Shown: positions 1 through 64,000 of the stretch, piece after piece | Position numbering within the stretch: the first letter of the stretch is position 1 | Layout: the number at the start of each line of letters is the position of its first letter | Source: Dehalococcoidia bacterium | GTDB lineage: Bacteria > Chloroflexota > Dehalococcoidia > Tepidiformales > Tepidiformaceae | Assembly (NCBI GenBank): GCA_020847985.1 | Contig: JADLBC010000060.1 | Location: 1-64,000 of the forward strand | Length of the DNA stretch: 64,000 nucleotides | Direction: 5' to 3' | Position numbers and translations under genes: made by a program | Notes under the pieces: model-generated | The model's input: the letters and a program-made list of their open reading frames with translations, nothing else | Databases searched by the model: none | What the model was told of the DNA's origin: nothing

Positions 1-544
1 CACGAAAGACCTATCCAAGTGGAGCAAAAACCCTACGCGCCTCGCGAACCGGCTGGTTCAGGAAGCCAAGTTGGTGCCGCTGGCGCACGGCCTGTATCTC
101 CACCCCAAGCGAGGACGCTTTGGACGGGTCCCGGCCGACGATGGTGAACTGATGCGTGGCTTCCTCGACGGCGACCAGTACATAGTCACCGGGCCCGAAC
201 GGTGGAACGCGCTCGGTTTGGGAACAACTGCTGTCTTTGCCAGTCCGCTGGTGTACAACCGCAAGCGCTCGGGTGAGTTCAAGCTTGGCGGTCGCCGCTT
301 CCGCCTTCGCCGAGTGGCGTTCCCTCGGCGTCCGACTCCCGAGTGGTTCGTTGTCGATCTCTTCCAGAACGCCGAGGAAGCCGGGGCGTCCCGAGCCGAA
401 CTCACCGAGGCCTTGGCTCGCGCGGTGCGCTGTGGCAGGTTCGATCGGAATGAACTGAGGCGGATGGCAAGGCGCTTCGGATCGAAGGATACCCAGGCAC
501 GCATCGAGTCGGCAGTGGCCGGAACTGACGTGCCGGTACCGTGA
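1..544 (+). CDS. AbiEi-like (type IV toxin-antitoxin) antitoxin, 5'-truncated by window edge
   Basis: The frame is open to the left edge (it reads TKDLSKWSKNPTRLANRLV before the first listed start, a TTG at 71), so the true start lies outside the window. The visible part has a short winged-helix-like N-terminal stretch, then LYLHPKRGRFG, then a GPERWNALGLG block. This arrangement is typical of AbiEi / DUF6088 antitoxin-type transcriptional regulators of type IV toxin-antitoxin systems. Such proteins normally repress their own operon and are followed by an AbiEii nucleotidyltransferase toxin. Here no toxin follows: a recombinase remnant begins 16 bases after the stop. The assignment is from remembered family pattern, not a search; it could be another AbiEi-domain regulator. 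Confidence 0.6.
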   Translation, partial: TKDLSKWSKNPTRLANRLVQEAKLVPLAHGLYLHPKRGRFGRVPADDGELMRGFLDGDQYIVTGPERWNALGLGTTAVFASPLVYNRKRSGEFKLGGRRFRLRRVAFPRRPTPEWFVVDLFQNAEEAGASRAELTEALARAVRCGRFDRNELRRMARRFGSKDTQARIESAVAGTDVPVP

Positions 545-560
545 GCAACAATGTTCGTTC

Positions 561-1325
561 ATGAAGATCCCGACTTACCCGGCCGGGAAGAAGGGCAAGG
601 ACGGGCAGCCGTATCTGTACTACGCCTGCACCTCGGTCACGCAGGACGGAAGCGCTTCGCCCTGCCCGGTGCGGAGCCTGCCGGCGCGGGAGTTTGAGAC
701 GCTCATCAAGAGCGTCCTGATCGACCTCGGAGCCCATAGCGCCATGCTCGAGAGCTGCGTCCAGGCCGCCAATCGCGAAGCCGTGATACGCATCAAGGAG
801 CTCGAAGAGCAGCAGAGACGCCATCGCGAGGAGGTCGCGCGGTTAACAACTGGCATCCGCCGGATCATCGAGATCATCAAGTCTCAGGACGATCTCGGGC
901 CGGACCTCCGCGCGGAGCTGAAGAAACTCAGCGAGGAGAAGGAGCAGCTCGGGACGCTCATCGAGAAGCTCCAGATGGACATCGACCATCGTCGGCGGCG
1001 GGTCCTGGATGCCGACTTGATCCGTCGGAATCTCGTCGAGTTCGAGCGGCTGGTGAATCTGATGCCGGCCGCCGACCAGAAGGAGCTCATGCAGCTGCTC
1101 CTCAATAAGGTCGAAGTCCGTCCGTTCGATCCCGAGCGCGACGGACTGCCGGACGGCATCTCTGGGGCCTTCGCGACGAAGGTCCGTTCGAAGTGGTATC
1201 GGGTGAGCGTCAGCCTCCAGCAATTGCCGGGGCTTGGTTTAGGAAAGCGGCATTCTGGGGGAAGTTCGGATTACAGGGGTAAGTGGCTCCCCGACCTGGA
1301 TTCGAACCAGGAACACCGCGGTTAA
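561..1325 (+). pseudogene. C-terminal remnant of a large serine recombinase
   Basis: The product begins inside what looks like the recombinase zinc-ribbon region (PYLYYACTSVTQDG, then CPVRSLPAREFETLI) and continues with a long charged coiled coil (about residues 75-145). It then has a FERLVNLMPAADQKELMQLL helix and a KVEVRPF strand, the usual C-terminal order of large serine recombinases. The catalytic N-terminal resolvase domain (active-site Ser) and most of the recombinase domain are absent, since the family usually exceeds 450 residues. The last 14 residues (WLPDLDSNQEHRG) are a read-through of the tRNA-Asn gene on the other strand, so the native C-terminus is also lost. The annotated ATG may not be used. 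It is probably a decayed integrase from a mobile island beside the tRNA. Confidence 0.75.
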
Positions 1326-1358
1326 CAGCCGCGTGCTCTACCGTTGAGCTATCGGGGA
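1284..1358 (-). tRNA. tRNA-Asn (GTT)
   Basis: The minus strand reads TCCCCGATAGCTCAACGGT at the 5' end and ends TCGGGGA-G-CCA, giving a perfect 7-bp acceptor stem with the CCA tail encoded. The D-loop has AGCTCAACGGTAGAGC, the anticodon loop is CTGTTAA with anticodon GTT, and the T-loop is GGTTCGAATCC. Length is 75 nt including CCA. The 3' end faces the recombinase remnant and the AbiEi-like gene, the usual geometry when a tRNA 3' end has served as an integration site. Confidence 0.97.
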
Positions 1359-1442
1359 ATGGCTCTCCAGAGTGTCGGCCGGGGGCCCGGAAGAATCAAG
1401 CGAACGGCGCCGTCATGCCGCGCGATGGACTGGGTGGCTCGG

Positions 1443-1470
1443 TTGACAGCCCTACCCCGGCTTCTATGAT
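1443..1470 (+). promoter_or_regulatory. Near-consensus housekeeping sigma promoter for the MoxR ATPase gene
   Basis: TTGACA (1443-1448) and TATGAT (1465-1470) are separated by 16 bases: a perfect -35 box and a 5/6 -10 box. Transcription would start near 1477, leaving a leader of about 130 bases before the GTG at 1608. This is the clearest promoter in the window. Confidence 0.7.
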
Positions 1471-1607
1471 CCCCTTCAAGGCCGCCCACCCGGGCGGCGA
1501 TGGTTTCCCGGGCAATGGACGGGTCTGGCGGCGCGCAGGTGCCTCCCTCCTTCCAGCTCGCGGTCCCGCAGGGCCTCCACGGCCCCGGGAGGAGGAAGAG
1601 GTACACC

Positions 1608-3008
1608 GTGACTACTGCTGAACGGCCGCGCACAGTCGGCGAGTTGAAGGCTTCGGGCTACAAGGTCCTCCCCGTGCGCGAGGAGATGCGCAAGAACCTC
1701 ATCGCCAAGATCCGCAAGGGCGAATCGCTCTTCCCCGGCGTCCACGGCTACGAGGAAACGGTCATCCCCCACATCGTCAACGCCATCCTCGCCGGGCAGG
1801 ACATCATCTTCCTGGGCGAACGCGGCCAGGCGAAGTCGCGCATGATCCGGTCGCTGATTTCGCTGCTCGATGACGAGACGCCCGTGCTGAAGGGCTGCGA
1901 GATCCCCGAGGACCCGTACCACCCGATCACGCGGCAGGGACGCGACATCCTCGCCGAGATGGGTGACGGCGCCGAGCTTGAGTGGCTGAGCCGTGACCAG
2001 CGCTACGGCGAGAAGCTCGCCACGCCGGACATCACCATCGCGGACCTCATTGGCGAGGTGGACCCGATCAAGGTGGCCGAAGGCAAGTACCTCTCGGACG
2101 AGCTGACCATCCATTACGGGCTCATTCCGCGCACGAACCGCGGCATCTTCTGCATCAACGAGCTGCCGGACCTCGCCGAGCGCATCCAGGTCGGCCTGCT
2201 CAACATCATGGAAGAGCGCGACGTGCAGATCCGGGGCTACCGCATCCGTCTGCCGCTCGATGTCTTCGTGGTGGCGAGCGCGAACCCGGAGGACTACACG
2301 AACCGCGGCCGCATCATCACGCCACTGAAGGACCGCTACGGCGCGCAGGTGCGGACGCACTACCCGATCAAGATCGAGCACGAAATCGACATCATGGACG
2401 CCGAGCACCATCCCGTGCCGGCGGACTTCAAGGTCGCGGTGCCGGCCTACATGAAGGAAGTGATCGCCGAGATCAGCCGCCTCGCGCGGCGCAGCCCGGA
2501 TGTGAACCAGCGGTCTGGCGTTTCCGTGCGCGCGAGCATCGCGAACTATGAAAGCATGCTCGCGAACGCGCTGCGCCGCGCCATCATCACGGGCGAGGAC
2601 ACCGTCGTCCCGCGCGTGAGCGACCTGCCATACGTCGTTCCCACGCTCAGCGGCAAGGTCGAATTCGAGACCGTCGAGGACGGCCGCGAAGACCAGATCA
2701 TCGACAAGCTGCTGCAGGGCGCGGTGGTGGCGGTGTTCAACCGCTCGTTCAACCTGGGCGAACTCGAACCGGTCGTCACGCGCTTCAAGTCCGGCTTCGC
2801 GGCCGAAGTGGGCGACATGACGCCGAGCGCCGACGAGGTCGCGCTCGCGCGGCAGGTGGAGGGGGTGATGCCCGCCCTCGAGAAGCTGGGCGCTACGGGT
2901 AGCCCGGCGGAGATCGCGGCCGGCCTCGAGTTCCTGCTCGATGGCCTGCACCTCAACAAGCGGCTCAACAAGGACCGCATGGGGAACAAGACGCAGTATC
3001 GCGGATGA
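1608..3008 (+). CDS. MoxR / magnesium-chelatase-like AAA+ ATPase
   Basis: This is a 466-residue AAA+ ATPase of the MoxR/RavA/Mg-chelatase-I clade. Walker A is GERGQAKS (residues 70-77), the Walker-B-like segment is IFCINELP (about 180-187, Asn-Glu rather than Asp-Glu), and a sensor segment VVASANPEDYTNRGR follows. The ORF track starts at 1500, but the GTG at 1608 is preferred because GGAGGAAGAG sits just upstream and the conserved sequence begins soon after. Members of this clade work as chaperone-like ATPases with a VWA (MIDAS) protein. A matching VWA protein is encoded at 37933-40155, not next door. The next gene (GNAT) overlaps by ATGA, so the two are probably co-translated. Confidence 0.88.
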   Translation: MTTAERPRTVGELKASGYKVLPVREEMRKNLIAKIRKGESLFPGVHGYEETVIPHIVNAILAGQDIIFLGERGQAKSRMIRSLISLLDDETPVLKGCEIPEDPYHPITRQGRDILAEMGDGAELEWLSRDQRYGEKLATPDITIADLIGEVDPIKVAEGKYLSDELTIHYGLIPRTNRGIFCINELPDLAERIQVGLLNIMEERDVQIRGYRIRLPLDVFVVASANPEDYTNRGRIITPLKDRYGAQVRTHYPIKIEHEIDIMDAEHHPVPADFKVAVPAYMKEVIAEISRLARRSPDVNQRSGVSVRASIANYESMLANALRRAIITGEDTVVPRVSDLPYVVPTLSGKVEFETVEDGREDQIIDKLLQGAVVAVFNRSFNLGELEPVVTRFKSGFAAEVGDMTPSADEVALARQVEGVMPALEKLGATGSPAEIAAGLEFLLDGLHLNKRLNKDRMGNKTQYRG

Positions 3009-3559
3009 CCGTTCGCATCGAACCGATGCCACTCCAGGGCCCCCTCTTCGAGGGGGCTTTGGACGTGTACGCGGAGGCGTTCGCGGGCGCGCCCTACTTC
3101 GATGACGACCGTGGGCAGGAGGTGCGCATGCGCCTCCTCGGTGAGCACGGACGGCGCCCCGGGTTCAAGGCGATCGTCGCCATGGATGGCGATGAGGTCG
3201 TGGGCATGACCTACGCCTACAGCAGCGCGCCCGGGCAGTGGTGGCACGACGAGGTGCGCAAACGCATCCCCGCGAACGCCTACCGGCGATGGCTCGTTCG
3301 CAGCCTGGAAGTGGTCGAGGTCGCGGTGGCGCCTTCGAGGCAGGGAGAGGGCATCGGCACGCTCCTGGTGGAGTCGCTGGTCGCCGGGCGGGACGAGCAC
3401 ACGGCCGTGCTCAGCGCCCGCTGCGACAGCCGCGCGCACGAACTCTACCGGCGGCTCGGCTTCGAGGAACTCGCGCGGGTGGTGTTCAGCACGGGTGGCG
3501 CGCCGTTCTACATCATGGGCCGCCAGTTGCCGCCACGCGGCGAGGATGCGGGCGGCTAG
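3005..3559 (+). CDS. GNAT-family N-acetyltransferase
   Basis: This 184-residue protein has the GNAT acetyl-CoA-binding signature VEVAVAPSRQGEGIGTLLVE (motif A, residues about 106-125), followed by the usual motif-B-like segment ARCDSRAHELYRRLGFEEL. It should transfer an acetyl group from acetyl-CoA to an amine on an unidentified substrate. Its ATG overlaps the stop of the AAA+ ATPase gene (ATGA), indicating translational coupling. Its stop codon lies in a CTAG tetranucleotide shared with the stop of the convergent gene. Substrate cannot be predicted. Confidence 0.85.
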   Translation: MTVRIEPMPLQGPLFEGALDVYAEAFAGAPYFDDDRGQEVRMRLLGEHGRRPGFKAIVAMDGDEVVGMTYAYSSAPGQWWHDEVRKRIPANAYRRWLVRSLEVVEVAVAPSRQGEGIGTLLVESLVAGRDEHTAVLSARCDSRAHELYRRLGFEELARVVFSTGGAPFYIMGRQLPPRGEDAGG

Positions 3560-4506
3560 AAGTCCTTCACCCTCGGCGCGATCTCGGCCGCGAGGTATTC
3601 GGGCACGAGGTCGGAATCGAAATTGAAGTGCTGGAACATGATCTCCTGGAGGCCCGCCTCCGCGAGACGCCCAAGCTGCTCGACGACCTGGCCGGTAGTG
3701 CCGGCGATACCGCGCGCGCGCAGCGTCTCCATGAAGGCGCGCGGGTCGGTATCGGCGGGCACGCCGCGCATGCTCATAATTCGCCGCGCACCCGCGTGCA
3801 GCGACGCCTCGTCCGGCCCGACGACGGCGAACACCATCATCGAACGGCGGATCGTGGCCGGGTCGCGGCCTTCGGCTTCGCAGTGGCGTTCGAGCACTTC
3901 CTGCTTGCGGCGGTACGTCTCGAGGTCGACGTTCACCGAGTTCCATTCGTCCGCGTACCGGGCGACGAGCCGTAGCGTGCGTTTTTCGCCGCCGCCGCCG
4001 ATGAGCAGCGGGGGCCGTCCCGCCGCCGGGCGCGGGAGGCAGTTCGCGCCAGCCACGTTGTAGTAGCGGCCGGTGACGTTGGCGTCGTTCGAAGTCCAGA
4101 GCGCGCGGTGGACCTTGATCGACTCCTCCAGCCGGTCGAAGCGCTCCTTCAACGGCGGGAAGGGGATGCCGTACGCATTATGTTCGGCTTCGTTCCAGCC
4201 CGCGCCCATGCCCATCACGAAGCGGCCGCCGCTGAGTACGTCGATCTGCGCCGCCATGCGCGCCTGGTCCACCGGCGAACGGAACGTCACCGGCGAGACG
4301 AGCGGGCCGAAGCGGATCGTGCTGGTCTCCTTCGCGGCGATGGCGAACGAAAGGTACGCCTCGAGGGAGTCCTGCTGGGGGCCGATAAAGTAGTGGTCGG
4401 AGCGGAAGACGCTCGGGAAGCGGAGGCGTTCGGCGAGCGCGAGGATGTGGCTCCAGCGTTCCCAGGTGAGGCCGTTCTGACCTTCGACCATCAGTCCGAC
4501 GTTCAT
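3556..4506 (-). CDS. LLM-class F420/flavin-dependent oxidoreductase
   Basis: This is a luciferase-like (bacterial luciferase superfamily) TIM-barrel oxidoreductase of 316 residues. The family hallmarks are RFGPLVSPVTFRSP, the ISGGR-like DVLSGGRFVMGMGAGWN and the AEHNAYGIPFPPLKERFDRLEE block seen in F420-dependent LLM enzymes. The ATG at 4506 (MNVGLMVEGQ) is chosen over the upstream in-frame start at 4539 because family homology begins there. It would carry out a hydride-transfer or monooxygenase reaction with F420 or FMN. The substrate is unknown. Its stop overlaps the stop of the convergent GNAT gene. Confidence 0.85.
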   Translation of the reverse strand: MNVGLMVEGQNGLTWERWSHILALAERLRFPSVFRSDHYFIGPQQDSLEAYLSFAIAAKETSTIRFGPLVSPVTFRSPVDQARMAAQIDVLSGGRFVMGMGAGWNEAEHNAYGIPFPPLKERFDRLEESIKVHRALWTSNDANVTGRYYNVAGANCLPRPAAGRPPLLIGGGGEKRTLRLVARYADEWNSVNVDLETYRRKQEVLERHCEAEGRDPATIRRSMMVFAVVGPDEASLHAGARRIMSMRGVPADTDPRAFMETLRARGIAGTTGQVVEQLGRLAEAGLQEIMFQHFNFDSDLVPEYLAAEIAPRVKDF

Positions 4507-4578
4507 GCGCGCACTCCCGGGCAGGTGGTTCCGCCGCATGACGATTGTAGGGGCGGCAGGGCCAATGTGGTGCGGGGC

Positions 4579-5262
4579 TCAGCTCGACAGCACGTCCAGC
4601 ACGCGCGTGGTATCCGAAAGGTCCGCGAACACCCAATCCGCCCCCGCCGCTCGCAGGGCATCGACATCGAAGGCGCCCGTGGCCACGGCGAGGCAGCGCG
4701 TGCCGGCCAGGTGGGCGGCCTCGATATCGAGCGGGGTGTCGCCGAGCACGATCGTGGCGGACGGATCGGGGTCGCAGCCGATGACGCGGGCGAGCGCATC
4801 GATGCCCTCGCGGACGACTTCGGCGCGCACGGGAGTGTGGTCGCCGAAGCCGCCGGCGGCGAAGCGCTCCCAGAGGCCGAAGTGCGTGAGTTTTACGCGT
4901 GCGCCGCGCTCCATGTTCCCCGTGGCCAGCCCAAGAAGCTGTCCGCGCGCGTCGAGGGCATCGAGCAGCGCGGGCACGCCGGGCAGCACGACACCGCCGA
5001 GCACCTCCAGCGACTTCTCCAGCTCGGCAAGGTAGTCCGCGACGAATGCCTCGAAGGCGCGTTCCGGGTCGGCGCCCCCGAGACCATGGCGCCCGAGCGC
5101 TTCGAGGAAGATGGCGCGGTCGGTGCGGCCGTCGAAGCGCATGCCGGCCGTGGCCTCTTCGACCCCGGAGAGGCGGGCGAGCACGGTGTTGACCGCGCCG
5201 CGGCCCGCGCCATGTGTGCGGATGAGCGTCATGTCGATGTCGAAGAGCAGAAGGCGCGCCAC
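4579..5262 (-). CDS. HAD-superfamily hydrolase (phosphoglycolate-phosphatase-like)
   Basis: This is a 227-residue HAD phosphatase. Motif I is LLFDIDMTLI (nucleophile Asp and acid-base Asp in DxDxT), and motif IV is GDTPLDIEAAHLAG with the acidic metal ligands. An alpha-helical C1 cap lies between, with GMRFDGRTDRAIFLEALG as in Gph/PGMB-like members. The GTG at 5262 (VARLLLFDID) is chosen because the ORF-track extension to 5355 is Pro/Arg-rich and runs into the neighbouring gene. Likely role: dephosphorylation of a small phosphoester such as 2-phosphoglycolate. The exact substrate is not determinable. It lies downstream of the phosphodiester-glycosidase-like gene on the same strand. Confidence 0.85.
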   Translation of the reverse strand: MARLLLFDIDMTLIRTHGAGRGAVNTVLARLSGVEEATAGMRFDGRTDRAIFLEALGRHGLGGADPERAFEAFVADYLAELEKSLEVLGGVVLPGVPALLDALDARGQLLGLATGNMERGARVKLTHFGLWERFAAGGFGDHTPVRAEVVREGIDALARVIGCDPDPSATIVLGDTPLDIEAAHLAGTRCLAVATGAFDVDALRAAGADWVFADLSDTTRVLDVLSS

Positions 5263-5311
5263 GCACCCATGGTATCGCGGCGGCTCGCCAGGGACGCCGT
5301 CGCGGGGTTCG

Positions 5312-6733
5312 CTACCGCGGGGTGGCGGGCGTGGTGTTGCGGTAGCGGGTCTCATCGAGCGTGATGTACATGAAGTCGCGCTCCTGCGACCTCAGGAAGC
5401 GGGCGGGATTGTCGCTCATGGTGTCCATGAACTTCAGGGCCGAAAGGCTGCCGTCCGGCTGGGGGAAGTAGGTCGCGCCCAGGACGTAGGGCGTGTTGAT
5501 ATCAAGTTGCATGGCGGTATGGGCGCCGGCCGCCCAGAGTGCCTTCGCCAGCGTCTCGGCGCTGAGCGAATTGCCGGAGGCATAGAGCAGGTTGCCATCC
5601 TTCGTGAGGCCAACCGCCGACCGCCAGGTGATGAACTCGGCGCTGTTGACGTTGACGTAGCCCCAGGTGTCGTTCCCCTCGGTCACGCGCTTGCTGATCT
5701 CGCCGTTGCGGACGAGGAGGACGGCGTTCTGGCGGACGCCCACCATGCCCTCTTCCCAGGCGATGTCGTTGCCCCATTCGCCCATCTTGATGGTGCCGTC
5801 CTGCATCACGGCGATGCTCGCGAGGCCGTTCCGCAGGGGCCGGTACTCCTTGCCGTTCGCGATCATGCCGTAGCCGCCGTGGGGGCCTTTGAACCCGCCG
5901 TTCCACGCGGCGATGAGCAGCGCGCGGTCGTCCTGCGGGATGACGCCGGGGCCCTTCACGCCGCGGTCGCCGCCGGGGTCGGCCGTGCCCCCGACCATGT
6001 GCAACATCACGCGACGCGAGTCCATCAGGAGCACGCCCACGAGCGCGTACGGCCGGGACTTGTCCGGGCGGACGAAGGTGCGCATGAGGATCGGGTCCTC
6101 GGGCGAGGTGCGGGGAAGGCTCGACGTCGTCCAGACGCCCTCGCCGGACTCCAGGGTGTCGCGGAGCGGGATGGTGTCCGGCGGCGTCATCGGCTTCGGG
6201 GGTGGCGGCAACTCCGGGCCGAAGTCGTAGCTATGTTCGAGCGAAACTTCGATGATCTGCTGCGGCGGGCGCGCCACGAACTGGACGACGACCTCCGGCG
6301 CGGCGAACGGGTCGGTATCGCCGCCGAGGAAGCGATACTTCGTGCGGTCGATGCGGTCTTGCAGGCGGAAGTACCAGCTTTCGAGGCGCGCGGTTCGTTC
6401 GTCGCCGATGATGCGCCGGCTGAGATCGGCTCCCTGCGAACTGAAGTCGGACTTATGGGTGTACCCGTACGCGAGCCCGGCGACCATCACAATGCCAAGG
6501 CCGAGCAGGACGCGGCGCCGCGTCGGCTTCCAGAGGGGCTTGCGCGGCGCGGCGGGCGCGGCCTCCGGAGCAGGGGTTGCACTGCCGGCGGCGGACGATT
6601 CGAGCGTCATGGGTGAGGAATCGGCAGGTGCGGCTGCTTCAATAGCGACCGCGTCGGCCATCTCCGGCGCGGGGGACGGGGCGGGCGACGCAGCCTCGGC
6701 CGCACGTCGCATCCACAGCCCCTTCCACAGCAT
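5312..6733 (-). CDS. Membrane-anchored phosphodiester-glycosidase (NAGPA/DUF2233)-like protein
   Basis: This 473-residue protein has a cytoplasmic Ala/Pro-rich N-terminus, one transmembrane segment (VLLGLGIVMVAGLAYGYT, about residues 75-92) and a large extracytoplasmic C-terminal domain. The C-terminal half carries AAWNGGFKGPHGGYGM, NGLASIAVMQDG and the late AMQLDINTPY segment. This pattern fits the phosphodiester glycosidase family (NAGPA / DUF2233), which hydrolyses phosphodiester-linked sugars at the cell surface in some members. The N-terminal region of about 70 residues is low-complexity and probably a linker. The substrate is unknown. Family call is by remembered motif pattern. Confidence 0.65.
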   Translation of the reverse strand: MLWKGLWMRRAAEAASPAPSPAPEMADAVAIEAAAPADSSPMTLESSAAGSATPAPEAAPAAPRKPLWKPTRRRVLLGLGIVMVAGLAYGYTHKSDFSSQGADLSRRIIGDERTARLESWYFRLQDRIDRTKYRFLGGDTDPFAAPEVVVQFVARPPQQIIEVSLEHSYDFGPELPPPPKPMTPPDTIPLRDTLESGEGVWTTSSLPRTSPEDPILMRTFVRPDKSRPYALVGVLLMDSRRVMLHMVGGTADPGGDRGVKGPGVIPQDDRALLIAAWNGGFKGPHGGYGMIANGKEYRPLRNGLASIAVMQDGTIKMGEWGNDIAWEEGMVGVRQNAVLLVRNGEISKRVTEGNDTWGYVNVNSAEFITWRSAVGLTKDGNLLYASGNSLSAETLAKALWAAGAHTAMQLDINTPYVLGATYFPQPDGSLSALKFMDTMSDNPARFLRSQERDFMYITLDETRYRNTTPATPR

Positions 6734-6806
6734 GGCGAAATCCTATCAACCGCCCGGTTGAGCGCAATTGAGAGGGTTCGCCGGGGCCCGCGTTGCTCCG
6801 TGGCCT

Positions 6807-7637
6807 TTACGCCGTGGGGTTCGTGGTTCGCCCGGCGCGCACGCTCCGGGCGATCCGCGCCGCGGCCGCGACCAGCAGCAGCAGGCTCGCAATGCCGGCG
6901 GAGTAATACCAGCCGGCGCCGTCGACGCTCTTCGCGTCGCGGTCCATCCCGAGGTAGAACGACGCGCCCACCAACGGCAACGCGACCGCCGCGGCCGCGA
7001 ACGGTGCCGCCAACGCGAGGCCCGCGGGCGCGCTCCTTCCCCAGTGCGGGTAGAGCCGCAGGATGGCGAAACAGGCGATCCCCGCCAGCCCGAGACCAAC
7101 CCGCAGCGTCACCGCCTCGAGGAGGGCGTGCTGGCGATCGGTGCGCGTGAGCCGGTCGAGGTCGAGCGGCAAGCACTCCGGCCGCACGCCAGTCTCGCCG
7201 GCAACCCCAACCGGGGCCGGGTCGTGGCTCATGCAGTAGGCCGTCACGTTCACGACGGGCTGGCTCACGGCAAACCCGGTTCCGCCAACTTCACCCATCG
7301 CGAGGAGGAGCAGGCCGCTGATGCCGACCGTGGTGAGCACCAGCCCGGCGAAGAGCGTGAATTGCCGCGCGAGCGCCGCCAACGGAACGGGCTCCGGCTC
7401 CGGCGTGACCACCGCGGCGGGGTACGCCCGGGCGAGCGCGTGAGGCTCCCCGAATGCGGCGATGGCGGCCTCCTCGGCGATGTCGGGCGGCTCGCCGGCA
7501 GCCAGGCGCGCCGCGACGGCTTCGCGCAGGTGGTCTTCGGCCTCGCCCAGGACGCGGCGAGCGACGCCCGGATCCCTGGTCCGCAACTCGAACAATAGAG
7601 CGTCGAGGTACCCGGCAATCGTCCGCGGCGTGGTCAT
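6807..7637 (-). CDS. HAAS-domain multi-pass membrane protein (PadR partner)
   Basis: This 276-residue protein starts with a helical HAAS/DUF1700-like segment (YLDALLFELRTRDPGVARRVLGEAEDHL, then EEAAIAAFGEPHALARAY). Four hydrophobic segments follow: LFAGLVLTTVGISGLLLL, GLGLAGIACFAIL, ALAAPFAAAAVALPLVG and AGIASLLLLVAAAA. Proteins with an N-terminal HAAS domain typically sit directly behind a PadR repressor and are thought to be its membrane signalling partner. Here the ATG at 7637 overlaps the PadR stop as ATGA, supporting this start over the upstream one at 7685. Function beyond the regulatory pairing is unknown. Confidence 0.75.
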   Translation of the reverse strand: MTTPRTIAGYLDALLFELRTRDPGVARRVLGEAEDHLREAVAARLAAGEPPDIAEEAAIAAFGEPHALARAYPAAVVTPEPEPVPLAALARQFTLFAGLVLTTVGISGLLLLAMGEVGGTGFAVSQPVVNVTAYCMSHDPAPVGVAGETGVRPECLPLDLDRLTRTDRQHALLEAVTLRVGLGLAGIACFAILRLYPHWGRSAPAGLALAAPFAAAAVALPLVGASFYLGMDRDAKSVDGAGWYYSAGIASLLLLVAAAARIARSVRAGRTTNPTA

Positions 7638-7957
7638 GCTGTGCCTCCGGTCACGAGTTCTACGACGCGCGCGAACCGCCGCCATTCGTCCTTGCGGGCG
7701 TCGATGACGGCGAGCCCGTCGCGCGTGACTGCGTAGGTGCGCCGGCGGCGGCCATCGACCACGGACTCTTCGCTCGCGAGGTGGCCCGCGGCCTCGAGGC
7801 GGTGCAGCGCCGGGTACACGGTCCCTTCGGGGAGGTCGAGCTGGCCGCCGCTGCGTTCGCGCAATGCTTCGATAACGGCGTAGCCATGCGCCGGCCGCCG
7901 CGCGAGGACGGCCAGTACGAGGAGATCGAGGTTGCCGCGCACAAGGTCAGGTCGCAT
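7634..7957 (-). CDS. PadR-family transcriptional regulator
   Basis: This 107-residue winged-helix protein has the PadR core: LDLLVLAVLARRPAHGYAVI, then the recognition region LPEGTVYPALHRLEAAGHL, then the wing with RRRRTYAVT. The C-terminal helix (dimerisation) is short, as in PadR subfamily 1. It probably represses its own two-gene operon with the HAAS membrane protein, whose start codon overlaps its stop. Ligand and targets are unknown. Confidence 0.9.
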   Translation of the reverse strand: MRPDLVRGNLDLLVLAVLARRPAHGYAVIEALRERSGGQLDLPEGTVYPALHRLEAAGHLASEESVVDGRRRRTYAVTRDGLAVIDARKDEWRRFARVVELVTGGTA

Positions 7958-7981
7958 GCGCGGACTCTATACCGAGATAGC

Positions 7982-9079
7982 CTAGGTATGCAACCCTGTG
8001 CTCCGCACGGCGGCTTCGACCACGGCCGCGCATTGCAGCATCTCGGGGATGACGAGGTATTCGTCCTTCGTGTGCTGGTTGTAGCCGCCTCGCCCGATGA
8101 CGACGCTGGCGATGCCGTGGCCGCGGAAGACGTTGCCGTCGGTGCCGCCCCCGACGGGATGCGGGTCGGGGGCGAAGCCGAGGCCGCCAAGAACGGCGAA
8201 GATGAGGTCCGCCGCCGGGTCGCCCGCTTCGAGCTTGTAGCCGGGGTAGCCCATGTGGAAGTGCGCATCGATGCGCGCCTCGGGATGCCGTGCGCGGACG
8301 TCGTCGAGGTGGGCCTTCGCGCGGGAAACGAGCGCATCGACCTTCTCGAACTCCATGCTGCGCATCTCGCCTTCGACTTCGCAGTGTTCGGGGACGGCGT
8401 TGCGCACGAGCCCGCCGTGAATGGTGCCGACGTTGCCGGTGGTTTCGAAGTCGATGCGCCCCTGGGGCATGCCGAGCACGGCCTCGGCAGCGATCGTGAT
8501 CGCGGGGATGCCCTTCTCGGGCTCGACCCCGGCGTGGGCGGCGCGCCCCTGCACGGCGATGCTGTAGGTGAAGTGATACGGCGCCTGGCCCTGGATCGAA
8601 GACGGCGGGCCGCCCGAATCGATCACGATGGCGACTTTCGCGGTCAGCCGGCTGTAGTCCATATTCGTGGCGCCGACGAGTCCAACCTCTTCGCCGCGGC
8701 TGATCGCGACCTCGATCGGGCGCGTGGCGGCGGCGTCTTCGTTCGCCGAGCGGATGACCTCGAGGACGACGGCGCAGCCGGCCTTGTTGTCGGCGCCGAG
8801 GATGGTGGTGCCGTCGCTACGGATGATGTCGGGGCCATCCCAGACCGGGCGGATGCCGCGCCCCGGTTCGACGGTGTCCATGTGCGCGGAGAGGAGGATG
8901 GGCTCGCCCACGCCGTCGCGCCGCCCGAGGACGTTGCCGTGGGCATCCTGCGAGGCATCGACGCCCAGCGCGCGGAGGCGGCGCACGAGCTCCTCGGCGA
9001 TGGCGTCTTCGTCGCCGGAGGGGCTGTCGATGGCCACAAGCTCAAGGAACTCCTGGACGAGGCGGTCGCGATTGATCAT
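7982..9079 (-). CDS. M20-family metallopeptidase (peptidase-T-like)
   Basis: This 365-residue di-zinc exopeptidase has the expected metal-binding residues: SAHMDTV (His, Asp), GADNKAG (bridging Asp), the catalytic Glu pair in SRGEEVGLVGA, VIDSGG (Asp) and a C-terminal NQHTKDEYL His. The inserted dimerisation (lid) domain is also present (AVQGRAAHAGVEPEKGI). This layout matches the PepT-like branch of clan MH. The ATG at 9079 is used because the 102-residue ORF extension upstream is Arg/Ser-rich and overlaps the intergenic hairpin. It probably trims peptides in the cytoplasm, possibly linked to peptide import elsewhere in the window. Confidence 0.88.
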   Translation of the reverse strand: MINRDRLVQEFLELVAIDSPSGDEDAIAEELVRRLRALGVDASQDAHGNVLGRRDGVGEPILLSAHMDTVEPGRGIRPVWDGPDIIRSDGTTILGADNKAGCAVVLEVIRSANEDAAATRPIEVAISRGEEVGLVGATNMDYSRLTAKVAIVIDSGGPPSSIQGQAPYHFTYSIAVQGRAAHAGVEPEKGIPAITIAAEAVLGMPQGRIDFETTGNVGTIHGGLVRNAVPEHCEVEGEMRSMEFEKVDALVSRAKAHLDDVRARHPEARIDAHFHMGYPGYKLEAGDPAADLIFAVLGGLGFAPDPHPVGGGTDGNVFRGHGIASVVIGRGGYNQHTKDEYLVIPEMLQCAAVVEAAVRSTGLHT

Positions 9080-9134
9080 CGGGCGGCTCCGGGCGGTTGC
9101 TATCGCGAAGGATAGCGGCAGGCCCGGAAACGTG

Positions 9135-9162
9135 ACGAGGCGGCCCCTTCGGACCGCCTCGT
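9135..9162 (-). terminator. Hairpin downstream of DAHP synthase
   Basis: ACGAGGCGG (9135-9143) pairs perfectly with CCGCCTCGT (9154-9162) around a 10-base loop. On the minus strand it lies about 25 bases beyond the DAHP synthase stop and is followed by CACGTTTCC, a weak T-rich tail. It is probably a Rho-independent-like terminator or an mRNA-stabilising hairpin separating DAHP synthase from the M20 peptidase gene. Confidence 0.5.
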
Positions 9163-9185
9163 GATGTGCGAAACCGGGTATAGCG

Positions 9186-10277
9186 CTACTTCGCGCCCAC
9201 GCCCACGCGCTTCGACCCGCCCGTTTCGTAGCCAACTTCGCCGAGCAACCCGTGGATGGAGCGGCAGTGGCTGACGATGCGGCCGGCATCGCGGCCCACG
9301 GCCTGCTTGCCATCGCAGAGCGCCTCGGCCGGGTTCGAATGGATGTCGAACTCGATGCCGTTCGCGCCCGCGGCGACGAAGCCATAGGCCACGCGCTCGA
9401 CGAGCTTGCGGTCGCCGGAGGAGTGGCTCGGGTCGGCGATGAGCGGGAGGTGGGAGCGCTGCCGCACGAGCGGAATCATCGAGATGTCGGCGGCGAAGCG
9501 CGTCTCCGTCTCGAACGACTTGATGCCGCGATAGCAGAGGATGACGTTGGGGTTGCCGTGCGCGGTCGAACGGCCGGCGCGGTCCACGCCCGACATGATG
9601 TAGGCGGCGGCGCAGAGCCACTCCGTCATGTCGTTGCCGAAGCCGTGCTTGAGCACCACTGGCACCTGCACGCGCGAAAGCTCCTCCAGCAGCGGCGAGT
9701 ACTGCGCGCTGCGGGCGCCGATCTGGAGGATGTCGATCCCCGCCTTGAGGAACGCGTCCAGGTGGCGGAGGTCGATGAGTTCGGAGACAGTCGGCAGCCC
9801 GGTCTCAGCCTTCATGGCGGCGGCGATTTCGAGGCCGCGGTCGATATCGAGGCCGCGGTAGTCGTAGGGGCTGGTGCGGGACTTGTCCACGAAGGCGCGC
9901 AGGACATCGACGCCGGCTTCCTTCGACATGCGCGCCGAGTCCAGTGCCTGCTGTTCGCTTTCGATCGCGCAGGGGCCGCCGAACACGGTCAGGTGGTCGC
10001 CACCGATCTTCTGGCCGCTGGCCAGCGTGATGACGGTGTCCTCCGGCTGGAACTGGCGGCTCGCGTCCTTGTACTTGACGCTGATGCGGATCACGCGGTC
10101 GACGCCGGGCAGCTCGGTGATGCGGCCTTCGTCGATGATGCCGGCGATGCCCTTGACGCCGATGACGGTGGTGTCGCCTTCGATGGTCTCGCAGCGCAGG
10201 CCGTAGTCGCGCGTAATGCGGTCGATGACTCGCTGGGTCTGTTCGCCGGACGCACCCGGCGCCATGTGGATGATCAT
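9186..10277 (-). CDS. aroF: 3-deoxy-7-phosphoheptulonate (DAHP) synthase
   Basis: This enzyme catalyses the first step of the shikimate pathway, condensing phosphoenolpyruvate with erythrose 4-phosphate. The 363-residue protein has an N-terminal ferredoxin-like regulatory domain (residues about 1-70, MIIHMAPGASGEQTQRVIDR) as in the short Thermotoga/Bacillus class. The KDO8P-synthase-like TIM barrel follows, with GGPCAIESEQQ, AFVDKSRTSPYDYRG, LQIGARSAQ, VVLKHGFG and DPSHSSGDR. The ATG at 10277 is the only sensible start. No chorismate mutase fusion is visible. It is divergent from the methyltransferase gene. Confidence 0.95.
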   Translation of the reverse strand: MIIHMAPGASGEQTQRVIDRITRDYGLRCETIEGDTTVIGVKGIAGIIDEGRITELPGVDRVIRISVKYKDASRQFQPEDTVITLASGQKIGGDHLTVFGGPCAIESEQQALDSARMSKEAGVDVLRAFVDKSRTSPYDYRGLDIDRGLEIAAAMKAETGLPTVSELIDLRHLDAFLKAGIDILQIGARSAQYSPLLEELSRVQVPVVLKHGFGNDMTEWLCAAAYIMSGVDRAGRSTAHGNPNVILCYRGIKSFETETRFAADISMIPLVRQRSHLPLIADPSHSSGDRKLVERVAYGFVAAGANGIEFDIHSNPAEALCDGKQAVGRDAGRIVSHCRSIHGLLGEVGYETGGSKRVGVGAK

Positions 10278-10412
10278 TCGTGGAAGCCCCGGTTATGTTG
10301 AAGGACCATTGTGGCCCGGGGCCCGGTTATGGGCGAAGCGCATGGTAAGGCGCTGCCGCGGTGCCGCTGCTCCGCGTTCGCCCGTGCCCCGGCGCGACCG
10401 TACAGTGAATCC

Positions 10413-11654
10413 ATGGGCCGCCGTTCCCGCCGAGCTTCCACCAATCTCACACCCGCACCGGGCGAGGTGCTGGCCCTCCGCTGCGGGCCGATCGTCTCGG
10501 GCGGCGCTACGCTCGCCCACCTCGAGGATGGGCGCGTCGTGCTGGTCGCCTTCGCCGCCCCCGGCGAGCTCGTCGAAGCGACCGTCGACCGGCCCCACGC
10601 GGATTATGTCGAGGCGCACGTCACAAAGGTGATCGAAGCGTCCGCCGACCGCGTGGAGCCGCCGTGTCCCGTCTTCGGGCAGTGCGGCGGGTGCCAGCTC
10701 CAGCACCTTGCCCACCCGGCGCAGCTTGCGGCGAAGGAAGCGGTGGTGCGCGAGCAGCTGCGGCGCATCGGTCACCTCGACGACAGCGTCGTGCGCCCGA
10801 TTCGCGGCGCGGAGCACCCCTGGGCGTACCGCAACCACGTGCGCTTTTCGACCGGCAAGCTCTACGGCGATGTCGGTTTCATGGCCCGCGGCGGACGGCC
10901 GCTGCTCAAGATCGACCACTGCCCCATCGCCGACCCATGGGTGAACGAACTGCTGCCGCGGCTCCAGGGACGGGGGAGCGGGCTGCATCAGATCCAGGTG
11001 CGCCGTGGTGCCACCACGGGGAGCTTCCTTGTCTACCCCGCCATCCCCGGCATGGAAGCCGAGACCGGCCAGAAGGCGTACCTGGAGGAGTTGGCGGGTA
11101 CGAAGTTCCAGGTAAGCGCCTCCGCGTTCTTCCAGGTGAACCACGCCCAGGCCGAGGAGATGGCCCGTCTCGTGGGCGAGGCGCTCCCGGCGCGGGGCGA
11201 CCTGCTCGTCGATGCCTTCGCCGGCGTGGGCACCTTCGCCGTGCTCTTCGCCGAACGGTTCCGGCGGGTGCTCGCGATCGAGGAATCGCACGCGGCGGCG
11301 AAGGATGCGCACGAGAACGTCATCCAGGCGCCGAATGTGCAGGTCAAGGCGGGCAAGGTCGAGGACATCCTCCCGCTGCTCGACACGGCCCCGGACGCCA
11401 TCCTGCTGGACCCGCCCCGCCCGGGCTGCTACCCGACCGTGCTGGAGGCGATCATCCGCTTCCGGCCGTCCGTCGTGGTGTACGTCTCGTGCAATCCCGC
11501 GACGCTCGCGCGCGACCTGCGCGTGCTCGTGGACGGCGGCTACCGGGTGGACCATGTGACGCCGCTGGACATGTTCCCCCAGACGGGGCACATCGAATGC
11601 GTGACCCGGCTTTCGCTGGCGGACCCTTCGCCGGCGGACCCTTCGCCCGCGTGA
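10413..11654 (+). CDS. RlmD/TrmA-family (uracil-C5) RNA methyltransferase
   Basis: This 413-residue SAM-dependent RNA methyltransferase methylates C5 of a uracil in rRNA or tRNA. It has an N-terminal TRAM-like barrel, an iron-sulfur cluster motif CPVFGQCGGCQLQHL (about residues 83-97), the SAM-binding block DAFAGVGTFAVLFA, the LDPPRPGC motif IV and the catalytic VSCNPATLARD. The ATG at 10413 (MGRRSRRAST) is preferred to the upstream start at 10311. The final 12 residues are LADPSPADPSPA, produced by a perfect 15-base tandem duplication. The GTG of maf overlaps its stop as GTGA. RlmCD-type versus TrmA-type specificity cannot be separated by eye. Confidence 0.9.
   Translation: MGRRSRRASTNLTPAPGEVLALRCGPIVSGGATLAHLEDGRVVLVAFAAPGELVEATVDRPHADYVEAHVTKVIEASADRVEPPCPVFGQCGGCQLQHLAHPAQLAAKEAVVREQLRRIGHLDDSVVRPIRGAEHPWAYRNHVRFSTGKLYGDVGFMARGGRPLLKIDHCPIADPWVNELLPRLQGRGSGLHQIQVRRGATTGSFLVYPAIPGMEAETGQKAYLEELAGTKFQVSASAFFQVNHAQAEEMARLVGEALPARGDLLVDAFAGVGTFAVLFAERFRRVLAIEESHAAAKDAHENVIQAPNVQVKAGKVEDILPLLDTAPDAILLDPPRPGCYPTVLEAIIRFRPSVVVYVSCNPATLARDLRVLVDGGYRVDHVTPLDMFPQTGHIECVTRLSLADPSPADPSPA
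11618..11647 (+). repeat. 15-bp perfect tandem duplication at the end of the methyltransferase gene
   Basis: GGCGGACCCTTCGCC occurs twice head to tail (11618-11632 and 11633-11647), coding ADPSP twice just before the stop. It looks like a recent in-frame slippage duplication in a dispensable tail. Confidence 0.9.
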
Positions 11655-12268
11655 GGCGCGTCGTGCTCGCCTCGGCCTCTCCCCGGCGGCGCGAGCTGTT
11701 GCGTGCGCTGCTGCCCGCTTTCGAAGCCGCCGCCTCGGATGCGCCGGAGCCGTTCGAGGGCAGCCCCATCGAGGACGCCGAACGGCTCGCGCTGGCGAAG
11801 GCCGGCGCCCTGCGCGCTGCTTACCCCGGCGCCGTGCTCATCGGCGCCGACACGATCGTCTTCGATGGGCCCACGGCCTACGCGAAGCCGGAGGACGCCG
11901 CCGACGCCGTTCGCATGCTGCGCGAACTGCGCGGCCGCGAGCATGGCGTCGTGACGGGCGTGGCGGTCGTCGATGGCATGAACGCCGCCGCCGGGCACTG
12001 CCTCAGCCGCGTGACCATGGCGGCCCTGCCCGAGAGCGTCATCGCGGAATATGTCGCGAGCGGCCGTCCGCTCGACAAGGCCGGCGCGTACGCGATCCAG
12101 GACGAGGACGTGCCCACCGTCGCGCACCTGGATGGGTGCTACTGCAACGTCATGGGGCTCCCGCTGTGGACACTGCGGCGGATGCTGATCGCCGCCGGGG
12201 TCGATGCCGCCGGCCCGGGCGAGACCTACGCGCGTTGCACCTCCTGCCCCGACCGCGACGGCGGCTGA
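11651..12268 (+). CDS. maf: Maf-family nucleotide pyrophosphatase
   Basis: This Maf/YhdE-family pyrophosphatase removes pyrophosphate from non-canonical or modified nucleoside triphosphates (house-cleaning). The 205-residue product has the N-terminal LASASPRRRELL motif, the IGADTIVFDG segment, the RELRGREHGVVTGVAV block and the C-terminal DKAGAYAIQ plus CYCNVMGLPL signature. The GTG start overlaps the upstream stop (GTGA). It carries a short extra C-terminal tail with CTSCPD. The large ORF from 10664 includes the out-of-frame shadow of the previous gene and should not be read as one protein. Confidence 0.9.
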   Translation: MRRVVLASASPRRRELLRALLPAFEAAASDAPEPFEGSPIEDAERLALAKAGALRAAYPGAVLIGADTIVFDGPTAYAKPEDAADAVRMLRELRGREHGVVTGVAVVDGMNAAAGHCLSRVTMAALPESVIAEYVASGRPLDKAGAYAIQDEDVPTVAHLDGCYCNVMGLPLWTLRRMLIAAGVDAAGPGETYARCTSCPDRDGG

Positions 12269-12328
12269 ACCCCCACACCGCCCGCTTCGCCCGCTAGAAT
12301 GCCGCCACCAACGGAGGGAAGCTGCGTC

Positions 12329-13096
12329 ATGGCCTACATCGATCGGGACGGGGTGAAGATCCACTACGAGGTGGCCGGGAGCGGCCCGGCGGTCGTGCTG
12401 AGCCACGGCTACAGCGCCACGGCGGGAATGTGGCGGCCACAGGTGCCCGTGCTGAGCGAGCGCTACCGCGTCATCACCTGGGACATGCGCGGCCACGGTG
12501 AGAGCGACAGCCCGGACGACGGCTCGCTCTATTCGGAAGCGCACTCCTGCGCCGACCTCGCCGCGATCCTGGGCGAACTGGGCATCGCGAAGGCCGTCAT
12601 CGGCGGGCTTTCGCTCGGCGGCTACACGTCGCTCGCGTTCAACGTCCGCTACCCGGCGATGGTGCAGGCGCTCATGCTCTTCGACACCGGCCCGGGGTAT
12701 CGCAACCCGAAGGCGCGCGATGGCTGGAACGAGACCGCCGAGCGCCGCGCCGTGAACTTCGAGACAAAGGGACTGGACGCGCTCGGAGGGAGCGCGGAGG
12801 TCCGCGTGAGCACGCACCGTTCGGCCCAGGGGCTGGCGCACGCCGCGCGGGGCATGCTCGCCCAGTTCGATTCGCGCATCATCGAGTCGCTCGACTCCAT
12901 CGCTGTGCCCACGCTCGTGCTCGTCGGCGACCGTGACGAACCGTTCCTTGGCGCGACGGACTACATGGCGAACAAGATCCCGAACGCGACGAAGGCCGTC
13001 ATCACCGATGCGGGCCACGCCTCGAACCTGGACCAGCCGGAGCAGTTCAACCGCGTCGTCCTGGAATTCCTGGATGGGCTCAGTCTCGGGGGATGA
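12329..13096 (+). CDS. Alpha/beta-fold hydrolase
   Basis: This 255-residue hydrolase has a complete catalytic triad: nucleophile Ser in GLSLGGYTS, acid in LVGDRDEPF and His in DAGHASNLDQPEQF. The oxyanion loop is LSHGYSA. The ATG at 12329 lies after ACGGAGGGAA, a good ribosome-binding site, so the extension to 12299 is rejected. It resembles small esterases and 3-oxoadipate enol-lactonase-like enzymes. The real substrate is unknown. The YjbQ gene begins on its stop codon. Confidence 0.88.
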   Translation: MAYIDRDGVKIHYEVAGSGPAVVLSHGYSATAGMWRPQVPVLSERYRVITWDMRGHGESDSPDDGSLYSEAHSCADLAAILGELGIAKAVIGGLSLGGYTSLAFNVRYPAMVQALMLFDTGPGYRNPKARDGWNETAERRAVNFETKGLDALGGSAEVRVSTHRSAQGLAHAARGMLAQFDSRIIESLDSIAVPTLVLVGDRDEPFLGATDYMANKIPNATKAVITDAGHASNLDQPEQFNRVVLEFLDGLSLGG

Positions 13097-13488
13097 TGCG
13101 CGCGACCATCACGCTGCGCACGAACGCGCGCGAGGAACTCATCGACGTCACCGAGCGCGTGCGCGCGACGCTGCGCATGGCGAACGCGGGCGACGGCGTC
13201 GTGACGCTGTTCGTGCCGCACACCACGGCGGCGATCACGGTCAACGAAAACGCGGACCCGGCGGTGCAACGGGACATGATCGGCTGGCTCGCGCGGCTGG
13301 TCCCGCACGAGGCGCCGTTCGCGCACGCCGAAGGCAACAGCGACGCGCACATTAAGGCGAGCCTTGTGGGGCCATCCGTGCAGGTGCCGTTCGTGAGCGG
13401 GCGCATGCTGCTCGGGCAGTGGCAGGGCATCTATTTCTGCGAATTCGACGGGCCCCGCGAACGCCAACTTGAGGCCGTCTTCGCGTAA
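13093..13488 (+). CDS. YjbQ / UPF0047 family protein
   Basis: This 131-residue protein has the complete UPF0047 signature: VTLFVPHTTAAITVNENADP and QGIYFCEFDGPRER. Members have weak thiamine-phosphate synthase activity in vitro and are often annotated as a secondary thiamine-phosphate synthase. The biological role is still unclear. It starts at ATG 13093, overlapping the hydrolase stop, or at the adjacent ATG 13096. Confidence 0.9.
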   Translation: MMRATITLRTNAREELIDVTERVRATLRMANAGDGVVTLFVPHTTAAITVNENADPAVQRDMIGWLARLVPHEAPFAHAEGNSDAHIKASLVGPSVQVPFVSGRMLLGQWQGIYFCEFDGPRERQLEAVFA

Positions 13489-13533
13489 CGCGGTCGCGCG
13501 CGGTAGGCCGGGCGCCGCCGTACACTCGAACGC

Positions 13534-14931
13534 ATGACCGAAGAAGCCCCCACGCGCGTCGAGCACGACGCCATCGGCGAGTTCGCCGTCCCCGCCAGCG
13601 CCTACTACGGCGTCGACACGGCGCGCGCCGCCGGAAACTTTCCCATCAGTGGCCTGCGGCTCCCCCGGCCGTTCGTGCGCGCACTGGGGAACATCAAGCG
13701 CGCCGCCGCGCTCGCGAATCGCGACCTCGGGTTGCTCTCGCACGAGCACGCCGGCGCCATCGTCACCGCCGCGCGCGAAGTGATGGCCGGGGATTGGGAC
13801 GCCGAGTTCGTGGTCGATGTCTTCCAGACCGGCTCCGGCACTTCGACCAACATGAACGCGAACGAGGTGATCGCGAACCGCGCGAACGAAATCCTCGGGG
13901 GAGGCCCGAAGGGCGTGTCCACGCCCATCCATCCCAACGACCACGTGAACAAGGGCCAGTCGTCGAACGACGTCATCCCAACGGCGCTGCACCTCGCCGC
14001 GATGGTGGAGACGCAGCGCCGCCTGCTGCCCGCGCTCTACAAGCTGGAGGCGTCGCTCCAGGCGAAGGCGACGCAGTTCGACGCTGTGGTGAAGACGGGC
14101 CGCACGCACCTCATGGACGCAACACCGATCCGGCTCGGGCAGGAGTTCCGGGGGTATGCCGGGCAGGCCGAACGCGCTCGCCGGCGGGTCACGGTCGCGG
14201 GCGAGGCGCTGCGCGAAGTCGCGCTCGGCGGGACCGCCGTGGGCACGGGGGTGAACACCCATCGCGAGTTCGCCGCCCGCGCCATCGCCTACCTCAACGA
14301 AGGGGAGCGGCTCCAGCTGCGCGAGACGAACAACCACTTCCAGGCGCAGGCAACCATGGACGCCGTTGTGGAGGCGAGCGGTGAGCTGCGAACAGTGGCG
14401 GTTTCGCTGCTGAAGATCGCGAACGACATCCGGCTCATGGGCAGCGGGCCGCGGGCGGGACTGTACGAGGTCGCACTCCCCGCGCTGCAGCCGGGTAGTT
14501 CGATCATGCCCGGGAAGGTGAATCCGGTGATCCCGGAGGCCGTCGTGCAGGTCGCCGCACAGGTGGTAGGCAACGACGCCACCATAGCGATGGCGGGGCA
14601 GTGGGGATTCTTCGAACTGAACACGATGTGGCCCGTGGCCGCCCACAACCTGCTCCAGTCCATCGCGCTGCTCACCAGCGCCGCCGGCGTCTTCGCGGAG
14701 AAATGCATCGACGGGCTGGAGGCGACGGAGAACGGCCCGCGCATGGTCGAGGAGGGGCTGAGCATCGGCACGCCGCTCGCGGGCGTGATCGGTTACGACG
14801 CCGCGGCCGAACTCGCGAACGAAGCCTTCCGCACCGGCCGCACGATTCGCGACCTCGCGACCGAACGGGCGGTGGCGCCCCCGGCCGACCTCGCGCGCCT
14901 GCTCGACGCACGCCGCATGACGGGGGAGTAG
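13534..14931 (+). CDS. fumC: Class II fumarate hydratase
   Basis: This enzyme reversibly hydrates fumarate to (S)-malate in the TCA cycle. The 465-residue length is typical of FumC. The superfamily signature GSSIMPGKVNP (residues about 321-331) is intact. TGSGTSTNMNANEVIANRA, HPNDHVNKGQSSNDVIPTA and KTGRTHLMDATPI contribute the other active-site segments, and the catalytic Ser is in the GSSIMPG loop. It is the last gene of the plus-strand group. Its stop lies four bases from the stop of the convergent gene. Confidence 0.96.
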   Translation: MTEEAPTRVEHDAIGEFAVPASAYYGVDTARAAGNFPISGLRLPRPFVRALGNIKRAAALANRDLGLLSHEHAGAIVTAAREVMAGDWDAEFVVDVFQTGSGTSTNMNANEVIANRANEILGGGPKGVSTPIHPNDHVNKGQSSNDVIPTALHLAAMVETQRRLLPALYKLEASLQAKATQFDAVVKTGRTHLMDATPIRLGQEFRGYAGQAERARRRVTVAGEALREVALGGTAVGTGVNTHREFAARAIAYLNEGERLQLRETNNHFQAQATMDAVVEASGELRTVAVSLLKIANDIRLMGSGPRAGLYEVALPALQPGSSIMPGKVNPVIPEAVVQVAAQVVGNDATIAMAGQWGFFELNTMWPVAAHNLLQSIALLTSAAGVFAEKCIDGLEATENGPRMVEEGLSIGTPLAGVIGYDAAAELANEAFRTGRTIRDLATERAVAPPADLARLLDARRMTGE

Positions 14932-14935
14932 CGGC

Positions 14936-15454
14936 TCAGTCGAGGGCGTTGCGCAGCCGCGTCCCGGAGAATTCCAGGGTCGAGGCGATGACCTCGGCCC
15001 AGAGCCCCTTGAGCCGCGGCTGCACGCGCAGGTCGACGCCTTCGTCCCGGATGCGGCCAGGCAGCCCGGTGAGCGGCTCCACGGCGAGCGGCTCCATCGC
15101 TTCGCGACTGACGTAGTGCCCGGCGGTGGCGTCGTTGAGCACGAAGCTCGCGGGCGGGAGGAGGTAGCGGTAGACCGTGGCCTCGAGCATGCGCTCCCAC
15201 CAGGCCTCCTCCAGCACCATCACGAAGCGGGAACCAGCGGCGATGCCGAACCGCTCACGGTCGGCGGCGCTGGTTCGTTCGTTCGCCCAGAAACAGGCGC
15301 GAGGGCATTCGCGCGGGACGTAGTACATGGGCGCGTGCCATGCGTCGATGGCCCACACCAGGGCATCGACCTCGGGCCGCGCCCGGGGCGAACGCGGAAC
15401 GAACCGGGCGATGCCCGGTTCGTCGCTGAAGTGGTAGAGCGGCCCCGCGGCCAC
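14936..15454 (-). CDS. DUF6886-like protein
   Basis: This 172-residue soluble protein starts LYHFSDEPGIARFVPR and contains ALVWAIDAWHAPMYYVPRECPRACFW. I recognise this pattern from the actinobacterial/Chloroflexi family DUF6886, whose function is unknown. The GTG at 15454 (VAAGPLYHFS) is preferred because the N-terminal 43 residues of the longer ORF overlap the synthetase gene and are Ser/Arg-rich. It starts four bases after the ADP-forming synthetase alpha gene and probably shares its transcript. Confidence 0.65.
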   Translation of the reverse strand: MAAGPLYHFSDEPGIARFVPRSPRARPEVDALVWAIDAWHAPMYYVPRECPRACFWANERTSAADRERFGIAAGSRFVMVLEEAWWERMLEATVYRYLLPPASFVLNDATAGHYVSREAMEPLAVEPLTGLPGRIRDEGVDLRVQPRLKGLWAEVIASTLEFSGTRLRNALD

Positions 15455-15458
15455 GCTG

Positions 15459-16880
15459 TTACCGGCTGGCCCAGTAATCCGAGACCCGCCGCATGGCGTT
15501 CGCGGCGCGCTCGAAGCTCTGGAAGACGGGGATCTCCCGCTCGTGGAACTTGTGCATGATGCTGCCGATGTACTCCATCTCATGCGCGGGATGGAGGATG
15601 GCCACGAACGGCTTATCGGAGGCGTTCATGTGCGCCTTGATGATGTCGAGCGTGGTATCGAGCACCGCCGGGTTCGCCTTCCACTGGCGGGCGGCGAACA
15701 TCGCGCTCAGCTCCATGGCCATGCCGTCGATGTTCGGGTCGGCCTCGATGATGCTCAGGATCTTGTCGAGCGTCTCGGTCTTGCCCTGCACGGTGCCGGC
15801 CATATCGAGCGGGTTCTTGAAGCTCCCGCCGATGATGTTGAAGAACTCGCCCAGCGTCGCGTAGGTGCTATCGGTGAAGGCGGGCACCTCCCAACCGGCA
15901 CGCGCGAAGGCGTCGGTGATGGAGACCGACTGGCCGCCGGTCTGCGCGAGCAGCGCCATGCGGTTGCCACGCGGCTTCTTCGCCGAAAGGAGCGCCTTCA
16001 TCGTGTCGATGGTCTCGTCGAGGTTCTGGGTGGTGATGGCGCCGCACTGGCGCATCATCCCTTCCCAGATGGCCGACGGCGCGGCGAGCGAGCCCGTGTG
16101 CGACATCGTCGCGCGCGACCCGGCCTCGGTGGCGCCCCCCTTCCAGACGATGACGGGCTTGCGCTTGCAGGCTTCGCGTAGGGTCTCGAAGAACTTCCGG
16201 CCGTTGCGCACACCCTCGACGTACATGCCGATGACTTCGGTTTCGTCGTCCTGCATGAGGTAGTCGATGTAGTCCGAGACATCGAGGACGACAGCGTTGC
16301 CAATGCTGGCGCAGCGGCTCAGGCCGATGCCGTTCGCGCCAGCGACGAGGCTGAACATGATCCCGTGCGTGCCCGACTGCGAAAGGAACCCGACGCGGCC
16401 ATCGTCCGTGACGGGGGCATCGGCGTTGAAGCGCACGCCCGCCTTCGGGAGATAGAGCCCCATGCAGTTGGGGCCGACCAGGTTGAAGTTCGCTTCCTTC
16501 GCCATCTCCACGAGCTGGCCCTGGAGCTTGATGCCGAGCTCTTCGCCCGTCTCGGCGAAGCCGGAGGTGAAGAAGCCCGCGCCGCCGGCGCCGTTCGCAA
16601 TGAGGTCCTTGAGCACGAACGGCGAGACCTGCCGCGGCACCGCGACGAGGGCGTAGTCGATCGGCTCGGGGATTTCGGACATGGAGGTGACGTTCTTCAC
16701 GCCGAGGGCTTCGATGCCCGGGATCTGGGCCGGGTCGAGCTGGACGCTGTAGAGCGTGCCGCCCTTCTCCTTGAACGGCATGTTGTTGCGGAGCCACATG
16801 TACATGGGGCCCTTGTCCCCCACGACGGCGACCACCTTCGGGTTGAACATCCGGTCGAGCCTGTGCCCCGGTACGGACAT
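15459..16880 (-). CDS. ADP-forming acyl-CoA synthetase, alpha (CoA-binding/ligase) subunit
   Basis: This 473-residue protein has an N-terminal Rossmann CoA-binding domain (PKVVAVVGDKGPMYMW; VPRQVSPFVLKDL; GPNCMGLYLP), then two flavodoxin-like ligase domains (GFLSQSGTHG; MSHTGSLAAP). The His of the SHTGSLA loop corresponds to the phosphorylated His of acetate-CoA ligase (ADP-forming). The complex interconverts acyl-CoA, ADP and phosphate with acid, CoA and ATP, yielding ATP from CoA esters, or activating acids in reverse. The ATP-grasp beta subunit is encoded immediately upstream with a 1-base gap. The acyl specificity (acetyl, succinyl or longer) cannot be told. Confidence 0.88.
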   Translation of the reverse strand: MSVPGHRLDRMFNPKVVAVVGDKGPMYMWLRNNMPFKEKGGTLYSVQLDPAQIPGIEALGVKNVTSMSEIPEPIDYALVAVPRQVSPFVLKDLIANGAGGAGFFTSGFAETGEELGIKLQGQLVEMAKEANFNLVGPNCMGLYLPKAGVRFNADAPVTDDGRVGFLSQSGTHGIMFSLVAGANGIGLSRCASIGNAVVLDVSDYIDYLMQDDETEVIGMYVEGVRNGRKFFETLREACKRKPVIVWKGGATEAGSRATMSHTGSLAAPSAIWEGMMRQCGAITTQNLDETIDTMKALLSAKKPRGNRMALLAQTGGQSVSITDAFARAGWEVPAFTDSTYATLGEFFNIIGGSFKNPLDMAGTVQGKTETLDKILSIIEADPNIDGMAMELSAMFAARQWKANPAVLDTTLDIIKAHMNASDKPFVAILHPAHEMEYIGSIMHKFHEREIPVFQSFERAANAMRRVSDYWASR

Positions 16881-16881
16881 C

Positions 16882-17580
16882 TCAGGCCTCCGCGACGACG
16901 ATGCGCGCGTCGACGGCGATGGCGCCGTCCGGGTAGGCGAACACCGGGTTGAGGTCGAGCTCCTTGACTTCGGGGTGCTTCTCGACGAATTCGGCGACCT
17001 TGAGGATGGCCGTCTTCAGCGCACCGATATCGGCGGGCGGCTGGCCGCGCACACCGGCGAGGATGGGACGGCCCTTGATCTCGTCGATCATCTGCGTGGC
17101 GTCCTTCTCCTCCAGCGGAACGAGCCGGAAGGAGACGTCTTTCAGCACTTCGACCATGATGCCGCCGAGGCCGAACATCATGACGGGGCCGAACTGCGGG
17201 TCGGTGGTCATGCCGACGATGACTTCGGTGCCCTGGGGCGCCATGTGCTGGACGGCGACACCGGTGATGCGCGCGCCCGGGACATGCTTGAGGCAGCTCT
17301 CAAGGATCGCGTCGTGGGCGGCGCCGACCTCGTCCTTGCTCTTGAGGTTCAGCTTCACGCCGCCGGCATCGCTCTTGTGGGCGATATCGGGCGAAACGAC
17401 CTTGAGGACGACGGGGTAACCCGCCGCCTCGGCCTGCGCCTGGGCCTCCTCGCGGCTGGTGGCGAGCGTGGTGTTGGTGACGGGCACGCCCGCATCGCGA
17501 AGCAGCTGCTTCGCCTCGACTTCATTCAGCAGCGTGCGGCCTTCGGCCCGCGCCTGCGCCAGAACAGCCTCGAACGTCAT
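16882..17580 (-). CDS. ADP-forming acyl-CoA synthetase, beta (ATP-grasp) subunit
   Basis: This 232-residue ATP-grasp protein begins with a LLNEVEAKQLLRDAGVPV helix and has the nucleotide-binding strand PVVLKVVSPDIAHKSDAGGV. Later come VGMTTDPQFGPVMMFGLGG and ELDLNPVFAYPDGAIAVDAR. These are the signature blocks of the beta subunit of ADP-forming acetyl-CoA synthetase. It is the first gene of the pair, with its stop one base before the alpha start, so the two are translated together. Length is normal for a stand-alone beta subunit. Confidence 0.9.
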   Translation of the reverse strand: MTFEAVLAQARAEGRTLLNEVEAKQLLRDAGVPVTNTTLATSREEAQAQAEAAGYPVVLKVVSPDIAHKSDAGGVKLNLKSKDEVGAAHDAILESCLKHVPGARITGVAVQHMAPQGTEVIVGMTTDPQFGPVMMFGLGGIMVEVLKDVSFRLVPLEEKDATQMIDEIKGRPILAGVRGQPPADIGALKTAILKVAEFVEKHPEVKELDLNPVFAYPDGAIAVDARIVVAEA

Positions 17581-17731
17581 GAAATCCTCGTTCCCTGGAA
17601 GCCGGGAGTGACATCGCCGGGGCGCCGCCCGGACCGGTCCAACGGAGGATTCTACGGGAGACGGTCCATGGTGTCAGGTCGAACGGGGCACGTTCGTTAG
17701 CGTGGAGCGAAAAATCCGCGGGGCGCGCACC

Positions 17732-18703
17732 TCAGGCGAGCCGCGCGAGCAGCTCCGCCGCACCGACGGTACCCGGCGCGACGCCCTCGCGCGCGTGCCG
17801 GTTCGCGGTTGCGCGCAGGAGTTCGTTCACCGGGGCGGGCACGCCTTGCATCCGCCCCAGGTACACCACTTCGCCATTCAGGTAGTCGCTTTCGATCTCG
17901 GCCTTGCCGCGCTGGATGCTCTGCCAGGTGGAGCCACCGCCGCGGGTCGCCCCGGCGATGGGGCGCACGGTGATGATCGTGCCGCGACGGCGGGCATCGG
18001 CTTCGTCGCCCACGAAGGCGATGCCGGCGGCGCGGAAGCAGGCCACGGCCTCGGCTTTGGCGCGCGCCTGCAGGTCATCGATCGCGGCGGAACGCTCCTC
18101 GCCGCAGATCGCCTGCACGGCGTTGCCGAGGTTGAGAAGCAGCTTCTGGTACTTCCACGCCATCACATCCGGCTCGGGGTGGGAGCTGAAGGTGGCGGCC
18201 GCGAGGTCGGCGGAGATGGCTTCGGCCACGGCGTCGACGCCGGACGGGTAGCGGCCGATGTCGAGGATGCCGGTCATGGGGGCCGAGTTCGCCTGCACGA
18301 CACCCGGCTCCAGGTGCGTGGCCGGCAGCATGACGGTCGTCGTGTACACGCGGGCGAAGCGGCGGAGCGCGGCGCGTTCGTTGTCGACGCCGTTCTGGGC
18401 GATGAGCAGCGCGCAATCCTGCCCGCCCGCGGCTTCGAGCGCGGCGAGCGCGCCGGGTGTGTCCTGCGACTTCATCGCGAGCACGACGACGTCATCGCGG
18501 CCGAGGGCGAGTTCGCCGGGGCCGCTCACCGCCTGGATGGGCAGGACATCGCGGCCATCCGGGGATTCGAGCGTGAGGCCGTTCGCGCGGATGGCTTCGA
18601 GGTGGGCGCCCCGGGCGATGAGGACGACATCGCGGCCGGCCTGGAAGAGCCGCCCGCCGATGGCGCCGCCAACGGCGCCCGCACCGTAGATGATGTACCG
18701 CAT
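17732..18703 (-). CDS. panE: 2-dehydropantoate 2-reductase-like (PanE/ApbA) enzyme
   Basis: This 323-residue protein has an N-terminal NADP Rossmann motif (IYGAGAVGGAIGGRLFQAG). It also has the family segment VLAMKSQDTPGALAAL, the central AWKYQKLLLNLGNAV carrying the Lys and Asn of the active site, and the C-terminal SMLQSIQRG-like block STWQSIQRGKAEIESDYLNG. PanE reduces ketopantoate to pantoate for CoA synthesis. Genomes often carry several paralogues acting on other 2-keto acids, so pantothenate synthesis is likely but not proven. No other pan gene lies in the window. Confidence 0.85.
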   Translation of the reverse strand: MRYIIYGAGAVGGAIGGRLFQAGRDVVLIARGAHLEAIRANGLTLESPDGRDVLPIQAVSGPGELALGRDDVVVLAMKSQDTPGALAALEAAGGQDCALLIAQNGVDNERAALRRFARVYTTTVMLPATHLEPGVVQANSAPMTGILDIGRYPSGVDAVAEAISADLAAATFSSHPEPDVMAWKYQKLLLNLGNAVQAICGEERSAAIDDLQARAKAEAVACFRAAGIAFVGDEADARRRGTIITVRPIAGATRGGGSTWQSIQRGKAEIESDYLNGEVVYLGRMQGVPAPVNELLRATANRHAREGVAPGTVGAAELLARLA

Positions 18704-18727
18704 GCAAAACCCGCCGTGCGTGGAGTG

Positions 18728-19729
18728 TCAGGCCTCGTTTCGTGCTCGCGCCCAGGCGTGGTACCGGGCGAGAAGCTCCTGCTCGCGCGGGGCGTTCAAT
18801 CCCGCCCGCAGGGGGCCGTTGCGCCGCGAAGCGTACCACGAGAGCGTGTCCGCGATGGTCGTGGCCAACGACCGGAACTGGAGCCCCGCCGCGAGCGCCC
18901 GGTCGATGCTGAAGCCATGGAGCCCCGCCATCGTGGCGGGCGCCCAGAGCGGCAGTTCGCCGCTGCGTTCGAGCCCGTCGGCCAGCAGGAGTTCCTCTTC
19001 GACCCAGGTGAGGCGCGCGCCGTTCCCGGCCACGACATCGGCGGTGGCCAGGAATTCGTGCCAGGTGAGCGGCGCGGCCGGACCGGTGGCGTTTAAGACG
19101 CCGCGCACGCCCCCTTCGAGCAGCCCAACCACCCATGCCGCGAGGTCGCGGGCGTCGATCAGCTGCAGGGGGCCGCGCGGGATGCCGGGTGCGAGCACCT
19201 CGCCTGCCTCCCGGACGCGCACGGGCCAGTAGGTGAAGCGGTCCGAAGGGTCGTGCGGCCCGACGATGTAGCCCGGCCGAATGATGAGCGCACGGTCGCC
19301 GAAGACGGCCTGGACCTCGGCCTCGCAGGCGGCTTTGAGGGGCCCGTACGTCTCGTTCGAAAGCGCGGTCCCCGGGGGCGGCACCGTGGCGAGCGCCGCG
19401 TTCTCGTCCTGTCCGGCCGCGGCGAATGACGCGTAGACGGACAAGGTCGAGATGAAGCAGTACGCGTCCGTGGCCTGCCGCAGCGCCGCGGCGGAGGCGG
19501 CGACCACCTCCGGGAGGTAGCCCGGGGTGTCGATCACCGCATCCCACGTTCGGCCGGCGAGCAGCGCCAGGTCGTGTTCGCGGTCGCCGCGAATCTCCTC
19601 GACACCGGGCGTGCCGGCGGGCGCGCTCAGGCCGCGATTAAAGTGGGTAACGGAATGGCCGCGCTCTCGCGCGGCCTCCGTCAGGTGCAAACCAACGAAC
19701 CGGCTCCCGCCGATGATAAGGATGCGCAT
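18728..19729 (-). CDS. Extended SDR / NAD-dependent epimerase-like protein
   Basis: The N-terminus RILIIGGSRFVGLHLTEAA is the GxxxxxG NAD(P)-binding motif. ETYGPLKAACE supplies the YxxxK catalytic pair, and LIIRPGYIVGPHDPSDRFTYW matches the extended-SDR substrate region. The ATG at 19729 is preferred, because the listed start at 19738 is a TTG with no visible ribosome-binding site. The protein resembles uncharacterised Chloroflexi/actinobacterial epimerase-like reductases. A sugar-nucleotide or isoprenoid substrate is possible but unsupported. It is separated from the uptake operon upstream by a hairpin. Confidence 0.8.
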   Translation of the reverse strand: MRILIIGGSRFVGLHLTEAARERGHSVTHFNRGLSAPAGTPGVEEIRGDREHDLALLAGRTWDAVIDTPGYLPEVVAASAAALRQATDAYCFISTLSVYASFAAAGQDENAALATVPPPGTALSNETYGPLKAACEAEVQAVFGDRALIIRPGYIVGPHDPSDRFTYWPVRVREAGEVLAPGIPRGPLQLIDARDLAAWVVGLLEGGVRGVLNATGPAAPLTWHEFLATADVVAGNGARLTWVEEELLLADGLERSGELPLWAPATMAGLHGFSIDRALAAGLQFRSLATTIADTLSWYASRRNGPLRAGLNAPREQELLARYHAWARARNEA

Positions 19730-19757
19730 TGCGCGCAATCCTACGCAGTCGGGCGGG

Positions 19758-19778
19758 CGGGCGGCACAGGGCCGCCCG
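19758..19778 (-). terminator. Hairpin after the Dpp/Opp permease gene
   Basis: CGGGCGGC (19758-19765) pairs perfectly with GCCGCCCG (19771-19778) around ACAGG. It lies 12 bases beyond the stop of the last gene of the minus-strand uptake operon and before the epimerase gene. No U-run follows, so it may be an attenuator or a Rho-assisted terminator. Confidence 0.45.
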
Positions 19779-19789
19779 TGTCAGTTCCT

Positions 19790-20686
19790 TTACCGGCCCC
19801 GCAGGCGAGGGTCGAAGATGTCGCGCGCGGCGTCGCCGAGAAGGTTGAAGCCGAGCACGGTGAGGCTGATGGCGAGCCCCGGGAAGAGCGCCGCCCACAG
19901 GTTGATGGGGAACGTTGTCCGGGCGACGTTGATGTCGTTGCCCCAGGACGGGTTCGGGGGCGGGATGCCCAGGCCGAGGAAGCTCAGCGAAGCCTCCGCG
20001 AGGATCGCCGAACCGAGCAGCGTCGTCGCGACGACCACGCCGACGGGCAGGATGTTCGGGATGATGTGCCGCAAGAGGATGCGGCCGTCGGTGGAGCCAA
20101 TGGAGCGCGCGGCCTCGATATAAAGGTTGTTGCGCTCGACCAGGGCGGCGCTGCGCACAATGCGGGCGACGGAGGGCACGATGAGCACCGCGATCGCGAT
20201 GATCACATTCCGCATCGAAGGGCCCAGCACGCGCACGATCACGAGCAGGAAGAGGATCTGGGGGAACGCGATCATCGTATCGATGATGCGCTGCGAGACC
20301 ACATCCACCCAGCCGCCCTTGTACCCGGCCCACGCGCCGATGAGCATGCCCATCGCCGTGCCGAGGGCGACCGCGAGGAAGCCCACCTGCAGCGAGATGC
20401 GGGCGCCACTCACGACGCGGCTATAGATGTCCTGCCCGAACTTGTCGGTGCCGAACCAGAACTGCGTCGTCGGGCCGCGGCCGGGGATGCCCGCGAACTG
20501 GTTGATTTCGTGGTGCCGGAGGACGGGGGCGAAGAGCCCCACGAGCACGAGCACGGCAATGAGCAAAAGGCCGAAGGCACCCAGCGGGTTCGCGCGCATG
20601 GTGCGCACGAACCGCTTCAGCCGCGATGGGCCCTTATAGACGTACTCTCCCCGGGGGAGGGTGGTTCGCGCCGCCGATTCAGCCAT
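19790..20686 (-). CDS. Dpp/Opp-type ABC transporter permease (DppC family)
   Basis: This 298-residue inner-membrane permease has a cytoplasmic N-terminal region (RTMRANPLGAFGLLLIAVLVLVGLFAP spans TM1). The GTDKFGQDIYSRVVSGARISL segment is diagnostic of the DppC/OppC side, and the EAA-like loop is IYIEAARSIGSTDGRILLRHIIPN. About six membrane segments are predicted. It pairs with the DppB-type protein just upstream to form the pore of a peptide/nickel-type importer. No DppD/DppF ATPase gene is in the window, so the ATPases must be shared or lie elsewhere. Confidence 0.92.
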   Translation of the reverse strand: MAESAARTTLPRGEYVYKGPSRLKRFVRTMRANPLGAFGLLLIAVLVLVGLFAPVLRHHEINQFAGIPGRGPTTQFWFGTDKFGQDIYSRVVSGARISLQVGFLAVALGTAMGMLIGAWAGYKGGWVDVVSQRIIDTMIAFPQILFLLVIVRVLGPSMRNVIIAIAVLIVPSVARIVRSAALVERNNLYIEAARSIGSTDGRILLRHIIPNILPVGVVVATTLLGSAILAEASLSFLGLGIPPPNPSWGNDINVARTTFPINLWAALFPGLAISLTVLGFNLLGDAARDIFDPRLRGR

Positions 20687-20730
20687 CGCTGTTCCTCCTC
20701 CGGGATACGCCGGCGTGCGCCTTCAGGGCG

Positions 20731-21678
20731 TCATGCATAGCGAATCCTCGGATCGAAGAGGCTGTAGAGCAGGTCTACGCCCAGGTTCAGAAGGACGGCG
20801 ACGCCGGCCGTGTACATCACGAGCGTCTGGGCGACGTTGTAGTCCTTCTGGAGGATGGCCCCATACACGTAGGCGCCGAGTCCGCGCAGGTTGAAAATCG
20901 CCTCGACGATGACGGAACCGCCCAGCAGGCCACCCATGAGGAGGCCGAGGACGGTAACCACCGGGATGAGCGAATTCTTCAGTGCGTGGCGCAGGATGAC
21001 CGTCTGCGAGCTCAGGCCCTTCGCGCGGGCCGTTCGCACGTAATCGGCACGAAGGACTTCGAGCAGCGACGACCGCGTGAGGCGCATGACCGAGGCGATC
21101 GGACCGAGCGCGAGCACCAGCGACGGCGGCCCGAACTGCCGGAAGTTGTCCCACGGGTCGGTGAGCACGGAGACCTGCCGGTTGAGTGGCGGGCCATAGC
21201 CCCACTGCTGCGCGGGGACGAGCAGCACGAGTGTCGCGATCCAGAAGGCCGGCACGGAGAGCGCGATGATCGCGAAGAGGCGCACCACGTAGTCCGCGGG
21301 CGAATTCCGCTTCGCGGCCGAGACGACGCCGGCCGGGATGCCGAGGGCGATGGTCCAGAACATCGTCATCAGCATGAGCTGGAAGCTAACCGGGAACCGC
21401 TCGCGGAACTCGGTCGTGATATTGGTTTGCGTCAGCTGCGAACGGCCGAAGTCCAGGGTGAGCATGCCCTTGATCCAGTGCAGGTACTGGATCGGCTTCG
21501 GATCATCGAGCCCCATCTCCCTGTGGACCTGCGCGATCTTCTCCGGCGTCGCGTTGATGCCCTGCTGCAGGAGCGCCGGGTCGCCACCACCGACCCGGAG
21601 GAGCATGAACACGATGATGGAGATGAACCACAGGATCATCACGGCCATTGCCAGCCGCCGCACTATGTAGCGCGTCAT
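20731..21678 (-). CDS. Dpp/Opp-type ABC transporter permease (DppB family)
   Basis: This 315-residue permease begins MTRYIVRRLAMAVMILW, the usual first DppB transmembrane helix. It continues with FGRSQLTQTNITTEFRERFPVS and the EAA loop DYVRTARAKGLSSQTVILRHALKN, and ends SLFDPRIRYA, the standard DppB C-terminus. Six membrane helices fit. It is transcribed before DppC with a 44-base gap, and after the binding-protein gene, forming the classical binding protein-permease-permease order. It should import oligopeptides or a similar small polar solute. Confidence 0.93.
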   Translation of the reverse strand: MTRYIVRRLAMAVMILWFISIIVFMLLRVGGGDPALLQQGINATPEKIAQVHREMGLDDPKPIQYLHWIKGMLTLDFGRSQLTQTNITTEFRERFPVSFQLMLMTMFWTIALGIPAGVVSAAKRNSPADYVVRLFAIIALSVPAFWIATLVLLVPAQQWGYGPPLNRQVSVLTDPWDNFRQFGPPSLVLALGPIASVMRLTRSSLLEVLRADYVRTARAKGLSSQTVILRHALKNSLIPVVTVLGLLMGGLLGGSVIVEAIFNLRGLGAYVYGAILQKDYNVAQTLVMYTAGVAVLLNLGVDLLYSLFDPRIRYA

Positions 21679-21759
21679 GAACCCATCCCCTCACGCAAGT
21701 GGCGCGGGCGGGCGTGCTGCCCGGCCCGCGCCACCGATCTGGTTACGACCCGGCCAGGC

Positions 21760-23466
21760 TCAGGACTTGGAGGTCCAGATATCCTGGATATACGCCGTGG
21801 ACAACGCGCCCGTGGCGTACGGGTAGTTCTTGATCTCCGGCACGTGCATGAATTCCGTGTACACGCCGTAGAAGTTGAAGAAGCCGCTGTCCTTCTGAAG
21901 GATCATCTTCTGAAGGTCCTTATAGGCCGAGACGCGGGCGTTCTCGTCCATCGTGCCGGCCGCCTTCTTGATGAGGGCGTCGACTTCCGGATCGGTCCAG
22001 CCGGTGTCGTACTTGTTGTTGCCGGTGATGCCGCCGGTGTTCCACCACTGCACGGCGTTGTCCGGCGTCTGGTAGGCCTGGTTCAGGGAGAGGCTCGCGT
22101 TGAGCTGCGTGGCGAAGTAGCCGGCCACCCAGGTGCCCGCATCCAGCGGCTGCGGCTTGGCCGTCACGCCCGCCGCCTGCATCTGGCGCACGAAGATGTT
22201 GACGTAGTCCGCCATGTTGCTGCTCGTGGGATGCGAGAAGCTGAACTCCTTGACGCCCGCGGCTTCGAAGAGCTTCTTGGCCTCGGCGGTGTTGTACGGC
22301 TGGGCCGTCTTCAGCTCATCCTTGGTCAGGGCGTACTTGCCGAACGCGTAGGTCAGCGGGCCGATCGGCTCGCCCGCGCCGTGCCCGATGATCGTGATGT
22401 ACTCGTCGCGGTTGGTGGCCATGTTCACGGCCTTCCGCACGCGCGGGTCCTTCCACGGGTCCTGCTTGGTGTTCATCCAGAACGAGTTGAAGCCAATCGC
22501 CTTCTCGTGCTTGTAGACGAGGTTTTTGTTGGCGTTCGTCAGCTGCTTCGCTTCGTCCGGGTTCGTGGCGAGGTACATGTCCGTCTGGCCCGAGCTGAAC
22601 GCCGTCAGCCAGGTCGCCTGGTCGGCGAAGGTGCGGATGATGTACTTGTCCAGATACGGCTTGCCCGACCGGTAGTAGGTCGGGTTGCGCTCCATTGTCG
22701 CCGCCGCGCCTTCCTTAATCTCGACGACCTTGTAGGGGCCGCCGCCGACGGGCTTCGTCTTCAGGTCGGCGCTCGCGAGGAGCTCCTTCGGCACGATCGC
22801 GCCGATGAGGTTGTTGCCGACCTGCGACTCCGTCCACGCGTAGGGGGCCTTCGTGATGATGCGGAAGGTCTTCGCGTCCGGGGCGTCGATCTTTTCGACC
22901 CAGTTGTTCGTGAAGGCGAAGCCGTTGGAACCGGACTTCGGGTCGGAGATGCGCTTCCAGCTCTCAAGCACGTCGCCCGAGTCGATCACGCGCTCGGGGA
23001 TGCCCTGCGCGTTCGCGGGGATCTTCACGTCCGTACGGAGGTTGAAGACGTAGGTGACCTTGTCGTCCTGGAGCTTGTGGCTTTCGGCGAGGTCGTACAC
23101 GATGCCGCGCTCGGGCGCGAACGACGGGTACGTGCGGAAGAGGTAGTTGTAGACGACGGGCACGACACCCGCGCCACCGTAGACGGAGTTGTGCGGGTCG
23201 GCGCCGGCGAAGGGGCCGGTGAAGGCCGCGGTGTAGGTTCCGCCCTTCTTCGGGGTTTCCGAAGGAGCGGCCGTTGCCGAGGAGCCGCCGGCGGGCGTCG
23301 TCCCGCCGCCCGAGGCGGTCGTGGGCTGTGCCTCACCACCATCGTCGTCATCACCGCAGCCGACCAGCCCGAGGGCGGTCGCGCCCACGCCGAACGCTGC
23401 GGCGCTGCCCATTACGCGGCGGCGCGAGAAGCGGCGACGGAGCCAGTAGTTATCCTGTTCCACCAT
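21760..23466 (-). CDS. Tat-exported lipoprotein, peptide/solute-binding protein (SBP_bac_5)
   Basis: This 568-residue extracytoplasmic binding protein is the first gene of the uptake operon. The N-terminus combines a Tat motif (SRRRVMGSAA) with a lipobox ending LVGCGDDDD, so the mature protein should be lipid-anchored at the Cys. A Thr/Ser/Ala/Gly-rich linker precedes the family 5 SBP fold (YTAAFTGPFAGADPHNSVYG; YVFNLRTDVKIPANAQGIPER; VRKAVNMATNRDEYI). It binds peptides or a related ligand and delivers it to the permeases. A well-placed promoter lies at 23541-23569 and a GGGGGGAAAT site precedes the ATG. Confidence 0.92.
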   Translation of the reverse strand: MVEQDNYWLRRRFSRRRVMGSAAAFGVGATALGLVGCGDDDDGGEAQPTTASGGGTTPAGGSSATAAPSETPKKGGTYTAAFTGPFAGADPHNSVYGGAGVVPVVYNYLFRTYPSFAPERGIVYDLAESHKLQDDKVTYVFNLRTDVKIPANAQGIPERVIDSGDVLESWKRISDPKSGSNGFAFTNNWVEKIDAPDAKTFRIITKAPYAWTESQVGNNLIGAIVPKELLASADLKTKPVGGGPYKVVEIKEGAAATMERNPTYYRSGKPYLDKYIIRTFADQATWLTAFSSGQTDMYLATNPDEAKQLTNANKNLVYKHEKAIGFNSFWMNTKQDPWKDPRVRKAVNMATNRDEYITIIGHGAGEPIGPLTYAFGKYALTKDELKTAQPYNTAEAKKLFEAAGVKEFSFSHPTSSNMADYVNIFVRQMQAAGVTAKPQPLDAGTWVAGYFATQLNASLSLNQAYQTPDNAVQWWNTGGITGNNKYDTGWTDPEVDALIKKAAGTMDENARVSAYKDLQKMILQKDSGFFNFYGVYTEFMHVPEIKNYPYATGALSTAYIQDIWTSKS

Positions 23467-23540
23467 GAAGATTTCCCCCCTTGATTCCAGCTATAGACCA
23501 CACCATGGGTACGAAGGGGCCTTGCCGCTGGATGGCCGGA

Positions 23541-23569
23541 AGTATTGACCCTGTTTTCCCCTTAGTCAA
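23541..23569 (-). promoter_or_regulatory. Promoter of the Dpp/Opp-type uptake operon
   Basis: On the minus strand TTGACT (complement of 23564-23569) and AATACT (complement of 23541-23546) are separated by exactly 17 bases. The score is 5/6 and 4/6 against the housekeeping consensus. The leader to the ATG at 23466 would be about 65 bases. Confidence 0.5.
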
Positions 23570-23655
23570 TCGCATCGAATCGAGGCATTGTCCGCGCCTA
23601 TAGCAGTGCGCCACCTCACACAACGGAGCGAAGGCGGTACTTCCGGCCGCGGCCA

Positions 23656-25371
23656 TCAGGAGCTCAAGGCAGCCTCAAAGTCCCGGTGTTGAATCCAGAA
23701 AGGCCCCGGCAATGCTCGCAGGAGCGCTCGCGCACGGAATAGCTCCTGCCGTTGTACGAGCCATGGGAAGACGCCCCCGCCACCGGCTTCCAGCACCGCC
23801 AGGGCCACCTCACGGGCGATTTTCGCGCGAGAATCCACATCAAATTCAGTCAGCATCGCGTCAAGACGAGGCCGTATGCCGGGGAGCGCCGGTCCGTAGT
23901 TCGCGGCCAGCGCGCGTGACGGGTCCGGGTCGTCGTACGGCGGACCCCACCCGAACCAGAGCGCGGCGCGCCCACCGCCGTACTCCCCGGAGGCGGCACG
24001 CTCGCCGATGGTGGTGTAGGGCTCGACGGCGGCGACGAAGCGATTCCCGAGGACCTGCGCGAGGCGGCCCGTGACCACCGCGCTCGCCCCGTAGGCAGGG
24101 TCGAACACGCTGGGAATGTCGATGCGAATAGTCCCGAGCGCGGCGCCGCCGGCCGCGTCCCAGCGGCGGCGGGCGTCCCGGGCATCGGCCTCGGGGTCGC
24201 CGTAGCCGGGGAAGCGCGCGAGGTCCGCGGGCGTCAGCGCGAAGGGACGGCCAAACACGGGATCGATCGGCGCCCCAGGCGCGGCCCGCCCGCCGAAGAG
24301 CTCGGCCGCAAGCCATGTCCGGTTCAGGGCACCCGAGAGCGCGCGCAGCAGTTCCGGGTTGTTCCACGGCGGGCCACCGGTCGAGACCGTGGAGATGACG
24401 GGCGTCTCCTCGAAGCGGGCGAACTCGGTGAACTCCGGGCGGCCACGGAGCGCAGCGGCATCGCGGCGGTCGCGGAGGAGGGCCTCGTCGCTGCCCCCGC
24501 TGAGGAGCATGGCGCGCGAACCAGCCGCTGGCTCCAATTCGAGGCCGTCGAGCGCCGGGGGCCGGTGGCCCTGCATGTGAGCCGCGAACGCCGCTGTCGT
24601 GCGTTCGTTCGCCCCCGTGTAAAGGAATGGCCCGCTGCCCACCACTTCCGCCGGGCGTTGCAGGTGCCAGGTCTTCGCGAACGCTTCCACGGCGTCGGGC
24701 GCCTGCACGAACGCCAGCCGCGCCGCGAGGGTATGCAGCAGGAACGGGTCGGGGCCGTCGGTGGTCACGCGCACCGTGCGTTCATCGACCGCGGTGACGG
24801 CGCGCACGCGCAGGATGTCGTCCTGCCGCTGCGCCGCCGGGAGCCGGGCCGTCCGTGCCAGTTCCATCGCTCGCCGCAGGTGCGCCACGACGTCGTTCGC
24901 GGTCACCGGGCGGCCATCGAGCGGCGCCCGCGGTTGCCAGCGCGCACGCGGGTCCAGGTGGAACGACCATGTCTCCGGGTCGGGCTGTTCCCAGCGCGTG
25001 GCGAGATCGCCGCCGATACGCAGGGGATCGTACTCCGCCCATTCGACGATCCGCGAATGCGTGCGGCCGAGAATTTCGGCGAGGGCCGGTTCGCCGCTGC
25101 GCTGGGCATCGAACGTATCGAAGGCGAGCGTCGACGGCGCCACCACGCGCGCCGTTCCGCCGGAGCGCCGGGGCGCCGGCGTTGGCGCGGCCGTTGCCCC
25201 GGCGGTGGGGACGATGGGCCCGGTGGTTTCGCCGGCGAGTTCTCCCGGTTGTGGGCGGGTCTCGCTGGCGCTCCGGCCGCCGCAGGAGGCGACCAAGGCG
25301 GCACTGGCGCCGCCCGCGAGGAACGTCCTGCGCGAAACGCGGCGGCTCACGGGCGAGGGCTCAGGGGCCAT
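23656..25371 (-). CDS. Tat-exported lipoprotein, SBP_bac_5-family binding protein
   Basis: This 571-residue protein has a Tat signal SRRTFLAGGASAALVASC with the lipobox Cys, then a Pro/Ala/Thr linker and a divergent family-5 substrate-binding fold (LAFDTFDAQRSGEPALAEILG; WSFHLDPRARWQPRAPLDGRPVTANDVVAHL). It is an independent paralogue of the adjacent operon protein and has no permease genes of its own. It starts 11 bases inside the end of the CDF exporter gene, so it is probably co-transcribed after it. The ligand is unknown. Confidence 0.85.
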   Translation of the reverse strand: MAPEPSPVSRRVSRRTFLAGGASAALVASCGGRSASETRPQPGELAGETTGPIVPTAGATAAPTPAPRRSGGTARVVAPSTLAFDTFDAQRSGEPALAEILGRTHSRIVEWAEYDPLRIGGDLATRWEQPDPETWSFHLDPRARWQPRAPLDGRPVTANDVVAHLRRAMELARTARLPAAQRQDDILRVRAVTAVDERTVRVTTDGPDPFLLHTLAARLAFVQAPDAVEAFAKTWHLQRPAEVVGSGPFLYTGANERTTAAFAAHMQGHRPPALDGLELEPAAGSRAMLLSGGSDEALLRDRRDAAALRGRPEFTEFARFEETPVISTVSTGGPPWNNPELLRALSGALNRTWLAAELFGGRAAPGAPIDPVFGRPFALTPADLARFPGYGDPEADARDARRRWDAAGGAALGTIRIDIPSVFDPAYGASAVVTGRLAQVLGNRFVAAVEPYTTIGERAASGEYGGGRAALWFGWGPPYDDPDPSRALAANYGPALPGIRPRLDAMLTEFDVDSRAKIAREVALAVLEAGGGGVFPWLVQRQELFRARALLRALPGPFWIQHRDFEAALSS

Positions 25372-26314
25372 GGCCGTGCGCGGGCATCAGGCTCGCGTCG
25401 GGGCTCAGGCAGCAACCGATGGCCTCGTGCAGTTCGCGTGTCTCGGGCTGCAGCGTGACGTGGCCGATGCCCCAGCGCTCGCGAAAAAGCGTCGCCAGGT
25501 CGGTGAGGATGTGCTCGGTGCAGTGCACATCGGCGACTTCGACGTGCGCGCTGAGCGCCGGGAAGCGGGGTGCGATCGCCCATACATGGACATCGTGCAG
25601 GGCGATGACACCGGGAACACTCCGGGAAGCCGCTACGATTTCCGCCGGATCGATGCCCGGTGGTGCACTCTCCAGCAGGATATCGGCCGCCTGCCGGAGG
25701 AGGATGAACGCGCGCGGCACGATGAAGGCGACGATGAGCAGGCCCGCGACCGTATCGGTGCCCTGCCACCCACCCAGCGCGATGAACCCCGCCGAGGCCA
25801 CGACGGCGACGGAGGTGAGCGCATCGGCGCCGGCTTCGAGCGTCGCCGCGCGGGCATTGAGGTTGTTGTGGCTGTGCGCGCGGAGCAGGCCCACGACCAG
25901 CAGGTTCACCGCGAGCCCGGCGACGCCGACCACCAGGACAGGCACCGGCTCCACCGTATGGGCATCGCCGAGACGGCCGGCGGATTCGAACACGATGTAG
26001 GCGGCGATGCCGAGCAGCAGCGTCACGTGCACGGGCACCGCCAACACTTCGAAGCGAGCGTAGCCGTAGGTGCGGCGTGCATCGGCGGGCCGCCGGCCGG
26101 CGGTGGCGGCCGCGAGCGCGAGAACCAGGCCCGCGGAATCGGCGAGCGCGTGCCCGGCATCGGAAAGGAGTGCCAGTGACCCGGCCCACCACGCCGTCGC
26201 GGCTTCGAGGACGACGAAGACGCCCGTGAGGGCCAGGCCGATGAGCAGGCGCCGCTCAAGCCCGCCCGCGTGCGCGCGATCGTGGTCGTGACCGTGTTCG
26301 TCGGGATTCGCCAC
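25361..26314 (-). CDS. Cation diffusion facilitator (CDF) metal exporter
   Basis: This 317-residue exporter has a His/Asp-rich N-terminus (DEHGHDHDRAHAG) and six transmembrane helices. TM2 carries HxxxD in SDAGHALADS and TM5 carries ExxxD in EAGADALTS, a combination I recall from CzcD-type Zn/Co/Cd exporters. A C-terminal cytoplasmic domain follows (HDVHVWAIAPRFPALSAHVEV). The GTG at 26314 (VANPDEHGHD) is chosen over the upstream start at 26431, which would overlap mfd. It exports divalent metal, most likely zinc, using a proton gradient. It is divergent from mfd. Confidence 0.88.
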   Translation of the reverse strand: MANPDEHGHDHDRAHAGGLERRLLIGLALTGVFVVLEAATAWWAGSLALLSDAGHALADSAGLVLALAAATAGRRPADARRTYGYARFEVLAVPVHVTLLLGIAAYIVFESAGRLGDAHTVEPVPVLVVGVAGLAVNLLVVGLLRAHSHNNLNARAATLEAGADALTSVAVVASAGFIALGGWQGTDTVAGLLIVAFIVPRAFILLRQAADILLESAPPGIDPAEIVAASRSVPGVIALHDVHVWAIAPRFPALSAHVEVADVHCTEHILTDLATLFRERWGIGHVTLQPETRELHEAIGCCLSPDASLMPAHGHGP

Positions 26315-26391
26315 AGAGTTCCAGCGTATCAATGCCCACGCGGCGGCGCTGAGCCCCGGTCTCACATCTCCGAAACGCTCTTTGCGATACG

Positions 26392-29300
26392 ATGACCGGT
26401 GGTTCGTCCCCCTCGGACAACGCAGGAGCACTCACCCTGCCAGGCGAAGTCGCGGGCATCCTTGGCCCGCTCTCCGAGACGATCGACAGCCACCGGCCCG
26501 CGCAGGGGAAACCGGTGCGCATCGGCATGCCCGAACAGGCCCGCGCGCCCGTCGCCGCCGCGCTCGCGGCACGCCATCCCGGTCCCACGCTGCTCCTCGT
26601 CGCGAACCCGGCGCGCGCCGGCGCGATGGTCGAAGAGCTGAGCCTCTTCCTCGCCGGGATCCCCCTCGCGCGGCTGCCCGAGCGCGAACGGCTGCCGTAC
26701 GAGTTCGTGCGCGACGACCCGCTCCTCGCGGTGGAACGCGCGCGGGCGCTGTCGCTGTTGCGGGGCGAAGGCGCGGCGCTTGTGGTCGCGAGCTGGGCGA
26801 GTGCCGCGGAGCATACGGCGGGGCCCGAGGTGGAGGCGGCGGGGCTCGATGTACGCGCGGGCGAATCGCATCCCCCGGGTGCGCTGATGGCGGCGCTCGA
26901 GGCGAGCGGCTACCTGGTCACGCACCTCGCCGACCGCCCGGGCACGGCGACCCGCCGCGGCGGTATCGTCGATGTCTTCCCCGCGGGCGACGACCAGTCC
27001 TACCGCATCGAGTTCTTCGGTGATGAAGTCGAGAGCATCCGCGTGCTCGACATCGCCACGCAGCGGAGCGTCCGCCGGATGCCCTCCGTGCACATCCCCC
27101 CGGCATCCACGAGCACCCACGAGGCGCGCGCCGCCGCGGGCACCCTGCTCGCGAGCCTCGACGCGAACGGCGACGGCGCCGAGCTCGTGATGGAGCAGCT
27201 CGAAATCCTCGCCGGCGGCGGACGTAGCGACTTCGAGGGCTTCTTCGAGCCGCTGCTCTACCGGGGCGATGCGCTCCACCACCTCGCGCCGGGCGCGCAG
27301 CTGCTCATCGAAGACCAGGAAGAGGGTGAGAACGCGCTCGCCACGCTGCTGGAGCACCAGGCGCGCACGCGTTCGGAGCTCGAACGCCGTGGCGCCATCC
27401 CCGAGGGGCTGCCGGCCGTCAGCAACGGCGTGGAACGGGTCGCGGCCGTGATCGACGAGGCTCCGCTCGTGGTGCACATCCAGCGTTTCGGTGTCGATGA
27501 GCTGGGGGCGAAGCGGCTGCCGGTCTCCGCCACGCCGAGTTTCGCCGGCCGGTTGCGGGCGCTCGTGCAGCAGGCCGATGCCTGGGCGAAGCAGGGCCGC
27601 GCCGTGGTCGTCGCGTCGCAACAGGCGCTGCGGCTGGTCGAGCTCGCCGATGCCGACGGGCTCCGGGGCGACCTCAGGCGCACGCTCGATGGGCCTCCGC
27701 GCGAGGGGACGGCGACCTTCGTGCCCGTGGCCGTGGGCGGCGGCTTCACCCTCGATGAGCGCCTCGTGTTCGTCACCGACGCGGAGATTTTCGGGTTCCG
27801 AAAGCGGCGCAAGCCCACGCGCAGCCGCAAGGGCGTCCGGCCCGACATCGTCTCGACGCTTGAGATCGGCGACTACCTGGTGCATGCCGACCACGGCATC
27901 GCGCGCTATGGCGGGCTCATGCGGCGCACCGTCGATGGCGTCGAACGCGAATACCTGGAACTCCAGTACGCCGAGCAGGACCGCATCTACGTCCCCGCCG
28001 ACCAGCTCGAGTCGGTGACGCGGTATGTGGGGCCGGCCGACCACCCGCCGTCGCTCACGCGCCTGGGTTCGCAGGACTGGGCGCGGGCCAAGCGCCGGGT
28101 GAAGGCAGCCGTGCTGGAGATGGCACAGGAACTGCTGGACCTCTACGCGCGTCGCGAAATGGCTCGCGGGCACGCCTTCGGCCCCGACAACGCCTGGCAG
28201 ATGGAGATGGAGGCCGCCTTCCCGTATGTCGAGACGCAGGACCAGATGGAGGCGATCGCCGAGGTGAAGGCCGACATGGAACGCCCGCGGCCCATGGACC
28301 GGCTCATCTGCGGCGACGTGGGTTATGGGAAGACGGAAGTCGCCATCCGGGCCGCATTTAAGGCGGTGGCTGATGGCAAGCAGGTGGCGGTGCTCGTACC
28401 CACGACGGTGCTCGCGGAGCAGCACGGGAGCACCTTCCGGGAGCGAACGGCCGGCTTCCCGGTGCGCGTGGAGGTGCTCTCGCGCTTTCGCAGCGAAGCC
28501 GAGCAGCGCGCCATCGTGAAGGCCGCGAACGCCGGCGAAGTCGACATCCTCGTGGGCACTCACCGCGTGATCAGCAGCGACGTGAACTTCAAGGACCTCG
28601 GGCTGGTGGTCATCGACGAGGAGCAGCGTTTCGGCGTGGGCCATAAGGAGCGGCTCAAGCATATGCGCGCCGAGGTGGACATGCTGACGCTGAGCGCGAC
28701 GCCCATCCCCCGCACGCTGCAGATGTCGCTCGCGGGCATTCGCGACATGAGCACGATTATGTCGCCGCCGGAGGAGCGGCTTCCCGTTCGCACCTACGTT
28801 CTGCAATGGGACGATGAGGTGCTGCGCGAGGCAATCGACCGCGAGCTGCAGCGCGGCGGGCAGGTGTACTTCGTCCACAACCGCGTGAACAACATCGAGC
28901 GCATCGTCTCGAAACTGCGCGACCTCGTACCGGAGGCGAGCATCACGGTCGGGCACGGTCAGATGCCGGAGGAGCAACTCGAACGGGTGATGATGGAGTT
29001 CGGCGCGGGCGAACACGACATCCTCGTCTGCACGACGATTATCGAGAGCGGCCTCGACATCCCGAACGCGAACACGATCATCATCAACAACGCCGACCGG
29101 TTCGGGCTGGCGCAGTTGTACCAGCTCCGCGGGCGCGTTGGGCGGGCGGCGAACCGTGCCTACGCCTATCTCGTGTACGAACGCGACCGGCAGATGAACG
29201 AGCACGCGCAGAAGCGGCTGGAGGCGATTTTCGAAGCCACCGAACTTGGCGCAGGCTTCCAGATTGCGTTGCGAGACCTGGAGATCCGCGGCGCCGGGAA

Positions 29301-29892
29301 CGTGCTCGGTACCGAGCAGAGCGGGCACATCGCCAGCGTCGGGTTCGACATGTATTCGAAGCTGCTGGCGGAAGCGGTGGCGGCGCTCAAGGCCGCGCGA
29401 CCCGGCGCCGAGCCCGGCCCGGAGCCGCTCGCTCCACCGCCTTCGGTCGATATCCCGCTCAGCGCGCACATCCCCGAGGCGTTCGTCGAGGACATCCACG
29501 CACGGCTGGCGCTGTACCAGCGGATCGCCCAGATCGAGTCGGCGGACGGCGTCGCGGGGATGCAGGCCGAACTGAAGGACCGCTTCGGCGAAGTCCCGCC
29601 CTCCGTGGAGAACCTCCTGTATGTCTCGCTCGTGAAGTCGGTGGCGCGGCGCGGCGGGGTCGAGAGCATCAAGACGGACGAGCAGATGTTCCACATCCGC
29701 ATCCGCGGCGGCACCACGGAGCGCGTGCGCGAGGCGATTGGGGCCCTCAACAGCAAGGCGTTCATGGTTGGCCCCAACCAGGTGCGCATCGACCGGGTGC
29801 AGGTGGCGGGCAACTGGCAGACGGTGCTCGTGCGGGCGCTGCGGGCGCTCATGGAGGCGAAGCGCCCGGCCGTGGCGCGCGCCGCCGGCTGA
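26392..29892 (+). CDS. mfd: Transcription-repair coupling factor
   Basis: Mfd removes RNA polymerase stalled at DNA lesions and recruits UvrA for nucleotide excision repair. The 1166-residue product has the full layout: an N-terminal UvrB-like region ([23 protein letters not shown]) and the RNA-polymerase-interacting domain with [13 protein letters not shown] (about residue 495). The helicase motor follows with [11 protein letters not shown] (about 643) and [15 protein letters not shown] (about 740), then [14 protein letters not shown], the TRG region and the C-terminal D7 domain ([22 protein letters not shown]). Length is normal. Confidence 0.97.
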
Positions 29893-29969
29893 TTCCGCGC
29901 GTCCGGGGCGAATGCGCCGCGCACGGCGAAGACGAACGGCGCGTACACTCCCGTGCCGGAGGGATCGCC

Positions 29970-30338
29970 GTGCCGATTGTCGTCGAACGCAGTTTCACCA
30001 TCGAACGCGGGAGCGCGCGCGAATTCGAGCGCCTCTCGCGGGAGCACATCTGGCCGTACATGGAGGCTCGCGGATGCAAGATCCTCGGGCTGTTCACGAA
30101 CGTGCACGGCGGGCCGAGCAACGAAGTCACGCTGCTCACGGCGTACGAATCGCTCGCGCACTGGGAGGATACGCGGCTTGAGGGCCCCGTCCCCGCGGGC
30201 AGTCCGCCGGAGCTGGAGGTGCTGCGGAAGGCGGCGCACGAAGCGAACCAGGCCCGCACCAAGCTCACCCTCGTCTCCCAGACGCGGGTGCTCGGGCTCA
30301 TCACGAAGGCCGTCGACCTCGGCGTGCGGCGCGCCTGA
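29970..30338 (+). CDS. NIPSNAP-like protein
   Basis: This 122-residue product has the ferredoxin-like dimeric alpha+beta barrel pattern of the NIPSNAP family (VVERSFTIERGSAREFERL; EVTLLTAYESLAHWED). The start is GTG at 29970, behind CCGGAGGGA. Members are small and of unknown function in bacteria; some assist quinone or polyketide chemistry. It follows mfd by 77 bases and may be co-transcribed. Confidence 0.75.
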   Translation: MPIVVERSFTIERGSAREFERLSREHIWPYMEARGCKILGLFTNVHGGPSNEVTLLTAYESLAHWEDTRLEGPVPAGSPPELEVLRKAAHEANQARTKLTLVSQTRVLGLITKAVDLGVRRA

Positions 30339-30347
30339 ACAGCGAAA

Positions 30348-30376
30348 CGCCCGGCCCTCGTGACGAGGGCCGGGCG
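30348..30376. terminator. Perfect 13-bp hairpin between convergent genes
   Basis: CGCCCGGCCCTCG (30348-30360) and CGAGGGCCGGGCG (30364-30376) form a perfect 13-bp stem with a TGA loop, 10 bases after the NIPSNAP stop and 32 bases before the stop of the convergent DUF4395 gene. It could terminate both directions. No U-run is present. Confidence 0.6.
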
Positions 30377-30408
30377 CTCCATCGGGGGGTCTCCGAATCG
30401 AGTGGGGG

Positions 30409-30912
30409 TCAGGCGCCGCCGGAAAGGGGCGCGCGCCGTTTGGTGATGTCCATGCACGCCTCGCAGGCGGATTCGGGGATGAGGCCGATGCGCATCAGGA
30501 TGGCGAACATCTTGCAGCCGAGGCAGAAGCCCACGAACGCCTCCAGCGAGGCCGCGAAGAGGATGCCGCCGACGAGCACGAAGGCCGCGAGTTCGTATCC
30601 GAAACCGTAGGCGAGCACGACCGCGGCGACCGACAGCGTCGCGCCGATGCCCTGGGCGAAACGCTTCGGCGGGCCGGCCACCGGACGTTCGGCGATGCCG
30701 CTGAGCGGGACGATGACGCGCGTCACGAGCAGCGCGAGCGGGCTGACCTTCGGGCCAGTCAGGACCCGGGCCAGGAACCCGAACGCGAGCGGCAGCAATA
30801 GCCACGTTTGCTGCGTGGCGAGCGTGAGCAGACAGAGCGCGACCACGCCACCGGCCACCATGCGGGCGGCGATTTCGTTGGCGGGGTCGGGGAAGCGGAA
30901 CAGTTCGCGCAT
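30409..30912 (-). CDS. DUF4395 integral membrane protein
   Basis: This 167-residue membrane protein has four hydrophobic segments (VVALCLLTLATQQTWLLLP; ALLVTRVIVPL; TLSVAAVVLAYGFGYELAAFVLV; LFAASLEAFVGF). It ends with the characteristic CLGCKMF and CEACMDI cysteine pairs, which match DUF4395 (family of unknown function). The cysteines suggest a redox or metal role, but this is inference. It is divergent from the FtsB-like gene. The 219-base gap between the two holds no recognisable RNA or ORF. Confidence 0.82.
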   Translation of the reverse strand: MRELFRFPDPANEIAARMVAGGVVALCLLTLATQQTWLLLPLAFGFLARVLTGPKVSPLALLVTRVIVPLSGIAERPVAGPPKRFAQGIGATLSVAAVVLAYGFGYELAAFVLVGGILFAASLEAFVGFCLGCKMFAILMRIGLIPESACEACMDITKRRAPLSGGA

Positions 30913-31131
30913 GGGCCGTTCGTCCTATTGCTGACTCAGTTGCTCAACAATATCGACAAAGGGGCGGCGGCGCAACCCCCCGTGACGGTAAGGACAACGA
31001 ACACGCCCCAATCCGCTGCGTAGCCGCGCGGCGTTGCCGCAGGTAAAACGGGCAATTCCGCGAATGCAGGGGCGGCAGGGGTAAAGCCCTTGAACCTTGA
31101 TCGCTCCCCGCGTAGGTTGTGACAGATTCGG

Positions 31132-31473
31132 ATGACTGTATTCAGGAAGAGCCGAGGACGAATCATCTTCCTCGCTGGCGTTGCGCTGGCGTGTTACTTC
31201 ATCTACAGCGCCGTCTCCGGGGCGGTCCAGAATCACCGGCTCGACCAGGAGCGGCGAGACGCCGAGCAGCAGGTGCGCGACCTCCAGGAGAAGAAGGCCT
31301 ACCTCCAGGCCGTGAAGGACTACGTCTCTAGCGACGCCTACGTCGAGCAGGAGGCGCGCCGCCAGCTCGGGTACACGAAGGACGGCGAGATCGCCTTCGC
31401 CATCGTGAGCCCGCCCGCTCCCGCCGCCACGGCCGCCGCCGGGGACTGGTGGCAGCGCCTTTTCCCGCGCTAA
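31132..31473 (+). CDS. FtsB/DivIC-family septum formation initiator
   Basis: This 113-residue bitopic protein has a cytoplasmic start MTVFRKSRGRI, one transmembrane helix (IIFLAGVALACYFIYSAV) and a leucine-zipper-like coiled coil (LDQERRDAEQQVRDLQEKKAYLQ). The family ending EARRQLGYTKDGEIAFAI follows. FtsB/DivIC proteins link early and late division proteins in the divisome. It is followed four bases later by tilS, so the two are probably one transcript. Confidence 0.87.
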   Translation: MTVFRKSRGRIIFLAGVALACYFIYSAVSGAVQNHRLDQERRDAEQQVRDLQEKKAYLQAVKDYVSSDAYVEQEARRQLGYTKDGEIAFAIVSPPAPAATAAAGDWWQRLFPR

Positions 31474-31477
31474 CCGC

Positions 31478-32842
31478 ATGACACCGCTCGCCGCGCGCGT
31501 TTCCCGCTTCGCGGACCAGGAGCGCATGTTCCGGCGCACGAAGCGCGTGCTCGCGGCCGTCTCCGGCGGGCCCGATTCGGTCGCGTTGCTGCTGGTGCTG
31601 CTGGAAATACGCGAGCGCTTCGGACTGACCGTGCAGGCATGCCACTTCGACCATCAGCTGCGGCCGGGTTCGCGCGACGACCTCGAATTCGTGCGCGAGC
31701 TCTGCACCACGCTGGATGTGCCGTGTTTCTCTGGCGAAGGCGACGTCCGGGGCGTCGCGCGGCAGCAGCGGCGTTCGATCGAAGACGCGGCGCGGATGAT
31801 GCGCTACCAGTTTCTCGCTTTCGTGGCGGGCGAGAAGCAGGCCGATTGCGTGGCCACAGGGCACACCGCCGGCGACCAGGCCGAGACGGTGCTCATGCGC
31901 ATCCTCCGGGGGACCGGCGTGCGCGGCATCCGCGGCATGCTCCCCGTGAGCGACCTGCCCGGGAGCGCGATGCGGCTGGTGCGCCCCCTGCTCGTGGCCT
32001 CGAGGGAGGAGACGCTGGCGATGTGCGGGGCCGCCGGTATCGCGCCGCGCATGGACCCCACGAATGCTGAGCACTCGGCCACCCGCAACCGCGTGCGAGG
32101 GGCCATCCTTCCCGCGCTCCGGTCCGAGAACCCATCGGTCGATGCCGCCCTCCGTGGTCTCGCGGCCAGCGCCCGCGAAATCTTCGCCGATGTCGAGCGC
32201 GCGGCGAACGGCGCCAGCCCGGCCGAACGCGGTGCAATGGGCGCGGTCTACGCGACCAGCACACTGCGGGCACTGCCGGCTGAAGCGCTGACGCTGGTCA
32301 TCGAACGGGAGGCGGCGTTTTCGAAACTCGACCCCGACGTGAACCGCACGCGCATTGAGAACGCCCTCCGCGTGCTCGCGACCGGGCACGGGGAGGTGGC
32401 GTTCGGACAGGCCCTGCTGGAGGCGTCGTGCGGGTGGACGCGCATCGGGCCGGTGGTCGAGCGGGAACCGTTCGAGGCGAAGGTGCTCAACGTACCCGGC
32501 GCGACCCTCGCCGGCCCGTGGCGGGTCGAGGTCTCCACCAGCGAACTCGAGGCGCGCCCCGGGGCGTCGCTGGCGGCCATCGATGCGAACCGCGTGCGCG
32601 GCGTGCTGCGCGTGCGGCCCCTCGCCGCGGGCGACCGCATCGCCTACCACGGCATCGAACGGAAGGTGGCCGATGTCTTCGCGCAGGCGAAGGTGCCGCG
32701 CTGGGAGCGGGCGGGCGCGCTCGCGATCACCGACGGGAGCGGCGTGCAGGCCGTGGTCTTGCCGCGCCGGACCTTCGAGGCCGCGCACTCCCCGGAGCCG
32801 GACCCCTACTTCATCCGCGTGAGCGCCACGCCCCCGCGCTAA
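31478..32842 (+). CDS. tilS: tRNA(Ile)-lysidine synthetase
   Basis: TilS converts C34 of the tRNA-Ile CAU anticodon to lysidine, giving AUA recognition. The 454-residue product has the PP-loop SGGPDS (residues 29-34) in the N-terminal ATP-pyrophosphatase domain. ACHFDHQLRPGSRDDLEFV and GHTAGDQAETVLMRILRG complete that domain, and a TilS substrate-binding and C-terminal domain follows (LRVRPLAAGDRI). Length is normal. It starts just after the FtsB-like gene. Its stop codon overlaps that of the convergent PPOX-family gene by three bases. Confidence 0.94.
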   Translation: MTPLAARVSRFADQERMFRRTKRVLAAVSGGPDSVALLLVLLEIRERFGLTVQACHFDHQLRPGSRDDLEFVRELCTTLDVPCFSGEGDVRGVARQQRRSIEDAARMMRYQFLAFVAGEKQADCVATGHTAGDQAETVLMRILRGTGVRGIRGMLPVSDLPGSAMRLVRPLLVASREETLAMCGAAGIAPRMDPTNAEHSATRNRVRGAILPALRSENPSVDAALRGLAASAREIFADVERAANGASPAERGAMGAVYATSTLRALPAEALTLVIEREAAFSKLDPDVNRTRIENALRVLATGHGEVAFGQALLEASCGWTRIGPVVEREPFEAKVLNVPGATLAGPWRVEVSTSELEARPGASLAAIDANRVRGVLRVRPLAAGDRIAYHGIERKVADVFAQAKVPRWERAGALAITDGSGVQAVVLPRRTFEAAHSPEPDPYFIRVSATPPR

Positions 32843-33258
32843 GGCGCCGACGAACGGATACGCGTGGGCGTGATCTCGATGAGCACCCAGTACGCATCGC
32901 CGGCCCGCGCCCACTGCTTGAGCGTCTCGGATGCCTTCGGTTCGCCGTAGTAGCGCGGCGCGAGGCGCGACGCGAGTTCGAAGCCGCCCTCGTCGAGGAT
33001 GGCGGCGGTTCCTTCGATCGTGACCCACGCCTCGGGCACGCCGACCGCCTCCTCCACGGTGAGGGCGACGCGGTTGTCCCGCTGGATGTTGCGCACCTTC
33101 TGGACACTTCGCGACGAGAACACGCGCGCGGTGACGCCATCCCATTCGAACCAGACGGGCACCACGGTGGGGGCGCCTCCGGCGGTCAGGGTGGCGAGCT
33201 TGGCGATGCGCACCTCGCGCAGGAAGGCGTCCCGCTGTTCACGACTCATCGAGGCCAT
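32839..33258 (-). CDS. PPOX-class (pyridoxamine-5'-phosphate-oxidase-like) flavin/F420-binding protein
   Basis: This 139-residue split-barrel protein has the motif AKLATLTAGGAPTVVPVWFEW, the FSSRSVQKVRNIQRDNRVAL strand pair and AWVTIEGTAAIL, as in the F420-dependent/PPOX-class families. It may bind F420, FMN or haem and carry out hydride-transfer chemistry. Substrate is unknown. Start is ATG 33258 or the in-frame ATG at 33249. Its stop overlaps the tilS stop. Confidence 0.85.
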   Translation of the reverse strand: MASMSREQRDAFLREVRIAKLATLTAGGAPTVVPVWFEWDGVTARVFSSRSVQKVRNIQRDNRVALTVEEAVGVPEAWVTIEGTAAILDEGGFELASRLAPRYYGEPKASETLKQWARAGDAYWVLIEITPTRIRSSAP

Positions 33259-33314
33259 TCGTCACCCTCCCTTGCCGGTGTGCCGGCAGATATGCGGCGG
33301 CTGGACGCCCGGCG

Positions 33315-34085
33315 CTACCGGAGGCGCCGGAACCACTGGTCGAGAACCCCGTGGAGCGCGGGTTTCGCGATGAGCAGGCCGGCGACGTACGGGTCCGGCT
33401 GGTTGAAGCGCATCGGGTGGCCGAGGACATCGGTCACGCGCAGGCCGGCGGCCTTGCAGAGCGCGACGCCGGCCGCGACATCCCACTCGGCGCGCCCGTA
33501 GCCGGAGAGGCAGGCATCGCCCTGGCCGGTCGCGAGCCGCGCCAGCCGGTAGGCCACGCTGCCCACGGCGGATGTCTTCGCACCCTTCGGGAGCGGTGGC
33601 ACTTCGTTCCAGCGCTTCTCGTTCCGGCCCACGAGGACGGTGAAGTGGGGTGTGAGCAGCCCGGGCGGCGACTCCTCCGCGCCCACGCAGATTGCCGCCT
33701 GGAGGTCGTCCGCGGCGGGGTTGTAGACGACGCCGAGCACGGGCTCGCCGTTCGCCACCAGGGCCACGGAGACCGCGTATTCGGGCACGCCCATGAGGAA
33801 TTCGCGCGTGCCGTCGATCGGATCGACCACCCACGTGCGGTCGCAGCCAAGGCGGTCGGCGGTATCGGTGTGCTCTTCGCTGAGCCAGCCATCGGACGGG
33901 AACGCCTTCGTCAGGGCCGCGTGCAGCATCTCGGCGGCGCGGATATCGGCCTCGGAAACGAGTTCGCGGCCGTCCTTGTGGCCGTAGCGGAGCCCTTCGC
34001 GGCGCATGCGCAGCACCTCGTCGCCCGCGGCGCGCGTGGCTTCGGTGGCGATGCGCAGTTCTTCGGCGTATTCGTGTTCCGCCAT
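33315..34085 (-). CDS. CysQ / inositol monophosphatase-family phosphatase
   Basis: This 256-residue Li-sensitive-type phosphatase has the metal-binding motif DPIDGTREFLMGVPEY, with an upstream SEEHTDTADRLG region and a WDVAAGVALCKAAGLRVTD motif near the C-terminus. 3'(2'),5'-bisphosphate nucleotidase (CysQ) activity or inositol-phosphate phosphatase activity is likely. Sequence alone does not separate them. The ATG at 34085 (MAEHEYAEE) is chosen because the upstream 36 residues overlap the LLM gene. Confidence 0.88.
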   Translation of the reverse strand: MAEHEYAEELRIATEATRAAGDEVLRMRREGLRYGHKDGRELVSEADIRAAEMLHAALTKAFPSDGWLSEEHTDTADRLGCDRTWVVDPIDGTREFLMGVPEYAVSVALVANGEPVLGVVYNPAADDLQAAICVGAEESPPGLLTPHFTVLVGRNEKRWNEVPPLPKGAKTSAVGSVAYRLARLATGQGDACLSGYGRAEWDVAAGVALCKAAGLRVTDVLGHPMRFNQPDPYVAGLLIAKPALHGVLDQWFRRLR

Positions 34086-34093
34086 CGGCTCCC

Positions 34094-34999
34094 TCAGGCG
34101 AAGGCGGCGAAGATCTCCTCGAAGGCCTTCGCCTGCCCGCCCTTCGTGGACGACGGTACCAGTATCGGCGTCTTCACACCGGCGGCGAACCACGCCTCAA
34201 GCCCCTCCATCACGTCCTTGCGCGTGCCGAAGAGGGTCGCATCGGCGAGCCAGCGGTCGGTCATGAGCCCGGGCAGGGCGTCGCGGTCGCGGGCCTCCAG
34301 CGCCTTCTCGACGGCGGCCATCTCCTCGACGTAGCCCGCTTCCTTCCAGTAGTTCCGGTAGTTCGGAAGCATGAGGTAGCCGAGGAGCTGCTTGCGCATG
34401 ACCGCGGCGGCCGCGTCGCGGTCGTCGTCGATGCAGGTGCGGAGCATGTCGCCGATGAAGAAGTCGCCGGCCTGCCGCTCGGCCGGGATGTGCGAAAGCG
34501 AGGCGGCCATGTGCGACCGGGAGGCGTTCGCCCAGGCGGCGCCATCGCCGATTTCAACCGAGAGCCCGACCATCTTCGTGCGCAATGTCGCGAGCACCAC
34601 CGGCGGGAGTGGCCCGACCTGCTGCTCGGCCGCGCGCAGCCCGGCGACGTAGTTGCGGATATCGGACAGGGGCTTGCCGGTGGCGACGCCAAGCCGCCGG
34701 TTCGAAGGCTCGTGGCTCACGCCAATTCCCAGGACGAAGCGTCCGCCGCTGATCTCGTGGATGTAGGCCGCCGACTGGGCGAGGTCGAACGCGGTGCGGT
34801 AGTAGATGGGCAGCACCATCGTGCCGAAGCGGATCTCGTTCGTGGCGGTGGCCATCGAAAGGCAGAGGCCCATGCTGTCGCCGAAGCTGGCGCAATAGAT
34901 GCCCTGGAAGCCGCGGCGTTCGATATCGGCGGCGAGTTCGACAGTCCATTTGCGGCGGCCGGGTACGGCGGCGAGGGCGAGAGCGGGCATCTGCGGCAC
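34094..34999 (-). CDS. LLM-class flavin-dependent oxidoreductase
   Basis: This 301-residue enzyme shows the LLM barrel motifs (ADIERRGFQGIYCASF; IRFGTMVLPIYYRTAFDLAQSAAYIHEISGGRFVLGIGVSHEP). It is a distinct paralogue from the one at 3556-4506. The GTG at 34999 has GGAG seven bases upstream. The reaction is unknown: F420 or FMN hydride transfer or monooxygenation. It precedes the phosphatase gene with an 8-base gap, suggesting one transcript. Confidence 0.84.
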   Translation of the reverse strand: MPQMPALALAAVPGRRKWTVELAADIERRGFQGIYCASFGDSMGLCLSMATATNEIRFGTMVLPIYYRTAFDLAQSAAYIHEISGGRFVLGIGVSHEPSNRRLGVATGKPLSDIRNYVAGLRAAEQQVGPLPPVVLATLRTKMVGLSVEIGDGAAWANASRSHMAASLSHIPAERQAGDFFIGDMLRTCIDDDRDAAAAVMRKQLLGYLMLPNYRNYWKEAGYVEEMAAVEKALEARDRDALPGLMTDRWLADATLFGTRKDVMEGLEAWFAAGVKTPILVPSSTKGGQAKAFEEIFAAFA

Positions 35000-35089
35000 A
35001 GGGAAGCTCCGGGCTGGGGATTTCGCCCGATTATCGCGGACGGGCGCGACATGGGGCAGCGGCCGCTCCGTGCTGTGCGAACGCGGCCG

Positions 35090-36862
35090 TCATTTCGCGG
35101 GCAGGTCCTGCGACGCCGTCAGCACGTCGCGAATCACCTTCAGCCGCTGCGCGCCCGCGAGAAATACCGGGCGGTACTGGTTCTCGATCTGATAGGGCAC
35201 GAGGCGGACCGTGACGAGCATCTTGCCGTGGAAGGTCGCTTCCAGCAGGTACCCCTGGGTGTGCTCCGGCGTATGCACCTGGTCGAAGATGAAGTTCCCG
35301 AGGGCGTAGGCGATGAAGGCGCCGTCGCGCACCTCCGCCGCCTGCACCCAGTGCGCCTGGTTCCCGACAACGACATCGGCGCCCGCGGCGGCGGCGGCAC
35401 GGAGCGCCTTGATGCTGCGGGCGGTCGGGGTGTGGGTGTCCTCGGTGCCCGTCTGCACCTGCACGATCACCACGTCCACCTGGGGGCGCAGGCCGCGAAT
35501 GGCAGCGGTGAACCGCTCAATCTCGAGATCGGCGGCGGGCCGGTAGAAGGCGGGCTCGCCCGCGGCGCGCTCCTGGCTGTAGTCGTCGTCGAGCGGCGCC
35601 GTTCCCGGGGAGGCGGCCTCCGCGCCGAGGTCCATCGCCGCCACGTCATCGAAGCCGAGGACACCGATGCGGATGCCGTGTATCTCGAAGATGGCCGGGG
35701 CCAGCGCTTCGGCCAGGTTGTGGCCGCCGCCCACGGTCCGGATGCCGGCAGCGTGCAGACGGTCCAACGTCTGGAGGAAGGCACGCGACCCGCAGTAATC
35801 CCGGCCGCAATCGAAGACGTGGTTTGTCGCGACGGTCATGCCATCGAAGCCCGCGTAGGTCAGCGCTGCCATCACCTCGGGCGGCGACGAGAGGTTTGTG
35901 CCCGCGACGCAGAGGAACGGCGGGTTCACGTCCTGGATGCTCCCATCGAGCGACCCGAGTGCGAGGTCGGCGGCGGCGAGGTAATCCCCCACCGGTCCGC
36001 GCAGTGCCGCCGCCCAGTCGCCCGTCGCCATGATGCGGGCGAGCGAGCAGCGGGACTGGAGGATGTCGCCCGTGGCCACGACGCGCAGCACCACGGGGAG
36101 GGGGGCCGTCATCCGCTCGGCGACTGCGGCAAGGACCTCGGAGCCGGTCCTCGTGCGTGCGACCACGGACGCCCGTTCGGCGAACGGCCACGCGCCCGCG
36201 TCGCCGCTGCCGCGGACGAGGTCGAGGCCGTCGATGGTGATGGCGACGCCGCCCAGCTTCAGCCGGTCCAGGGGCACGAAGGCGATGCCATCGCCCGCGG
36301 GATTGGCCAGCTCGGCGAAGAGTTCGTCGTAACCGGCGACATTGGGCACGGGCTCGAAGCCGAGCATCGCCGCCAGCCCGCGAAGGTCCGGCGGGACGTT
36401 CGGAATGAGCATTCGCGGACGCCCACCGAACCCTCCAACGGACTCCCATGTGGCCGCGCCGCCCGGTGCGAGCATCGCCCGGAGCTGCGTCGAAGTGAGG
36501 GCATCGACCCCTGTGCCGAGGGCCGCGACGGGCACCCAGTAGCGGGTCACAGCCGGGGTCGCGCCGGGCTGCGGGCCCGCGGCGAAGGCGAGGTCGGGCT
36601 CAAGCGAACCCGCGGCGACGAACCTGCTGTCGCCGTCGAGTGCATGGGGGAGGGGGCCGGAGAAATGGATCGAGGTGCGATTGGAACCCGGAGCGGCCGA
36701 GGAACCGGCGGCGCCGGGCGTCGTGGCCGCATCGGCACTGGCAACGGCACCGGAGCCGCCCGCGGCCTGCAAGAGCACGAGGGCCAGCAGCACGAGGCTG
36801 CCCCCGAAAGCCGCGGCCGAGAGGCCCAGCAAGGCATACCGGGCGCGCTCCGCCCACGTCAT
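35090..36862 (-). CDS. CapA-family protein with N-terminal membrane anchor
   Basis: This 590-residue protein has one transmembrane helix near the N-terminus (ALLGLSAAAFGGSLVLLALVL), followed by a Ser/Ala/Pro linker and a middle region of about 200 residues that I do not recognise. It ends in the CapA metallophosphoesterase-like fold (VVATGDILQSRCS; FDGMTVATNHVFDCGRDY; VVGNQAHWVQAAEVRDG). CapA proteins handle poly-gamma-glutamate in capsule producers, but many CapA-domain proteins outside capsule loci have unknown roles. An in-frame GTG one codon upstream is also possible. Confidence 0.78.
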   Translation of the reverse strand: MTWAERARYALLGLSAAAFGGSLVLLALVLLQAAGGSGAVASADAATTPGAAGSSAAPGSNRTSIHFSGPLPHALDGDSRFVAAGSLEPDLAFAAGPQPGATPAVTRYWVPVAALGTGVDALTSTQLRAMLAPGGAATWESVGGFGGRPRMLIPNVPPDLRGLAAMLGFEPVPNVAGYDELFAELANPAGDGIAFVPLDRLKLGGVAITIDGLDLVRGSGDAGAWPFAERASVVARTRTGSEVLAAVAERMTAPLPVVLRVVATGDILQSRCSLARIMATGDWAAALRGPVGDYLAAADLALGSLDGSIQDVNPPFLCVAGTNLSSPPEVMAALTYAGFDGMTVATNHVFDCGRDYCGSRAFLQTLDRLHAAGIRTVGGGHNLAEALAPAIFEIHGIRIGVLGFDDVAAMDLGAEAASPGTAPLDDDYSQERAAGEPAFYRPAADLEIERFTAAIRGLRPQVDVVIVQVQTGTEDTHTPTARSIKALRAAAAAGADVVVGNQAHWVQAAEVRDGAFIAYALGNFIFDQVHTPEHTQGYLLEATFHGKMLVTVRLVPYQIENQYRPVFLAGAQRLKVIRDVLTASQDLPAK

Positions 36863-36907
36863 CACATGGCCATCATGCCAGCGCGGGGAAAAAATACCAG
36901 AGCTATA

Positions 36908-37777
36908 TCAGCCGGCGGCGGCGTACCACCGTTCGGGGGTGCCGGTCGCCCCTTCGATAAAGGAGAAGGCCCGTTCGAGCACATGGTCGATGCCGCCGCA
37001 GTGGCTCTCGACCGCCTGCAAATCCGGCGGCACGGGCGCGACTTCACTTTCCAGTTCGTAACCGCAGTACAGGTGGTAGTGCAGGACGAGCCGGTTCGCG
37101 GTCGCGACGACGCCGCTGAGGCCGGAGTTCTCCGGTGTCAACAGTGAGCTGTGGTGGCCGCTGATTGCATCGACGAGGTGGCCGGGGAACTTCCAGCGGT
37201 CGCCGAGCGCCTTGCCCAGTGCATCGTGGGCGTAACCGGTGGTGAGCGCCTCGGCGGCGTGGAGCGACATTTGCCCCGAGCGCGCCATGGCGACGGCGTT
37301 GGCGAATTCGCCCGGCATGACCTTGCGCAGGGCGAGGCGGCCGATGTCGTGGAGGATGCCGGCGGTGAAGGCGTCCTCGGGCTTGGCCACGCGCGTCTTC
37401 TTCGCCAGCGTCTCGGCGGCGACGGCGACGGCGATGCTGTGGCCCCAGAAGAGGTCCAGGTCGAAGCCGTCGTCCACTTTCTGGCCACCGAAAGCGTTCA
37501 TCACGCTCGCGCCCACGGCCATCTGGCGGACCTGCTTGAAGCCAAGCACAAGCACGGCCTCGCGGACGGTGCTGACACGGCGCGCGAAGCCGTAGTAGGC
37601 GGAGTTGCTGATGCGGATGAGCTTCGCGGTGAGGGCCTGGTCCGTGCTCAGTACCTGGGCAAGGTCAAGGGCGCTCGTGCGGTCGTCGTCCGCCATGTTC
37701 ATGACGCGCGCCGCCACCGACGGCAGCGGTGGCAGCTCGTCGATGCTCTCAATCAGTGCAGCGGCGTTCTTCCCCAT
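36908..37777 (-). CDS. HDOD-domain signalling protein
   Basis: This 289-residue protein opens with the HDOD hallmark IESIDELPPLPSVAARVMNM and continues LAQVLSTDQALTAKLIRISNSAYYG, then VLGFKQVRQMAVG and FTAGILHDIGRLAL. The HDOD fold is a non-catalytic relative of HD phosphohydrolases used in cell-cycle, motility and c-di-GMP-linked signalling. Start ATG 37777 is preferred; 37789 is an alternative in-frame start. No effector domain is fused. It is divergent from the VWA gene across a 155-base region with an inverted repeat. Confidence 0.84.
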   Translation of the reverse strand: MGKNAAALIESIDELPPLPSVAARVMNMADDDRTSALDLAQVLSTDQALTAKLIRISNSAYYGFARRVSTVREAVLVLGFKQVRQMAVGASVMNAFGGQKVDDGFDLDLFWGHSIAVAVAAETLAKKTRVAKPEDAFTAGILHDIGRLALRKVMPGEFANAVAMARSGQMSLHAAEALTTGYAHDALGKALGDRWKFPGHLVDAISGHHSSLLTPENSGLSGVVATANRLVLHYHLYCGYELESEVAPVPPDLQAVESHCGGIDHVLERAFSFIEGATGTPERWYAAAG

Positions 37778-37845
37778 CGCGGAGATCATCGACCGCTGGT
37801 GGCAAATCGACAGTCTGCTCGCATCTGAAATAAGGGAACCGCGAG

Positions 37846-37863
37846 GCGCGAGCGGGCTCGCGC
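37846..37863. promoter_or_regulatory. Inverted repeat in the HDOD / VWA divergent intergenic region
   Basis: GCGCGAGC-GG-GCTCGCGC is a perfect dyad with an 8-bp stem. It lies 69 bases upstream of the HDOD start and 69 bases upstream of the VWA start. It could be an operator controlling both genes or a short hairpin. No binding protein can be assigned. Confidence 0.35.
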
Positions 37864-37932
37864 GACAAGCGAATTCGATTCCGCTACCGTACCCGCATCG
37901 GGCCACGGACGCGGGCCCGGCTGGAGGCCCCG

Positions 37933-40155
37933 ATGGTCATTCGCTACCGCTACTCGATGTGGGACGGCACGCAGGCCGTGCCGGATGTCGAAGCCGACGA
38001 GATCCTCGACAACCTGACCGACGACCTGATGAATTTCGGGGACCTGCAGCACGCGCTGCGCAACCTCCTCCAGCGTGGTATGCGAAGCCCCCAGGGCGAC
38101 CGCATGCAGGGCCTGCGCGACCTCCTCCAGCAGCTTCGCCAGCAGCGCCGCCAGCAACTCGACAAGTTCAACCTCAGCTCCGTCTTCGATGACATCAAGC
38201 GCAAGCTCGAAGAGATCGTGAACATGGAGCGCGACACCATCGACCGTCGCATCGAGGAAGCGACCGGCGAACGGCCCGAAGGCCGTCAGGGCGAGCAGCA
38301 GCCCGACGGCGACCAGCCGCAGGGGCAGCAGGGCCAGCAGGGGCAACGCCAGCAGGGAAAGCAGCAGGGTGGCCAGCAGGGCATGCAGGGTCAGCCACGC
38401 GCCGGGCAGCAGGGGCAGCCGCAACAGGGGCAGGAAGGCGGCGAAGGCCAGGGCCAGCAGGGGCAGCAATCGCCCGGGCAGCAGCCCGGGAACGAATTCG
38501 CGGAGATGCTGCGGAACATCGCGAACAAGAAGAAAGACTTCCTTTCGCAGCTCCCCAACGACGCCTCGGGCCAGATGCGCCAGCTCCAGGACTACGAGTT
38601 CATGGACCCGGAGGCGCAGGCGAAGTTCAACGAGCTCCTCGAGTCGCTGAAGAAGGCGATGATGGAGACGTTCTTCAAGGACATGTACAACCAGATCGCG
38701 AACATGTCCCCGGAAGAACTCGAGCGCATGAAGAACATGGTCAAGGACCTGAACCAGATGATGCAGGATCGCATGGCTGGGAAGGAACCGGACTTCGACA
38801 AGTTCATGCAGCAGTATGGCGACCTCTTCGGTGATAACCCGCCGCAGTCGCTCGATGACCTTATTCAGCAGATGCAGCACCAGATGGGCCAGATGCAGAG
38901 CCTGCTCGACAGCCTGCCGGGTGACATGCGCCAGCAGCTCCAGGACCTGCTTTCGGACAAAATCGGGGACCCCGGGCTGCAGCAGTCATTGAACGAACTC
39001 GCCCAGAACCTCGAATACCTCTACCCCATGCGCGAACTGCGCAACCAGTACCCCTTCCGCGGCGAAGAGGAAATCGACCTGCAGTCGGCGATGCAGCTCA
39101 TGAACCAGATGCAGTCGATCGACGAGGTGGAGCGCCAGCTTGAGCGCACGCAGTACGGCGGCGACATCGAGGACATCGACGGGGATAAACTTGAGGAGCT
39201 CCTCGGGCCCGAAGCGCGCGAGACGCTCGACCAGCTCAAGCAGTTCCTCGAAATCCTCGAGGAGGCGGGCTACATCCGCAAGAAGGGCAACGGCTACGAG
39301 CTCACGCCGCGCGGCACCCGCAAGATCGGCCAACGTGCCCTCGGCGAAATCTACGCCCAGCTCAAGAAGGACACCTTCGGCAAGCACGAAGTGAAAGACA
39401 GCGGCAGCGGCGGCGAGCGTACCGACGAAAGCAAGCGCTACGAGTTCGGCGACCCGTTCTACCTCGACATCCAGAAGACCATCATGAACTCCATGTACCG
39501 CGAGGGCCCGGGCCTGCCCATCCGGCTCAAGCCCGACGACTTCGAGGTCGCGCGCACGGAGATCATGACGCAGACGGCGACCGTGATCATGCTCGACCTG
39601 AGCTGGTCGATGGCGCTCCGGGGGAGCTTCCAGGCGGCGAAGAAGGTCGCGCTGGCGCTGAACAACCTGATTTCGTCGCAGTTCCAGCGCGATAGCCTGT
39701 ACATCGTCGGCTTCAGCGCATACGCGCGGGAACTTAAGGCCGACCAGCTGCCATACGTGCGGTGGGACGAGTCCGTGCTCGGCACGAACATGCACCACGC
39801 CCTCATGATTGCGCAGAACCTGCTCGCGAAGCACACGCAGGGCACGCGCCAGATCATCATGATCTCGGACGGCGAACCGACGGCGCACCTGGAGAAGGGG
39901 CGCAGCTACTTCGCCTATCCACCGAGCCCGATCACCATCCGCGAGACACTCAAGGAGGTGAAGCGCTGCACGCAGAAGAACATCACCATCAACACATTCA
40001 TGCTCGACCGGAACTACTACCTGAAGGAGTTCGTGAACCAGGTCGCGCGCATTAACAAAGGCCGCGTGTTCTACACGACACCGGATAAGCTCGGCGAGTA
40101 CATCCTCGTCGACTATGTGCAGCAGAAGAAGAAGAAGCTCGCCGGCATCGGCTGA
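37933..40155 (+). CDS. VWA-domain protein with Gln/Gly-rich central linker (MoxR partner type)
   Basis: This 740-residue cytoplasmic protein has an N-terminal helical region, a low-complexity Gln/Gly stretch (about residues 118-187) and a second helical region rich in Met/Gln. The C-terminal VWA domain has the MIDAS motif DLSWS (Asp about 555) followed by GTNMHHAL and ISDGEPTAH. The ATG lies behind CTGGAGG at normal spacing. VWA proteins of this layout are known partners of MoxR-type AAA+ ATPases in substrate or complex remodelling. The likely partner is the ATPase at 1608-3008, about 35 kb away. The exact target is unknown. Confidence 0.85.
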   Translation: MVIRYRYSMWDGTQAVPDVEADEILDNLTDDLMNFGDLQHALRNLLQRGMRSPQGDRMQGLRDLLQQLRQQRRQQLDKFNLSSVFDDIKRKLEEIVNMERDTIDRRIEEATGERPEGRQGEQQPDGDQPQGQQGQQGQRQQGKQQGGQQGMQGQPRAGQQGQPQQGQEGGEGQGQQGQQSPGQQPGNEFAEMLRNIANKKKDFLSQLPNDASGQMRQLQDYEFMDPEAQAKFNELLESLKKAMMETFFKDMYNQIANMSPEELERMKNMVKDLNQMMQDRMAGKEPDFDKFMQQYGDLFGDNPPQSLDDLIQQMQHQMGQMQSLLDSLPGDMRQQLQDLLSDKIGDPGLQQSLNELAQNLEYLYPMRELRNQYPFRGEEEIDLQSAMQLMNQMQSIDEVERQLERTQYGGDIEDIDGDKLEELLGPEARETLDQLKQFLEILEEAGYIRKKGNGYELTPRGTRKIGQRALGEIYAQLKKDTFGKHEVKDSGSGGERTDESKRYEFGDPFYLDIQKTIMNSMYREGPGLPIRLKPDDFEVARTEIMTQTATVIMLDLSWSMALRGSFQAAKKVALALNNLISSQFQRDSLYIVGFSAYARELKADQLPYVRWDESVLGTNMHHALMIAQNLLAKHTQGTRQIIMISDGEPTAHLEKGRSYFAYPPSPITIRETLKEVKRCTQKNITINTFMLDRNYYLKEFVNQVARINKGRVFYTTPDKLGEYILVDYVQQKKKKLAGIG
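38287..38491 (+). repeat. Gln/Gly-coding low-complexity repeat within the VWA gene
   Basis: Imperfect tandem units based on CAGCAGGGGCAG encode runs such as QGQQGQQGQRQQGKQQGG. The reading frame is intact through the region, so it is an expandable disordered linker and not a CRISPR or structural RNA. Confidence 0.85.
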
Positions 40156-40186
40156 CGGCGCTTCCGTGAAGCACTACACAGACACA

Positions 40187-40227
40187 CGGCCGGTTCGATC
40201 GCCACACTCTCGCGATCGGGCCGGCCG
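40187..40227 (+). terminator. 16-bp hairpin downstream of the VWA gene
   Basis: CGGCCGGTTCGATCGC (40187-40202) and GCGATCGGGCCGGCCG (40212-40227) pair over 16 bp, with two G-U wobbles and a 9-base loop. It starts about 30 bases after the VWA stop. It is strong enough to act as a terminator or mRNA-stabilising element, although no U-run follows. Confidence 0.5.
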
Positions 40228-40259
40228 CGTTCCGTGTCCGGGCCATCGGGGTGTTGGGC

Positions 40260-40604
40260 ATGACTGACGAACAGGAGCAGGAGCAGGACCGCCGCGGGGG
40301 TTCGGCATTTGGCGGGGCCTTCGATGGCCTCGCGGGCACGACCATCGACGGGGAGACCGTCGCGCGTGTGATGTCGGCAGCCGCCGATGCCGCGGCCACG
40401 GCCGCGCGTGTCGCCGGCGGCCTCTCGAGCGTCCTGGCGAACGGCGCAACCGCACTCGCGGAGCTGGCCGGCGCCGCCGCCGAAGCCGCCGCGGCAAACG
40501 CGCACGATATCGACCTGGGCGACGTCGCATCGGTCGCGGGCGAGGCCGTCAGTGCGGCGGCGAAGGCGGCCGGCGACATCGTCGGGGGGCTGGCTAACCA
40601 GTAG
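40260..40604 (+). CDS. Alanine-rich small helical protein of unknown function
   Basis: This 114-residue product starts MTDEQEQEQDRRGG, then has long Ala/Gly/Val helix-forming stretches (SAAADAAATAARVAGG; LAGAAAEAAAANAHDID). No Cys or catalytic motif is present. Four Ala-rich amphipathic segments alternate with short acidic turns. It has no recognisable family. It lies between the VWA and PilZ genes with a moderate ribosome-binding region, so the call is tentative. Confidence 0.5.
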   Translation: MTDEQEQEQDRRGGSAFGGAFDGLAGTTIDGETVARVMSAAADAAATAARVAGGLSSVLANGATALAELAGAAAEAAAANAHDIDLGDVASVAGEAVSAAAKAAGDIVGGLANQ

Positions 40605-40607
40605 GCA

Positions 40608-41219
40608 TCAGGCCGCGAGCGTCGCCGGGCGGTGCGTCTCCAGCGCGTGGAGCTGGTCCAGGACCGCCGTAAGCAGCACCAGGCTCTGCGCCGAGACGTC
40701 GAGATAGCGCAACCGAAGTTCCCAGCCCTCGGGCACCGCGCGCGAACCCATGACCTCGCAGGGGAGGCAGCTGGAGTGCCCGAGGAGGGCGAGGCAGACG
40801 TCAAATGGCCCCGCTGGCTCGCGTCCGGCCGTGACGACACGCATTCCGGAGAGTGACAGGTCCTGGACGACGGCGGGAGCACCCCCGTGCGAACCACGAA
40901 GCTCGGCCGAGAGGCGTACGCCGTAGCGCCGGAACGTCCGACGGTTCACCGCCGTCCACGGCGTCAGCAGGCGCAGGTACACGCCATGGGGAGAGACGCG
41001 CGCACATTCGGCGACGGCCACCTCGCCGCGGGCGTCCTCTTCCCGCACGATGAAAGCCGGCGCGCCGGGCTCCCAGTGTTCATGGCCGGGCGCAAGGGGG
41101 CGCACGAAGAGCTCGCCTTCGCCGCAGGAGCCGTCCCGCAAGGTGACCTCGATGCGCTCCGGGCCACTGGCATGGTGGCGAATGACGCAAAGGCTGCCGG
41201 CCCCTGAAGACGTGTCCAT
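40608..41219 (-). CDS. PilZ-domain (c-di-GMP receptor) protein
   Basis: This 203-residue protein has an unclassified N-terminal region (about residues 1-95) followed by a PilZ domain with the c-di-GMP-binding arginine motif NRRTFRRYGVRL and the DLSLSG motif. It should bind cyclic di-GMP and alter motility, exopolysaccharide or a regulator. The ATG at 41219 (MDTSSGAGSL) is preferred, since the upstream ORF extension has no homology. The receiver-HD-GYP protein at 60532-61656 may turn over the same messenger. Confidence 0.8.
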   Translation of the reverse strand: MDTSSGAGSLCVIRHHASGPERIEVTLRDGSCGEGELFVRPLAPGHEHWEPGAPAFIVREEDARGEVAVAECARVSPHGVYLRLLTPWTAVNRRTFRRYGVRLSAELRGSHGGAPAVVQDLSLSGMRVVTAGREPAGPFDVCLALLGHSSCLPCEVMGSRAVPEGWELRLRYLDVSAQSLVLLTAVLDQLHALETHRPATLAA

Positions 41220-41322
41220 GCCCCGATCGTCGTCGCGCGAGGCTGCTTCTCGATAGGGAAGCGGGTGACAGGTTGGCGCAGGGTCCGCCCGGCCATGGCC
41301 GGGACGCGTAGAATGCGCGGCC

Positions 41323-42105
41323 ATGAAGACACTCGAAGGCAAGGTCGCAATCGTCACCGGCGCGTCACGCGGCATCGGTGAATACGTCTCCCTCGAACTC
41401 GCGCGTGCGGGCGCGGCGGTGGCGGTCGCCGCGCGCACGGAGGAGGTGAAGGACAAGCGCCTCCCCGGCACGATTCACTCCGTCGCCCAGGCGATCAAGG
41501 ACGAGGGCGGGAAGGCCGCCGGCGTGTACATGGACATGCGCGACCCGGAGTCCATCGCCGCGGGCGTGGCGAAGACGGTCGAACTGTTCGGGCGCGTGGA
41601 CATCATCGTGAACAACGCCGCCATCCTCGTGCCCGGGACGGTCGAATCGATCCAGCCGCGGCACATCGACCTCATCTGGCAGGTCGACCTGCGCGGCCCG
41701 ATCCTGCTCATCCGCGAAGCGCTGCCCCACCTGCGCGCGGCCGGCGGCGGGCACATCATCAACGTCTCGTCGCGGGCGGGCGTGTTCCCAGGGCCGGGGC
41801 CGTACGCGAACACGCGCGGCGGCGGCTCGTTCTACGGGATGATCAAGGCCGGGCTGGAACGGCTCTCGCAGGCGCTGGCGATGGAACTGCAGGACGCCAA
41901 CATCTCGGTGAACGTGCTCTCGCCGCAGGGCCGCATCAAGACGCCGGGCAACCTCTTCGCCGAGAACGACCCGAACAACCCGTCGCTTGAGTTCGAACGT
42001 GCCGACTACATGGCGAAAGGCGCGCGCTGGATCTGCGAGCAGGGCGTCGAGTTCACCGGCAACATACTCTTCGATGAGGACCTCTGCCGGGAGAAGGGAC
42101 TCTAG
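41323..42105 (+). CDS. Short-chain dehydrogenase/reductase (SDR)
   Basis: This 260-residue classical SDR has the cofactor motif VTGASRGIG, the NNAAI segment, the catalytic Ser in INVSSRAG and the YxxxK pair in SFYGMIKAG. It should oxidise or reduce an alcohol/ketone with NAD(P)(H). It lies beside the organic-acid block on the opposite strand, so it might act on an intermediate of that pathway, but this is only positional. Confidence 0.88.
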   Translation: MKTLEGKVAIVTGASRGIGEYVSLELARAGAAVAVAARTEEVKDKRLPGTIHSVAQAIKDEGGKAAGVYMDMRDPESIAAGVAKTVELFGRVDIIVNNAAILVPGTVESIQPRHIDLIWQVDLRGPILLIREALPHLRAAGGGHIINVSSRAGVFPGPGPYANTRGGGSFYGMIKAGLERLSQALAMELQDANISVNVLSPQGRIKTPGNLFAENDPNNPSLEFERADYMAKGARWICEQGVEFTGNILFDEDLCREKGL

Positions 42106-42108
42106 CGC

Positions 42109-43122
42109 TCAGGGCAGGGCCGTGGCCGCGGGCACGATGAGCACGCCTCCGCCACGGTCCGGGTCCTTGTTGATACCGGTGACGGTGTAGGCGCCGGGCG
42201 CGAGCGTGGCCCGTAGCACTTCTTCCCAGCTCGCGGGAGGCGTGCCCGGAGCAGCCATGCGCACATCGTTCCCGGCAGCATCCAGGAGCCGTACGGTCCC
42301 GGGTTCGAAACGCCCTGCGGTGCTGTAGCCCACGACGGTCATCGGGCCGCCGGCGACGATGAACATGAGCGCGGGCTCGAACACGAGCGTCGTGGAGGCG
42401 AAGACGAGGCGCCCGGTCGCGTCGTAGGCGGCACGGTGTCCGGCGCGCTCTTCGAAGATGGTCTCGCCCGCGGGCCCGGTCACCTCCAGGTCAGCGGCGC
42501 GGAAGCCGATATCGGCGCGGCCGCGCGAACCCTCGTGCCGCAGCGGGGGATCGGGGAAGACGACATCGCGCGTGGTGCCCGGCGCCCACCGCGCGGCGAC
42601 GGTGAGGCGGGAACCATCGCGGCGGATCGCCACGGGCTCGAGGTCGAACAGGACCAGGCGCTCGAAGAGGAACTCCGCGGCGTTCGCGTAGTCCGCGCAG
42701 GTTGAGGCAGCCGGCGTCCCCGTGCCCAGGTTCGTCCCGCTCAGGGCCACCGGTTCCACGTTCGCGGAGGCGATGTTGGGCACCAGCCGCAGCACGGGCG
42801 CGAAGTAATGCGAGAGGAGGTCCGGGGAAGGAAGCGGGGGGCCGCCGAAGCGCCCATCGGCGAACGTAGGAGCCATGGCCGCGAGCGTTGGGCGCGTCCA
42901 GGGCGCGGTCGTGCAGACGCGGAACGCCATCGGCCCGTCGGGGACTTCGACCAGGCCGGAGGGAGCGGGCGTGTAGGCGGGCGTGTTCGCGGCTGTAGCC
43001 GTCGCGGGGGGCGCGGACCTTGCAGTCGCGACCGGTGTGGGCGTCCGGGGCGCCGATTCGCCCCCGCAGGCGGCAGCGGCGGCCGCGGCGAGTGCCAGGG
43101 CAGTGAAGAGCAGGCCGCGCAT
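42109..43122 (-). CDS. Predicted lipoprotein of unknown function
   Basis: This 337-residue protein has an N-terminal lipoprotein-type signal (LLFTALALAAAAAAACGGE, lipobox Cys at about 19), followed by a Thr/Pro/Ala-rich linker and a globular extracytoplasmic region of about 280 residues with no family I recognise. Two cysteines occur further in (FRVCTTAPW and STCADYANA) and could form a disulfide. The ATG at 43122 overlaps the GntR stop by one base (TGATG). The longer ORF start at 43455 is not used. Confidence 0.7.
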   Translation of the reverse strand: MRGLLFTALALAAAAAAACGGESAPRTPTPVATARSAPPATATAANTPAYTPAPSGLVEVPDGPMAFRVCTTAPWTRPTLAAMAPTFADGRFGGPPLPSPDLLSHYFAPVLRLVPNIASANVEPVALSGTNLGTGTPAASTCADYANAAEFLFERLVLFDLEPVAIRRDGSRLTVAARWAPGTTRDVVFPDPPLRHEGSRGRADIGFRAADLEVTGPAGETIFEERAGHRAAYDATGRLVFASTTLVFEPALMFIVAGGPMTVVGYSTAGRFEPGTVRLLDAAGNDVRMAAPGTPPASWEEVLRATLAPGAYTVTGINKDPDRGGGVLIVPAATALP

Positions 43123-43445
43123 CAGGGGAAGTCGGAGCCGGGGATGGACTCCGGGTCGTGGATGAGCTCGTCCCAACGCCGCACGATGGCTTCCATCGGC
43201 GGCGGGGGCGGCGCCCAGGGAATGCCGCGCACGACGACGCCCTTGTTCGGCGAATGCTCGACGAGCCCCTCGGACTCCAGCCGGCGGAAGGCTTCGCGCA
43301 CGGGCGTCTGCGAAACGCCCCACTGCGCGGCGATATCTTCCTGGCGCAGGTGCTGTCCCGGCTCCATGCGCCCGGCGAGGATCGCCGACTGGAGTGCTTC
43401 GTACACGACGTCGGCCTTGGTCCTGCGGGGGCTGCGTGGGGCCAT
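43122..43445 (-). CDS. GntR-family regulator lacking an effector domain
   Basis: This 107-residue protein has a complete GntR winged helix (VVYEALQSAILAGRMEPGQH; VSQTPVREAFRRLESEGLVE). It ends about 40 residues later (IPWAPPPPPMEAIVRRW) and so lacks the FCD/UTRA ligand domain of full-length members. It may be a natural short form or a truncation. Regulatory targets are likely the adjacent lipoprotein gene and possibly the catabolic block. The lipoprotein start overlaps its stop. Confidence 0.75.
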   Translation of the reverse strand: MAPRSPRRTKADVVYEALQSAILAGRMEPGQHLRQEDIAAQWGVSQTPVREAFRRLESEGLVEHSPNKGVVVRGIPWAPPPPPMEAIVRRWDELIHDPESIPGSDFP

Positions 43446-43497
43446 CACGGAGCAAGGATACGGGGTTTTGCGCCCAACGCGTGAGGAGACGCCGGGA

Positions 43498-44148
43498 TCA
43501 CGCTCGCAGCGTGTGCTCGAGGTGGGCTTCGAGCGCGCGAAGGGTGCCATCGAAATCGAAGGCAGGGTCGAGCACCCACTGGTAGGCGGAGCCGCGAAGA
43601 ACGGCCACGACGAGCTGGCCGGTGGCTTTCGCATCGATGCCGGGGACGACGGTGCCGGCGGCGATGCCTCGCTCGAGCGCGTCCTCGGCGCGGAGCCGTT
43701 CGCTGGCGTGGATGGCGCGCATGCGCTCGTGGAGCACCGCCGGCTCGGGCTTGAGCGCTTCGAACATGAGGATGTAGAGCGCGCGCATCGCCGACGGGTC
43801 GTTGGCGACGCTCCGCCGGATGCCGCGAATGAGCACAAGGAGCGAATCGACACCCGAGTGCCCCTGCAGCTCTGGCAGGATGTCGTGCTGGGCCCACTCC
43901 GAGACCATCTTCTGGAGGAGGGCGAGCAGCAGCCCGTCCTTCGACCCGAAGCGGCGGGTAACCAGCCCGTGGCTATAGCCCGCGCGCTCACCGATGGCCG
44001 CGAGGGTGGTGCGCTCGTACCCGCGCTCGGCGATGAGTTCGGCCGCCGCGCGCAGCAGCCGCCGCGTCGAGACGCGCGACCGGACCTGCTTGACATCCAG
44101 CGCGTCGAGGACGGGGTCGTCGGCGAAGGTGTCCACGGCGTCAGTCAT
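43498..44148 (-). CDS. TetR-family transcriptional regulator
   Basis: This 216-residue protein has an N-terminal TetR helix-turn-helix (RRLLRAAAELIAERGYERTTLAAIGERAGYSHGLVTRRFGSKDGLL) and an all-helical ligand-binding C-terminal domain. The ATG at 44148 is chosen because the in-frame upstream extension consists of the GTTCCCR heptamer repeat. It is presumably a repressor of part of the CoA-transferase region, with an unknown ligand. Confidence 0.85.
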   Translation of the reverse strand: MTDAVDTFADDPVLDALDVKQVRSRVSTRRLLRAAAELIAERGYERTTLAAIGERAGYSHGLVTRRFGSKDGLLLALLQKMVSEWAQHDILPELQGHSGVDSLLVLIRGIRRSVANDPSAMRALYILMFEALKPEPAVLHERMRAIHASERLRAEDALERGIAAGTVVPGIDAKATGQLVVAVLRGSAYQWVLDPAFDFDGTLRALEAHLEHTLRA

Positions 44149-44155
44149 GGTTGGA

Positions 44156-44183
44156 GTTCCCGGTTGCCAGTTGCCAGCTCCCG
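44156..44183 (+). repeat. GTTCCCR-type heptamer repeat (four degenerate units)
   Basis: Units read GTTCCCG, GTTGCCA, GTTGCCA and GCTCCCG, in tandem, just upstream of the TetR start. The same motif occurs in better-preserved form at 54583-54603. Confidence 0.6.
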
Positions 44184-44253
44184 GGGGGAACCGCAAGAGA
44201 GGCGGGTGCCGCGAGGGGCGGCGTGCCGGCGGCATGGAGGGCGTTCGCGGCGC

Positions 44254-45543
44254 TCATGCGAGGGTCCGCACGACGTTCGCCGCCTCCAGCGCCTCGAGCT
44301 CGGACGGCGAGAGCCCCAGTTCGGCGAGGATGGCGGCCGTGTGTTCGCCCAGTGCCGGCGCGGGGAGCGCGTTGCCGGTGGGGCTGGCCGAAAGAAGCAC
44401 CGGGGGCCCCACGACGCGCTGCGGGCCGGTCACGGTGTGCTCCATGTCGACGATCACGCCATCGAGGTTCGCCTGGGGGTCGTCGGCCATCTCCTCGGGG
44501 AAGTTCACAACGGCCGCGGGAACCCCCGCCGCGACGAGCAGGTCAACCCATTCGCTCGCCGGGCGCGAAAGCAGCTTCGCCTCGATCCAGTCCCGCCAGG
44601 CGTTGGTGGCGGCGATGTTCCCGGGGTCGCGCGCGTCGAAATCGCGGTCGTCGGAGTGTTCGCCTTCGATGCCGAGCACCTGGCGGACGGCGGCCCGGTT
44701 CTGGGGTGTGAGCGCACCGATGACGACCGTGCCATCGGCCGCCTGGTAGCCCCGGTAGTAGAGAGTGAACGGCGAGGCGAGGCGCCCCTTCGGGTTGCGA
44801 ATCGCGAGCAGTTCGGGGAAGGTCGCCCCTTTCGCGCGCGCCGCCCGGAGCTGTTCGACCATGGGGTCGCGGATGGTGGCATCGCTGACAGGTTCGCGCA
44901 TGACGATCCGGTTCTGGACGTACAGGCCCGCGCGCAGCAGCGACGTGGAGACGTACTGGCCCTCGCCCGTGCGGTCGCGATGGCGAATGGCGGCACAGAC
45001 GCCCATGGCGATGGCAAACCCCGCCACGTAATCCGAAACAGGCACGCCAATGAGTTCCGGCGAACCGCCCTCGTCGAACTTGCCGTTGGTGGCCATGAGC
45101 CCCGAGTGTGCCTGCGCGACGATGTCGGACCCGGCCCGCGTGGTCATCGGGCCGGTTTCGCCCCAGCCGCTGACCTGGGCGTAGATGAGGTCCGGGCGGA
45201 TGGCCCTGAGCTGTTCGTAGCCGATGCCCAGGCGCTCCGGGACGCCGGGCCGGTAGTTGCTCACGACCACGTCCACGCGCGGCATCAGGCGATGAATGAT
45301 GGCCAGGCCGCGCGGGTCGTGGAGGTCGAGCACGAGGCCGCGCTTGCCGCGGTTGTTGCCCTGGAACATCTTCGCCTCGCCGGGCACGGTCGTACCAACA
45401 AAGCGGTGCGAATCGCCCGCGAGCGGTTCGACCTTGATGACATCGGCGCCCAGGTCGGCCAGGTTCATGCCGGCGACCGGCCCGGCAACAATCTGCGAGA
45501 ACTCCAGGACCCGGATATCGGCGAGCGGACCCGTTGGCGGCAT
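44254..45543 (-). CDS. Family III CoA transferase (CaiB/BaiF) - first copy
   Basis: This 429-residue enzyme transfers CoA between organic acids through an aspartyl-CoA anhydride. The family core is evident: IRVLEFSQIVAGPVAGMNLADLGADVIKVEPL, then RGKRGLVLDLHDPRGLAIIHRL, VSNYRPGVPERLGIGYEQLRAIRPDLIYA and SGWGETGP. Its start overlaps the stop of the upstream paralogue (TGATG), so they are a coupled pair. Tandem family III CoA transferases occur as heteromers or as partners on different acids. The acid substrate is unknown. Confidence 0.88.
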   Translation of the reverse strand: MPPTGPLADIRVLEFSQIVAGPVAGMNLADLGADVIKVEPLAGDSHRFVGTTVPGEAKMFQGNNRGKRGLVLDLHDPRGLAIIHRLMPRVDVVVSNYRPGVPERLGIGYEQLRAIRPDLIYAQVSGWGETGPMTTRAGSDIVAQAHSGLMATNGKFDEGGSPELIGVPVSDYVAGFAIAMGVCAAIRHRDRTGEGQYVSTSLLRAGLYVQNRIVMREPVSDATIRDPMVEQLRAARAKGATFPELLAIRNPKGRLASPFTLYYRGYQAADGTVVIGALTPQNRAAVRQVLGIEGEHSDDRDFDARDPGNIAATNAWRDWIEAKLLSRPASEWVDLLVAAGVPAAVVNFPEEMADDPQANLDGVIVDMEHTVTGPQRVVGPPVLLSASPTGNALPAPALGEHTAAILAELGLSPSELEALEAANVVRTLA

Positions 45544-46787
45544 CAGGCGAGGATACCGGACGCGCGCAGGGCGGCGATGTCAGCGGGAGCGAAGCCGGCC
45601 GCCGTCATCGCCTCTTCGGTGTGTTCGCCGAGGAGTGGCGCCCGACGGCGGACGCCCGTCCCCGACGAGGTCATCTTGATCGGGCTGTTCACGATGGTCA
45701 CGGGATCGGGCGCGCCCGGCTGTTCGACGGTGGCCAGCATCTGGCGGCGGGCGACATGCGGGTCGCCGAAGATGTCGGCGGAGGTGTGCACAGGCCCGCA
45801 GGGGACGATGCCGCCGAGCAGGTCCTGGACTTCGCGCGTGGTGTGTTTTCGCGTCCAGCCGCCGATCAGTTCGCGAACCTCGGCGGCTCGGGCGACGCGG
45901 TCGGCGTTGGCGGCGTAGCGCTCATCGCGGGCGAGGTCGTGTTCGCCCATGAGGTCGCAGAGCAGTTCCCAGTGGCGTGGGCCGGGCGCGGCGATGCTTA
46001 TCCAGCCGTCGCGCGTGGGGAAGGCATCGAAGGGGACGAGCTGGGGATTGCCCGCTCCCTGCGGCTGCGCGACCACGCCCGAAAACGAATAGAGGTACAC
46101 GATGCGTTCGCACACGGCGAGCACGGCATCGTACATCGCGACATCGACGAGTTGGCCCTGGCCCGTGCGGTCGGCGTGGCGCACGGCCGAGACGATGCCG
46201 AGGGCGAGGTAGAGCGCGGGCGCGAGGTCGCCCATGGGGGCCCCGGCGTTCATCGGCTGCTGCGGGCCGGGGCCGGTCACACCGGTGAGCCCGCCCATCG
46301 CCTGGGCCACGACATCGAACGCGGGCCAGTTCGCATATGGACTTGGCGGCAGCGAGACATCGCCGGTGCGGCCGTCGCCGAAGCCGCGGATGCAGGCGTA
46401 GACGAGCTTCGGGAAGCGTGCGTGCAGGGCCTCGAACGACAGCCCGAAGCGGTCCATGACGCCTTCGCGGTAGTTCTCCACGAGCACGTCGGCGTTTTCG
46501 AGCAGGCGAAGGAGGACGGCGCGGCCTTCCTCACGCGTGAGGTCGAGCGCAAGGCTGCGCTTGTTGCGGTTCACGCTGTGGAAATAGCCGCCGAACAGCT
46601 TCGTCTCGTCGCCGCGGGCGAAGGGGCCCATGCGGCGCGTGCCATCGCCGTGCAGCGGCTCGACCTTGAGCACGTCGGCGCCAAGGTCGGCCAGCAGCAT
46701 CGTGCAGAACGGCCCGGAGAGCGCGTGCGTGAGGTCGACGACACGCAGCCCTTCGAGCGCGCCCGCGGCGAGACCGGGGAGCGTCAC
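45543..46787 (-). CDS. Family III CoA transferase (CaiB/BaiF) - second copy
   Basis: This 414-residue paralogue shows LRVVDLTHALSGPFCTMLLADLGADVLKVEPLHGDGTR, NKRSLALDLTREEGRAVLLRL and VENYREGVMDRFGLSFEALHARFPKLVYA, the same family core as the next gene. The GTG at 46787 is preferred over the ORF start at 46895, which would overlap the acyl-CoA dehydrogenase gene. It lies downstream of the acyl-CoA dehydrogenase gene on the same strand, so all three are probably one transcript. Confidence 0.87.
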   Translation of the reverse strand: MTLPGLAAGALEGLRVVDLTHALSGPFCTMLLADLGADVLKVEPLHGDGTRRMGPFARGDETKLFGGYFHSVNRNKRSLALDLTREEGRAVLLRLLENADVLVENYREGVMDRFGLSFEALHARFPKLVYACIRGFGDGRTGDVSLPPSPYANWPAFDVVAQAMGGLTGVTGPGPQQPMNAGAPMGDLAPALYLALGIVSAVRHADRTGQGQLVDVAMYDAVLAVCERIVYLYSFSGVVAQPQGAGNPQLVPFDAFPTRDGWISIAAPGPRHWELLCDLMGEHDLARDERYAANADRVARAAEVRELIGGWTRKHTTREVQDLLGGIVPCGPVHTSADIFGDPHVARRQMLATVEQPGAPDPVTIVNSPIKMTSSGTGVRRRAPLLGEHTEEAMTAAGFAPADIAALRASGILA

Positions 46788-46809
46788 AGCAGGCGCTCCG
46801 GGCGCACCC

Positions 46810-47973
46810 TCAGGACCCCTTGCCGAGCAAGCGGTCGGAGATGATGCGCAGCTGGATTTCGCTGGTGCCCTCGAAGATCTTGGTGAGGCGGGCATCGCGC
46901 CAGTAGCGTTCGATGGGGAGGTCGGTCGTATAGCCGACGCCGCCGTGAATCTGGAGCGCCTGGCTGGTGACGCGTTCGGCCATCTCCGTCGCGAACCACT
47001 TGGCCATCGAGGCTTCCTTGTCGCAGCGTTCGCGGCGGTCGTCGAGGTCGGCGGCGTGGTACATGAGCTGGCGGGCGGCTTCGATCTCGGCCGCCATTTC
47101 GGCGATCTTGAAGCGAATGGCCTGGAAGTTGGCGATGGGCTGGCGGAACTGCACGCGATGCTTCGCGTAGGTTATGGAGTCTTCGAGCGCGCCGCGCGAA
47201 AGGCCGATGGCGCGGGCCGCGGTGTGCACGCGTGCGGTGGAGAGGCCGCTCATCGTGCCCTTGAGCTGCGTTTCCTCGCGCGCGCCACCGCCCATGAGCG
47301 CGCTCGCCGGCAGCCGGAAGTCATCGAAATGCAGTTCCCAGGTCTTCCAGCCGAAGTAGCCGATCTTGTTGATCTGCGTGGCCTGGAGCCCCGGCGGGAA
47401 CTTCCCGCGCTCCTTTTCGAAAAAGAACATGCCCGTGCCGCCGTGACGGTTGGTGGGGTCCGGGTCTTGCGTGCGGCAGAGGACGGTGATGTAGTCCGCG
47501 CCATCGGCGAAGGTGCACCACATCTTGTTGCCGTTGATCACCCACTCGTCGCCGTCGCGGCGGGCGCGGCAGCTGACGTTGGCGAGGTCGGAGCCGGCTT
47601 CGGGCTCGGAGAGCGCGACCGCGCCGAGGAATTCGCCGCGGACAACGCGCGGGAGGTACTTCTGGCGCTGCTCTTCGTCCGACCATCCGGCGCCGCCGGC
47701 CCGGGCGATGATGCTGGCGACGCTCATCCAGCCGCGCGCGAGCTCTTCGGTGATGAGGCAGTACTCGAAGATCCCCAGCCCGAGCCCGCCGTAATCCGGC
47801 GAGATGCGAATGCCGAAGTAGCCCATCTCGGCCATCTTGTCGCGCAGCGACATGGGGATGTCGCCCTTCACCCGGTCGAGCTCATTCGCGACTGGCAGCA
47901 CTTCCTTCATGGAGAACTCGCGGGCCGTCCGCTGGATGAGTTCCCGGGTTTCGTTCATGTACGTCACTGGCAC
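46810..47973 (-). CDS. Acyl-CoA dehydrogenase
   Basis: This 387-residue FAD enzyme has the N-terminal GYFGIRISPDYGGLGLG, the FAD/acyl-CoA segment VALSEPEAGSDLANV and WVINGNKMWCTFADGADY, the middle beta domain and the C-terminal IHGGVGYTTDLPIERYWRDAR. The catalytic base Glu is in KIFEGTSEIQ. It introduces a double bond in an acyl-CoA, or for some members performs a related oxidation. Start is GTG 47973 or ATG 47958. The substrate presumably belongs to the same CoA-ester pathway as the flanking transferases. Confidence 0.92.
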   Translation of the reverse strand: MPVTYMNETRELIQRTAREFSMKEVLPVANELDRVKGDIPMSLRDKMAEMGYFGIRISPDYGGLGLGIFEYCLITEELARGWMSVASIIARAGGAGWSDEEQRQKYLPRVVRGEFLGAVALSEPEAGSDLANVSCRARRDGDEWVINGNKMWCTFADGADYITVLCRTQDPDPTNRHGGTGMFFFEKERGKFPPGLQATQINKIGYFGWKTWELHFDDFRLPASALMGGGAREETQLKGTMSGLSTARVHTAARAIGLSRGALEDSITYAKHRVQFRQPIANFQAIRFKIAEMAAEIEAARQLMYHAADLDDRRERCDKEASMAKWFATEMAERVTSQALQIHGGVGYTTDLPIERYWRDARLTKIFEGTSEIQLRIISDRLLGKGS

Positions 47974-48054
47974 ACTCCTCCCCGGCGGGGCGTTCCCCGT
48001 TCCGGGTCAATCTCAACAGGTGAAAGCCTTGCCGTCCGCACGGGAGGCCGGCGG

Positions 48055-49425
48055 CTAGCGGGCCCCGGCCATGGCGGGCACCGAGAGACGCACGAGCGCG
48101 TCCATCGATGGCAGCTCTTCCAGCCGGCGCACGGCCTCGACCAGGCTGGCGGTCGCGGCCGCGCCGATGACGGGCGTGGTGAGCCCGCGGAACTTTGCCG
48201 CCAGCCGTTCCCACTGCAGTTCCAGGTCGCTCGCCGGGATGTTCACATCCACGGATTCGCGGAGCACGCGGCCGTCCGTCAGCGTGACGGTCACCTGCGT
48301 GCCGCCCGCGGCCGCGTCGCCGTCGACCTGCACGCGGTCGCGCAGGCTGACGAGCAGGGGGTCGGCGGTGCGCTCGTCGGTGAACGCGAGTTCGCTCGTA
48401 TCGCCGTGGCCGAGCGCGAGGGCTGAGGTGAAGCGCAGGCTGAACTTGCCTTCGAGCGCCGTCGCCGGCTCCTGGATGTTGCACATGCTGAGGGCACCCA
48501 CGGGCACGCGCAGATGGACCGCGCTCACCTGCTCGGGCGTGACGCCGTGCGTCTCCTTGATGCGGAGCAGGCTTTCGATGCTCGAATGGGTGCCGTAGCA
48601 GGCGGCGTGGTACTTGAAGAGCACGCCGCGGATGAAGTACTGGTTGGCCGGGCCCGCCATCGCGCGCGCCGGGTCGAAGGTCGGCCCATGCGTCGCGGCG
48701 AAGCCCTGGTGCGTTTCGAGCGACTCGGTGTTGCTGGTGAAGCCACGGGCGGCCAGCGTCGCCGCCATGAGCCCGTTCGCCGCGGCCTTGCCCGCGTGGA
48801 ACGGCTTGCACATGGTCCCGAACATGGACTTGAGGCCCGCGGCCTGCGCGGCGGCGATGCCGATGACGGTGCGCATCGCCTCACCATCGAGACCTTGCAG
48901 GTTCGCGCACGCCGCGGCCGAGCCGAACGTGCCGAGCGTGCCCGTCGCGTGCCAGCCCTCGGCATAGTGCCCCGGGTTCACGAGCAGGCCGATGCGGCAT
49001 TCGGTTTCGAAGCCGGCGACGAAGGCGGCGATGAAGTCACGCGGGCTGGAGCGCCGCCATTCCGCGAGCGCGAGCAGCCCGGGCACGACCGGCACCGTCG
49101 GGTGGCCCGACATGGCGGTGTGCACGTCGTCGTAATCGAGCGCGTGGGAGGCGGCGCCGTTGACCAAGGCCGCCTGCTGCACCGTCCCGCGCAAGCCCGT
49201 CCCGACGATGGTGGCCTGGGCATTGCCGCCCTGCTCCGCCATTTCGTCCTGGAGGATGCGCGAAAGGGGCTCGCTCGCGCCGGCGATGGTCACCCCGAGC
49301 CAGTCGAGGAGGCACTCCTTCGCGAGGAGCACGACATCGGCCGGGAGGTCGCCGTAGCGGACGTTCGCGGCGAGTTCGGCAACGACGCCGGTGATGGAGG
49401 GCGCGTCCGGGTTGGTCGTGGTCAT
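48055..49425 (-). CDS. MmgE/PrpD-family protein
   Basis: This 456-residue protein belongs to the MmgE/PrpD superfamily, which includes 2-methylcitrate dehydratase, cis-aconitate decarboxylase and iminodisuccinate epimerase. Recognisable blocks are KECLLDWLGVTIAG, AALVNGAASHALDYDDVH, GTLGTFGSAAACANLQGL, KPFHAGKAAANGLMAA and the C-terminal HAACYGTHSSIE. The ATG at 49425 is preferred (MTTTNPDAPS), since the extension overlaps the binding-protein gene. Chemistry should be dehydration, hydration, decarboxylation or epimerisation of a polycarboxylic acid. It is the only gene here that would act on the free acid. Confidence 0.88.
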   Translation of the reverse strand: MTTTNPDAPSITGVVAELAANVRYGDLPADVVLLAKECLLDWLGVTIAGASEPLSRILQDEMAEQGGNAQATIVGTGLRGTVQQAALVNGAASHALDYDDVHTAMSGHPTVPVVPGLLALAEWRRSSPRDFIAAFVAGFETECRIGLLVNPGHYAEGWHATGTLGTFGSAAACANLQGLDGEAMRTVIGIAAAQAAGLKSMFGTMCKPFHAGKAAANGLMAATLAARGFTSNTESLETHQGFAATHGPTFDPARAMAGPANQYFIRGVLFKYHAACYGTHSSIESLLRIKETHGVTPEQVSAVHLRVPVGALSMCNIQEPATALEGKFSLRFTSALALGHGDTSELAFTDERTADPLLVSLRDRVQVDGDAAAGGTQVTVTLTDGRVLRESVDVNIPASDLELQWERLAAKFRGLTTPVIGAAATASLVEAVRRLEELPSMDALVRLSVPAMAGAR

Positions 49426-49439
49426 GGCTGCCTCCGTGC

Positions 49440-51212
49440 TCAGGTCGACTTCCAACGGTACGGGTAGGTCTCGGCCGGGCTCCCGTAACCGGTGGTGAGG
49501 AAGGTATCGCCGTTCTTGAGCCAGGACTGGTGGGCCGACCAGCTGGTCGCGGCGCGGTACTGGCTCGGGATGTAGTACATGTTCTGCGCGTTGAGCCGCT
49601 GGATTTCGTAGAACATCTCGCGGCGCTTCTGTTCGTTCGATTCCGACTGCTGGTCGACGGCGAGTTTCGCGAGCTGGGCGTCCTTGATCTTGCCGCGGTT
49701 CTTCGGGTTATCGGTGTAGAGCCGGATCGGGTAGCTGCCCGCTTCGGTGAAGGTGGTTTCGGGGCCGAAAGCGATGCCCTTGAAGTTCCCGACCGATGTC
49801 TGGGTGATGTACTTCGAGTTGTAGTCCTGCACTTCGAAGGTCATCTGCAGGCCGAGCGAAATGAGGTACTGGCCGCTCGCCTCGGCGATGTCGTTGAAGT
49901 CCTTGCCGTAGCGGTTGCCCGCGTACTGCCAGACGCCGGCGAAGCCGTTCGGGAAGCCGGCCGCCGCGAGCAGCTTCTTCCCTTCGGCGACGTTGTAGGC
50001 GAAGTACTTGCCCGTTTCGCCGTGCGCCGATGACTTCGGGTCGAGCCAGAACCGCGTCATGCCCGCGGGGATGACGTTGTTCCAGCCGCTCTTCACATCG
50101 AGCCCGGCGGCGCGCAGCCGGTTGACGCTGAAGCCGAGGTCGTTGAGGGCCTCGCGGTCGAGGGCCATCGAAATCGCCTGGCGGACGCGGGGGTCGCGCC
50201 ACGGGGCAGCGGGATCGGAATCGAAGTAGACGTAGCTGTTCTGCTGCGAGAGCGTGCCCACGAGCACGATCTCCTTGTTCTTCTGCTTCACGTCGACGAG
50301 GTCATCGGCACTGAGGCCAGAGCTATCGGTGTTGCCCGCGCGGAACTGGGCGAGCCGGTTCGCGTACTCGGGGATGATCGAGACCTGCACCCCGTCCATG
50401 AGCGGGAAGCCGTTCTCGTGCCACGCCGGGTTCTTCTTCCATTTGTGGCCCACGGCGGGCGTGTAGCTTTCGAAGATCCAGGGGCCGCTGCCGATGGAGA
50501 GCTTCGCCGGGTCGAACTTGCCGCCCGACTCCGTGGGCATCACCCAGAAGAGGTTCGTATCGGAGAGCACTTCGAGGAAGGCGACGTTCGGCGCCTTCAG
50601 CGTGAACACCACGGTCGATGCATCGGGGAATTCGACCTTGTCCACGAAGTCGACCTGGGACGCGTTCGGCTGCTTGGGGTCGACCATGCGGCCCCAGGAG
50701 TACTTCACGTCCTCGGTGGTGACGGCGCGGCCGTTCACGGGGGCGACGTCGTGGAACTTCGCGCCCGGCTTGAGCGTGATAGTCCACTTGAGGCCGTCAG
50801 GCGAGGCTTCCGCCTTCTGGGCGAGGTCGGGCGTCGGCTTCACGTCGGCCGCCGCGATGCCCGGGCCTGCCTTGAACTTGTACAGGCGGCTATAGGCGAA
50901 GGCGGCGAAATCCTTGGTGAGAAAGCTCGTGTTCCCGTAGGGGTCGATGGACGGCGGGTCGCCGGTGGAATCGATGTTGTAGACGCCGCCCTTTTTCGCG
51001 TTGGCGAAGGGGTCGGTAGGGGTGGGCGAGGCGTTGGCGGCGGGCGTCGCGGTCGCGAGCGAGGTGGTGCCGCCTCCGCTCTCGCCGTCGTCATCGCCGC
51101 AGCCCGCGAGTGCCAGGCCGGCGGCGCCGGCGGCGAAGGCGGCGCCGCTGCCGAGGATGCGCCGCCGCGGCAGGCGCCGCGCGGCATGGCGTTCCCAGTA
51201 AGACTGTCCCAT
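49440..51212 (-). CDS. Tat-exported lipoprotein, SBP_bac_5-family binding protein
   Basis: This 590-residue binding protein has a Tat-like signal (PRRRILGSGAAFAAGAAGLALAGCG) with a lipobox Cys. An Asp/Gly/Thr linker and a family-5 fold follow (KWTITLKPGAKFHDVAPVNGRAVTTEDVKYSWGRM; PWRDPRVRQAISMALDREALNDLG). It lies upstream of the MmgE/PrpD gene and probably supplies the substrate. No permease is encoded nearby. The ATG at 51212 is preferred over 51707, which would give 165 residues of unrelated sequence. It is divergent from the lyase gene. Confidence 0.9.
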   Translation of the reverse strand: MGQSYWERHAARRLPRRRILGSGAAFAAGAAGLALAGCGDDDGESGGGTTSLATATPAANASPTPTDPFANAKKGGVYNIDSTGDPPSIDPYGNTSFLTKDFAAFAYSRLYKFKAGPGIAAADVKPTPDLAQKAEASPDGLKWTITLKPGAKFHDVAPVNGRAVTTEDVKYSWGRMVDPKQPNASQVDFVDKVEFPDASTVVFTLKAPNVAFLEVLSDTNLFWVMPTESGGKFDPAKLSIGSGPWIFESYTPAVGHKWKKNPAWHENGFPLMDGVQVSIIPEYANRLAQFRAGNTDSSGLSADDLVDVKQKNKEIVLVGTLSQQNSYVYFDSDPAAPWRDPRVRQAISMALDREALNDLGFSVNRLRAAGLDVKSGWNNVIPAGMTRFWLDPKSSAHGETGKYFAYNVAEGKKLLAAAGFPNGFAGVWQYAGNRYGKDFNDIAEASGQYLISLGLQMTFEVQDYNSKYITQTSVGNFKGIAFGPETTFTEAGSYPIRLYTDNPKNRGKIKDAQLAKLAVDQQSESNEQKRREMFYEIQRLNAQNMYYIPSQYRAATSWSAHQSWLKNGDTFLTTGYGSPAETYPYRWKST

Positions 51213-51317
51213 CGCGTTCCCAGAGCTCCTTGCGTGCGGCCGCATTCCCCTTGCGGCCCTTGTTCGCAAATCGATTGGCCGCGCGAATCGCGGGTATCGA
51301 CCTGCTCCCGGCGCGCG

Positions 51318-51347
51318 CATTCTGCATGGAATGTTTGGGGTTGACAA
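51318..51347. promoter_or_regulatory. Divergent promoter/operator region between binding protein and CoA lyase
   Basis: On the minus strand TTGTCA (complement of 51342-51347) and CAGAAT (complement of 51319-51324) form a promoter with a 17-base spacer for the binding-protein operon. On the plus strand TTGACA (51341-51346) is a candidate -35 for the lyase gene, with only a weak -10. An inverted repeat CATTC-N6-GAATG (51318-51333) overlaps the minus-strand -10 and could be an operator. GTTGACAAC is nearly palindromic over both -35 boxes. Confidence 0.4.
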
Positions 51348-51483
51348 CATACTGGCAGGCTCACACCATGCGCCCCATCGCGGGCCCCGCCGAGACCCCC
51401 TCCAGCGGACCGCCTTGCCTCGCCGCGACGGTCCGGGATTCCGGCCGTCGCGCACCGGGGACACCGCCAGGAGCCACATTCGC

Positions 51484-52407
51484 ATGAGCAACCGCCCGTT
51501 CCGCCTTCGCCGTTCCGAACTTTCGACGCCCGGCACGAGCGACAAGATGATGGCGAAGGCCGCGGCCAGCGATGCCGACCTCGTGTTCCTCGACCTTGAG
51601 GACGCCGTCGCGCCATCGGCCAAGGCGGGCGCGCGCCAGCCCATCATCGAAGCGCTCAACGGGCTCGACTGGGGCACGAAGACGCGGGCGGTCCGCATCA
51701 ACAGCACGGAAACGCCCTGGTGCTACGAGGACGTGACCGACATCGTCACGCATGCCGGCCAGAACCTGGACGTGATCATCATCCCCAAGGTCAAAGCCCC
51801 GCGTGACGTGTGGTTCGTCGACACGCTGGTTTCGCAGATCGAGTTGGCGAAGGGCCTGCCGCTCGGGCGCATCGGCATCGAAATCCTCATCGAGGAGGTC
51901 GAGGCACTCGCGCGTGTGGAAGAGATCGCCGGGTGCTGTTCGCGCCTTGAGGCGATGATCCTCGGCGTCGGTGACCTCTCCGCGAGCCAGGGCATGCGCA
52001 CGGGCCACATCGGTTCGACCGCCGACGCCCGCTACCCGGGCGACATCTGGCATTACGCCCGCACGCGCATGATCGTGGCCGCACGGGCACACGGGCTCGA
52101 CGCCATCGATGGTCCCTTCGCGAATTTCAAGGACCCCGAGGGATACCGTCGCGACGCCGGCTGGGCCGCTTCGCTGGGCGCGGTCGGTAAGTGGGCTATC
52201 CACCCCAGCCAGGTCGAAATCGCCAACGACGTGTTCTCGCCGACCGACAAGGAGATCGAGCGCGCGAAGGAGATGGTGGAGCGCGTGCGTGCGGCCGAGG
52301 CGGGCGGAGACGGCGCCGCCAATGCCGGCGGCGTCATGGTCGATGCGGCCACGGCACGCATTTTCGAACTCATCCTGGAACGGGCGCGGCTGACCGGTCG
52401 AATCTAG
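51484..52407 (+). CDS. HpcH/HpaI-family CoA-ester lyase (malyl-CoA / citramalyl-CoA lyase type)
   Basis: This 307-residue enzyme matches the L-malyl-CoA/beta-methylmalyl-CoA lyase group in its conserved blocks: SELSTPGTSDKMMAKAAASDADLVFLDLEDAVAPSAKA in outline, ALNGLDWG, VRINSTETPW, IIIPKVKAPRDVW, MILGVGDLSASQGM and GKWAIHPSQVEIANDVFSP. It should cleave or form a 2-hydroxyacyl-CoA into acetyl-CoA or propionyl-CoA plus glyoxylate or pyruvate. The ATG at 51484 (MSNRPFRLRR) is chosen over the unrelated extension to 51331. Metal ligands are expected at the Glu/Asp of VFLDLEDAVA and the GVGDLSAS region. Confidence 0.87.
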   Translation: MSNRPFRLRRSELSTPGTSDKMMAKAAASDADLVFLDLEDAVAPSAKAGARQPIIEALNGLDWGTKTRAVRINSTETPWCYEDVTDIVTHAGQNLDVIIIPKVKAPRDVWFVDTLVSQIELAKGLPLGRIGIEILIEEVEALARVEEIAGCCSRLEAMILGVGDLSASQGMRTGHIGSTADARYPGDIWHYARTRMIVAARAHGLDAIDGPFANFKDPEGYRRDAGWAASLGAVGKWAIHPSQVEIANDVFSPTDKEIERAKEMVERVRAAEAGGDGAANAGGVMVDAATARIFELILERARLTGRI

Positions 52408-52546
52408 GCGGACTCGTTCCATCAGTTCACGCAAGCAAGTCCTTGTTTTGTAATAGAAACCCGCGCCAATTCCGTGTGGGAACTATGCGCGGCACCCCCG
52501 CGCCGACATCTACGGCACGCCATACCGATGGCGTTGGGGGGAAAAC

Positions 52547-54538
52547 ATGCGCGTGTTCATGAATTCGAGTTTGCGGGTGAAGCTGTACGGCTCGTTCGGC
52601 TTCCTCGTCCTGCTCCTCGCGGGCGTGGCCTGGCTGGGCGCCAGCGCGCTGAACGCATCAGCCGGCCGCGCCCACGACCTCTACCGCCAGGACCTGCTGG
52701 GGGTGCACTACGCCGACGAGGTCCTGACCTACGCGGCCATCAGCGGCCGCGAGCAGCAGACGGCGCTGCTCAACGCGAAGGATGTGGCGAAGCGCGACGC
52801 CGCCATCGCCGCCGCCCGCCAGGCCATGGCGAGCGCGACCGACTCCGCGACCCTGTACCACGAAACCTTCATCGACGACGCCGACGCGGCCGCCTGGGGA
52901 GCGATTGAAAAGCAGATCGCCGACGTCTTCCAGGAGCGGGAGCGTGTCCTGAAGACGCTCGAAGCGGGCGACCTCGACGGCGCGCTCACGCAGGCGGGCG
53001 CATCGACCGCGAAGGTCCGCGCGATGAACGAGGCGGTCGAAGCGGCGATCGAGGTCAACCAGAAGCAGGCGGACCACGACTCGGCGGCCGTCGCCAGCGC
53101 CTCCACGTCCGCGCGAACACAACTCATCGGCGCGACGGTCATCGCCGCCGTCCTCGGGCTCGCGGTCGCCTTCTTCATCTCCCGCAAGCTCAAGGCGGAT
53201 GTCGATACCATCGTGGGCCGCCTTCAGAGCATTGAGCGCAACTGCGTCACCGACCTGCGCACCGGCATGCAGGCCATGCACGACGGCGACCTCACCCGCG
53301 CCATCACGCCGGTGACGCCGAAGATCCCGAACCCGGGGAAAGACGAGATCGGCGTCGCCGCCACCGCCATCAACGCCACGATCGATGGCGTCGTCGCCAC
53401 CGTCGAGGCGTACAACGCGATGCGTGCCTCGCTGACGGAGTTGGTCCGCGACGTTCGCGAGAACGCCTCGAGCGTGCTCTTGGCGTCGTCGCAGCTGTCG
53501 GAATCGTCCGAACAGATGGCGTCGGCGACGACGCAGATCGCCTCTGCCATCACCGAGGTCACGCAGAGTGCCACGCAGCTGGCATCGCTCTCGCAGCGGT
53601 CGGCTGAGGAGATCGAGCGCGTGGCCGCGGGCTCGCAGGAGCTTGCCGCCGCCGCCGCTTCGAACGCCACCAGCGCGGGCGACTCCGAGTCCGAAGCGCG
53701 CGTCATCGGCGGCCGCATCGGCGAAGTGGCCCGCGTCAGCGACCGCGTCGCCGCTTCCGCCGAAGCCTCCCGCGAGGCCGCGCTCACCGGGCAGCAGGCG
53801 ATCGGGGAGGCCGTCGCGTCGATGTCCTCCATCGCCCAGGCGGTGGAGCGCGCCTCGGTCACGGTCAACGAACTGGGCGAGTACAGCTCCCAGATTGGGG
53901 CGATCGTGCGCACGATCGACGAAATCGCCAGCCAGACGAACCTCCTCGCGCTCAATGCCGCGATCGAGGCCGCCCGCGCGGGGGAGCAGGGCCGTGGCTT
54001 CGCCGTCGTCGCCGAGAACGTCCGCTCGTTGGCCGAGCGTTCGTCCCAGGCCACGCGGGAGATCGGCGACCTGATCGCACGCGTCCAGGCGGGCACGGCG
54101 GATGCGGTTGAGGCGATGGCCGCCGGCGTGGGCGATGTCCAGGCCGGGCGCCGCATCACTTCCGAAGCGGGCGAGGCGCTCGAAAGCATCATCGGCAGCG
54201 TGCAGGAGTCGGCCACTGAGATGCAGCGCATCGCCCACGACGTGCGCGCCCTGGCCGAAGGGGCGGACCGCATCATGAGCTCGGCCCAGGCCATCGCGCA
54301 GAGCGCGAACGACTCGGCCAGCGGGGCGCAGGAGATGGCCGAGGGCACTTCGAAGGTGACCGAGGCGATCCTCCAGGTCTCAGCCACGAGCGAACAGACC
54401 TCGGCTTCGGCGGAGGAGGTTTCGGCCTCGACCGAGGAGCTCTCGGCCCAGTCGGAGGAGTTGGCCGCCACGGCGACGGCGATGCGCCAGCTCGCGCAGT
54501 CGCTGGAAACGTCCATGTCCCGCTTCCGCCTCGCCTGA
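52547..54538 (+). CDS. Methyl-accepting chemotaxis protein
   Basis: This 663-residue chemoreceptor has TM1 ([18 protein letters not shown], about residues 15-32), a four-helix-bundle-like periplasmic domain (about 35-190) and TM2 ([19 protein letters not shown]). A HAMP-like linker ([17 protein letters not shown] onward) and a full cytoplasmic signalling domain follow, with the hairpin tip [25 protein letters not shown]. The start follows GGGGGGAAAAC. It should relay ligand sensing to CheA/CheW, which are not in this window. A strong hairpin follows its stop. Confidence 0.92.
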
Positions 54539-54549
54539 CAGCTCGGGGC

Positions 54550-54580
54550 AAACGGCGGGACCTCACCGGTCCCGCCGTTT
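54550..54580 (+). terminator. Rho-independent-type terminator after the chemoreceptor gene
   Basis: AAACGGCGGGACC (54550-54562) pairs perfectly with GGTCCCGCCGTTT (54568-54580) across a 5-base loop, ending in TTT, 11 bases after the stop. The best terminator in the window. Confidence 0.8.
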
Positions 54581-54582
54581 GA

Positions 54583-54603
54583 GTTCCCGGTTCCCAGTTC
54601 CCA
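54583..54603 (+). repeat. GTTCCCR heptamer repeat (three units)
   Basis: GTTCCCG, GTTCCCA and GTTCCCA occur in tandem immediately after the terminator. A degenerate version sits at 44156-44183. They may be members of a dispersed short-tandem-repeat family. Confidence 0.65.
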
Positions 54604-54734
54604 GGGGCTACCCCGTGTGTGCGGGCCGAGCGCGACCGGGGGCGCCCTGCCATAATTTCGCCCCATCGGACGCCGGGAGGTCGTGGAAAAGCGTCGACGC
54701 GACGCGCCTGGCCGGGGCGTCCCCGGGGGGTACC

Positions 54735-57700
54735 GTGACCATCAGCAGCCTGCTCATCGCCAATCGCGGCGAAATCGCCATCCGCATCGCACGTGCCGCG
54801 GCGGACCTCGGCATCCGCACCGTTTCCGTCTTCTCCGAGGACGACGCCCGGAGCCTCCACACACGCACCACCGACGCCAGTCACGCGCTCACCGGCAGCG
54901 GCGCGGCGGCGTACCTGGACATCGCGGCGATGGTCACGGCCGCGCGCGCGACCGGCTGCGACGCCGTCCACCCCGGCTACGGCTTCCTCGCGGAGAGCGC
55001 CGCTTTCGCCCGTGCCTGCGGCGAGGCGGGCATCACGTTCGTGGGCCCCGCGGTCGACCAGCTGGAACTCTTCGGCGACAAAGCACGGGCGCGCCGCGCG
55101 GCGGTGGCCGCCAGCGTGCCGGTGCTCCGCGGCCTCGACCACCCGGTCACGCTCGACGAGGCACGCGCCTTCTTCGATTCGCTCGGCCCCGGTGGAGCGA
55201 TGATCATCAAGGCGGTGGCCGGCGGCGGCGGCCGGGGCACGCGTGCCGTGCTCGCCGCGGGCGACCTCGAAAGTGCCTACCAGCGATGCCAGTCGGAGGC
55301 CCGCGCCGCCTTCGGGAACGCGGATGTCTACGTCGAGGAGTTCGTTCCCCGCGCGCATCATATCGAGGTCCAGGTCGTGGGCGATGCCACCGGGGCCATT
55401 GCCCAGCTGGGCGAGCGCGACTGCAGCATCCAGCGCCGCTTCCAAAAGGTCATCGAGATGGCGCCCGCACCCGGGCTGGATCCGGCGCTGCGCGACGCGA
55501 TGCATGCCGCCGCCGTCCGTTTCGCCCGCGAAACCGGGTACCGGAGCCTGGGCACCTTCGAGTTCCTGGTGGATGTCACCGGGCGCGCGGGCTCGGAACC
55601 GTTCGTGTTCATCGAAGCGAACGCCCGCCTGCAGGTGGAGCACACGGTCACCGAGATGGTCACCGGGATCGACCTCGTGCAGACGCAGTTGCGAATCGCC
55701 GGGGGCGCGACACTCGCGGACCTGGGGCTCGACCGCCCGGGCGCGGCCGAACCGCGCGGTTTCGCCGTCCAGGCGCGCGTGAACATGGAGAGCATCGCCG
55801 CGGACGGCAGCGTGCGGCCGGGCGGCGGCACGCTTTCCGTGTACGAGGCGCCGGGAGGCCCGGGTGTACGCGTCGATGGCTTCGGATACGCGGGCTACCG
55901 CACCAGCACGGCGTTCGATTCGCTGCTGGCGAAGGTCATCGGCCACGCCGCGGGCGATGGTCCGCGTGCCGCCATCGCGCGCACTGCCCGCGCCCTCGCT
56001 GAGTTCCGCATCGACGGCGTGGCGACGAACATCGCGTTTCTCCAGCGCATCCTCGCGCACGACGGCCTCGCGACGGGGACCACGCACACGCGCTGGGTCG
56101 AGGAGCACATCGCGGAACTGGCGGCCGAGGGGCCGGAAGCGCCACGCCGTTATGTCGAACCGGGCGAGGCAGCCCGCGATGAGGGCTTCGCCGGCGCCCG
56201 CGTGAGCAGCCGCGACCCGCTCGCGCTCTTCGCCCACGATGCGGACGTGAAGGCTCGCACGGCGGGGACCGCGGGGCAGGAGCAGCCAGCATTGACGCGT
56301 GCCGACGGCGCCGTGGGCCTTCCCGCGCCAATCCAGGGAACAATCGTGAGCATCGATGTCGTGCCCGGGAGCGAAGTGCGAAGGGGCCAGCAGGTCGCGG
56401 TCGTCGAGGCGATGAAGATGGAGCACGTCGTCGCCGCCGACCGCGACGGCATCGTCCGCGACGTGACGATGGCCGCCGGGGACGTCGTGCGCGAGGGCTA
56501 CCCCATCGTCTTCATCGAGGCTGCCGAGGTGCAGGGCGAGACCGGCGAGACCACCGGCGGCATCGACCCCGACTACATCCGTCCCGACCTCCAGGAGAAC
56601 CTGGACCGGCACGCGCACACGCTGGATGAGCAGCGCCCGGAGGTCGTCGCCAAACGGCACGCACGTGGGTACCGCATGCCGCGCGAGAACATCGCCGCGC
56701 TCGTGGACCCGGGATCGTTCAAGGAGTACTGGCCGCTCATCGTCGCGCGGCAGCACCAGCGGCACGACATGGAGACGCTGCGCCGCGACACGCCGGCCGA
56801 CGGGCTCATCGCGGGGACCTGCGCCATTAACGGCGACCGCTTCGCCGACGAGCGTTCGCGCGCGATTGTGGTGCACTACGACTACACGGTGCTGGCGGGC
56901 ACGCAGGGCGGCCGCAACCACTACAAGCAGGACCGCATGTTCGAACTCGCCCACCGCTTCCGGATGCCGGTGGTCTTGTTCGGCGAAGGCGGCGGCGGGC
57001 GCCCCGGCGACGATGCCACCGGCCCGCGCGTCGCCTTCGATACCGGGACGTTCACGACCTTTTCGCGGTTGAGCGGGCTGGTGCCGCTGATTTCGATCGT
57101 GAACGGCCGCACCTTCGCGGGGAATACCGCGCTCGTCGCCGCCTGCGACGTGATCATCGCGACGGAGGGGAGCACGCTGGCCATGGGCGGGCCCGCGATG
57201 ATCGAGGGCGGCGGGCTCGGCATCTACACCCCGGAGGAAGTGGGGCCGATGTCGTTCCAGGTGCCGAACGGCGTCGTGGATATCCTCGTGAAAGATGAGA
57301 CGGAAGCCGTGGCCGTGGCCCGCCGCTACCTCTCGTATTTCCAGGGGCCGGTGGCGGAGTGGGAAGCGCCGGACCAACGCCCGCTGCGCCACGTCGTCCC
57401 CGAAAACCGCCTGCGGCTCTACGACATGCGCGAAATCCTTCGCACCATCGCCGACCGCGATTCGGTGCTGGAGATCCGCGAGCGCTTCGGGGTGGGGGTA
57501 ATCACGGCGTTCATCCGCGTCGAAGGGCGGCCGATGGGGGTCATCGCGAACAACCCGCATCACCTCGCCGGCGCGATCGATTCCGATGGCGCGGACAAGG
57601 GTGCGCGCTTCCTCCAACTCTGCGACGCCTTCGATATCCCCGTGCTGAGCCTCATGGACTGCCCGGGCATCATGGTCGGGCCCGACCACGAACGGACGGC

Positions 57701-58133
57701 GCTCGTGCGGCACGCGCTGCGCATGTTCAACGCCGGCGCGAACATGACGACGCCGCTCTTCGGGGTCATCGTGCGGAAGGCGTACGGACTGGGGGTGCAG
57801 GCGATGTGTGGCGCGAGCGCGCTCGTCGGCTTCTTCACCGTCGCCTGGCCGACGGCGGAGTTCGCGGGGATGAACATCGAGGGCTCGGTGAAGCTTGGCT
57901 ACCGCAAGGAGCTCGCCGCCATCGAGGACCCGGAAGAGCGCCGCCGGGAGTTCGACCGGCGGGTGGCGCGCGCATATGAGGGGGCGAAGGCGGTAAACGC
58001 CGCGGTGGGCGGCGGGCTCGATGACGTGATCGACCCGGCGGAGACGCGCGACTGGATCGCGCAGAGCCTGCGCCGCCTGCCAGCGGTGGCGCCCCGCGAC
58101 GGCAAAAAATACCCCTACATTGATCCCTGGTAG
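54735..58133 (+). CDS. Single-chain biotin-dependent acyl-CoA carboxylase (BC-BCCP-CT)
   Basis: This 1132-residue protein fuses all three activities. The biotin carboxylase (about 1-450) has LIANRGEIAIRIARAA, AGGGGRG, HHIEVQ, RDCSIQRRFQKVIE and the EANARLQVEHTVTE active-site segment. The biotinyl domain carries EAMKMEHV (biotinyl Lys about 561). The carboxyltransferase (about 620-1110) has LAGTQGGRNHYKQDRMFELA, GGPAMIEGGGLG, MDCPGIMVGP and NIEGSVKLGYRKEL. It should carboxylate an acyl-CoA such as acetyl-, propionyl- or a longer acyl-CoA. Most bacteria use two or three chains. The GTG at 54735 is chosen because GGGGGG precedes it and conserved sequence starts immediately. Confidence 0.9.
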   Translation: MTISSLLIANRGEIAIRIARAAADLGIRTVSVFSEDDARSLHTRTTDASHALTGSGAAAYLDIAAMVTAARATGCDAVHPGYGFLAESAAFARACGEAGITFVGPAVDQLELFGDKARARRAAVAASVPVLRGLDHPVTLDEARAFFDSLGPGGAMIIKAVAGGGGRGTRAVLAAGDLESAYQRCQSEARAAFGNADVYVEEFVPRAHHIEVQVVGDATGAIAQLGERDCSIQRRFQKVIEMAPAPGLDPALRDAMHAAAVRFARETGYRSLGTFEFLVDVTGRAGSEPFVFIEANARLQVEHTVTEMVTGIDLVQTQLRIAGGATLADLGLDRPGAAEPRGFAVQARVNMESIAADGSVRPGGGTLSVYEAPGGPGVRVDGFGYAGYRTSTAFDSLLAKVIGHAAGDGPRAAIARTARALAEFRIDGVATNIAFLQRILAHDGLATGTTHTRWVEEHIAELAAEGPEAPRRYVEPGEAARDEGFAGARVSSRDPLALFAHDADVKARTAGTAGQEQPALTRADGAVGLPAPIQGTIVSIDVVPGSEVRRGQQVAVVEAMKMEHVVAADRDGIVRDVTMAAGDVVREGYPIVFIEAAEVQGETGETTGGIDPDYIRPDLQENLDRHAHTLDEQRPEVVAKRHARGYRMPRENIAALVDPGSFKEYWPLIVARQHQRHDMETLRRDTPADGLIAGTCAINGDRFADERSRAIVVHYDYTVLAGTQGGRNHYKQDRMFELAHRFRMPVVLFGEGGGGRPGDDATGPRVAFDTGTFTTFSRLSGLVPLISIVNGRTFAGNTALVAACDVIIATEGSTLAMGGPAMIEGGGLGIYTPEEVGPMSFQVPNGVVDILVKDETEAVAVARRYLSYFQGPVAEWEAPDQRPLRHVVPENRLRLYDMREILRTIADRDSVLEIRERFGVGVITAFIRVEGRPMGVIANNPHHLAGAIDSDGADKGARFLQLCDAFDIPVLSLMDCPGIMVGPDHERTALVRHALRMFNAGANMTTPLFGVIVRKAYGLGVQAMCGASALVGFFTVAWPTAEFAGMNIEGSVKLGYRKELAAIEDPEERRREFDRRVARAYEGAKAVNAAVGGGLDDVIDPAETRDWIAQSLRRLPAVAPRDGKKYPYIDPW

Positions 58134-58320
58134 TAACCGGGCGCCGGGCGGTTCCCTTGCCGCCGCCGCGCCTTTACCGGCCGGTAGATTCGCGCCGGAC
58201 ACCGGACCGAACCGGGACCGCCACGTTCGCACCGATTGCTTAGGGTTTTTATCGATACGCGAAGTTCGTCGTAAGAGTTTCCGATGATTGAGATGTGGCA
58301 ACGACCGCATGGAGTCGGGG

Positions 58321-58734
58321 ATGAACGACGCGAACCAGGGGGCGCCCGCGGGGCGGCAGCCCTACGTGATGTACGTCGAGGACAATCGCGCGAATGCGTT
58401 GCTCGTCGAACGGGCCCTGGCGGCGCACGCCAATGTGACGCTGTCGGTCATCCCGAACGCCGAGGAGGCGCTCGTGCGCATCGCCAGCCACACCCCCGAC
58501 CTGATGCTGCTCGACCTCCACCTGCCCGGCATGTCCGGTGAGGACCTGCTGGTAAGGCTACGCGGGGAATCGCGCTTCGCGGGCTTGCCGGTCGTCATCA
58601 TTACCGCCGACGCGGCGGCCGCGACCTCCGACCGGCTGCTGGCGCGGGGGGCGACGATGCACATGACCAAGCCCATCGATATCCGCATGCTCGTGGATGT
58701 CGTCCGCAAATTCACGCAACGGGGTCCACAGTGA
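58321..58734 (+). CDS. Single-domain response regulator
   Basis: This 137-residue receiver-only protein has YVEDN (acidic pair), LLDLHLPGMSG (phospho-acceptor Asp), IITAD (conserved Thr) and TKPID (conserved Lys). No output domain is present. The ATG at 58321 is preferred (MNDANQGAPA) after GTCGGGG. The following kinase gene starts on its stop (GTGA), so it is probably a partner phospho-carrier of that kinase. Confidence 0.92.
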   Translation: MNDANQGAPAGRQPYVMYVEDNRANALLVERALAAHANVTLSVIPNAEEALVRIASHTPDLMLLDLHLPGMSGEDLLVRLRGESRFAGLPVVIITADAAAATSDRLLARGATMHMTKPIDIRMLVDVVRKFTQRGPQ

Positions 58735-60542
58735 AACGCCTCACCACGGGAACCCGGGCGAGCGCGGTGGCGGCGGCAGGCATCATGGTGGTACTGGCGC
58801 TGCTCACCGTGTACGAAGTGATAGCCACCAAGCGGGCGCAGAACTCGCTCAAGGATGTACAACGCGCGAGTGAACTCGCGGACTCGTACCAGGCGGCGCG
58901 CACGGGCGTGCTGCAGGTCGAACTGACCGTTCGCACCATGATGGTCGAGCCGGGCGACGTCGATCCCGCCGTCCTGGTCCCGGAAATCGACTACGTGATG
59001 GCGCAGACGAACCGCATCAAGCTCATCGGGCAGGACGAGGACCGCGCGCTGGTCCAGGCGTACTACGACCACTACCTCGGCGCGCTGAACATCCTGAAGC
59101 TCGCCGTGGCGGCGCATATCGATTTCGCCACCCTCCAGTCGAGCCTTCCCGCCGAGTCGGTCGCCCCTGCGATTCGCATGGACTTCGACCAGATGGCCGC
59201 CGAGCGCCAGGCGCAGGCGGATGCCGCGCTCGAAGGCTACCGGCACGACCAGGACACGCGTCTGTTTGTCACGAGCCTGCTCAATGCCGCCGGTCTCGCG
59301 ATGGTCGTCTTCCTCGCGTTCGGCCTGCGCTACTACAGCCGCCGCGAAGCACGCATGGTCGCCATGCAGGCCGCGCAGAGCGAACTCGAAACCGCGCGCG
59401 ACGAGGCGGACCGCGCGAACGCCGCGAAGAGCCAGTTCCTCAGCCGCATGAGCCACGAACTGCGCACGCCGATGAACGCCGTCCTGGGCTTCGGGCAGCT
59501 GCTCGAAATGGACGACCTCACCGAGACACAGCGCGAGAACGTCTCCTTCATCATGCGCTCGGGCCGGCACCTGTTGCGGCTGATCGATGAGGTGCTCGAC
59601 ATCTCGCGCATCGAAGCCGGGCGGCTTTCGCTCAGCCTGGAGCCGTTCGACATGGCGGATGTGGTGAAGGACGTGCTGGACATGTCGGCCCCCATCGCGG
59701 CCGACCACGGCATCCGCGTCCAATGCTGCGAGGGCGAGGTTCCGCAGTGGCGGGTGATCGGCGATGTCCAGCGCACCAAGCAGGTGCTCCTCAACCTCGT
59801 CTCGAACGCCATCAAGTACAACAAGCCGGGCGGCACGGTGGAAATCCACGGCGAACAGCTCCCGGGCGGTGAAATGCGCCTCTCCGTGCGCGACACCGGT
59901 CGCGGCATCTCCCTCGACAGCATGAGCCGCGTCTTCAGCCCGTTCGACCGCCTGGGCGCGGATGCGACGACGATCGAGGGCACTGGCCTCGGCCTGGCGC
60001 TCTCCAAGGCGCTCGTCGAAGCCATGTCCGGCCGGCTGGAAGTCGAGAGCGTCGAAGGCCAGGGCTCCACGTTCTCCGTGGTGCTGCCGGCGGCCACGGC
60101 CGCTCCCGCCGTCCCCGCTGGCTTCGCGGAATACCGCGAACGGCTCGCGCCCATCGGCCGTGTCGTGTGCGTGGAAGACAACGCCGCCAGCTACCACGTG
60201 GTCGAAGGCGCGATGCGGCACCTGGGCATCGACTGTATCCGCGCCGGCACCGTGACCGACGGCATCGACCAGGTGTTCGCGACTCGTCCCGGCCTGGTGA
60301 TCGTCGACCTTCACCTGGAAGGCGGCGATGGCGCGGCCGTCCTGCGCGGCCTGCGCACCCACCCGGAAATGGCGGAACTGCCGATCATCGTGATGAGCGC
60401 GGACACGACGGAGCGCACGCGGCGAACGGTCCTCGCGCAGGGCGCCGACGCATTCGTGGGCAAGCCGATCGACTTCGCCCAGCTGGTGGAAACGATGGCG
60501 CGGGTGATCGAGCCGCGGGAGGCAAGGCAGCATGCAGCCTGA
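58731..60542 (+). CDS. Hybrid sensor histidine kinase with C-terminal receiver
   Basis: This 603-residue kinase has two transmembrane helices (GIMVVLALLTVYEVIA and AAGLAMVVFLAFGL) around a short periplasmic loop, then a coiled-coil linker. The HisKA has SHELRTPMNAVLGFG (His about 242) and the ATPase has DTGRGIS and GTGLGLALSK. A C-terminal receiver follows (CVEDNAAS; VDLHLEGGDG; MSADTT; GKPID). A GTG start overlaps the receiver-gene stop. It should phosphorylate its own receiver and the flanking response regulators. Confidence 0.92.
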   Translation: MKRLTTGTRASAVAAAGIMVVLALLTVYEVIATKRAQNSLKDVQRASELADSYQAARTGVLQVELTVRTMMVEPGDVDPAVLVPEIDYVMAQTNRIKLIGQDEDRALVQAYYDHYLGALNILKLAVAAHIDFATLQSSLPAESVAPAIRMDFDQMAAERQAQADAALEGYRHDQDTRLFVTSLLNAAGLAMVVFLAFGLRYYSRREARMVAMQAAQSELETARDEADRANAAKSQFLSRMSHELRTPMNAVLGFGQLLEMDDLTETQRENVSFIMRSGRHLLRLIDEVLDISRIEAGRLSLSLEPFDMADVVKDVLDMSAPIAADHGIRVQCCEGEVPQWRVIGDVQRTKQVLLNLVSNAIKYNKPGGTVEIHGEQLPGGEMRLSVRDTGRGISLDSMSRVFSPFDRLGADATTIEGTGLGLALSKALVEAMSGRLEVESVEGQGSTFSVVLPAATAAPAVPAGFAEYRERLAPIGRVVCVEDNAASYHVVEGAMRHLGIDCIRAGTVTDGIDQVFATRPGLVIVDLHLEGGDGAAVLRGLRTHPEMAELPIIVMSADTTERTRRTVLAQGADAFVGKPIDFAQLVETMARVIEPREARQHAA

Positions 60543-61656
60543 GCGCCCGGTGGCGGCAGCGCGAGTCCCGGCCGGTCCCACAGCCCCGCCGGAGCTCGCG
60601 AACAGCCGGATCCTGGTCGTCGACGACCAGCCGCTGAACCTCAAGCTGATCGAGGCGATCCTCGGGCGCGCCGGCTACACCGGCGTCGCCTGCTTGCCCG
60701 AACCCCGCCAGGTCCGGCCGTTGTGCGAACGGGTGATGCCGGACCTCGTGATGCTCGACCTGCACATGCCGGGGCTCGATGGCTTCGGGGTGATGGCCGA
60801 GCTGGCGCCGCTCGTCGGCCGGGACGACTACTTCCCCATCCTCGTGGTGACGGCCGATATCACGCGGGAGACGCGCGAGCGCGCCCTGCGAGGCGGCGCG
60901 AAGGACTTCCTGACCAAGCCCGTGGACGCCACCGAAGTGGTGCTGCGCGTGGGCAACCTGCTGCAAACACGGCACCTGTACGCCAACCTGCGCCAGCTCA
61001 ATGGCGAGCTCGAGCGGCGGGTGGCCCTGCGCACGGAGCAGCTCGAACGGGCGCACGATGAGCTGCTGGAACGGCTCGCGCTCGCGGCGGACTACCGCGA
61101 CGACATCACGGGCGCCCACTCGCGGCGCGTGGCGAGCGGCGCCGCCCGCCTGGGCGCGATGCTCGGCATGAACGAACGAGACGTGCGGCTCCTGCAGCAT
61201 GCGGCCGTGCTCCACGACTTCGGCAAGATCGCGATCCCGGATTCGGTGCTGCTGAAGCCGGGGTCGCTCACCAACGACGAATTCGCGCTGATGCGCAGCC
61301 ACACCACCATCGGTGCATCGCTGCTGGCGGGAAGCCAGTTCCCCACGCTCGTGCTCGGGCAGGAACTGGCGCGGATGCACCACGAACGCTGGGACGGCCG
61401 GGGATACCTGGGCCTGACCGGCGACGCGGTGCCGCTCACGAGCCGCATCGTCGCCGTCGCCGACGTGTTCGATGCGCTCATCCACGTGCGACCGTACAAG
61501 AAGGCCTGGCCGCTGAGCGAGGCCGTGGACGAGATTGCCCGCGGCCGGGGCACGCAGTTCGACCCCGAAGTGGTGGCCGCCTTCCTCGGAGACGACCTGG
61601 ACGGCTACATCGGCCAATCCGAAGGCATGGACTGGGGCCCGTCCGAGGCGGCCTGA
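60532..61656 (+). CDS. Receiver-HD-GYP protein (c-di-GMP phosphodiesterase type), GYP changed to GYL
   Basis: This 374-residue protein has an N-terminal receiver (VVDDQPLN; LDLHMPGLDG; VTADIT; TKPVD), a coiled coil and an HD-GYP domain with ITGAHSRRV, AVLHDFGKIAIPD (His-Asp 228-229) and HHERWDGRGYLGL. In canonical members the last motif is GYP; here Pro is Leu. Other HD ligands look intact. It should degrade c-di-GMP when phosphorylated, but the substitution leaves activity uncertain. The ATG overlaps the end of the kinase gene by 11 bases. Confidence 0.87.
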   Translation: MQPERPVAAARVPAGPTAPPELANSRILVVDDQPLNLKLIEAILGRAGYTGVACLPEPRQVRPLCERVMPDLVMLDLHMPGLDGFGVMAELAPLVGRDDYFPILVVTADITRETRERALRGGAKDFLTKPVDATEVVLRVGNLLQTRHLYANLRQLNGELERRVALRTEQLERAHDELLERLALAADYRDDITGAHSRRVASGAARLGAMLGMNERDVRLLQHAAVLHDFGKIAIPDSVLLKPGSLTNDEFALMRSHTTIGASLLAGSQFPTLVLGQELARMHHERWDGRGYLGLTGDAVPLTSRIVAVADVFDALIHVRPYKKAWPLSEAVDEIARGRGTQFDPEVVAAFLGDDLDGYIGQSEGMDWGPSEAA

Positions 61657-62061
61657 CCGCCAGGCGCTCCTCGCACGTCCGAACGCAGCTTCGCACCGCT
61701 CACGCTGACCAACGGTCTCGATAGCCTTCGGCCGCTCTGCCCCGGAGACATGCCGGTGTCGGCGCCGCGCAGCCCGGCCACTTCGCCGGCCGCCGCCGTC
61801 GAGTTCCCCGTCGCGGCGCTGGGATGCATCCGGCGTAGTGGCCGGTGCATTCGGCTCCTCGCATTCGCCTGTTCGTCCGGGCTCGGCAGGGCGCGGCATC
61901 GGTGAGGCTCGCGCACTCGACTGGAGCGTTCGCTCGTTTCGTCCGGGCTCGGCATGGCCCCGGTGAGAATCGATGAGCGCCGCGCTTTCGGCCAGCGCAG
62001 GTGACCCCTGGTCCCCTACCGCTCTCGCGCGCCGGGTGACCGGACAACCGGGTGCCGGGAA
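61657..62061. other. 405-base non-coding gap between convergent genes
   Basis: No gene or tRNA-like fold is seen. The gap has a degenerate direct repeat: TTCGTCCGGGCTCGGCA occurs at 61871-61887 and 61937-61953, 66 bases apart, with similar flanks. The small ORFs here differ in frame and lack family features. It may hold a 3' structured region shared by the two convergent transcripts or an insertion remnant. Confidence 0.55.
61871..61953. repeat. Direct repeat with 66-base spacing in the convergent gap
   Basis: A 17-base exact core (TTCGTCCGGGCTCGGCA) is repeated 66 bases apart. Both copies are followed by GGC-rich sequence and CGGTGAG, and preceded by TTCGC-type sequence, suggesting a decayed tandem duplication. 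Confidence 0.7.
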
Positions 62062-64000
62062 TCAGGCGGCGGTGGTGTGGTCGATCGCTTCAAGAACGCG
62101 GATGAGGTCCTCTGGCTCCAGGGGCACCGGCAGGAAGGCGTCGCATCCCAGCGGCTTCCAGGAACGCTCGAACTCGTCGCGGTCGCGGGGACCGACGACG
62201 ACGAGGCGCGCGCGCGCGTTTGGCGCGCCGGGCCGGCGAATGTGCTGGCCGATGAGCTCCTGCACGTTCGGCAGGCCACCATCGACGACGACGGTGAACG
62301 CTCGCCAGCTATCGGAGAGCAGCTTGCCCTCGATCGTGTTCTCGGCCTGCACGAGCTTCACGCCGGTGCGGCGGGCGAGCACACGTTCGACAAGTTGGCG
62401 GCGGGACCAGTCGCCGTCGATGTGAAGGATGGAGAGCGGCGCGGTTCGCGCCCCGGCTGGCGCCGCTTCGCCGCTGCGCCGGGCGAGGGGGAGAAAGACG
62501 GTGAAACGCGTCCCCTTGCCGGGCACGCTATCGACCTGGATGGAGCCGTACATGGCCTCGACGAGGGCCTTGCTCAACACCAGGCCCAGGCCGGTGCCTT
62601 CGATGCCCCGGCGGTCGGCGTCGAGGCGCTCGAAGGGGTTGAACATGCGGCTCATTTTTTCGGGGGCGATTCCGGGACCGTTGTCGACGACGCTGATGGC
62701 CACACGGCCGGCGCGGGTCACGCCAGAACGAATGACGACGGTGCCGCCCGCTTCGTTGTACTTAATGGCGTTCGATACCAGGTTCAGGAGCACCTGCTTG
62801 AGGCGCGCCGCGTCGGCGAGCACGCCGGTGACATCCGGGCCGTCGTCGCGGCGGAGGGTGATGTGCGCGGCCGCCGCAAGGGGCGCCGTCATCTCCATCA
62901 CCTGGCCGATGACGTCGCCGCAGCGCACCGGCGCAATCTCGACCTTCATCCGGCCGGCTTCGATGCGGGAGATGTCGAGCACCTCGTCGATGAGGCGCAG
63001 GAGGTGCTGGCCCGAGCTCATGATGTAGTCGACGTTCTCGCGCTGCTCCGGCGTAAGGTCCTCGAGCTGGAGGAGCTGGCCAAAGCCGAGGACGGCGTTC
63101 ATTGGCGTGCGCAGCTCATGGCTCATGCGCGAGAGGAACTGGCTCTTGGCGGCGTTAGCCGTGTCGGCGGAATCGCGCGCGGTGCCAAGCTCCTGCACCT
63201 GGGCCTCGAGCTGAACTCGCATCCGCTCAAGGCCGGCATTGAGGTTGAGGTTATCGAGGATGACGACGAGCTGCCGCACCAGCGCCAGGCCGAGCACGAC
63301 CACGATCAGGGCGAGCGACACGCGATGCGCGCCGAACCCATCGTCCCACCCCACGTACGCGCCCAGGCCGATCATCGCGGCGGCGGTGAAGATGGGCACC
63401 AGGTTGTGGGCACGGCTTACGGCGACCTGGCGCTCATCTTCGCGCGCGACCTGGATCCCGCTTCGCACACGGGTGAACGCCCCGATGCCAACGAGAAGGT
63501 AGCCTGCCATCCAACCGGCATCGATGAACCCGGGCGTATAGCCGCCCCGCAGGTCGGCGTAGAGGAACGCGGAATCGGCAGCGACAAACGCCGCGACACC
63601 CCCGCCGAGGCCCAGGAAGACGCTGGCGTCGCGCCTCAGGCCAACGCGGTAGGCGAGCGTGATCACCGCCCAGAGCAGCGTGATGTCGGTCACGGGGTAA
63701 GCAGTCGCGAGGGCGACTTCGAGGCGAGTTCCGGTGCTCCCGGCCATGGTGGGTTCCATGACGAACGCCCAGCCCACCGCCGTGAGCGCCAGTGCCAGGC
63801 TCGATCCCTCGAACAGCGCTCGCAGCTGCGCGTGCCAGCGGCGCTGGCTCCCGACCATTGTCATGCCCGAGACCAGGAAGAGCGTCCCGCCCAGGTAGAA
63901 GGCATCCGCGATGGACGGGAAGGGATCGGTCTTGAGGATGATCTCGTCGTAGGCCCAGATCCACTCGGCCACGGACCAGCAGAGCACCCCGGCAGCGAAG
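62062..64000 (-). CDS. Membrane sensor histidine kinase with degenerate receiver, N-terminus beyond window
   Basis: The frame stays open past 63987 to the window edge, so the true start lies outside. The visible product has an N-terminal multi-helix membrane sensor (several helices, e.g. YPVTDITLLWAVITLAY), a coiled-coil linker and HisKA (SHELRTPMNAVLGFG). The ATPase (GTGLGLVLSK) and a C-terminal receiver-like domain follow. In the receiver (LHIDGD; VVVDGGLPN; PVPLEP) the phospho-acceptor Asp is present but the conserved Lys is lost, so it looks like a pseudo-receiver. The HisKA is closely similar to that of the kinase at 58731-60542, indicating paralogy. Confidence 0.87.
   Translation of the reverse strand, partial: FAAGVLCWSVAEWIWAYDEIILKTDPFPSIADAFYLGGTLFLVSGMTMVGSQRRWHAQLRALFEGSSLALALTAVGWAFVMEPTMAGSTGTRLEVALATAYPVTDITLLWAVITLAYRVGLRRDASVFLGLGGGVAAFVAADSAFLYADLRGGYTPGFIDAGWMAGYLLVGIGAFTRVRSGIQVAREDERQVAVSRAHNLVPIFTAAAMIGLGAYVGWDDGFGAHRVSLALIVVVLGLALVRQLVVILDNLNLNAGLERMRVQLEAQVQELGTARDSADTANAAKSQFLSRMSHELRTPMNAVLGFGQLLQLEDLTPEQRENVDYIMSSGQHLLRLIDEVLDISRIEAGRMKVEIAPVRCGDVIGQVMEMTAPLAAAAHITLRRDDGPDVTGVLADAARLKQVLLNLVSNAIKYNEAGGTVVIRSGVTRAGRVAISVVDNGPGIAPEKMSRMFNPFERLDADRRGIEGTGLGLVLSKALVEAMYGSIQVDSVPGKGTRFTVFLPLARRSGEAAPAGARTAPLSILHIDGDWSRRQLVERVLARRTGVKLVQAENTIEGKLLSDSWRAFTVVVDGGLPNVQELIGQHIRRPGAPNARARLVVVGPRDRDEFERSWKPLGCDAFLPVPLEPEDLIRVLEAIDHTTAA

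Follow-up and report, generated by a model that had tools for sequence, protein, structure and literature searches.

A putative branched-dicarboxylate catabolic locus in a Dehalococcoidia bacterium, apparently rearranged from an operon found in several phyla

The pseudomonadal ich-mcd-mmgE-ict-ccl cluster (C. necator E6A55_22580-22600, P. aeruginosa PA0878-PA0883) has five enzyme classes in common with the gene set described here, including a family III CoA transferase, an acyl-CoA dehydrogenase (ACAD) and an isomerase of the MmgE/PrpD family, and in some hosts it is likewise linked to a TRAP transporter. Work from 2025 showed that Cupriavidus and Pseudomonas degrade methylsuccinate with these enzyme classes, using another lyase and another route (PMC12290011). 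The gene set studied here differs in having a lyase of the Mcl type rather than Ccl, two MaoC subunits rather than a single Ich, and a transferase whose closest match is mesaconate CoA-transferase; its distribution extends far beyond Pseudomonadota, and in the present genome the hydratase is encoded in trans. The haloarchaeal methylaspartate-cycle module (Mct, Mch and beta-methylmalyl-CoA lyase; PMC5592240) transfers CoA to mesaconate, hydrates the product with a homologue of MaoC-A plus MaoC-B and cleaves it with a lyase of the same superfamily, as predicted here. However, its hydratase is one two-domain chain, ACAD and MmgE/PrpD are absent, the cycle is anaplerotic, and the lyase belongs to another subfamily. 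The later half of the ethylmalonyl-CoA pathway (Mcd, Mch, Mcl1) likewise dehydrogenates, hydrates and cleaves C5 dicarboxylyl-CoA esters, but it includes no CoA transferase or isomerase, its Mcd has about 550 residues, and its Mcl is separated in trees from the lyases considered here, which form a group of their own. The ripABC genes of Y. pestis, an itaconate cluster, encode the same classes of CoA transferase, MaoC hydratase and CitE-like lyase, but they are only three, without ACAD or MmgE, and RipC is a distant relative of the present lyase.

The window, a stretch of 64,000 nucleotides, had been given a preliminary description as carrying a locus for CoA-dependent degradation and uptake of organic acids. 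Profile scans recovered the two coupled family III CoA transferases (PF02515) named in it, together with the ACAD, the MmgE/PrpD protein, the lipoprotein receptor, the divergent lyase and the TetR regulator; the scans, which took in the gene-like ORFs at about 40-58 kb and most of the remaining window, did not find the GntR regulator that it also listed. The features are as follows.

42109 to about 43120: additional lipoprotein without known family, at the start of the region
43498 to 44235, minus strand: TetR-family regulator (PF00440, E 1.4e-16), start codon probably within the listed ORF
44254 to 45543, minus strand: CoAT1, family III CoA transferase (PF02515, E 6e-99)
45543 to about 46775, minus strand: CoAT2, family III CoA transferase (PF02515), best NCBIfam model succinyl-CoA:mesaconate CoA-transferase
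46810 to 47973, minus strand: ACAD, predicted methylsuccinyl-CoA dehydrogenase (profile scan and PDB matches)
48055 to 49425, minus strand: MmgE/PrpD, predicted epimerase/isomerase of a 2-substituted succinate (PF03972 and PF19305)
49440 to 51212, minus strand: SBP_bac_5 ABC-transporter receptor with a twin-arginine and lipobox-like N-terminus (PF00496, E 1.6e-60)
51487 to 52407, plus strand: malyl-CoA/beta-methylmalyl-CoA-type lyase of the CitE-like superfamily, HpcH/HpaI-CitE (PF03328)

The two transferase ORFs join at base 45543. The coding start of the lyase lies near 51487 rather than 51331, and the gene diverges from its neighbours.

Homologues of these genes form an operon in Chloroflexota, Actinomycetota, Binatota, Acidobacteriota and Pseudomonadota, with the shared order MmgE–MaoC-A–ACAD–MaoC-B–CoA transferase–lyase. 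Among 80 named loci bearing the lyase, a CoAT2-type transferase and a MaoC gene were each found within 6.5 kb at 69, an ACAD at 55 and an MmgE at 43. All five enzyme classes lay within 6.5 kb of the lyase at 34 of the 80 loci, and the transferase was within 250 bp of the lyase and on the same strand at 62. This grouping with the lyase far exceeds chance, and the proposal of a locus for CoA-dependent degradation of a branched dicarboxylate has good support. On plasmids of Tistrella and Pseudosulfitobacter, DctPQM TRAP transporter genes are followed directly by the complete six-gene operon, the Tistrella mobilis orthologues being TMO_RS20025-20050; itaconate is imported via a TRAP transporter in P. 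aeruginosa (PMC12599236). A search for conserved neighbours gave mainly antisense ORFs, its useful matches being TctC, DctM, MFS and AMP-ligase genes, and accessory genes such as HpaB, AMP-ligase and P450 differ by host. The canonical pseudomonadal cluster was sought in two Cupriavidus genomes, in one genome each of Hydrogenophaga and Pseudarthrobacter and in two plasmid regions, but nothing beyond pairs of MmgE and ACAD genes or MmgE genes in unrelated surroundings came to light. A literature search, with subscription journals mostly outside its coverage, found no paper on the six-gene combination, and we know of no assayed enzyme from this operon lineage. The operon gene set is widespread and apparently uncharacterised. 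All NCBIfam matches of the pathway enzymes fall under the curated cut-offs.

The lyase, the only one of its type in the genome, is predicted to be a malyl-CoA/β-methylmalyl-CoA-type enzyme. It is 47% identical to Mcl of R. sphaeroides (4l9y) and keeps all seven residues that serve catalysis and Mg binding in that enzyme (D42, E44, D45, R76, E141, D168, D299). Its PDB scores are 267 bits with 5ugr and 266 bits with 4l9y, against 105 bits with 3qll and 65 bits with 8khl, which we take to be RipC- and PA0883-type structures. RipC/Ccl (NF038242) was rejected as an assignment at 170 bits, under the cut-off of 375, though it is the best NCBIfam model; the haloarchaeal beta-methylmalyl-CoA lyase model (NF041626) gave 105 bits against a cut-off of 500. 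The earlier label of a malyl/citramalyl-CoA-type lyase is therefore narrowed to the malyl-CoA/β-methylmalyl-CoA type, to the exclusion of Ccl/RipC.

No itaconyl-CoA hydratase is encoded at the locus, as had been remarked before; the genome nevertheless has a pair of MaoC genes on another contig (C8, about 174.4-175.4 kb). MaoC-A and MaoC-B align to the N- and C-terminal halves of mesaconyl-CoA hydratase (NF041625) with 126 and 84 bits, the cut-off of 560 bits being above their summed scores. MaoC-B also matches 4e3e/8hgn, and of 67 operon MaoC-B proteins, 64 retain the NTAxxH motif of the second domain of those structures. The C8 pair has the two domains and the NTAxxH motif of mesaconyl-CoA hydratase, distributed over two separate chains. 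Since both halves are matched, the "missing hydratase" exists. In this genome the hydratase and lyase genes sit on different contigs. In trees, the window ACAD and CoAT2 fall in one operon lineage, CoAT2 clustering with the transferases of operon loci L042, L046 and L048, and the window lyase and the C8 CoA transferase fall in the other. These trees show the window locus to be of hybrid origin, with ACAD and CoAT2 drawn from one lineage and the lyase, like the remote MaoC–CoAT pair, from the other.

CoAT1 and CoAT2 both cover PF02515 over its full length (positions 1-366), and the family III catalytic Asp (Asp169) is aligned in both. A pairing of the two as alpha and beta subunits, in the manner of SmtAB or BbsEF, is not supported because CoAT1 is missing from the conserved operon and both proteins have the catalytic Asp. 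The second transferase of the preliminary description is thus present as CoAT1, but outside the conserved operon; it lacks the GNxH loop and has a paralogue (53%) at positions 77786-78973 of contig C60 in the same genome (G000). CoAT2 is 73% identical to the L042 operon enzyme. Its best model is succinyl-CoA:mesaconate CoA-transferase (Mct, NF041294), with 436 bits under a cut-off of 700, for which membership is not claimed. In place of GNxH it reads GAGN, with Asn where Mct and YfdE have His; this Asn is common to the complete operons L046 and L048, and the His is kept in most operon transferases and in the C8 paralogue. For the mesaconate CoA-transferase, the catalytic efficiency with methylsuccinate has been reported to be even above that with mesaconate (PMC5592240).

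The ACAD, with the catalytic residue Glu368, is 90% identical to the L042 operon ACAD. Its second PDB match, with 263 bits, is 6es9, presumably a methylsuccinyl-CoA dehydrogenase. With 387 residues and in-frame stops just upstream of its coding start, it does not match the ethylmalonyl-pathway Mcd form with its N-terminal extension. Long ACAD ORFs in relatives (485-560 aa) were rejected as Mcd-like proteins with an N-terminal domain, the extension resembling the MaoC-A gene ahead of it read in a wrong frame, or other upstream DNA. Directly upstream of this predicted methylsuccinyl-CoA dehydrogenase lies the sole MmgE/PrpD gene of the genome. The best PDB match of its product is iminodisuccinate (IDS) epimerase, with 182 bits, and seven active-site residues are kept (H94, D97, H108, Y154, H159, K207, K271), the D97 position being Glu in P. 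aeruginosa. The active-site residues, including the His108/Tyr154 pair, are invariant in 50 of 50 operon homologues, and comparison with the published methylsuccinate isomerase (PMC12290011) indicates that the two-base epimerase residues of both that enzyme and IDS epimerase are retained. Cis-aconitate decarboxylase was rejected on its lower score (112 bits) and on the second-base Tyr, absent there and present here as Tyr154. The 2-methylcitrate dehydratase PrpD (NF042438) was likewise rejected at 42 bits against a cut-off of 950.

We consider it probable that the locus is a rearranged operon that serves to break down branched dicarboxylates built on a C4 backbone, above all methylsuccinate and mesaconate. 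MmgE/PrpD would act first, interconverting the stereoisomeric forms of the free diacid; CoAT2 would then load this diacid with CoA from succinyl-CoA, and ACAD would oxidise the thioester to mesaconyl-CoA. The C8-encoded two-subunit hydratase would add water, and the lyase would cleave the hydroxyacyl-CoA, with beta-methylmalyl-CoA to propionyl-CoA and glyoxylate likelier than citramalyl-CoA to acetyl-CoA and pyruvate. Three mutases of the methylmalonyl-CoA mutase family suit the use of propionyl-CoA. Among the substrates proposed earlier (itaconate, mesaconate, citramalate or another dicarboxylate), mesaconate or methylsuccinate appears most likely, and itaconate less so because the lyase is of the Mcl rather than the Ccl type.

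A citramalyl-CoA route like that of the pseudomonadal cluster is a less likely alternative. The enzyme classes equal those of that cluster (PMC12290011); the likeness to the itaconate operon of P. aeruginosa noted earlier was correct at the level of gene classes, and the Ccl model leads the NCBIfam matches of the lyase. The genome, which is 94% complete, yielded no malate synthase, which leaves glyoxylate without a clear route and therefore favours citramalyl-CoA. The Mcl type is compatible with either product, because R. sphaeroides Mcl is also able to make citramalyl-CoA, an ester that Mcl enzymes can thus handle (PMC3832036). Against this route stand the much higher lyase scores with Mcl, the closeness of CoAT2 to a C1-specific mesaconate CoA-transferase, the match of two MaoC proteins to mesaconyl-CoA hydratase halves rather than to a single Ich, and the finding of 96% of published isomerases in Pseudomonadota (PMC12290011).

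Degradation of larger 2-substituted succinates (alkyl- or arylsuccinates) to glyoxylate and a longer acyl-CoA is improbable. The chemistry of the steps should be independent of substituent size, bigger substrates are predicted to fit the methylsuccinate isomerase active site (PMC12290011), iminodisuccinate is the substrate of the best MmgE match, and the accessory genes vary. However, the transferase and hydratase are best matched by, and the ACAD is close to, enzymes of C5 mesaconate and methylsuccinate, and DctPQM hints at a small dicarboxylate. A role in the ethylmalonyl-CoA pathway is the least probable: the presence on the same contig of crotonyl-CoA carboxylase/reductase (Ccr; 585 bits against a cut-off of 379), along with genes for an epimerase, an ACAD and MaoC, the three mutases, the lack of a detected malate synthase and the single Mcl-type lyase would fit it, but as a sole role it is weakened because lyase and Ccr do not co-occur preferentially (within the family, 10 of the 11 lyase-bearing genomes have Ccr, as do 23 of the 26 that lack the lyase; Fisher p=1), and MmgE and the CoA transferase would be functionless in it, the operon is accompanied by TRAP genes, another ACAD of the genome (contig C45) outscores the window ACAD with methylsuccinyl-CoA dehydrogenase, and the operon lyases stand apart from Mcl of that pathway.

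To speak of an undescribed pathway, for which the locus was at first put forward as a candidate, is too strong because for clusters of this kind the literature already identifies the MmgE/PrpD protein as a methylsuccinate isomerase and the ACAD as a methylsuccinyl-CoA dehydrogenase. We put forward more tentatively that the operon encodes a cross-phylum pathway distinct from the pseudomonadal one, in which methylsuccinate and other 2-substituted succinates may be epimerised, loaded with CoA specifically at C1, dehydrogenated, hydrated by a mesaconyl-CoA-type hydratase that is heteromeric and encoded by two genes, and cleaved to glyoxylate and an acyl-CoA, the window being a natural two-lineage hybrid with its hydratase in trans. 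If the favoured reading of the locus is right, use of methylsuccinate or mesaconate would extend to many phyla of soils and sediments (Chloroflexota, Actinomycetota, Binatota, Acidobacteriota), well beyond the near confinement of known methylsuccinate isomerases to Pseudomonadota and by a second route with other products. This would bear on the environmental origin and consumption of methylsuccinate, and the set of enzymes on hand for synthetic CO2 fixation would grow by a hydratase of two subunits and another branch of Mcl.

The SBP_bac_5 protein has the lipobox-like N-terminus of the lipoprotein receptor described earlier, but a dedicated uptake role is weakly supported because it belongs to the peptide-type ABC receptors and seldom accompanies the operon (1 of 80 loci at >=35%). 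Its NCBIfam matches are of glutathione/dipeptide type, all below cut-off, and its link to the pathway is uncertain. The TetR protein, a candidate regulator of the locus, is 58% identical to the TetR adjoining the operon in a genome of the same genus (G001, L037, 14605-15264), and TetR homologues occur at about nine further operon loci.

Profile scans of the window (positions 1-64000 of contig 60 in a 3.28-Mb, 94% complete genome) identified, on the minus strand, a TetR regulator, two family III CoA transferases, an acyl-CoA dehydrogenase (ACAD), an MmgE/PrpD protein and an SBP_bac_5 receptor, with a CitE-like lyase divergent from them, as the preliminary description had it. The GntR regulator also claimed for the locus was not found in these scans, which covered the gene-like ORFs at ~40-58 kb and most of the remaining window. 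Named close relatives of the genome are Chloroflexota, part of them labelled Dehalococcoidia.

44254-45543, minus strand, family III CoA transferase (CoAT1)
45543-46775, minus strand, family III CoA transferase (CoAT2)
46810-47973, minus strand, ACAD
48055-49425, minus strand, MmgE/PrpD protein
49440-51212, minus strand, SBP_bac_5 receptor
51487-52407, plus strand, lyase

The nearest PDB sequences of the lyase are malyl-CoA/beta-methylmalyl-CoA lyases (Mcl), namely 5ugr (267 bits) and 4l9y from R. sphaeroides (266 bits). In the same search the scores were 105 bits against 3qll and 65 bits against 8khl, which we take to be the structures of RipC and PA0883, respectively. When the lyase was aligned with R. 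sphaeroides Mcl, for which seven catalytic and metal-binding residues are listed (PMC3832036), all seven were found to be kept. In the lyase tree, the operon lyases cluster next to the 5ugr/4l9y pair without falling within it.

In relatives, the operon has a recurrent gene order, MmgE-ACAD-MaoC-transferase-lyase, often with a further MaoC gene between MmgE and ACAD. Among 80 named loci from several phyla, many of them truncated by contig ends, a transferase (69/80), MaoC (69/80), ACAD (55/80) and MmgE (43/80) lie within 6.5 kb of the lyase, and all five classes do so in 34. On two annotated plasmids, a plain six-gene operon lies directly behind dctPQM TRAP genes. In a genome of the same genus (locus L037), a 4-hydroxyphenylacetate 3-hydroxylase-like gene and an alpha/beta hydrolase gene flank the operon (7422-8870 and 13306-14592), hinting at other upstream substrates.

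The remaining enzymes were compared with characterized families. The window MmgE/PrpD protein shares all its active-site residues with iminodisuccinate epimerase, the His/Tyr pair among them, and all 50 operon members compared have these residues without variation. The same pair has been proposed for methylsuccinate isomerase (PMC12290011), and cis-aconitate decarboxylase lacks its Tyr. The model for 2-methylcitrate dehydratase scored just 42 bits on it, against a cut-off of 950. The closest model to CoAT2 is succinyl-CoA:mesaconate CoA-transferase, whose haloarchaeal representative forms only the C1 ester with mesaconate and is catalytically more efficient on methylsuccinate than on mesaconate (PMC5592240). 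The window ACAD resembles methylsuccinyl-CoA dehydrogenase, though not uniquely, as a different ACAD of the same genome scores higher.

A hydratase had been reported as absent, which holds for the locus and not for the genome, since two MaoC genes are present on contig 8. Both adjoin a second CoAT2-type transferase, and the pair matches the N- and C-halves of mesaconyl-CoA hydratase. The second of the two MaoC types, MaoC-B, has an NTAxxH motif, which the hydratase structures 4e3e and 8hgn also show in their second domain.

Judged from sequence, the most likely order of the pathway is isomerization, activation, oxidation, hydration and cleavage, in which MmgE/PrpD would isomerize, CoAT2 would activate, the ACAD would oxidize, the MaoC hydratase would hydrate and the Mcl-type lyase would cleave. 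The kinship of transferase, hydratase and lyase points to beta-methylmalyl-CoA as the probable hydrated intermediate. Citramalyl-CoA is the less likely alternative, favored by the known promiscuity of Mcl, since the R. sphaeroides enzyme can also make citramalyl-CoA (PMC3832036), and by the lack of a malate synthase, none having been found in the 94% complete genome. The main rival to this five-step order is the pseudomonadal itaconate route, and the lyase type and hydratase of that route differ from the Mcl-type lyase and split hydratase seen here. Because its contig also encodes crotonyl-CoA carboxylase/reductase (Ccr), the locus might act in the ethylmalonyl-CoA pathway. Within the family, however, the presence of Ccr does not follow that of the lyase (Ccr in 10 of 11 genomes with the lyase and 23 of 26 without, P = 1, Fisher's exact test), and MmgE and the transferase would have no work in that pathway. 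The Ccr gene lies about 58 kb from the locus, close to a methylmalonyl-CoA-epimerase-like gene, an ACAD gene and a RipB/Ich-like MaoC gene (contig 60, 110264-115458).

The enzyme classes and the idea of methylsuccinate as a substrate are already published for Pseudomonadota, and no report of an operon lineage combining an Mcl-type lyase with a split hydratase was found in the literature that we searched.

The window locus is of hybrid origin. CoAT2 groups with L042, L046 and L048 in the transferase tree, and the window ACAD groups with that of L042 (90% identical), a locus of another genome whose MmgE, ACAD and transferase genes have, as in the window, no MaoC genes among them. L037, L053 and L056 are instead the partners, in the trees, of the window lyase and of the transferase on contig 8. 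The hydratase genes were thus lost from one operon lineage, and the window lyase is that of the other; the order of loss and lyase acquisition is one that we infer. In three other Chloroflexota genomes, apparent toxin-antitoxin pairs, judged by eye (Phd with PIN- or RelE/ParE-like partners), lie inside the operon between ACAD and MaoC-B (L039, ~3000-4000; L043, ~10700-11300; L044, ~6800-7400), the slot where the window has no MaoC-B.

Several neighboring genes were also observed. The first gene of the interval originally delimited (42109-43120) encodes a lipoprotein with a clear lipobox and without known family; it ends 4 bases from a convergent SDR gene. At 15459-25371, one run comprises ADP-forming acyl-CoA ligase halves, a ketopantoate-reductase-like gene, two SBP_bac_5 receptors and two oligopeptide-type ABC permeases, and the receptor that stands alone at 49440-51212 might find its membrane partner here. 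A single-chain acyl-CoA carboxylase of 1184 residues (54579-58133) fuses biotin carboxylase, biotin carrier and carboxyltransferase domains, and none of the NCBIfam models reaches its cut-off on it. Family III CoA transferases have 65 matches across the 3.28-Mb genome, many as tandem pairs, such as that at 44254-46775, and this abundance recalls the paralogue expansions reported in SAR202 Chloroflexota (PMC5395668).

Follow-up and report, generated by a model that had tools for sequence, protein, structure and literature searches.

The window analysed here, a 64,000-nucleotide stretch of a Dehalococcoidia metagenome-assembled genome (MAG; about 94% complete), carries on its plus strand at 54735-58133 a frame of 1132 codons that runs without interruption to a stop and encodes a carboxylase with a predicted mass of 120.8 kDa. 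Pfam domains, all far above cut-off, cover the chain as Biotin_carb_N (residues 3-109), CPSase_L_D2 (115-328), Biotin_carb_C (346-457), Biotin_lipoyl (531-593) and Carboxyl_trans (641-1113). The open frame and these domains confirm the original prediction, which had placed biotin carboxylase (BC), biotin carrier (BCCP) and carboxyltransferase (CT) domains in that order on one 1132-residue chain. The gene, its domains and the features around it are listed below.

54735..58133, plus strand: single-chain biotin-dependent acyl-CoA carboxylase gene (open frame, Pfam, full-length orthologues, fold match to 4rcn and 5fif)
54741..56105, plus strand: BC domain, residues 3-457 (Pfam, alignment of relatives)
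56325..56513, plus strand: BCCP domain, residues 531-593, with the AMKM biotinylation motif and Lys561 (Pfam, alignment)
56655..58073, plus strand: CT domain, residues 641-1113 (Pfam, comparison with 4rcn and 5fif)
54550..54582, plus strand: perfect G+C-rich hairpin just 3′ of the upstream chemotaxis-receptor gene (RNA fold −36.8 kcal/mol, z −5.2)
44254-45543 and 45543-46895, minus strand: two CoA_transf_3 genes (Pfam)
46810-47973, minus strand: acyl-CoA dehydrogenase
48055-49455, minus strand: MmgE/PrpD
49440-51707, minus strand: SBP5 solute-binding protein, start probably further in
51331-52407, plus strand: CitE/RipC-like lyase

Full-length orthologues in other genomes, at 69-79% identity, rule out a chance frame, and the gene is thus real. 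The GTG start at 54735 coincides with the beginning of the alignments to these orthologues. Mechanical extension of the frame reaches a TTG at 54579, and the added stretch is unmatched in relatives and abuts the strong hairpin. This hairpin is terminator-like with a short T run; a simple promoter and terminator scan returned nothing and did not call it. Its position between the chemotaxis receptor and the carboxylase suggests that the carboxylase probably starts its own transcript. Repeats and base composition around the gene are unremarkable, and the only Rfam match over the window is one tRNA.

The residues expected of a working enzyme are in place. Lys116, Lys159, His209, Lys238, Glu276, Glu294, Asn296, Arg298, Glu302 and Arg348, which we take from E. 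coli AccC to be the known acting residues of biotin carboxylases, are invariant in 28 aligned relatives with identities down to 51%, and the AMKM motif with Lys561 likewise shows no variation across them. The CT motifs AGTQG..NH.K, EGGGGRPGD and GGPAMIEGGGLG are common to the window protein, 4rcn and 5fif; EGGGGRPGD stands where PCC-beta has DSGGARIQEG. The protein is very probably a working single-chain acyl-CoA carboxylase.

The gene is flanked by a chemotaxis receptor upstream and signalling genes downstream, and no CoA-transferase or transporter was seen directly beside it. The signalling group (58288-63987) contains a response regulator, a hybrid histidine kinase and a response regulator with an HD domain, together with a histidine kinase on the opposite strand. 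Gene order was compared with relatives for signs that the gene had been inserted: genomes G001, G010 and G012 lack any match to the response regulator downstream, and those in G002 and G017 reach only about 51%. Further upstream, the group at 44254-52407 looks like C5-acid catabolism: its second CoA_transf_3 gene (45543-46895) resembles succinyl-CoA:mesaconate CoA-transferase, and a homologue of its CitE/RipC-like lyase directly adjoins a CoA-transferase in G001 and G002.

Membership in the single-chain family

The best sequence matches among solved structures are 4rcn, a long-chain acyl-CoA carboxylase (LCC; 1060 bits, collinear), and then 5fif/5h80, with identities of 47% to 4rcn and 50% to 5fif. 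The CT sequence of 5fif matches a Deinococcus radiodurans record letter for letter; 5h80 is presumably also the single-chain carboxylase (YCC) of this species. We searched for related folds with an AlphaFold2 model of the window protein (mean pLDDT 77.5), whose pTM of 0.48 does not fix the relative placement of the domains; 4rcn again came first (47%), and the CT of 5fif aligned with TM up to 0.94 at 2.6-2.7 Å. The kinship with the single-chain mycobacterial enzyme of about 120 kDa that had been proposed from the sequence alone is therefore upheld by both sequence and fold, and the window protein is a member of the LCC/YCC family of single-chain acyl-CoA carboxylases. NCBIfam holds no model for this family, and its best models, pyruvate carboxylase and AccC, fall well short of their cut-offs and match chiefly the BC part. 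Pyruvate carboxylase (581.6 bits against a cut-off of 965) and urea carboxylase (463.5 bits against 1303.85) were both rejected; in each case the BC part gave the best match. PCC-beta and methylmalonyl-CoA decarboxylase alpha are homologues of the CT domain.

The ATP-grasp loop at residues 163-168 reads GGGGRG, which had been singled out as a departure from the usual GGGGKG. This does not hold up, since GGGGRG occurs in 59 of the 60 single-chain relatives whose loop was readable (the remaining one has GGGGHG), and the loop is hence the norm of the family. The same loop is found in LCC (4rcn), the D. radiodurans enzyme, the host AccC and a host MCC-alpha-like protein, which rules it out as a special feature; GGGGKG occurred only in split alpha subunits of actinobacterial loci.

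To place the protein we used a quick IQ-TREE phylogeny of 79 CT domains, in which long outgroup branches were flagged. A single clade with support 100 (68 rows) unites the single-chain proteins, 4rcn and 5fif included, and lies apart from the split beta subunits. Within it, the window protein falls in a 20-row subclade, here called subclade A (support 100), whose members come from Chloroflexota, Alpha- and Gammaproteobacteria, Acidobacteriota and Actinomycetota, whereas 4rcn clusters outside it among LCC-side rows such as Tsukamurella. Rhodopila globiformis is a cultured organism that has a subclade-A gene. The phylogeny against single-chain long-chain carboxylases that the original prediction had called for thus puts the protein in the same supported clade as LCC, but not in LCC's own subclade. 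Two further single-chain paralogues of the host, C56 (60% identity) and C23 (54%), belong to a neighbouring subclade in which nearly all genomes are from the family and class of the host.

The distribution of subclade A is patchy. Out of 37 searched genomes of the host family, 4, counting the host itself, encode an orthologue with at least 74% identity, and in an even draw of 201 Chloroflexota genomes close members of subclade A were found only in that family. Horizontal transfer is the simplest reading of this pattern, although some of the contigs come from MAGs and could be misbinned.

Shorter and duplicated forms also occur among the relatives. Four proteins of Hydrogenophaga, Limnohabitans and other Comamonadaceae (L074, L075, L076 and L077) consist of BCCP-CT only (626-672 aa) and are nested among the single-chain enzymes; the BC domain has seemingly been lost from these chains, so a separate BC must serve them. 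Both Comamonadaceae genomes that were checked hold several other BC genes. Paired single-chain carboxylase genes of different subclades lie in tandem in Sphingomonas immobilis (L064, 8001-14538) and converge in L127 (7935-16219).

Elsewhere, the host genome encodes AccC (513 aa), a fused AccD-AccA (602 aa), a PCC-beta-like subunit (515 aa), MCC-alpha-like (648 aa) and MCC-beta-like (546 aa) proteins and one further CT subunit. Given these separate subunits, the window enzyme is an addition to the housekeeping carboxylases and not the main acetyl-CoA or propionyl-CoA carboxylase. Independent subunits forming the main enzyme had been named in advance as telling against the prediction; they are indeed in the genome, but alone they do not refute an active enzyme.

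Class III CoA-transferases beside the orthologues

We then compared the neighbourhoods of the orthologues, with loci oriented on the carboxylase, genes called by a codon-usage script, and calls and clusters left uncurated. A class III CoA-transferase adjoins the carboxylase in 10 of the 20 subclade-A loci, the window copy being left out. Such genes make up 10 of 36 adjacent genes and 2 of 181 farther ones (p = 2.5e-7), and they are the commonest Pfam family of near neighbours (11 of 69 proteins; the runner-up has 3). No Pfam set is common to all orthologous neighbourhoods, and the CoA-transferase alone recurs often. AMP-forming ligases behave in the opposite way: none stands beside the carboxylase in the 20 subclade-A loci, whereas on the LCC side an AMP-binding ligase is adjacent in five of nine loci and a CoA-transferase in none. 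In annotated records, the ligase gene lies directly upstream of the carboxylase in D. radiodurans, Tistrella and Acuticoccus.

In six loci, namely G010, G012 and G056 of the host's class, two Gammaproteobacteria MAGs and a Phenylobacterium MAG, the CoA-transferase is a tandem protein of 812-835 aa that is encoded on the same strand and ends 20-135 bases upstream of the carboxylase. Loci that differ more in the tandem also differ more in the carboxylase (Spearman 0.92, from 15 pairs that are not independent of each other). In G012 the tandem is preceded by a TetR-like regulator, an SBP5-like solute-binding protein and two permeases, corresponding to an SBP5-type ABC transporter. Outside subclade A, the tandem CoA-transferase also accompanies the carboxylase, in place of a ligase, on two plasmid records, one from Haematobacter (divergent, annotated) and one from a Cupriavidus (downstream). 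Two Phenylobacterium MAGs (L049 and L059) carry the carboxylase between a ybgC-like thioesterase gene and tolQ/tolR-like genes, with the tandem present in L049 and absent in L059; either the pair was inserted and the tandem later lost, or the two arrived separately.

Catalysis by class III CoA-transferases relies on an Asp (PMC9813914). In every tandem or gene pair examined beside single-chain carboxylases (L127, L128, L129, L048, L049, L060, L047, L063, L131, L137, L135, L161 and L162), this Asp is kept in one half only and is replaced in the other by Gly, Gln, Leu, Glu, His, Tyr or Ala. In the L127 tandem (5453-7894), the Asp is in the C-terminal half and the N-terminal half has Gly. Among solved structures, the active half comes closest to a benzylsuccinate CoA-transferase subunit (9fn0), an entry with two different subunits. 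One Asp-bearing and one Asp-less half, together with this two-subunit match, suggest that the tandem or pair is probably an active/inactive hetero-pair.

In the host, such a pair lies upstream of the C23 paralogue, though not contiguous with it, and the tandem itself has no match in the roughly 94% complete genome at E ≤ 1e-100. The two minus-strand CoA-transferases at 44254-46895 in the window were considered as the missing partner and rejected: neither has lost the Asp, their identity to the tandem halves is 25-30%, and the resemblance of the better of the two to succinyl-CoA:mesaconate CoA-transferase counts against tandem orthology. At least 39-40 class III CoA-transferase genes were scored in most genomes of the host and of family f1 (about 3 Mb), numbers that recall the expansion reported for SAR202 (PMC5395668). 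DddD, the DMSP enzyme, is a CaiB-type protein too (PMC5395668).

Reaction, substrate and role

By homology, the BC domain would carboxylate biotin with bicarbonate, at the cost of ATP, on Lys561, the predicted site of biotinylation; the BCCP domain would carry the carboxybiotin to the CT domain, which would pass CO2 to an acyl-CoA and so form a carboxylated CoA ester of the malonyl type. The enzyme may form a homohexamer, on the analogy of LCC. A role in the catabolism of imported organic acids would have a class III CoA-transferase make the CoA ester and carboxylation follow. Overall, we consider it likely that the gene encodes an active enzyme of the LCC/Deinococcus family that belongs to a distinct subclade and most likely serves catabolism. 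Against the catabolic role, the window copy lacks an adjacent CoA-transferase or transporter, the tandem is missing from the host genome at the threshold above, and half of the orthologues stand without a CoA-transferase. The dozens of class III CoA-transferases per genome also raise the odds of such a neighbour within the host family, but not for the proteobacterial loci.

Three other readings were weighed against this one. A true long-chain acyl-CoA carboxylase would share with LCC not only its architecture, its family and 47% identity to 4rcn but also its activity, which spans C2 to C16 with a far lower Km for palmitoyl-CoA, as the account of Tran et al. 2015 given in PMC6491548 has it. We regard a C2-C16 range with palmitoyl-CoA preference as rather unlikely here, because the protein lies in a different supported subclade, because the ligases usual beside LCC-side relatives adjoin none of the 20 subclade-A loci, and because its residue at the PCC-specificity position is that of the Deinococcus enzyme. 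This residue, Gln1022, aligns with Asp407 of 6ybp and Asp422 of ScPccB; the position is Gln in the Deinococcus enzyme, Met in LCC and Ile in 6ybq, a variant of 6ybp. An Asp there has a role in propionyl-CoA carboxylase specificity (PMC7835884), so Gln1022 counts against a dedicated propionyl-CoA carboxylase, and no more than that. LCC's broad substrate range may thus not carry over to the window protein, given its separate subclade and orthologues that adjoin CoA-transferases rather than ligases.

That the enzyme is the organism's acetyl-CoA or propionyl-CoA carboxylase would agree with the homology of its CT domain noted above. This is nonetheless very improbable, considering the AccC, fused AccD-AccA, PCC-beta-like and MCC-like alpha and beta subunits elsewhere in the genome, the replaced PCC-type Asp and the few orthologues among host-family genomes. 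A non-functional gene, or an artefact of assembly or fusion, would account for the missing metabolic partner directly beside the gene in the window, but it is scarcely credible when full-length orthologues with the same fusion occur in several phyla, all catalytic residues are kept and there is no internal stop.

For the preferred reading, that of an active, probably catabolic carboxylase, our best guess at the substrate, a tentative one, is a short or polar acyl-CoA that would be formed by CoA transfer from an imported acid. More speculatively, subclade A might carry out the carboxylation in an acid-catabolic pathway that has yet to be described. An unusual acyl-CoA would there be supplied by a class III CoA-transferase of two parts, one bearing the catalytic Asp and the other lacking it, either fused or encoded by a gene pair. 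Carboxylase and CoA-transferase would then have moved together between Chloroflexota and Proteobacteria, and the window copy would be either a stand-alone remnant or the user of another host CoA-transferase.

The enzyme type is already solved and published, and the gene itself is ordinary; only the CoA-transferase link exceeds routine annotation, and it bears less on the window copy than on its orthologues. It separates single-chain carboxylases associated with ligases (LCC, Deinococcus) from those associated with CoA-transferases (the orthologues of the window protein), and this split of partners offers a testable handle on the substrates of members to which none has been assigned. It may further be relevant to the question of why Dehalococcoidia in the host family carry several single-chain carboxylases and dozens of class III CoA-transferases.

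Among known systems, mycobacterial LCC (4rcn) resembles the window protein in its single chain of about 120 kDa, BC-BCCP-CT order, GGGGRG loop and CT motifs, and differs in its limited identity, its separate subclade, the Met at the specificity position and the activation genes that adjoin its relatives. The D. radiodurans YCC (5fif) shares the architecture, 50% identity over the CT domain and the Gln, but it sits on the LCC side of the tree and its gene (locus L163) follows and overlaps one for an AMP-binding acyl-CoA ligase. Split carboxylases of the PCC and MCC type (6ybp, 3n6r, 3u9s) have homologous BC, BCCP and CT domains and the same two half-reactions, whereas they are divided into an alpha subunit (BC-BCCP) and a beta subunit (CT), with about 30% CT identity and other CT motifs. 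Single-chain pyruvate carboxylase is alike in its BC domain (the NCBIfam model matches over residues 3-459) and in chain length; its carboxyltransferase, however, is of another family than the Carboxyl_trans domain of the window protein.
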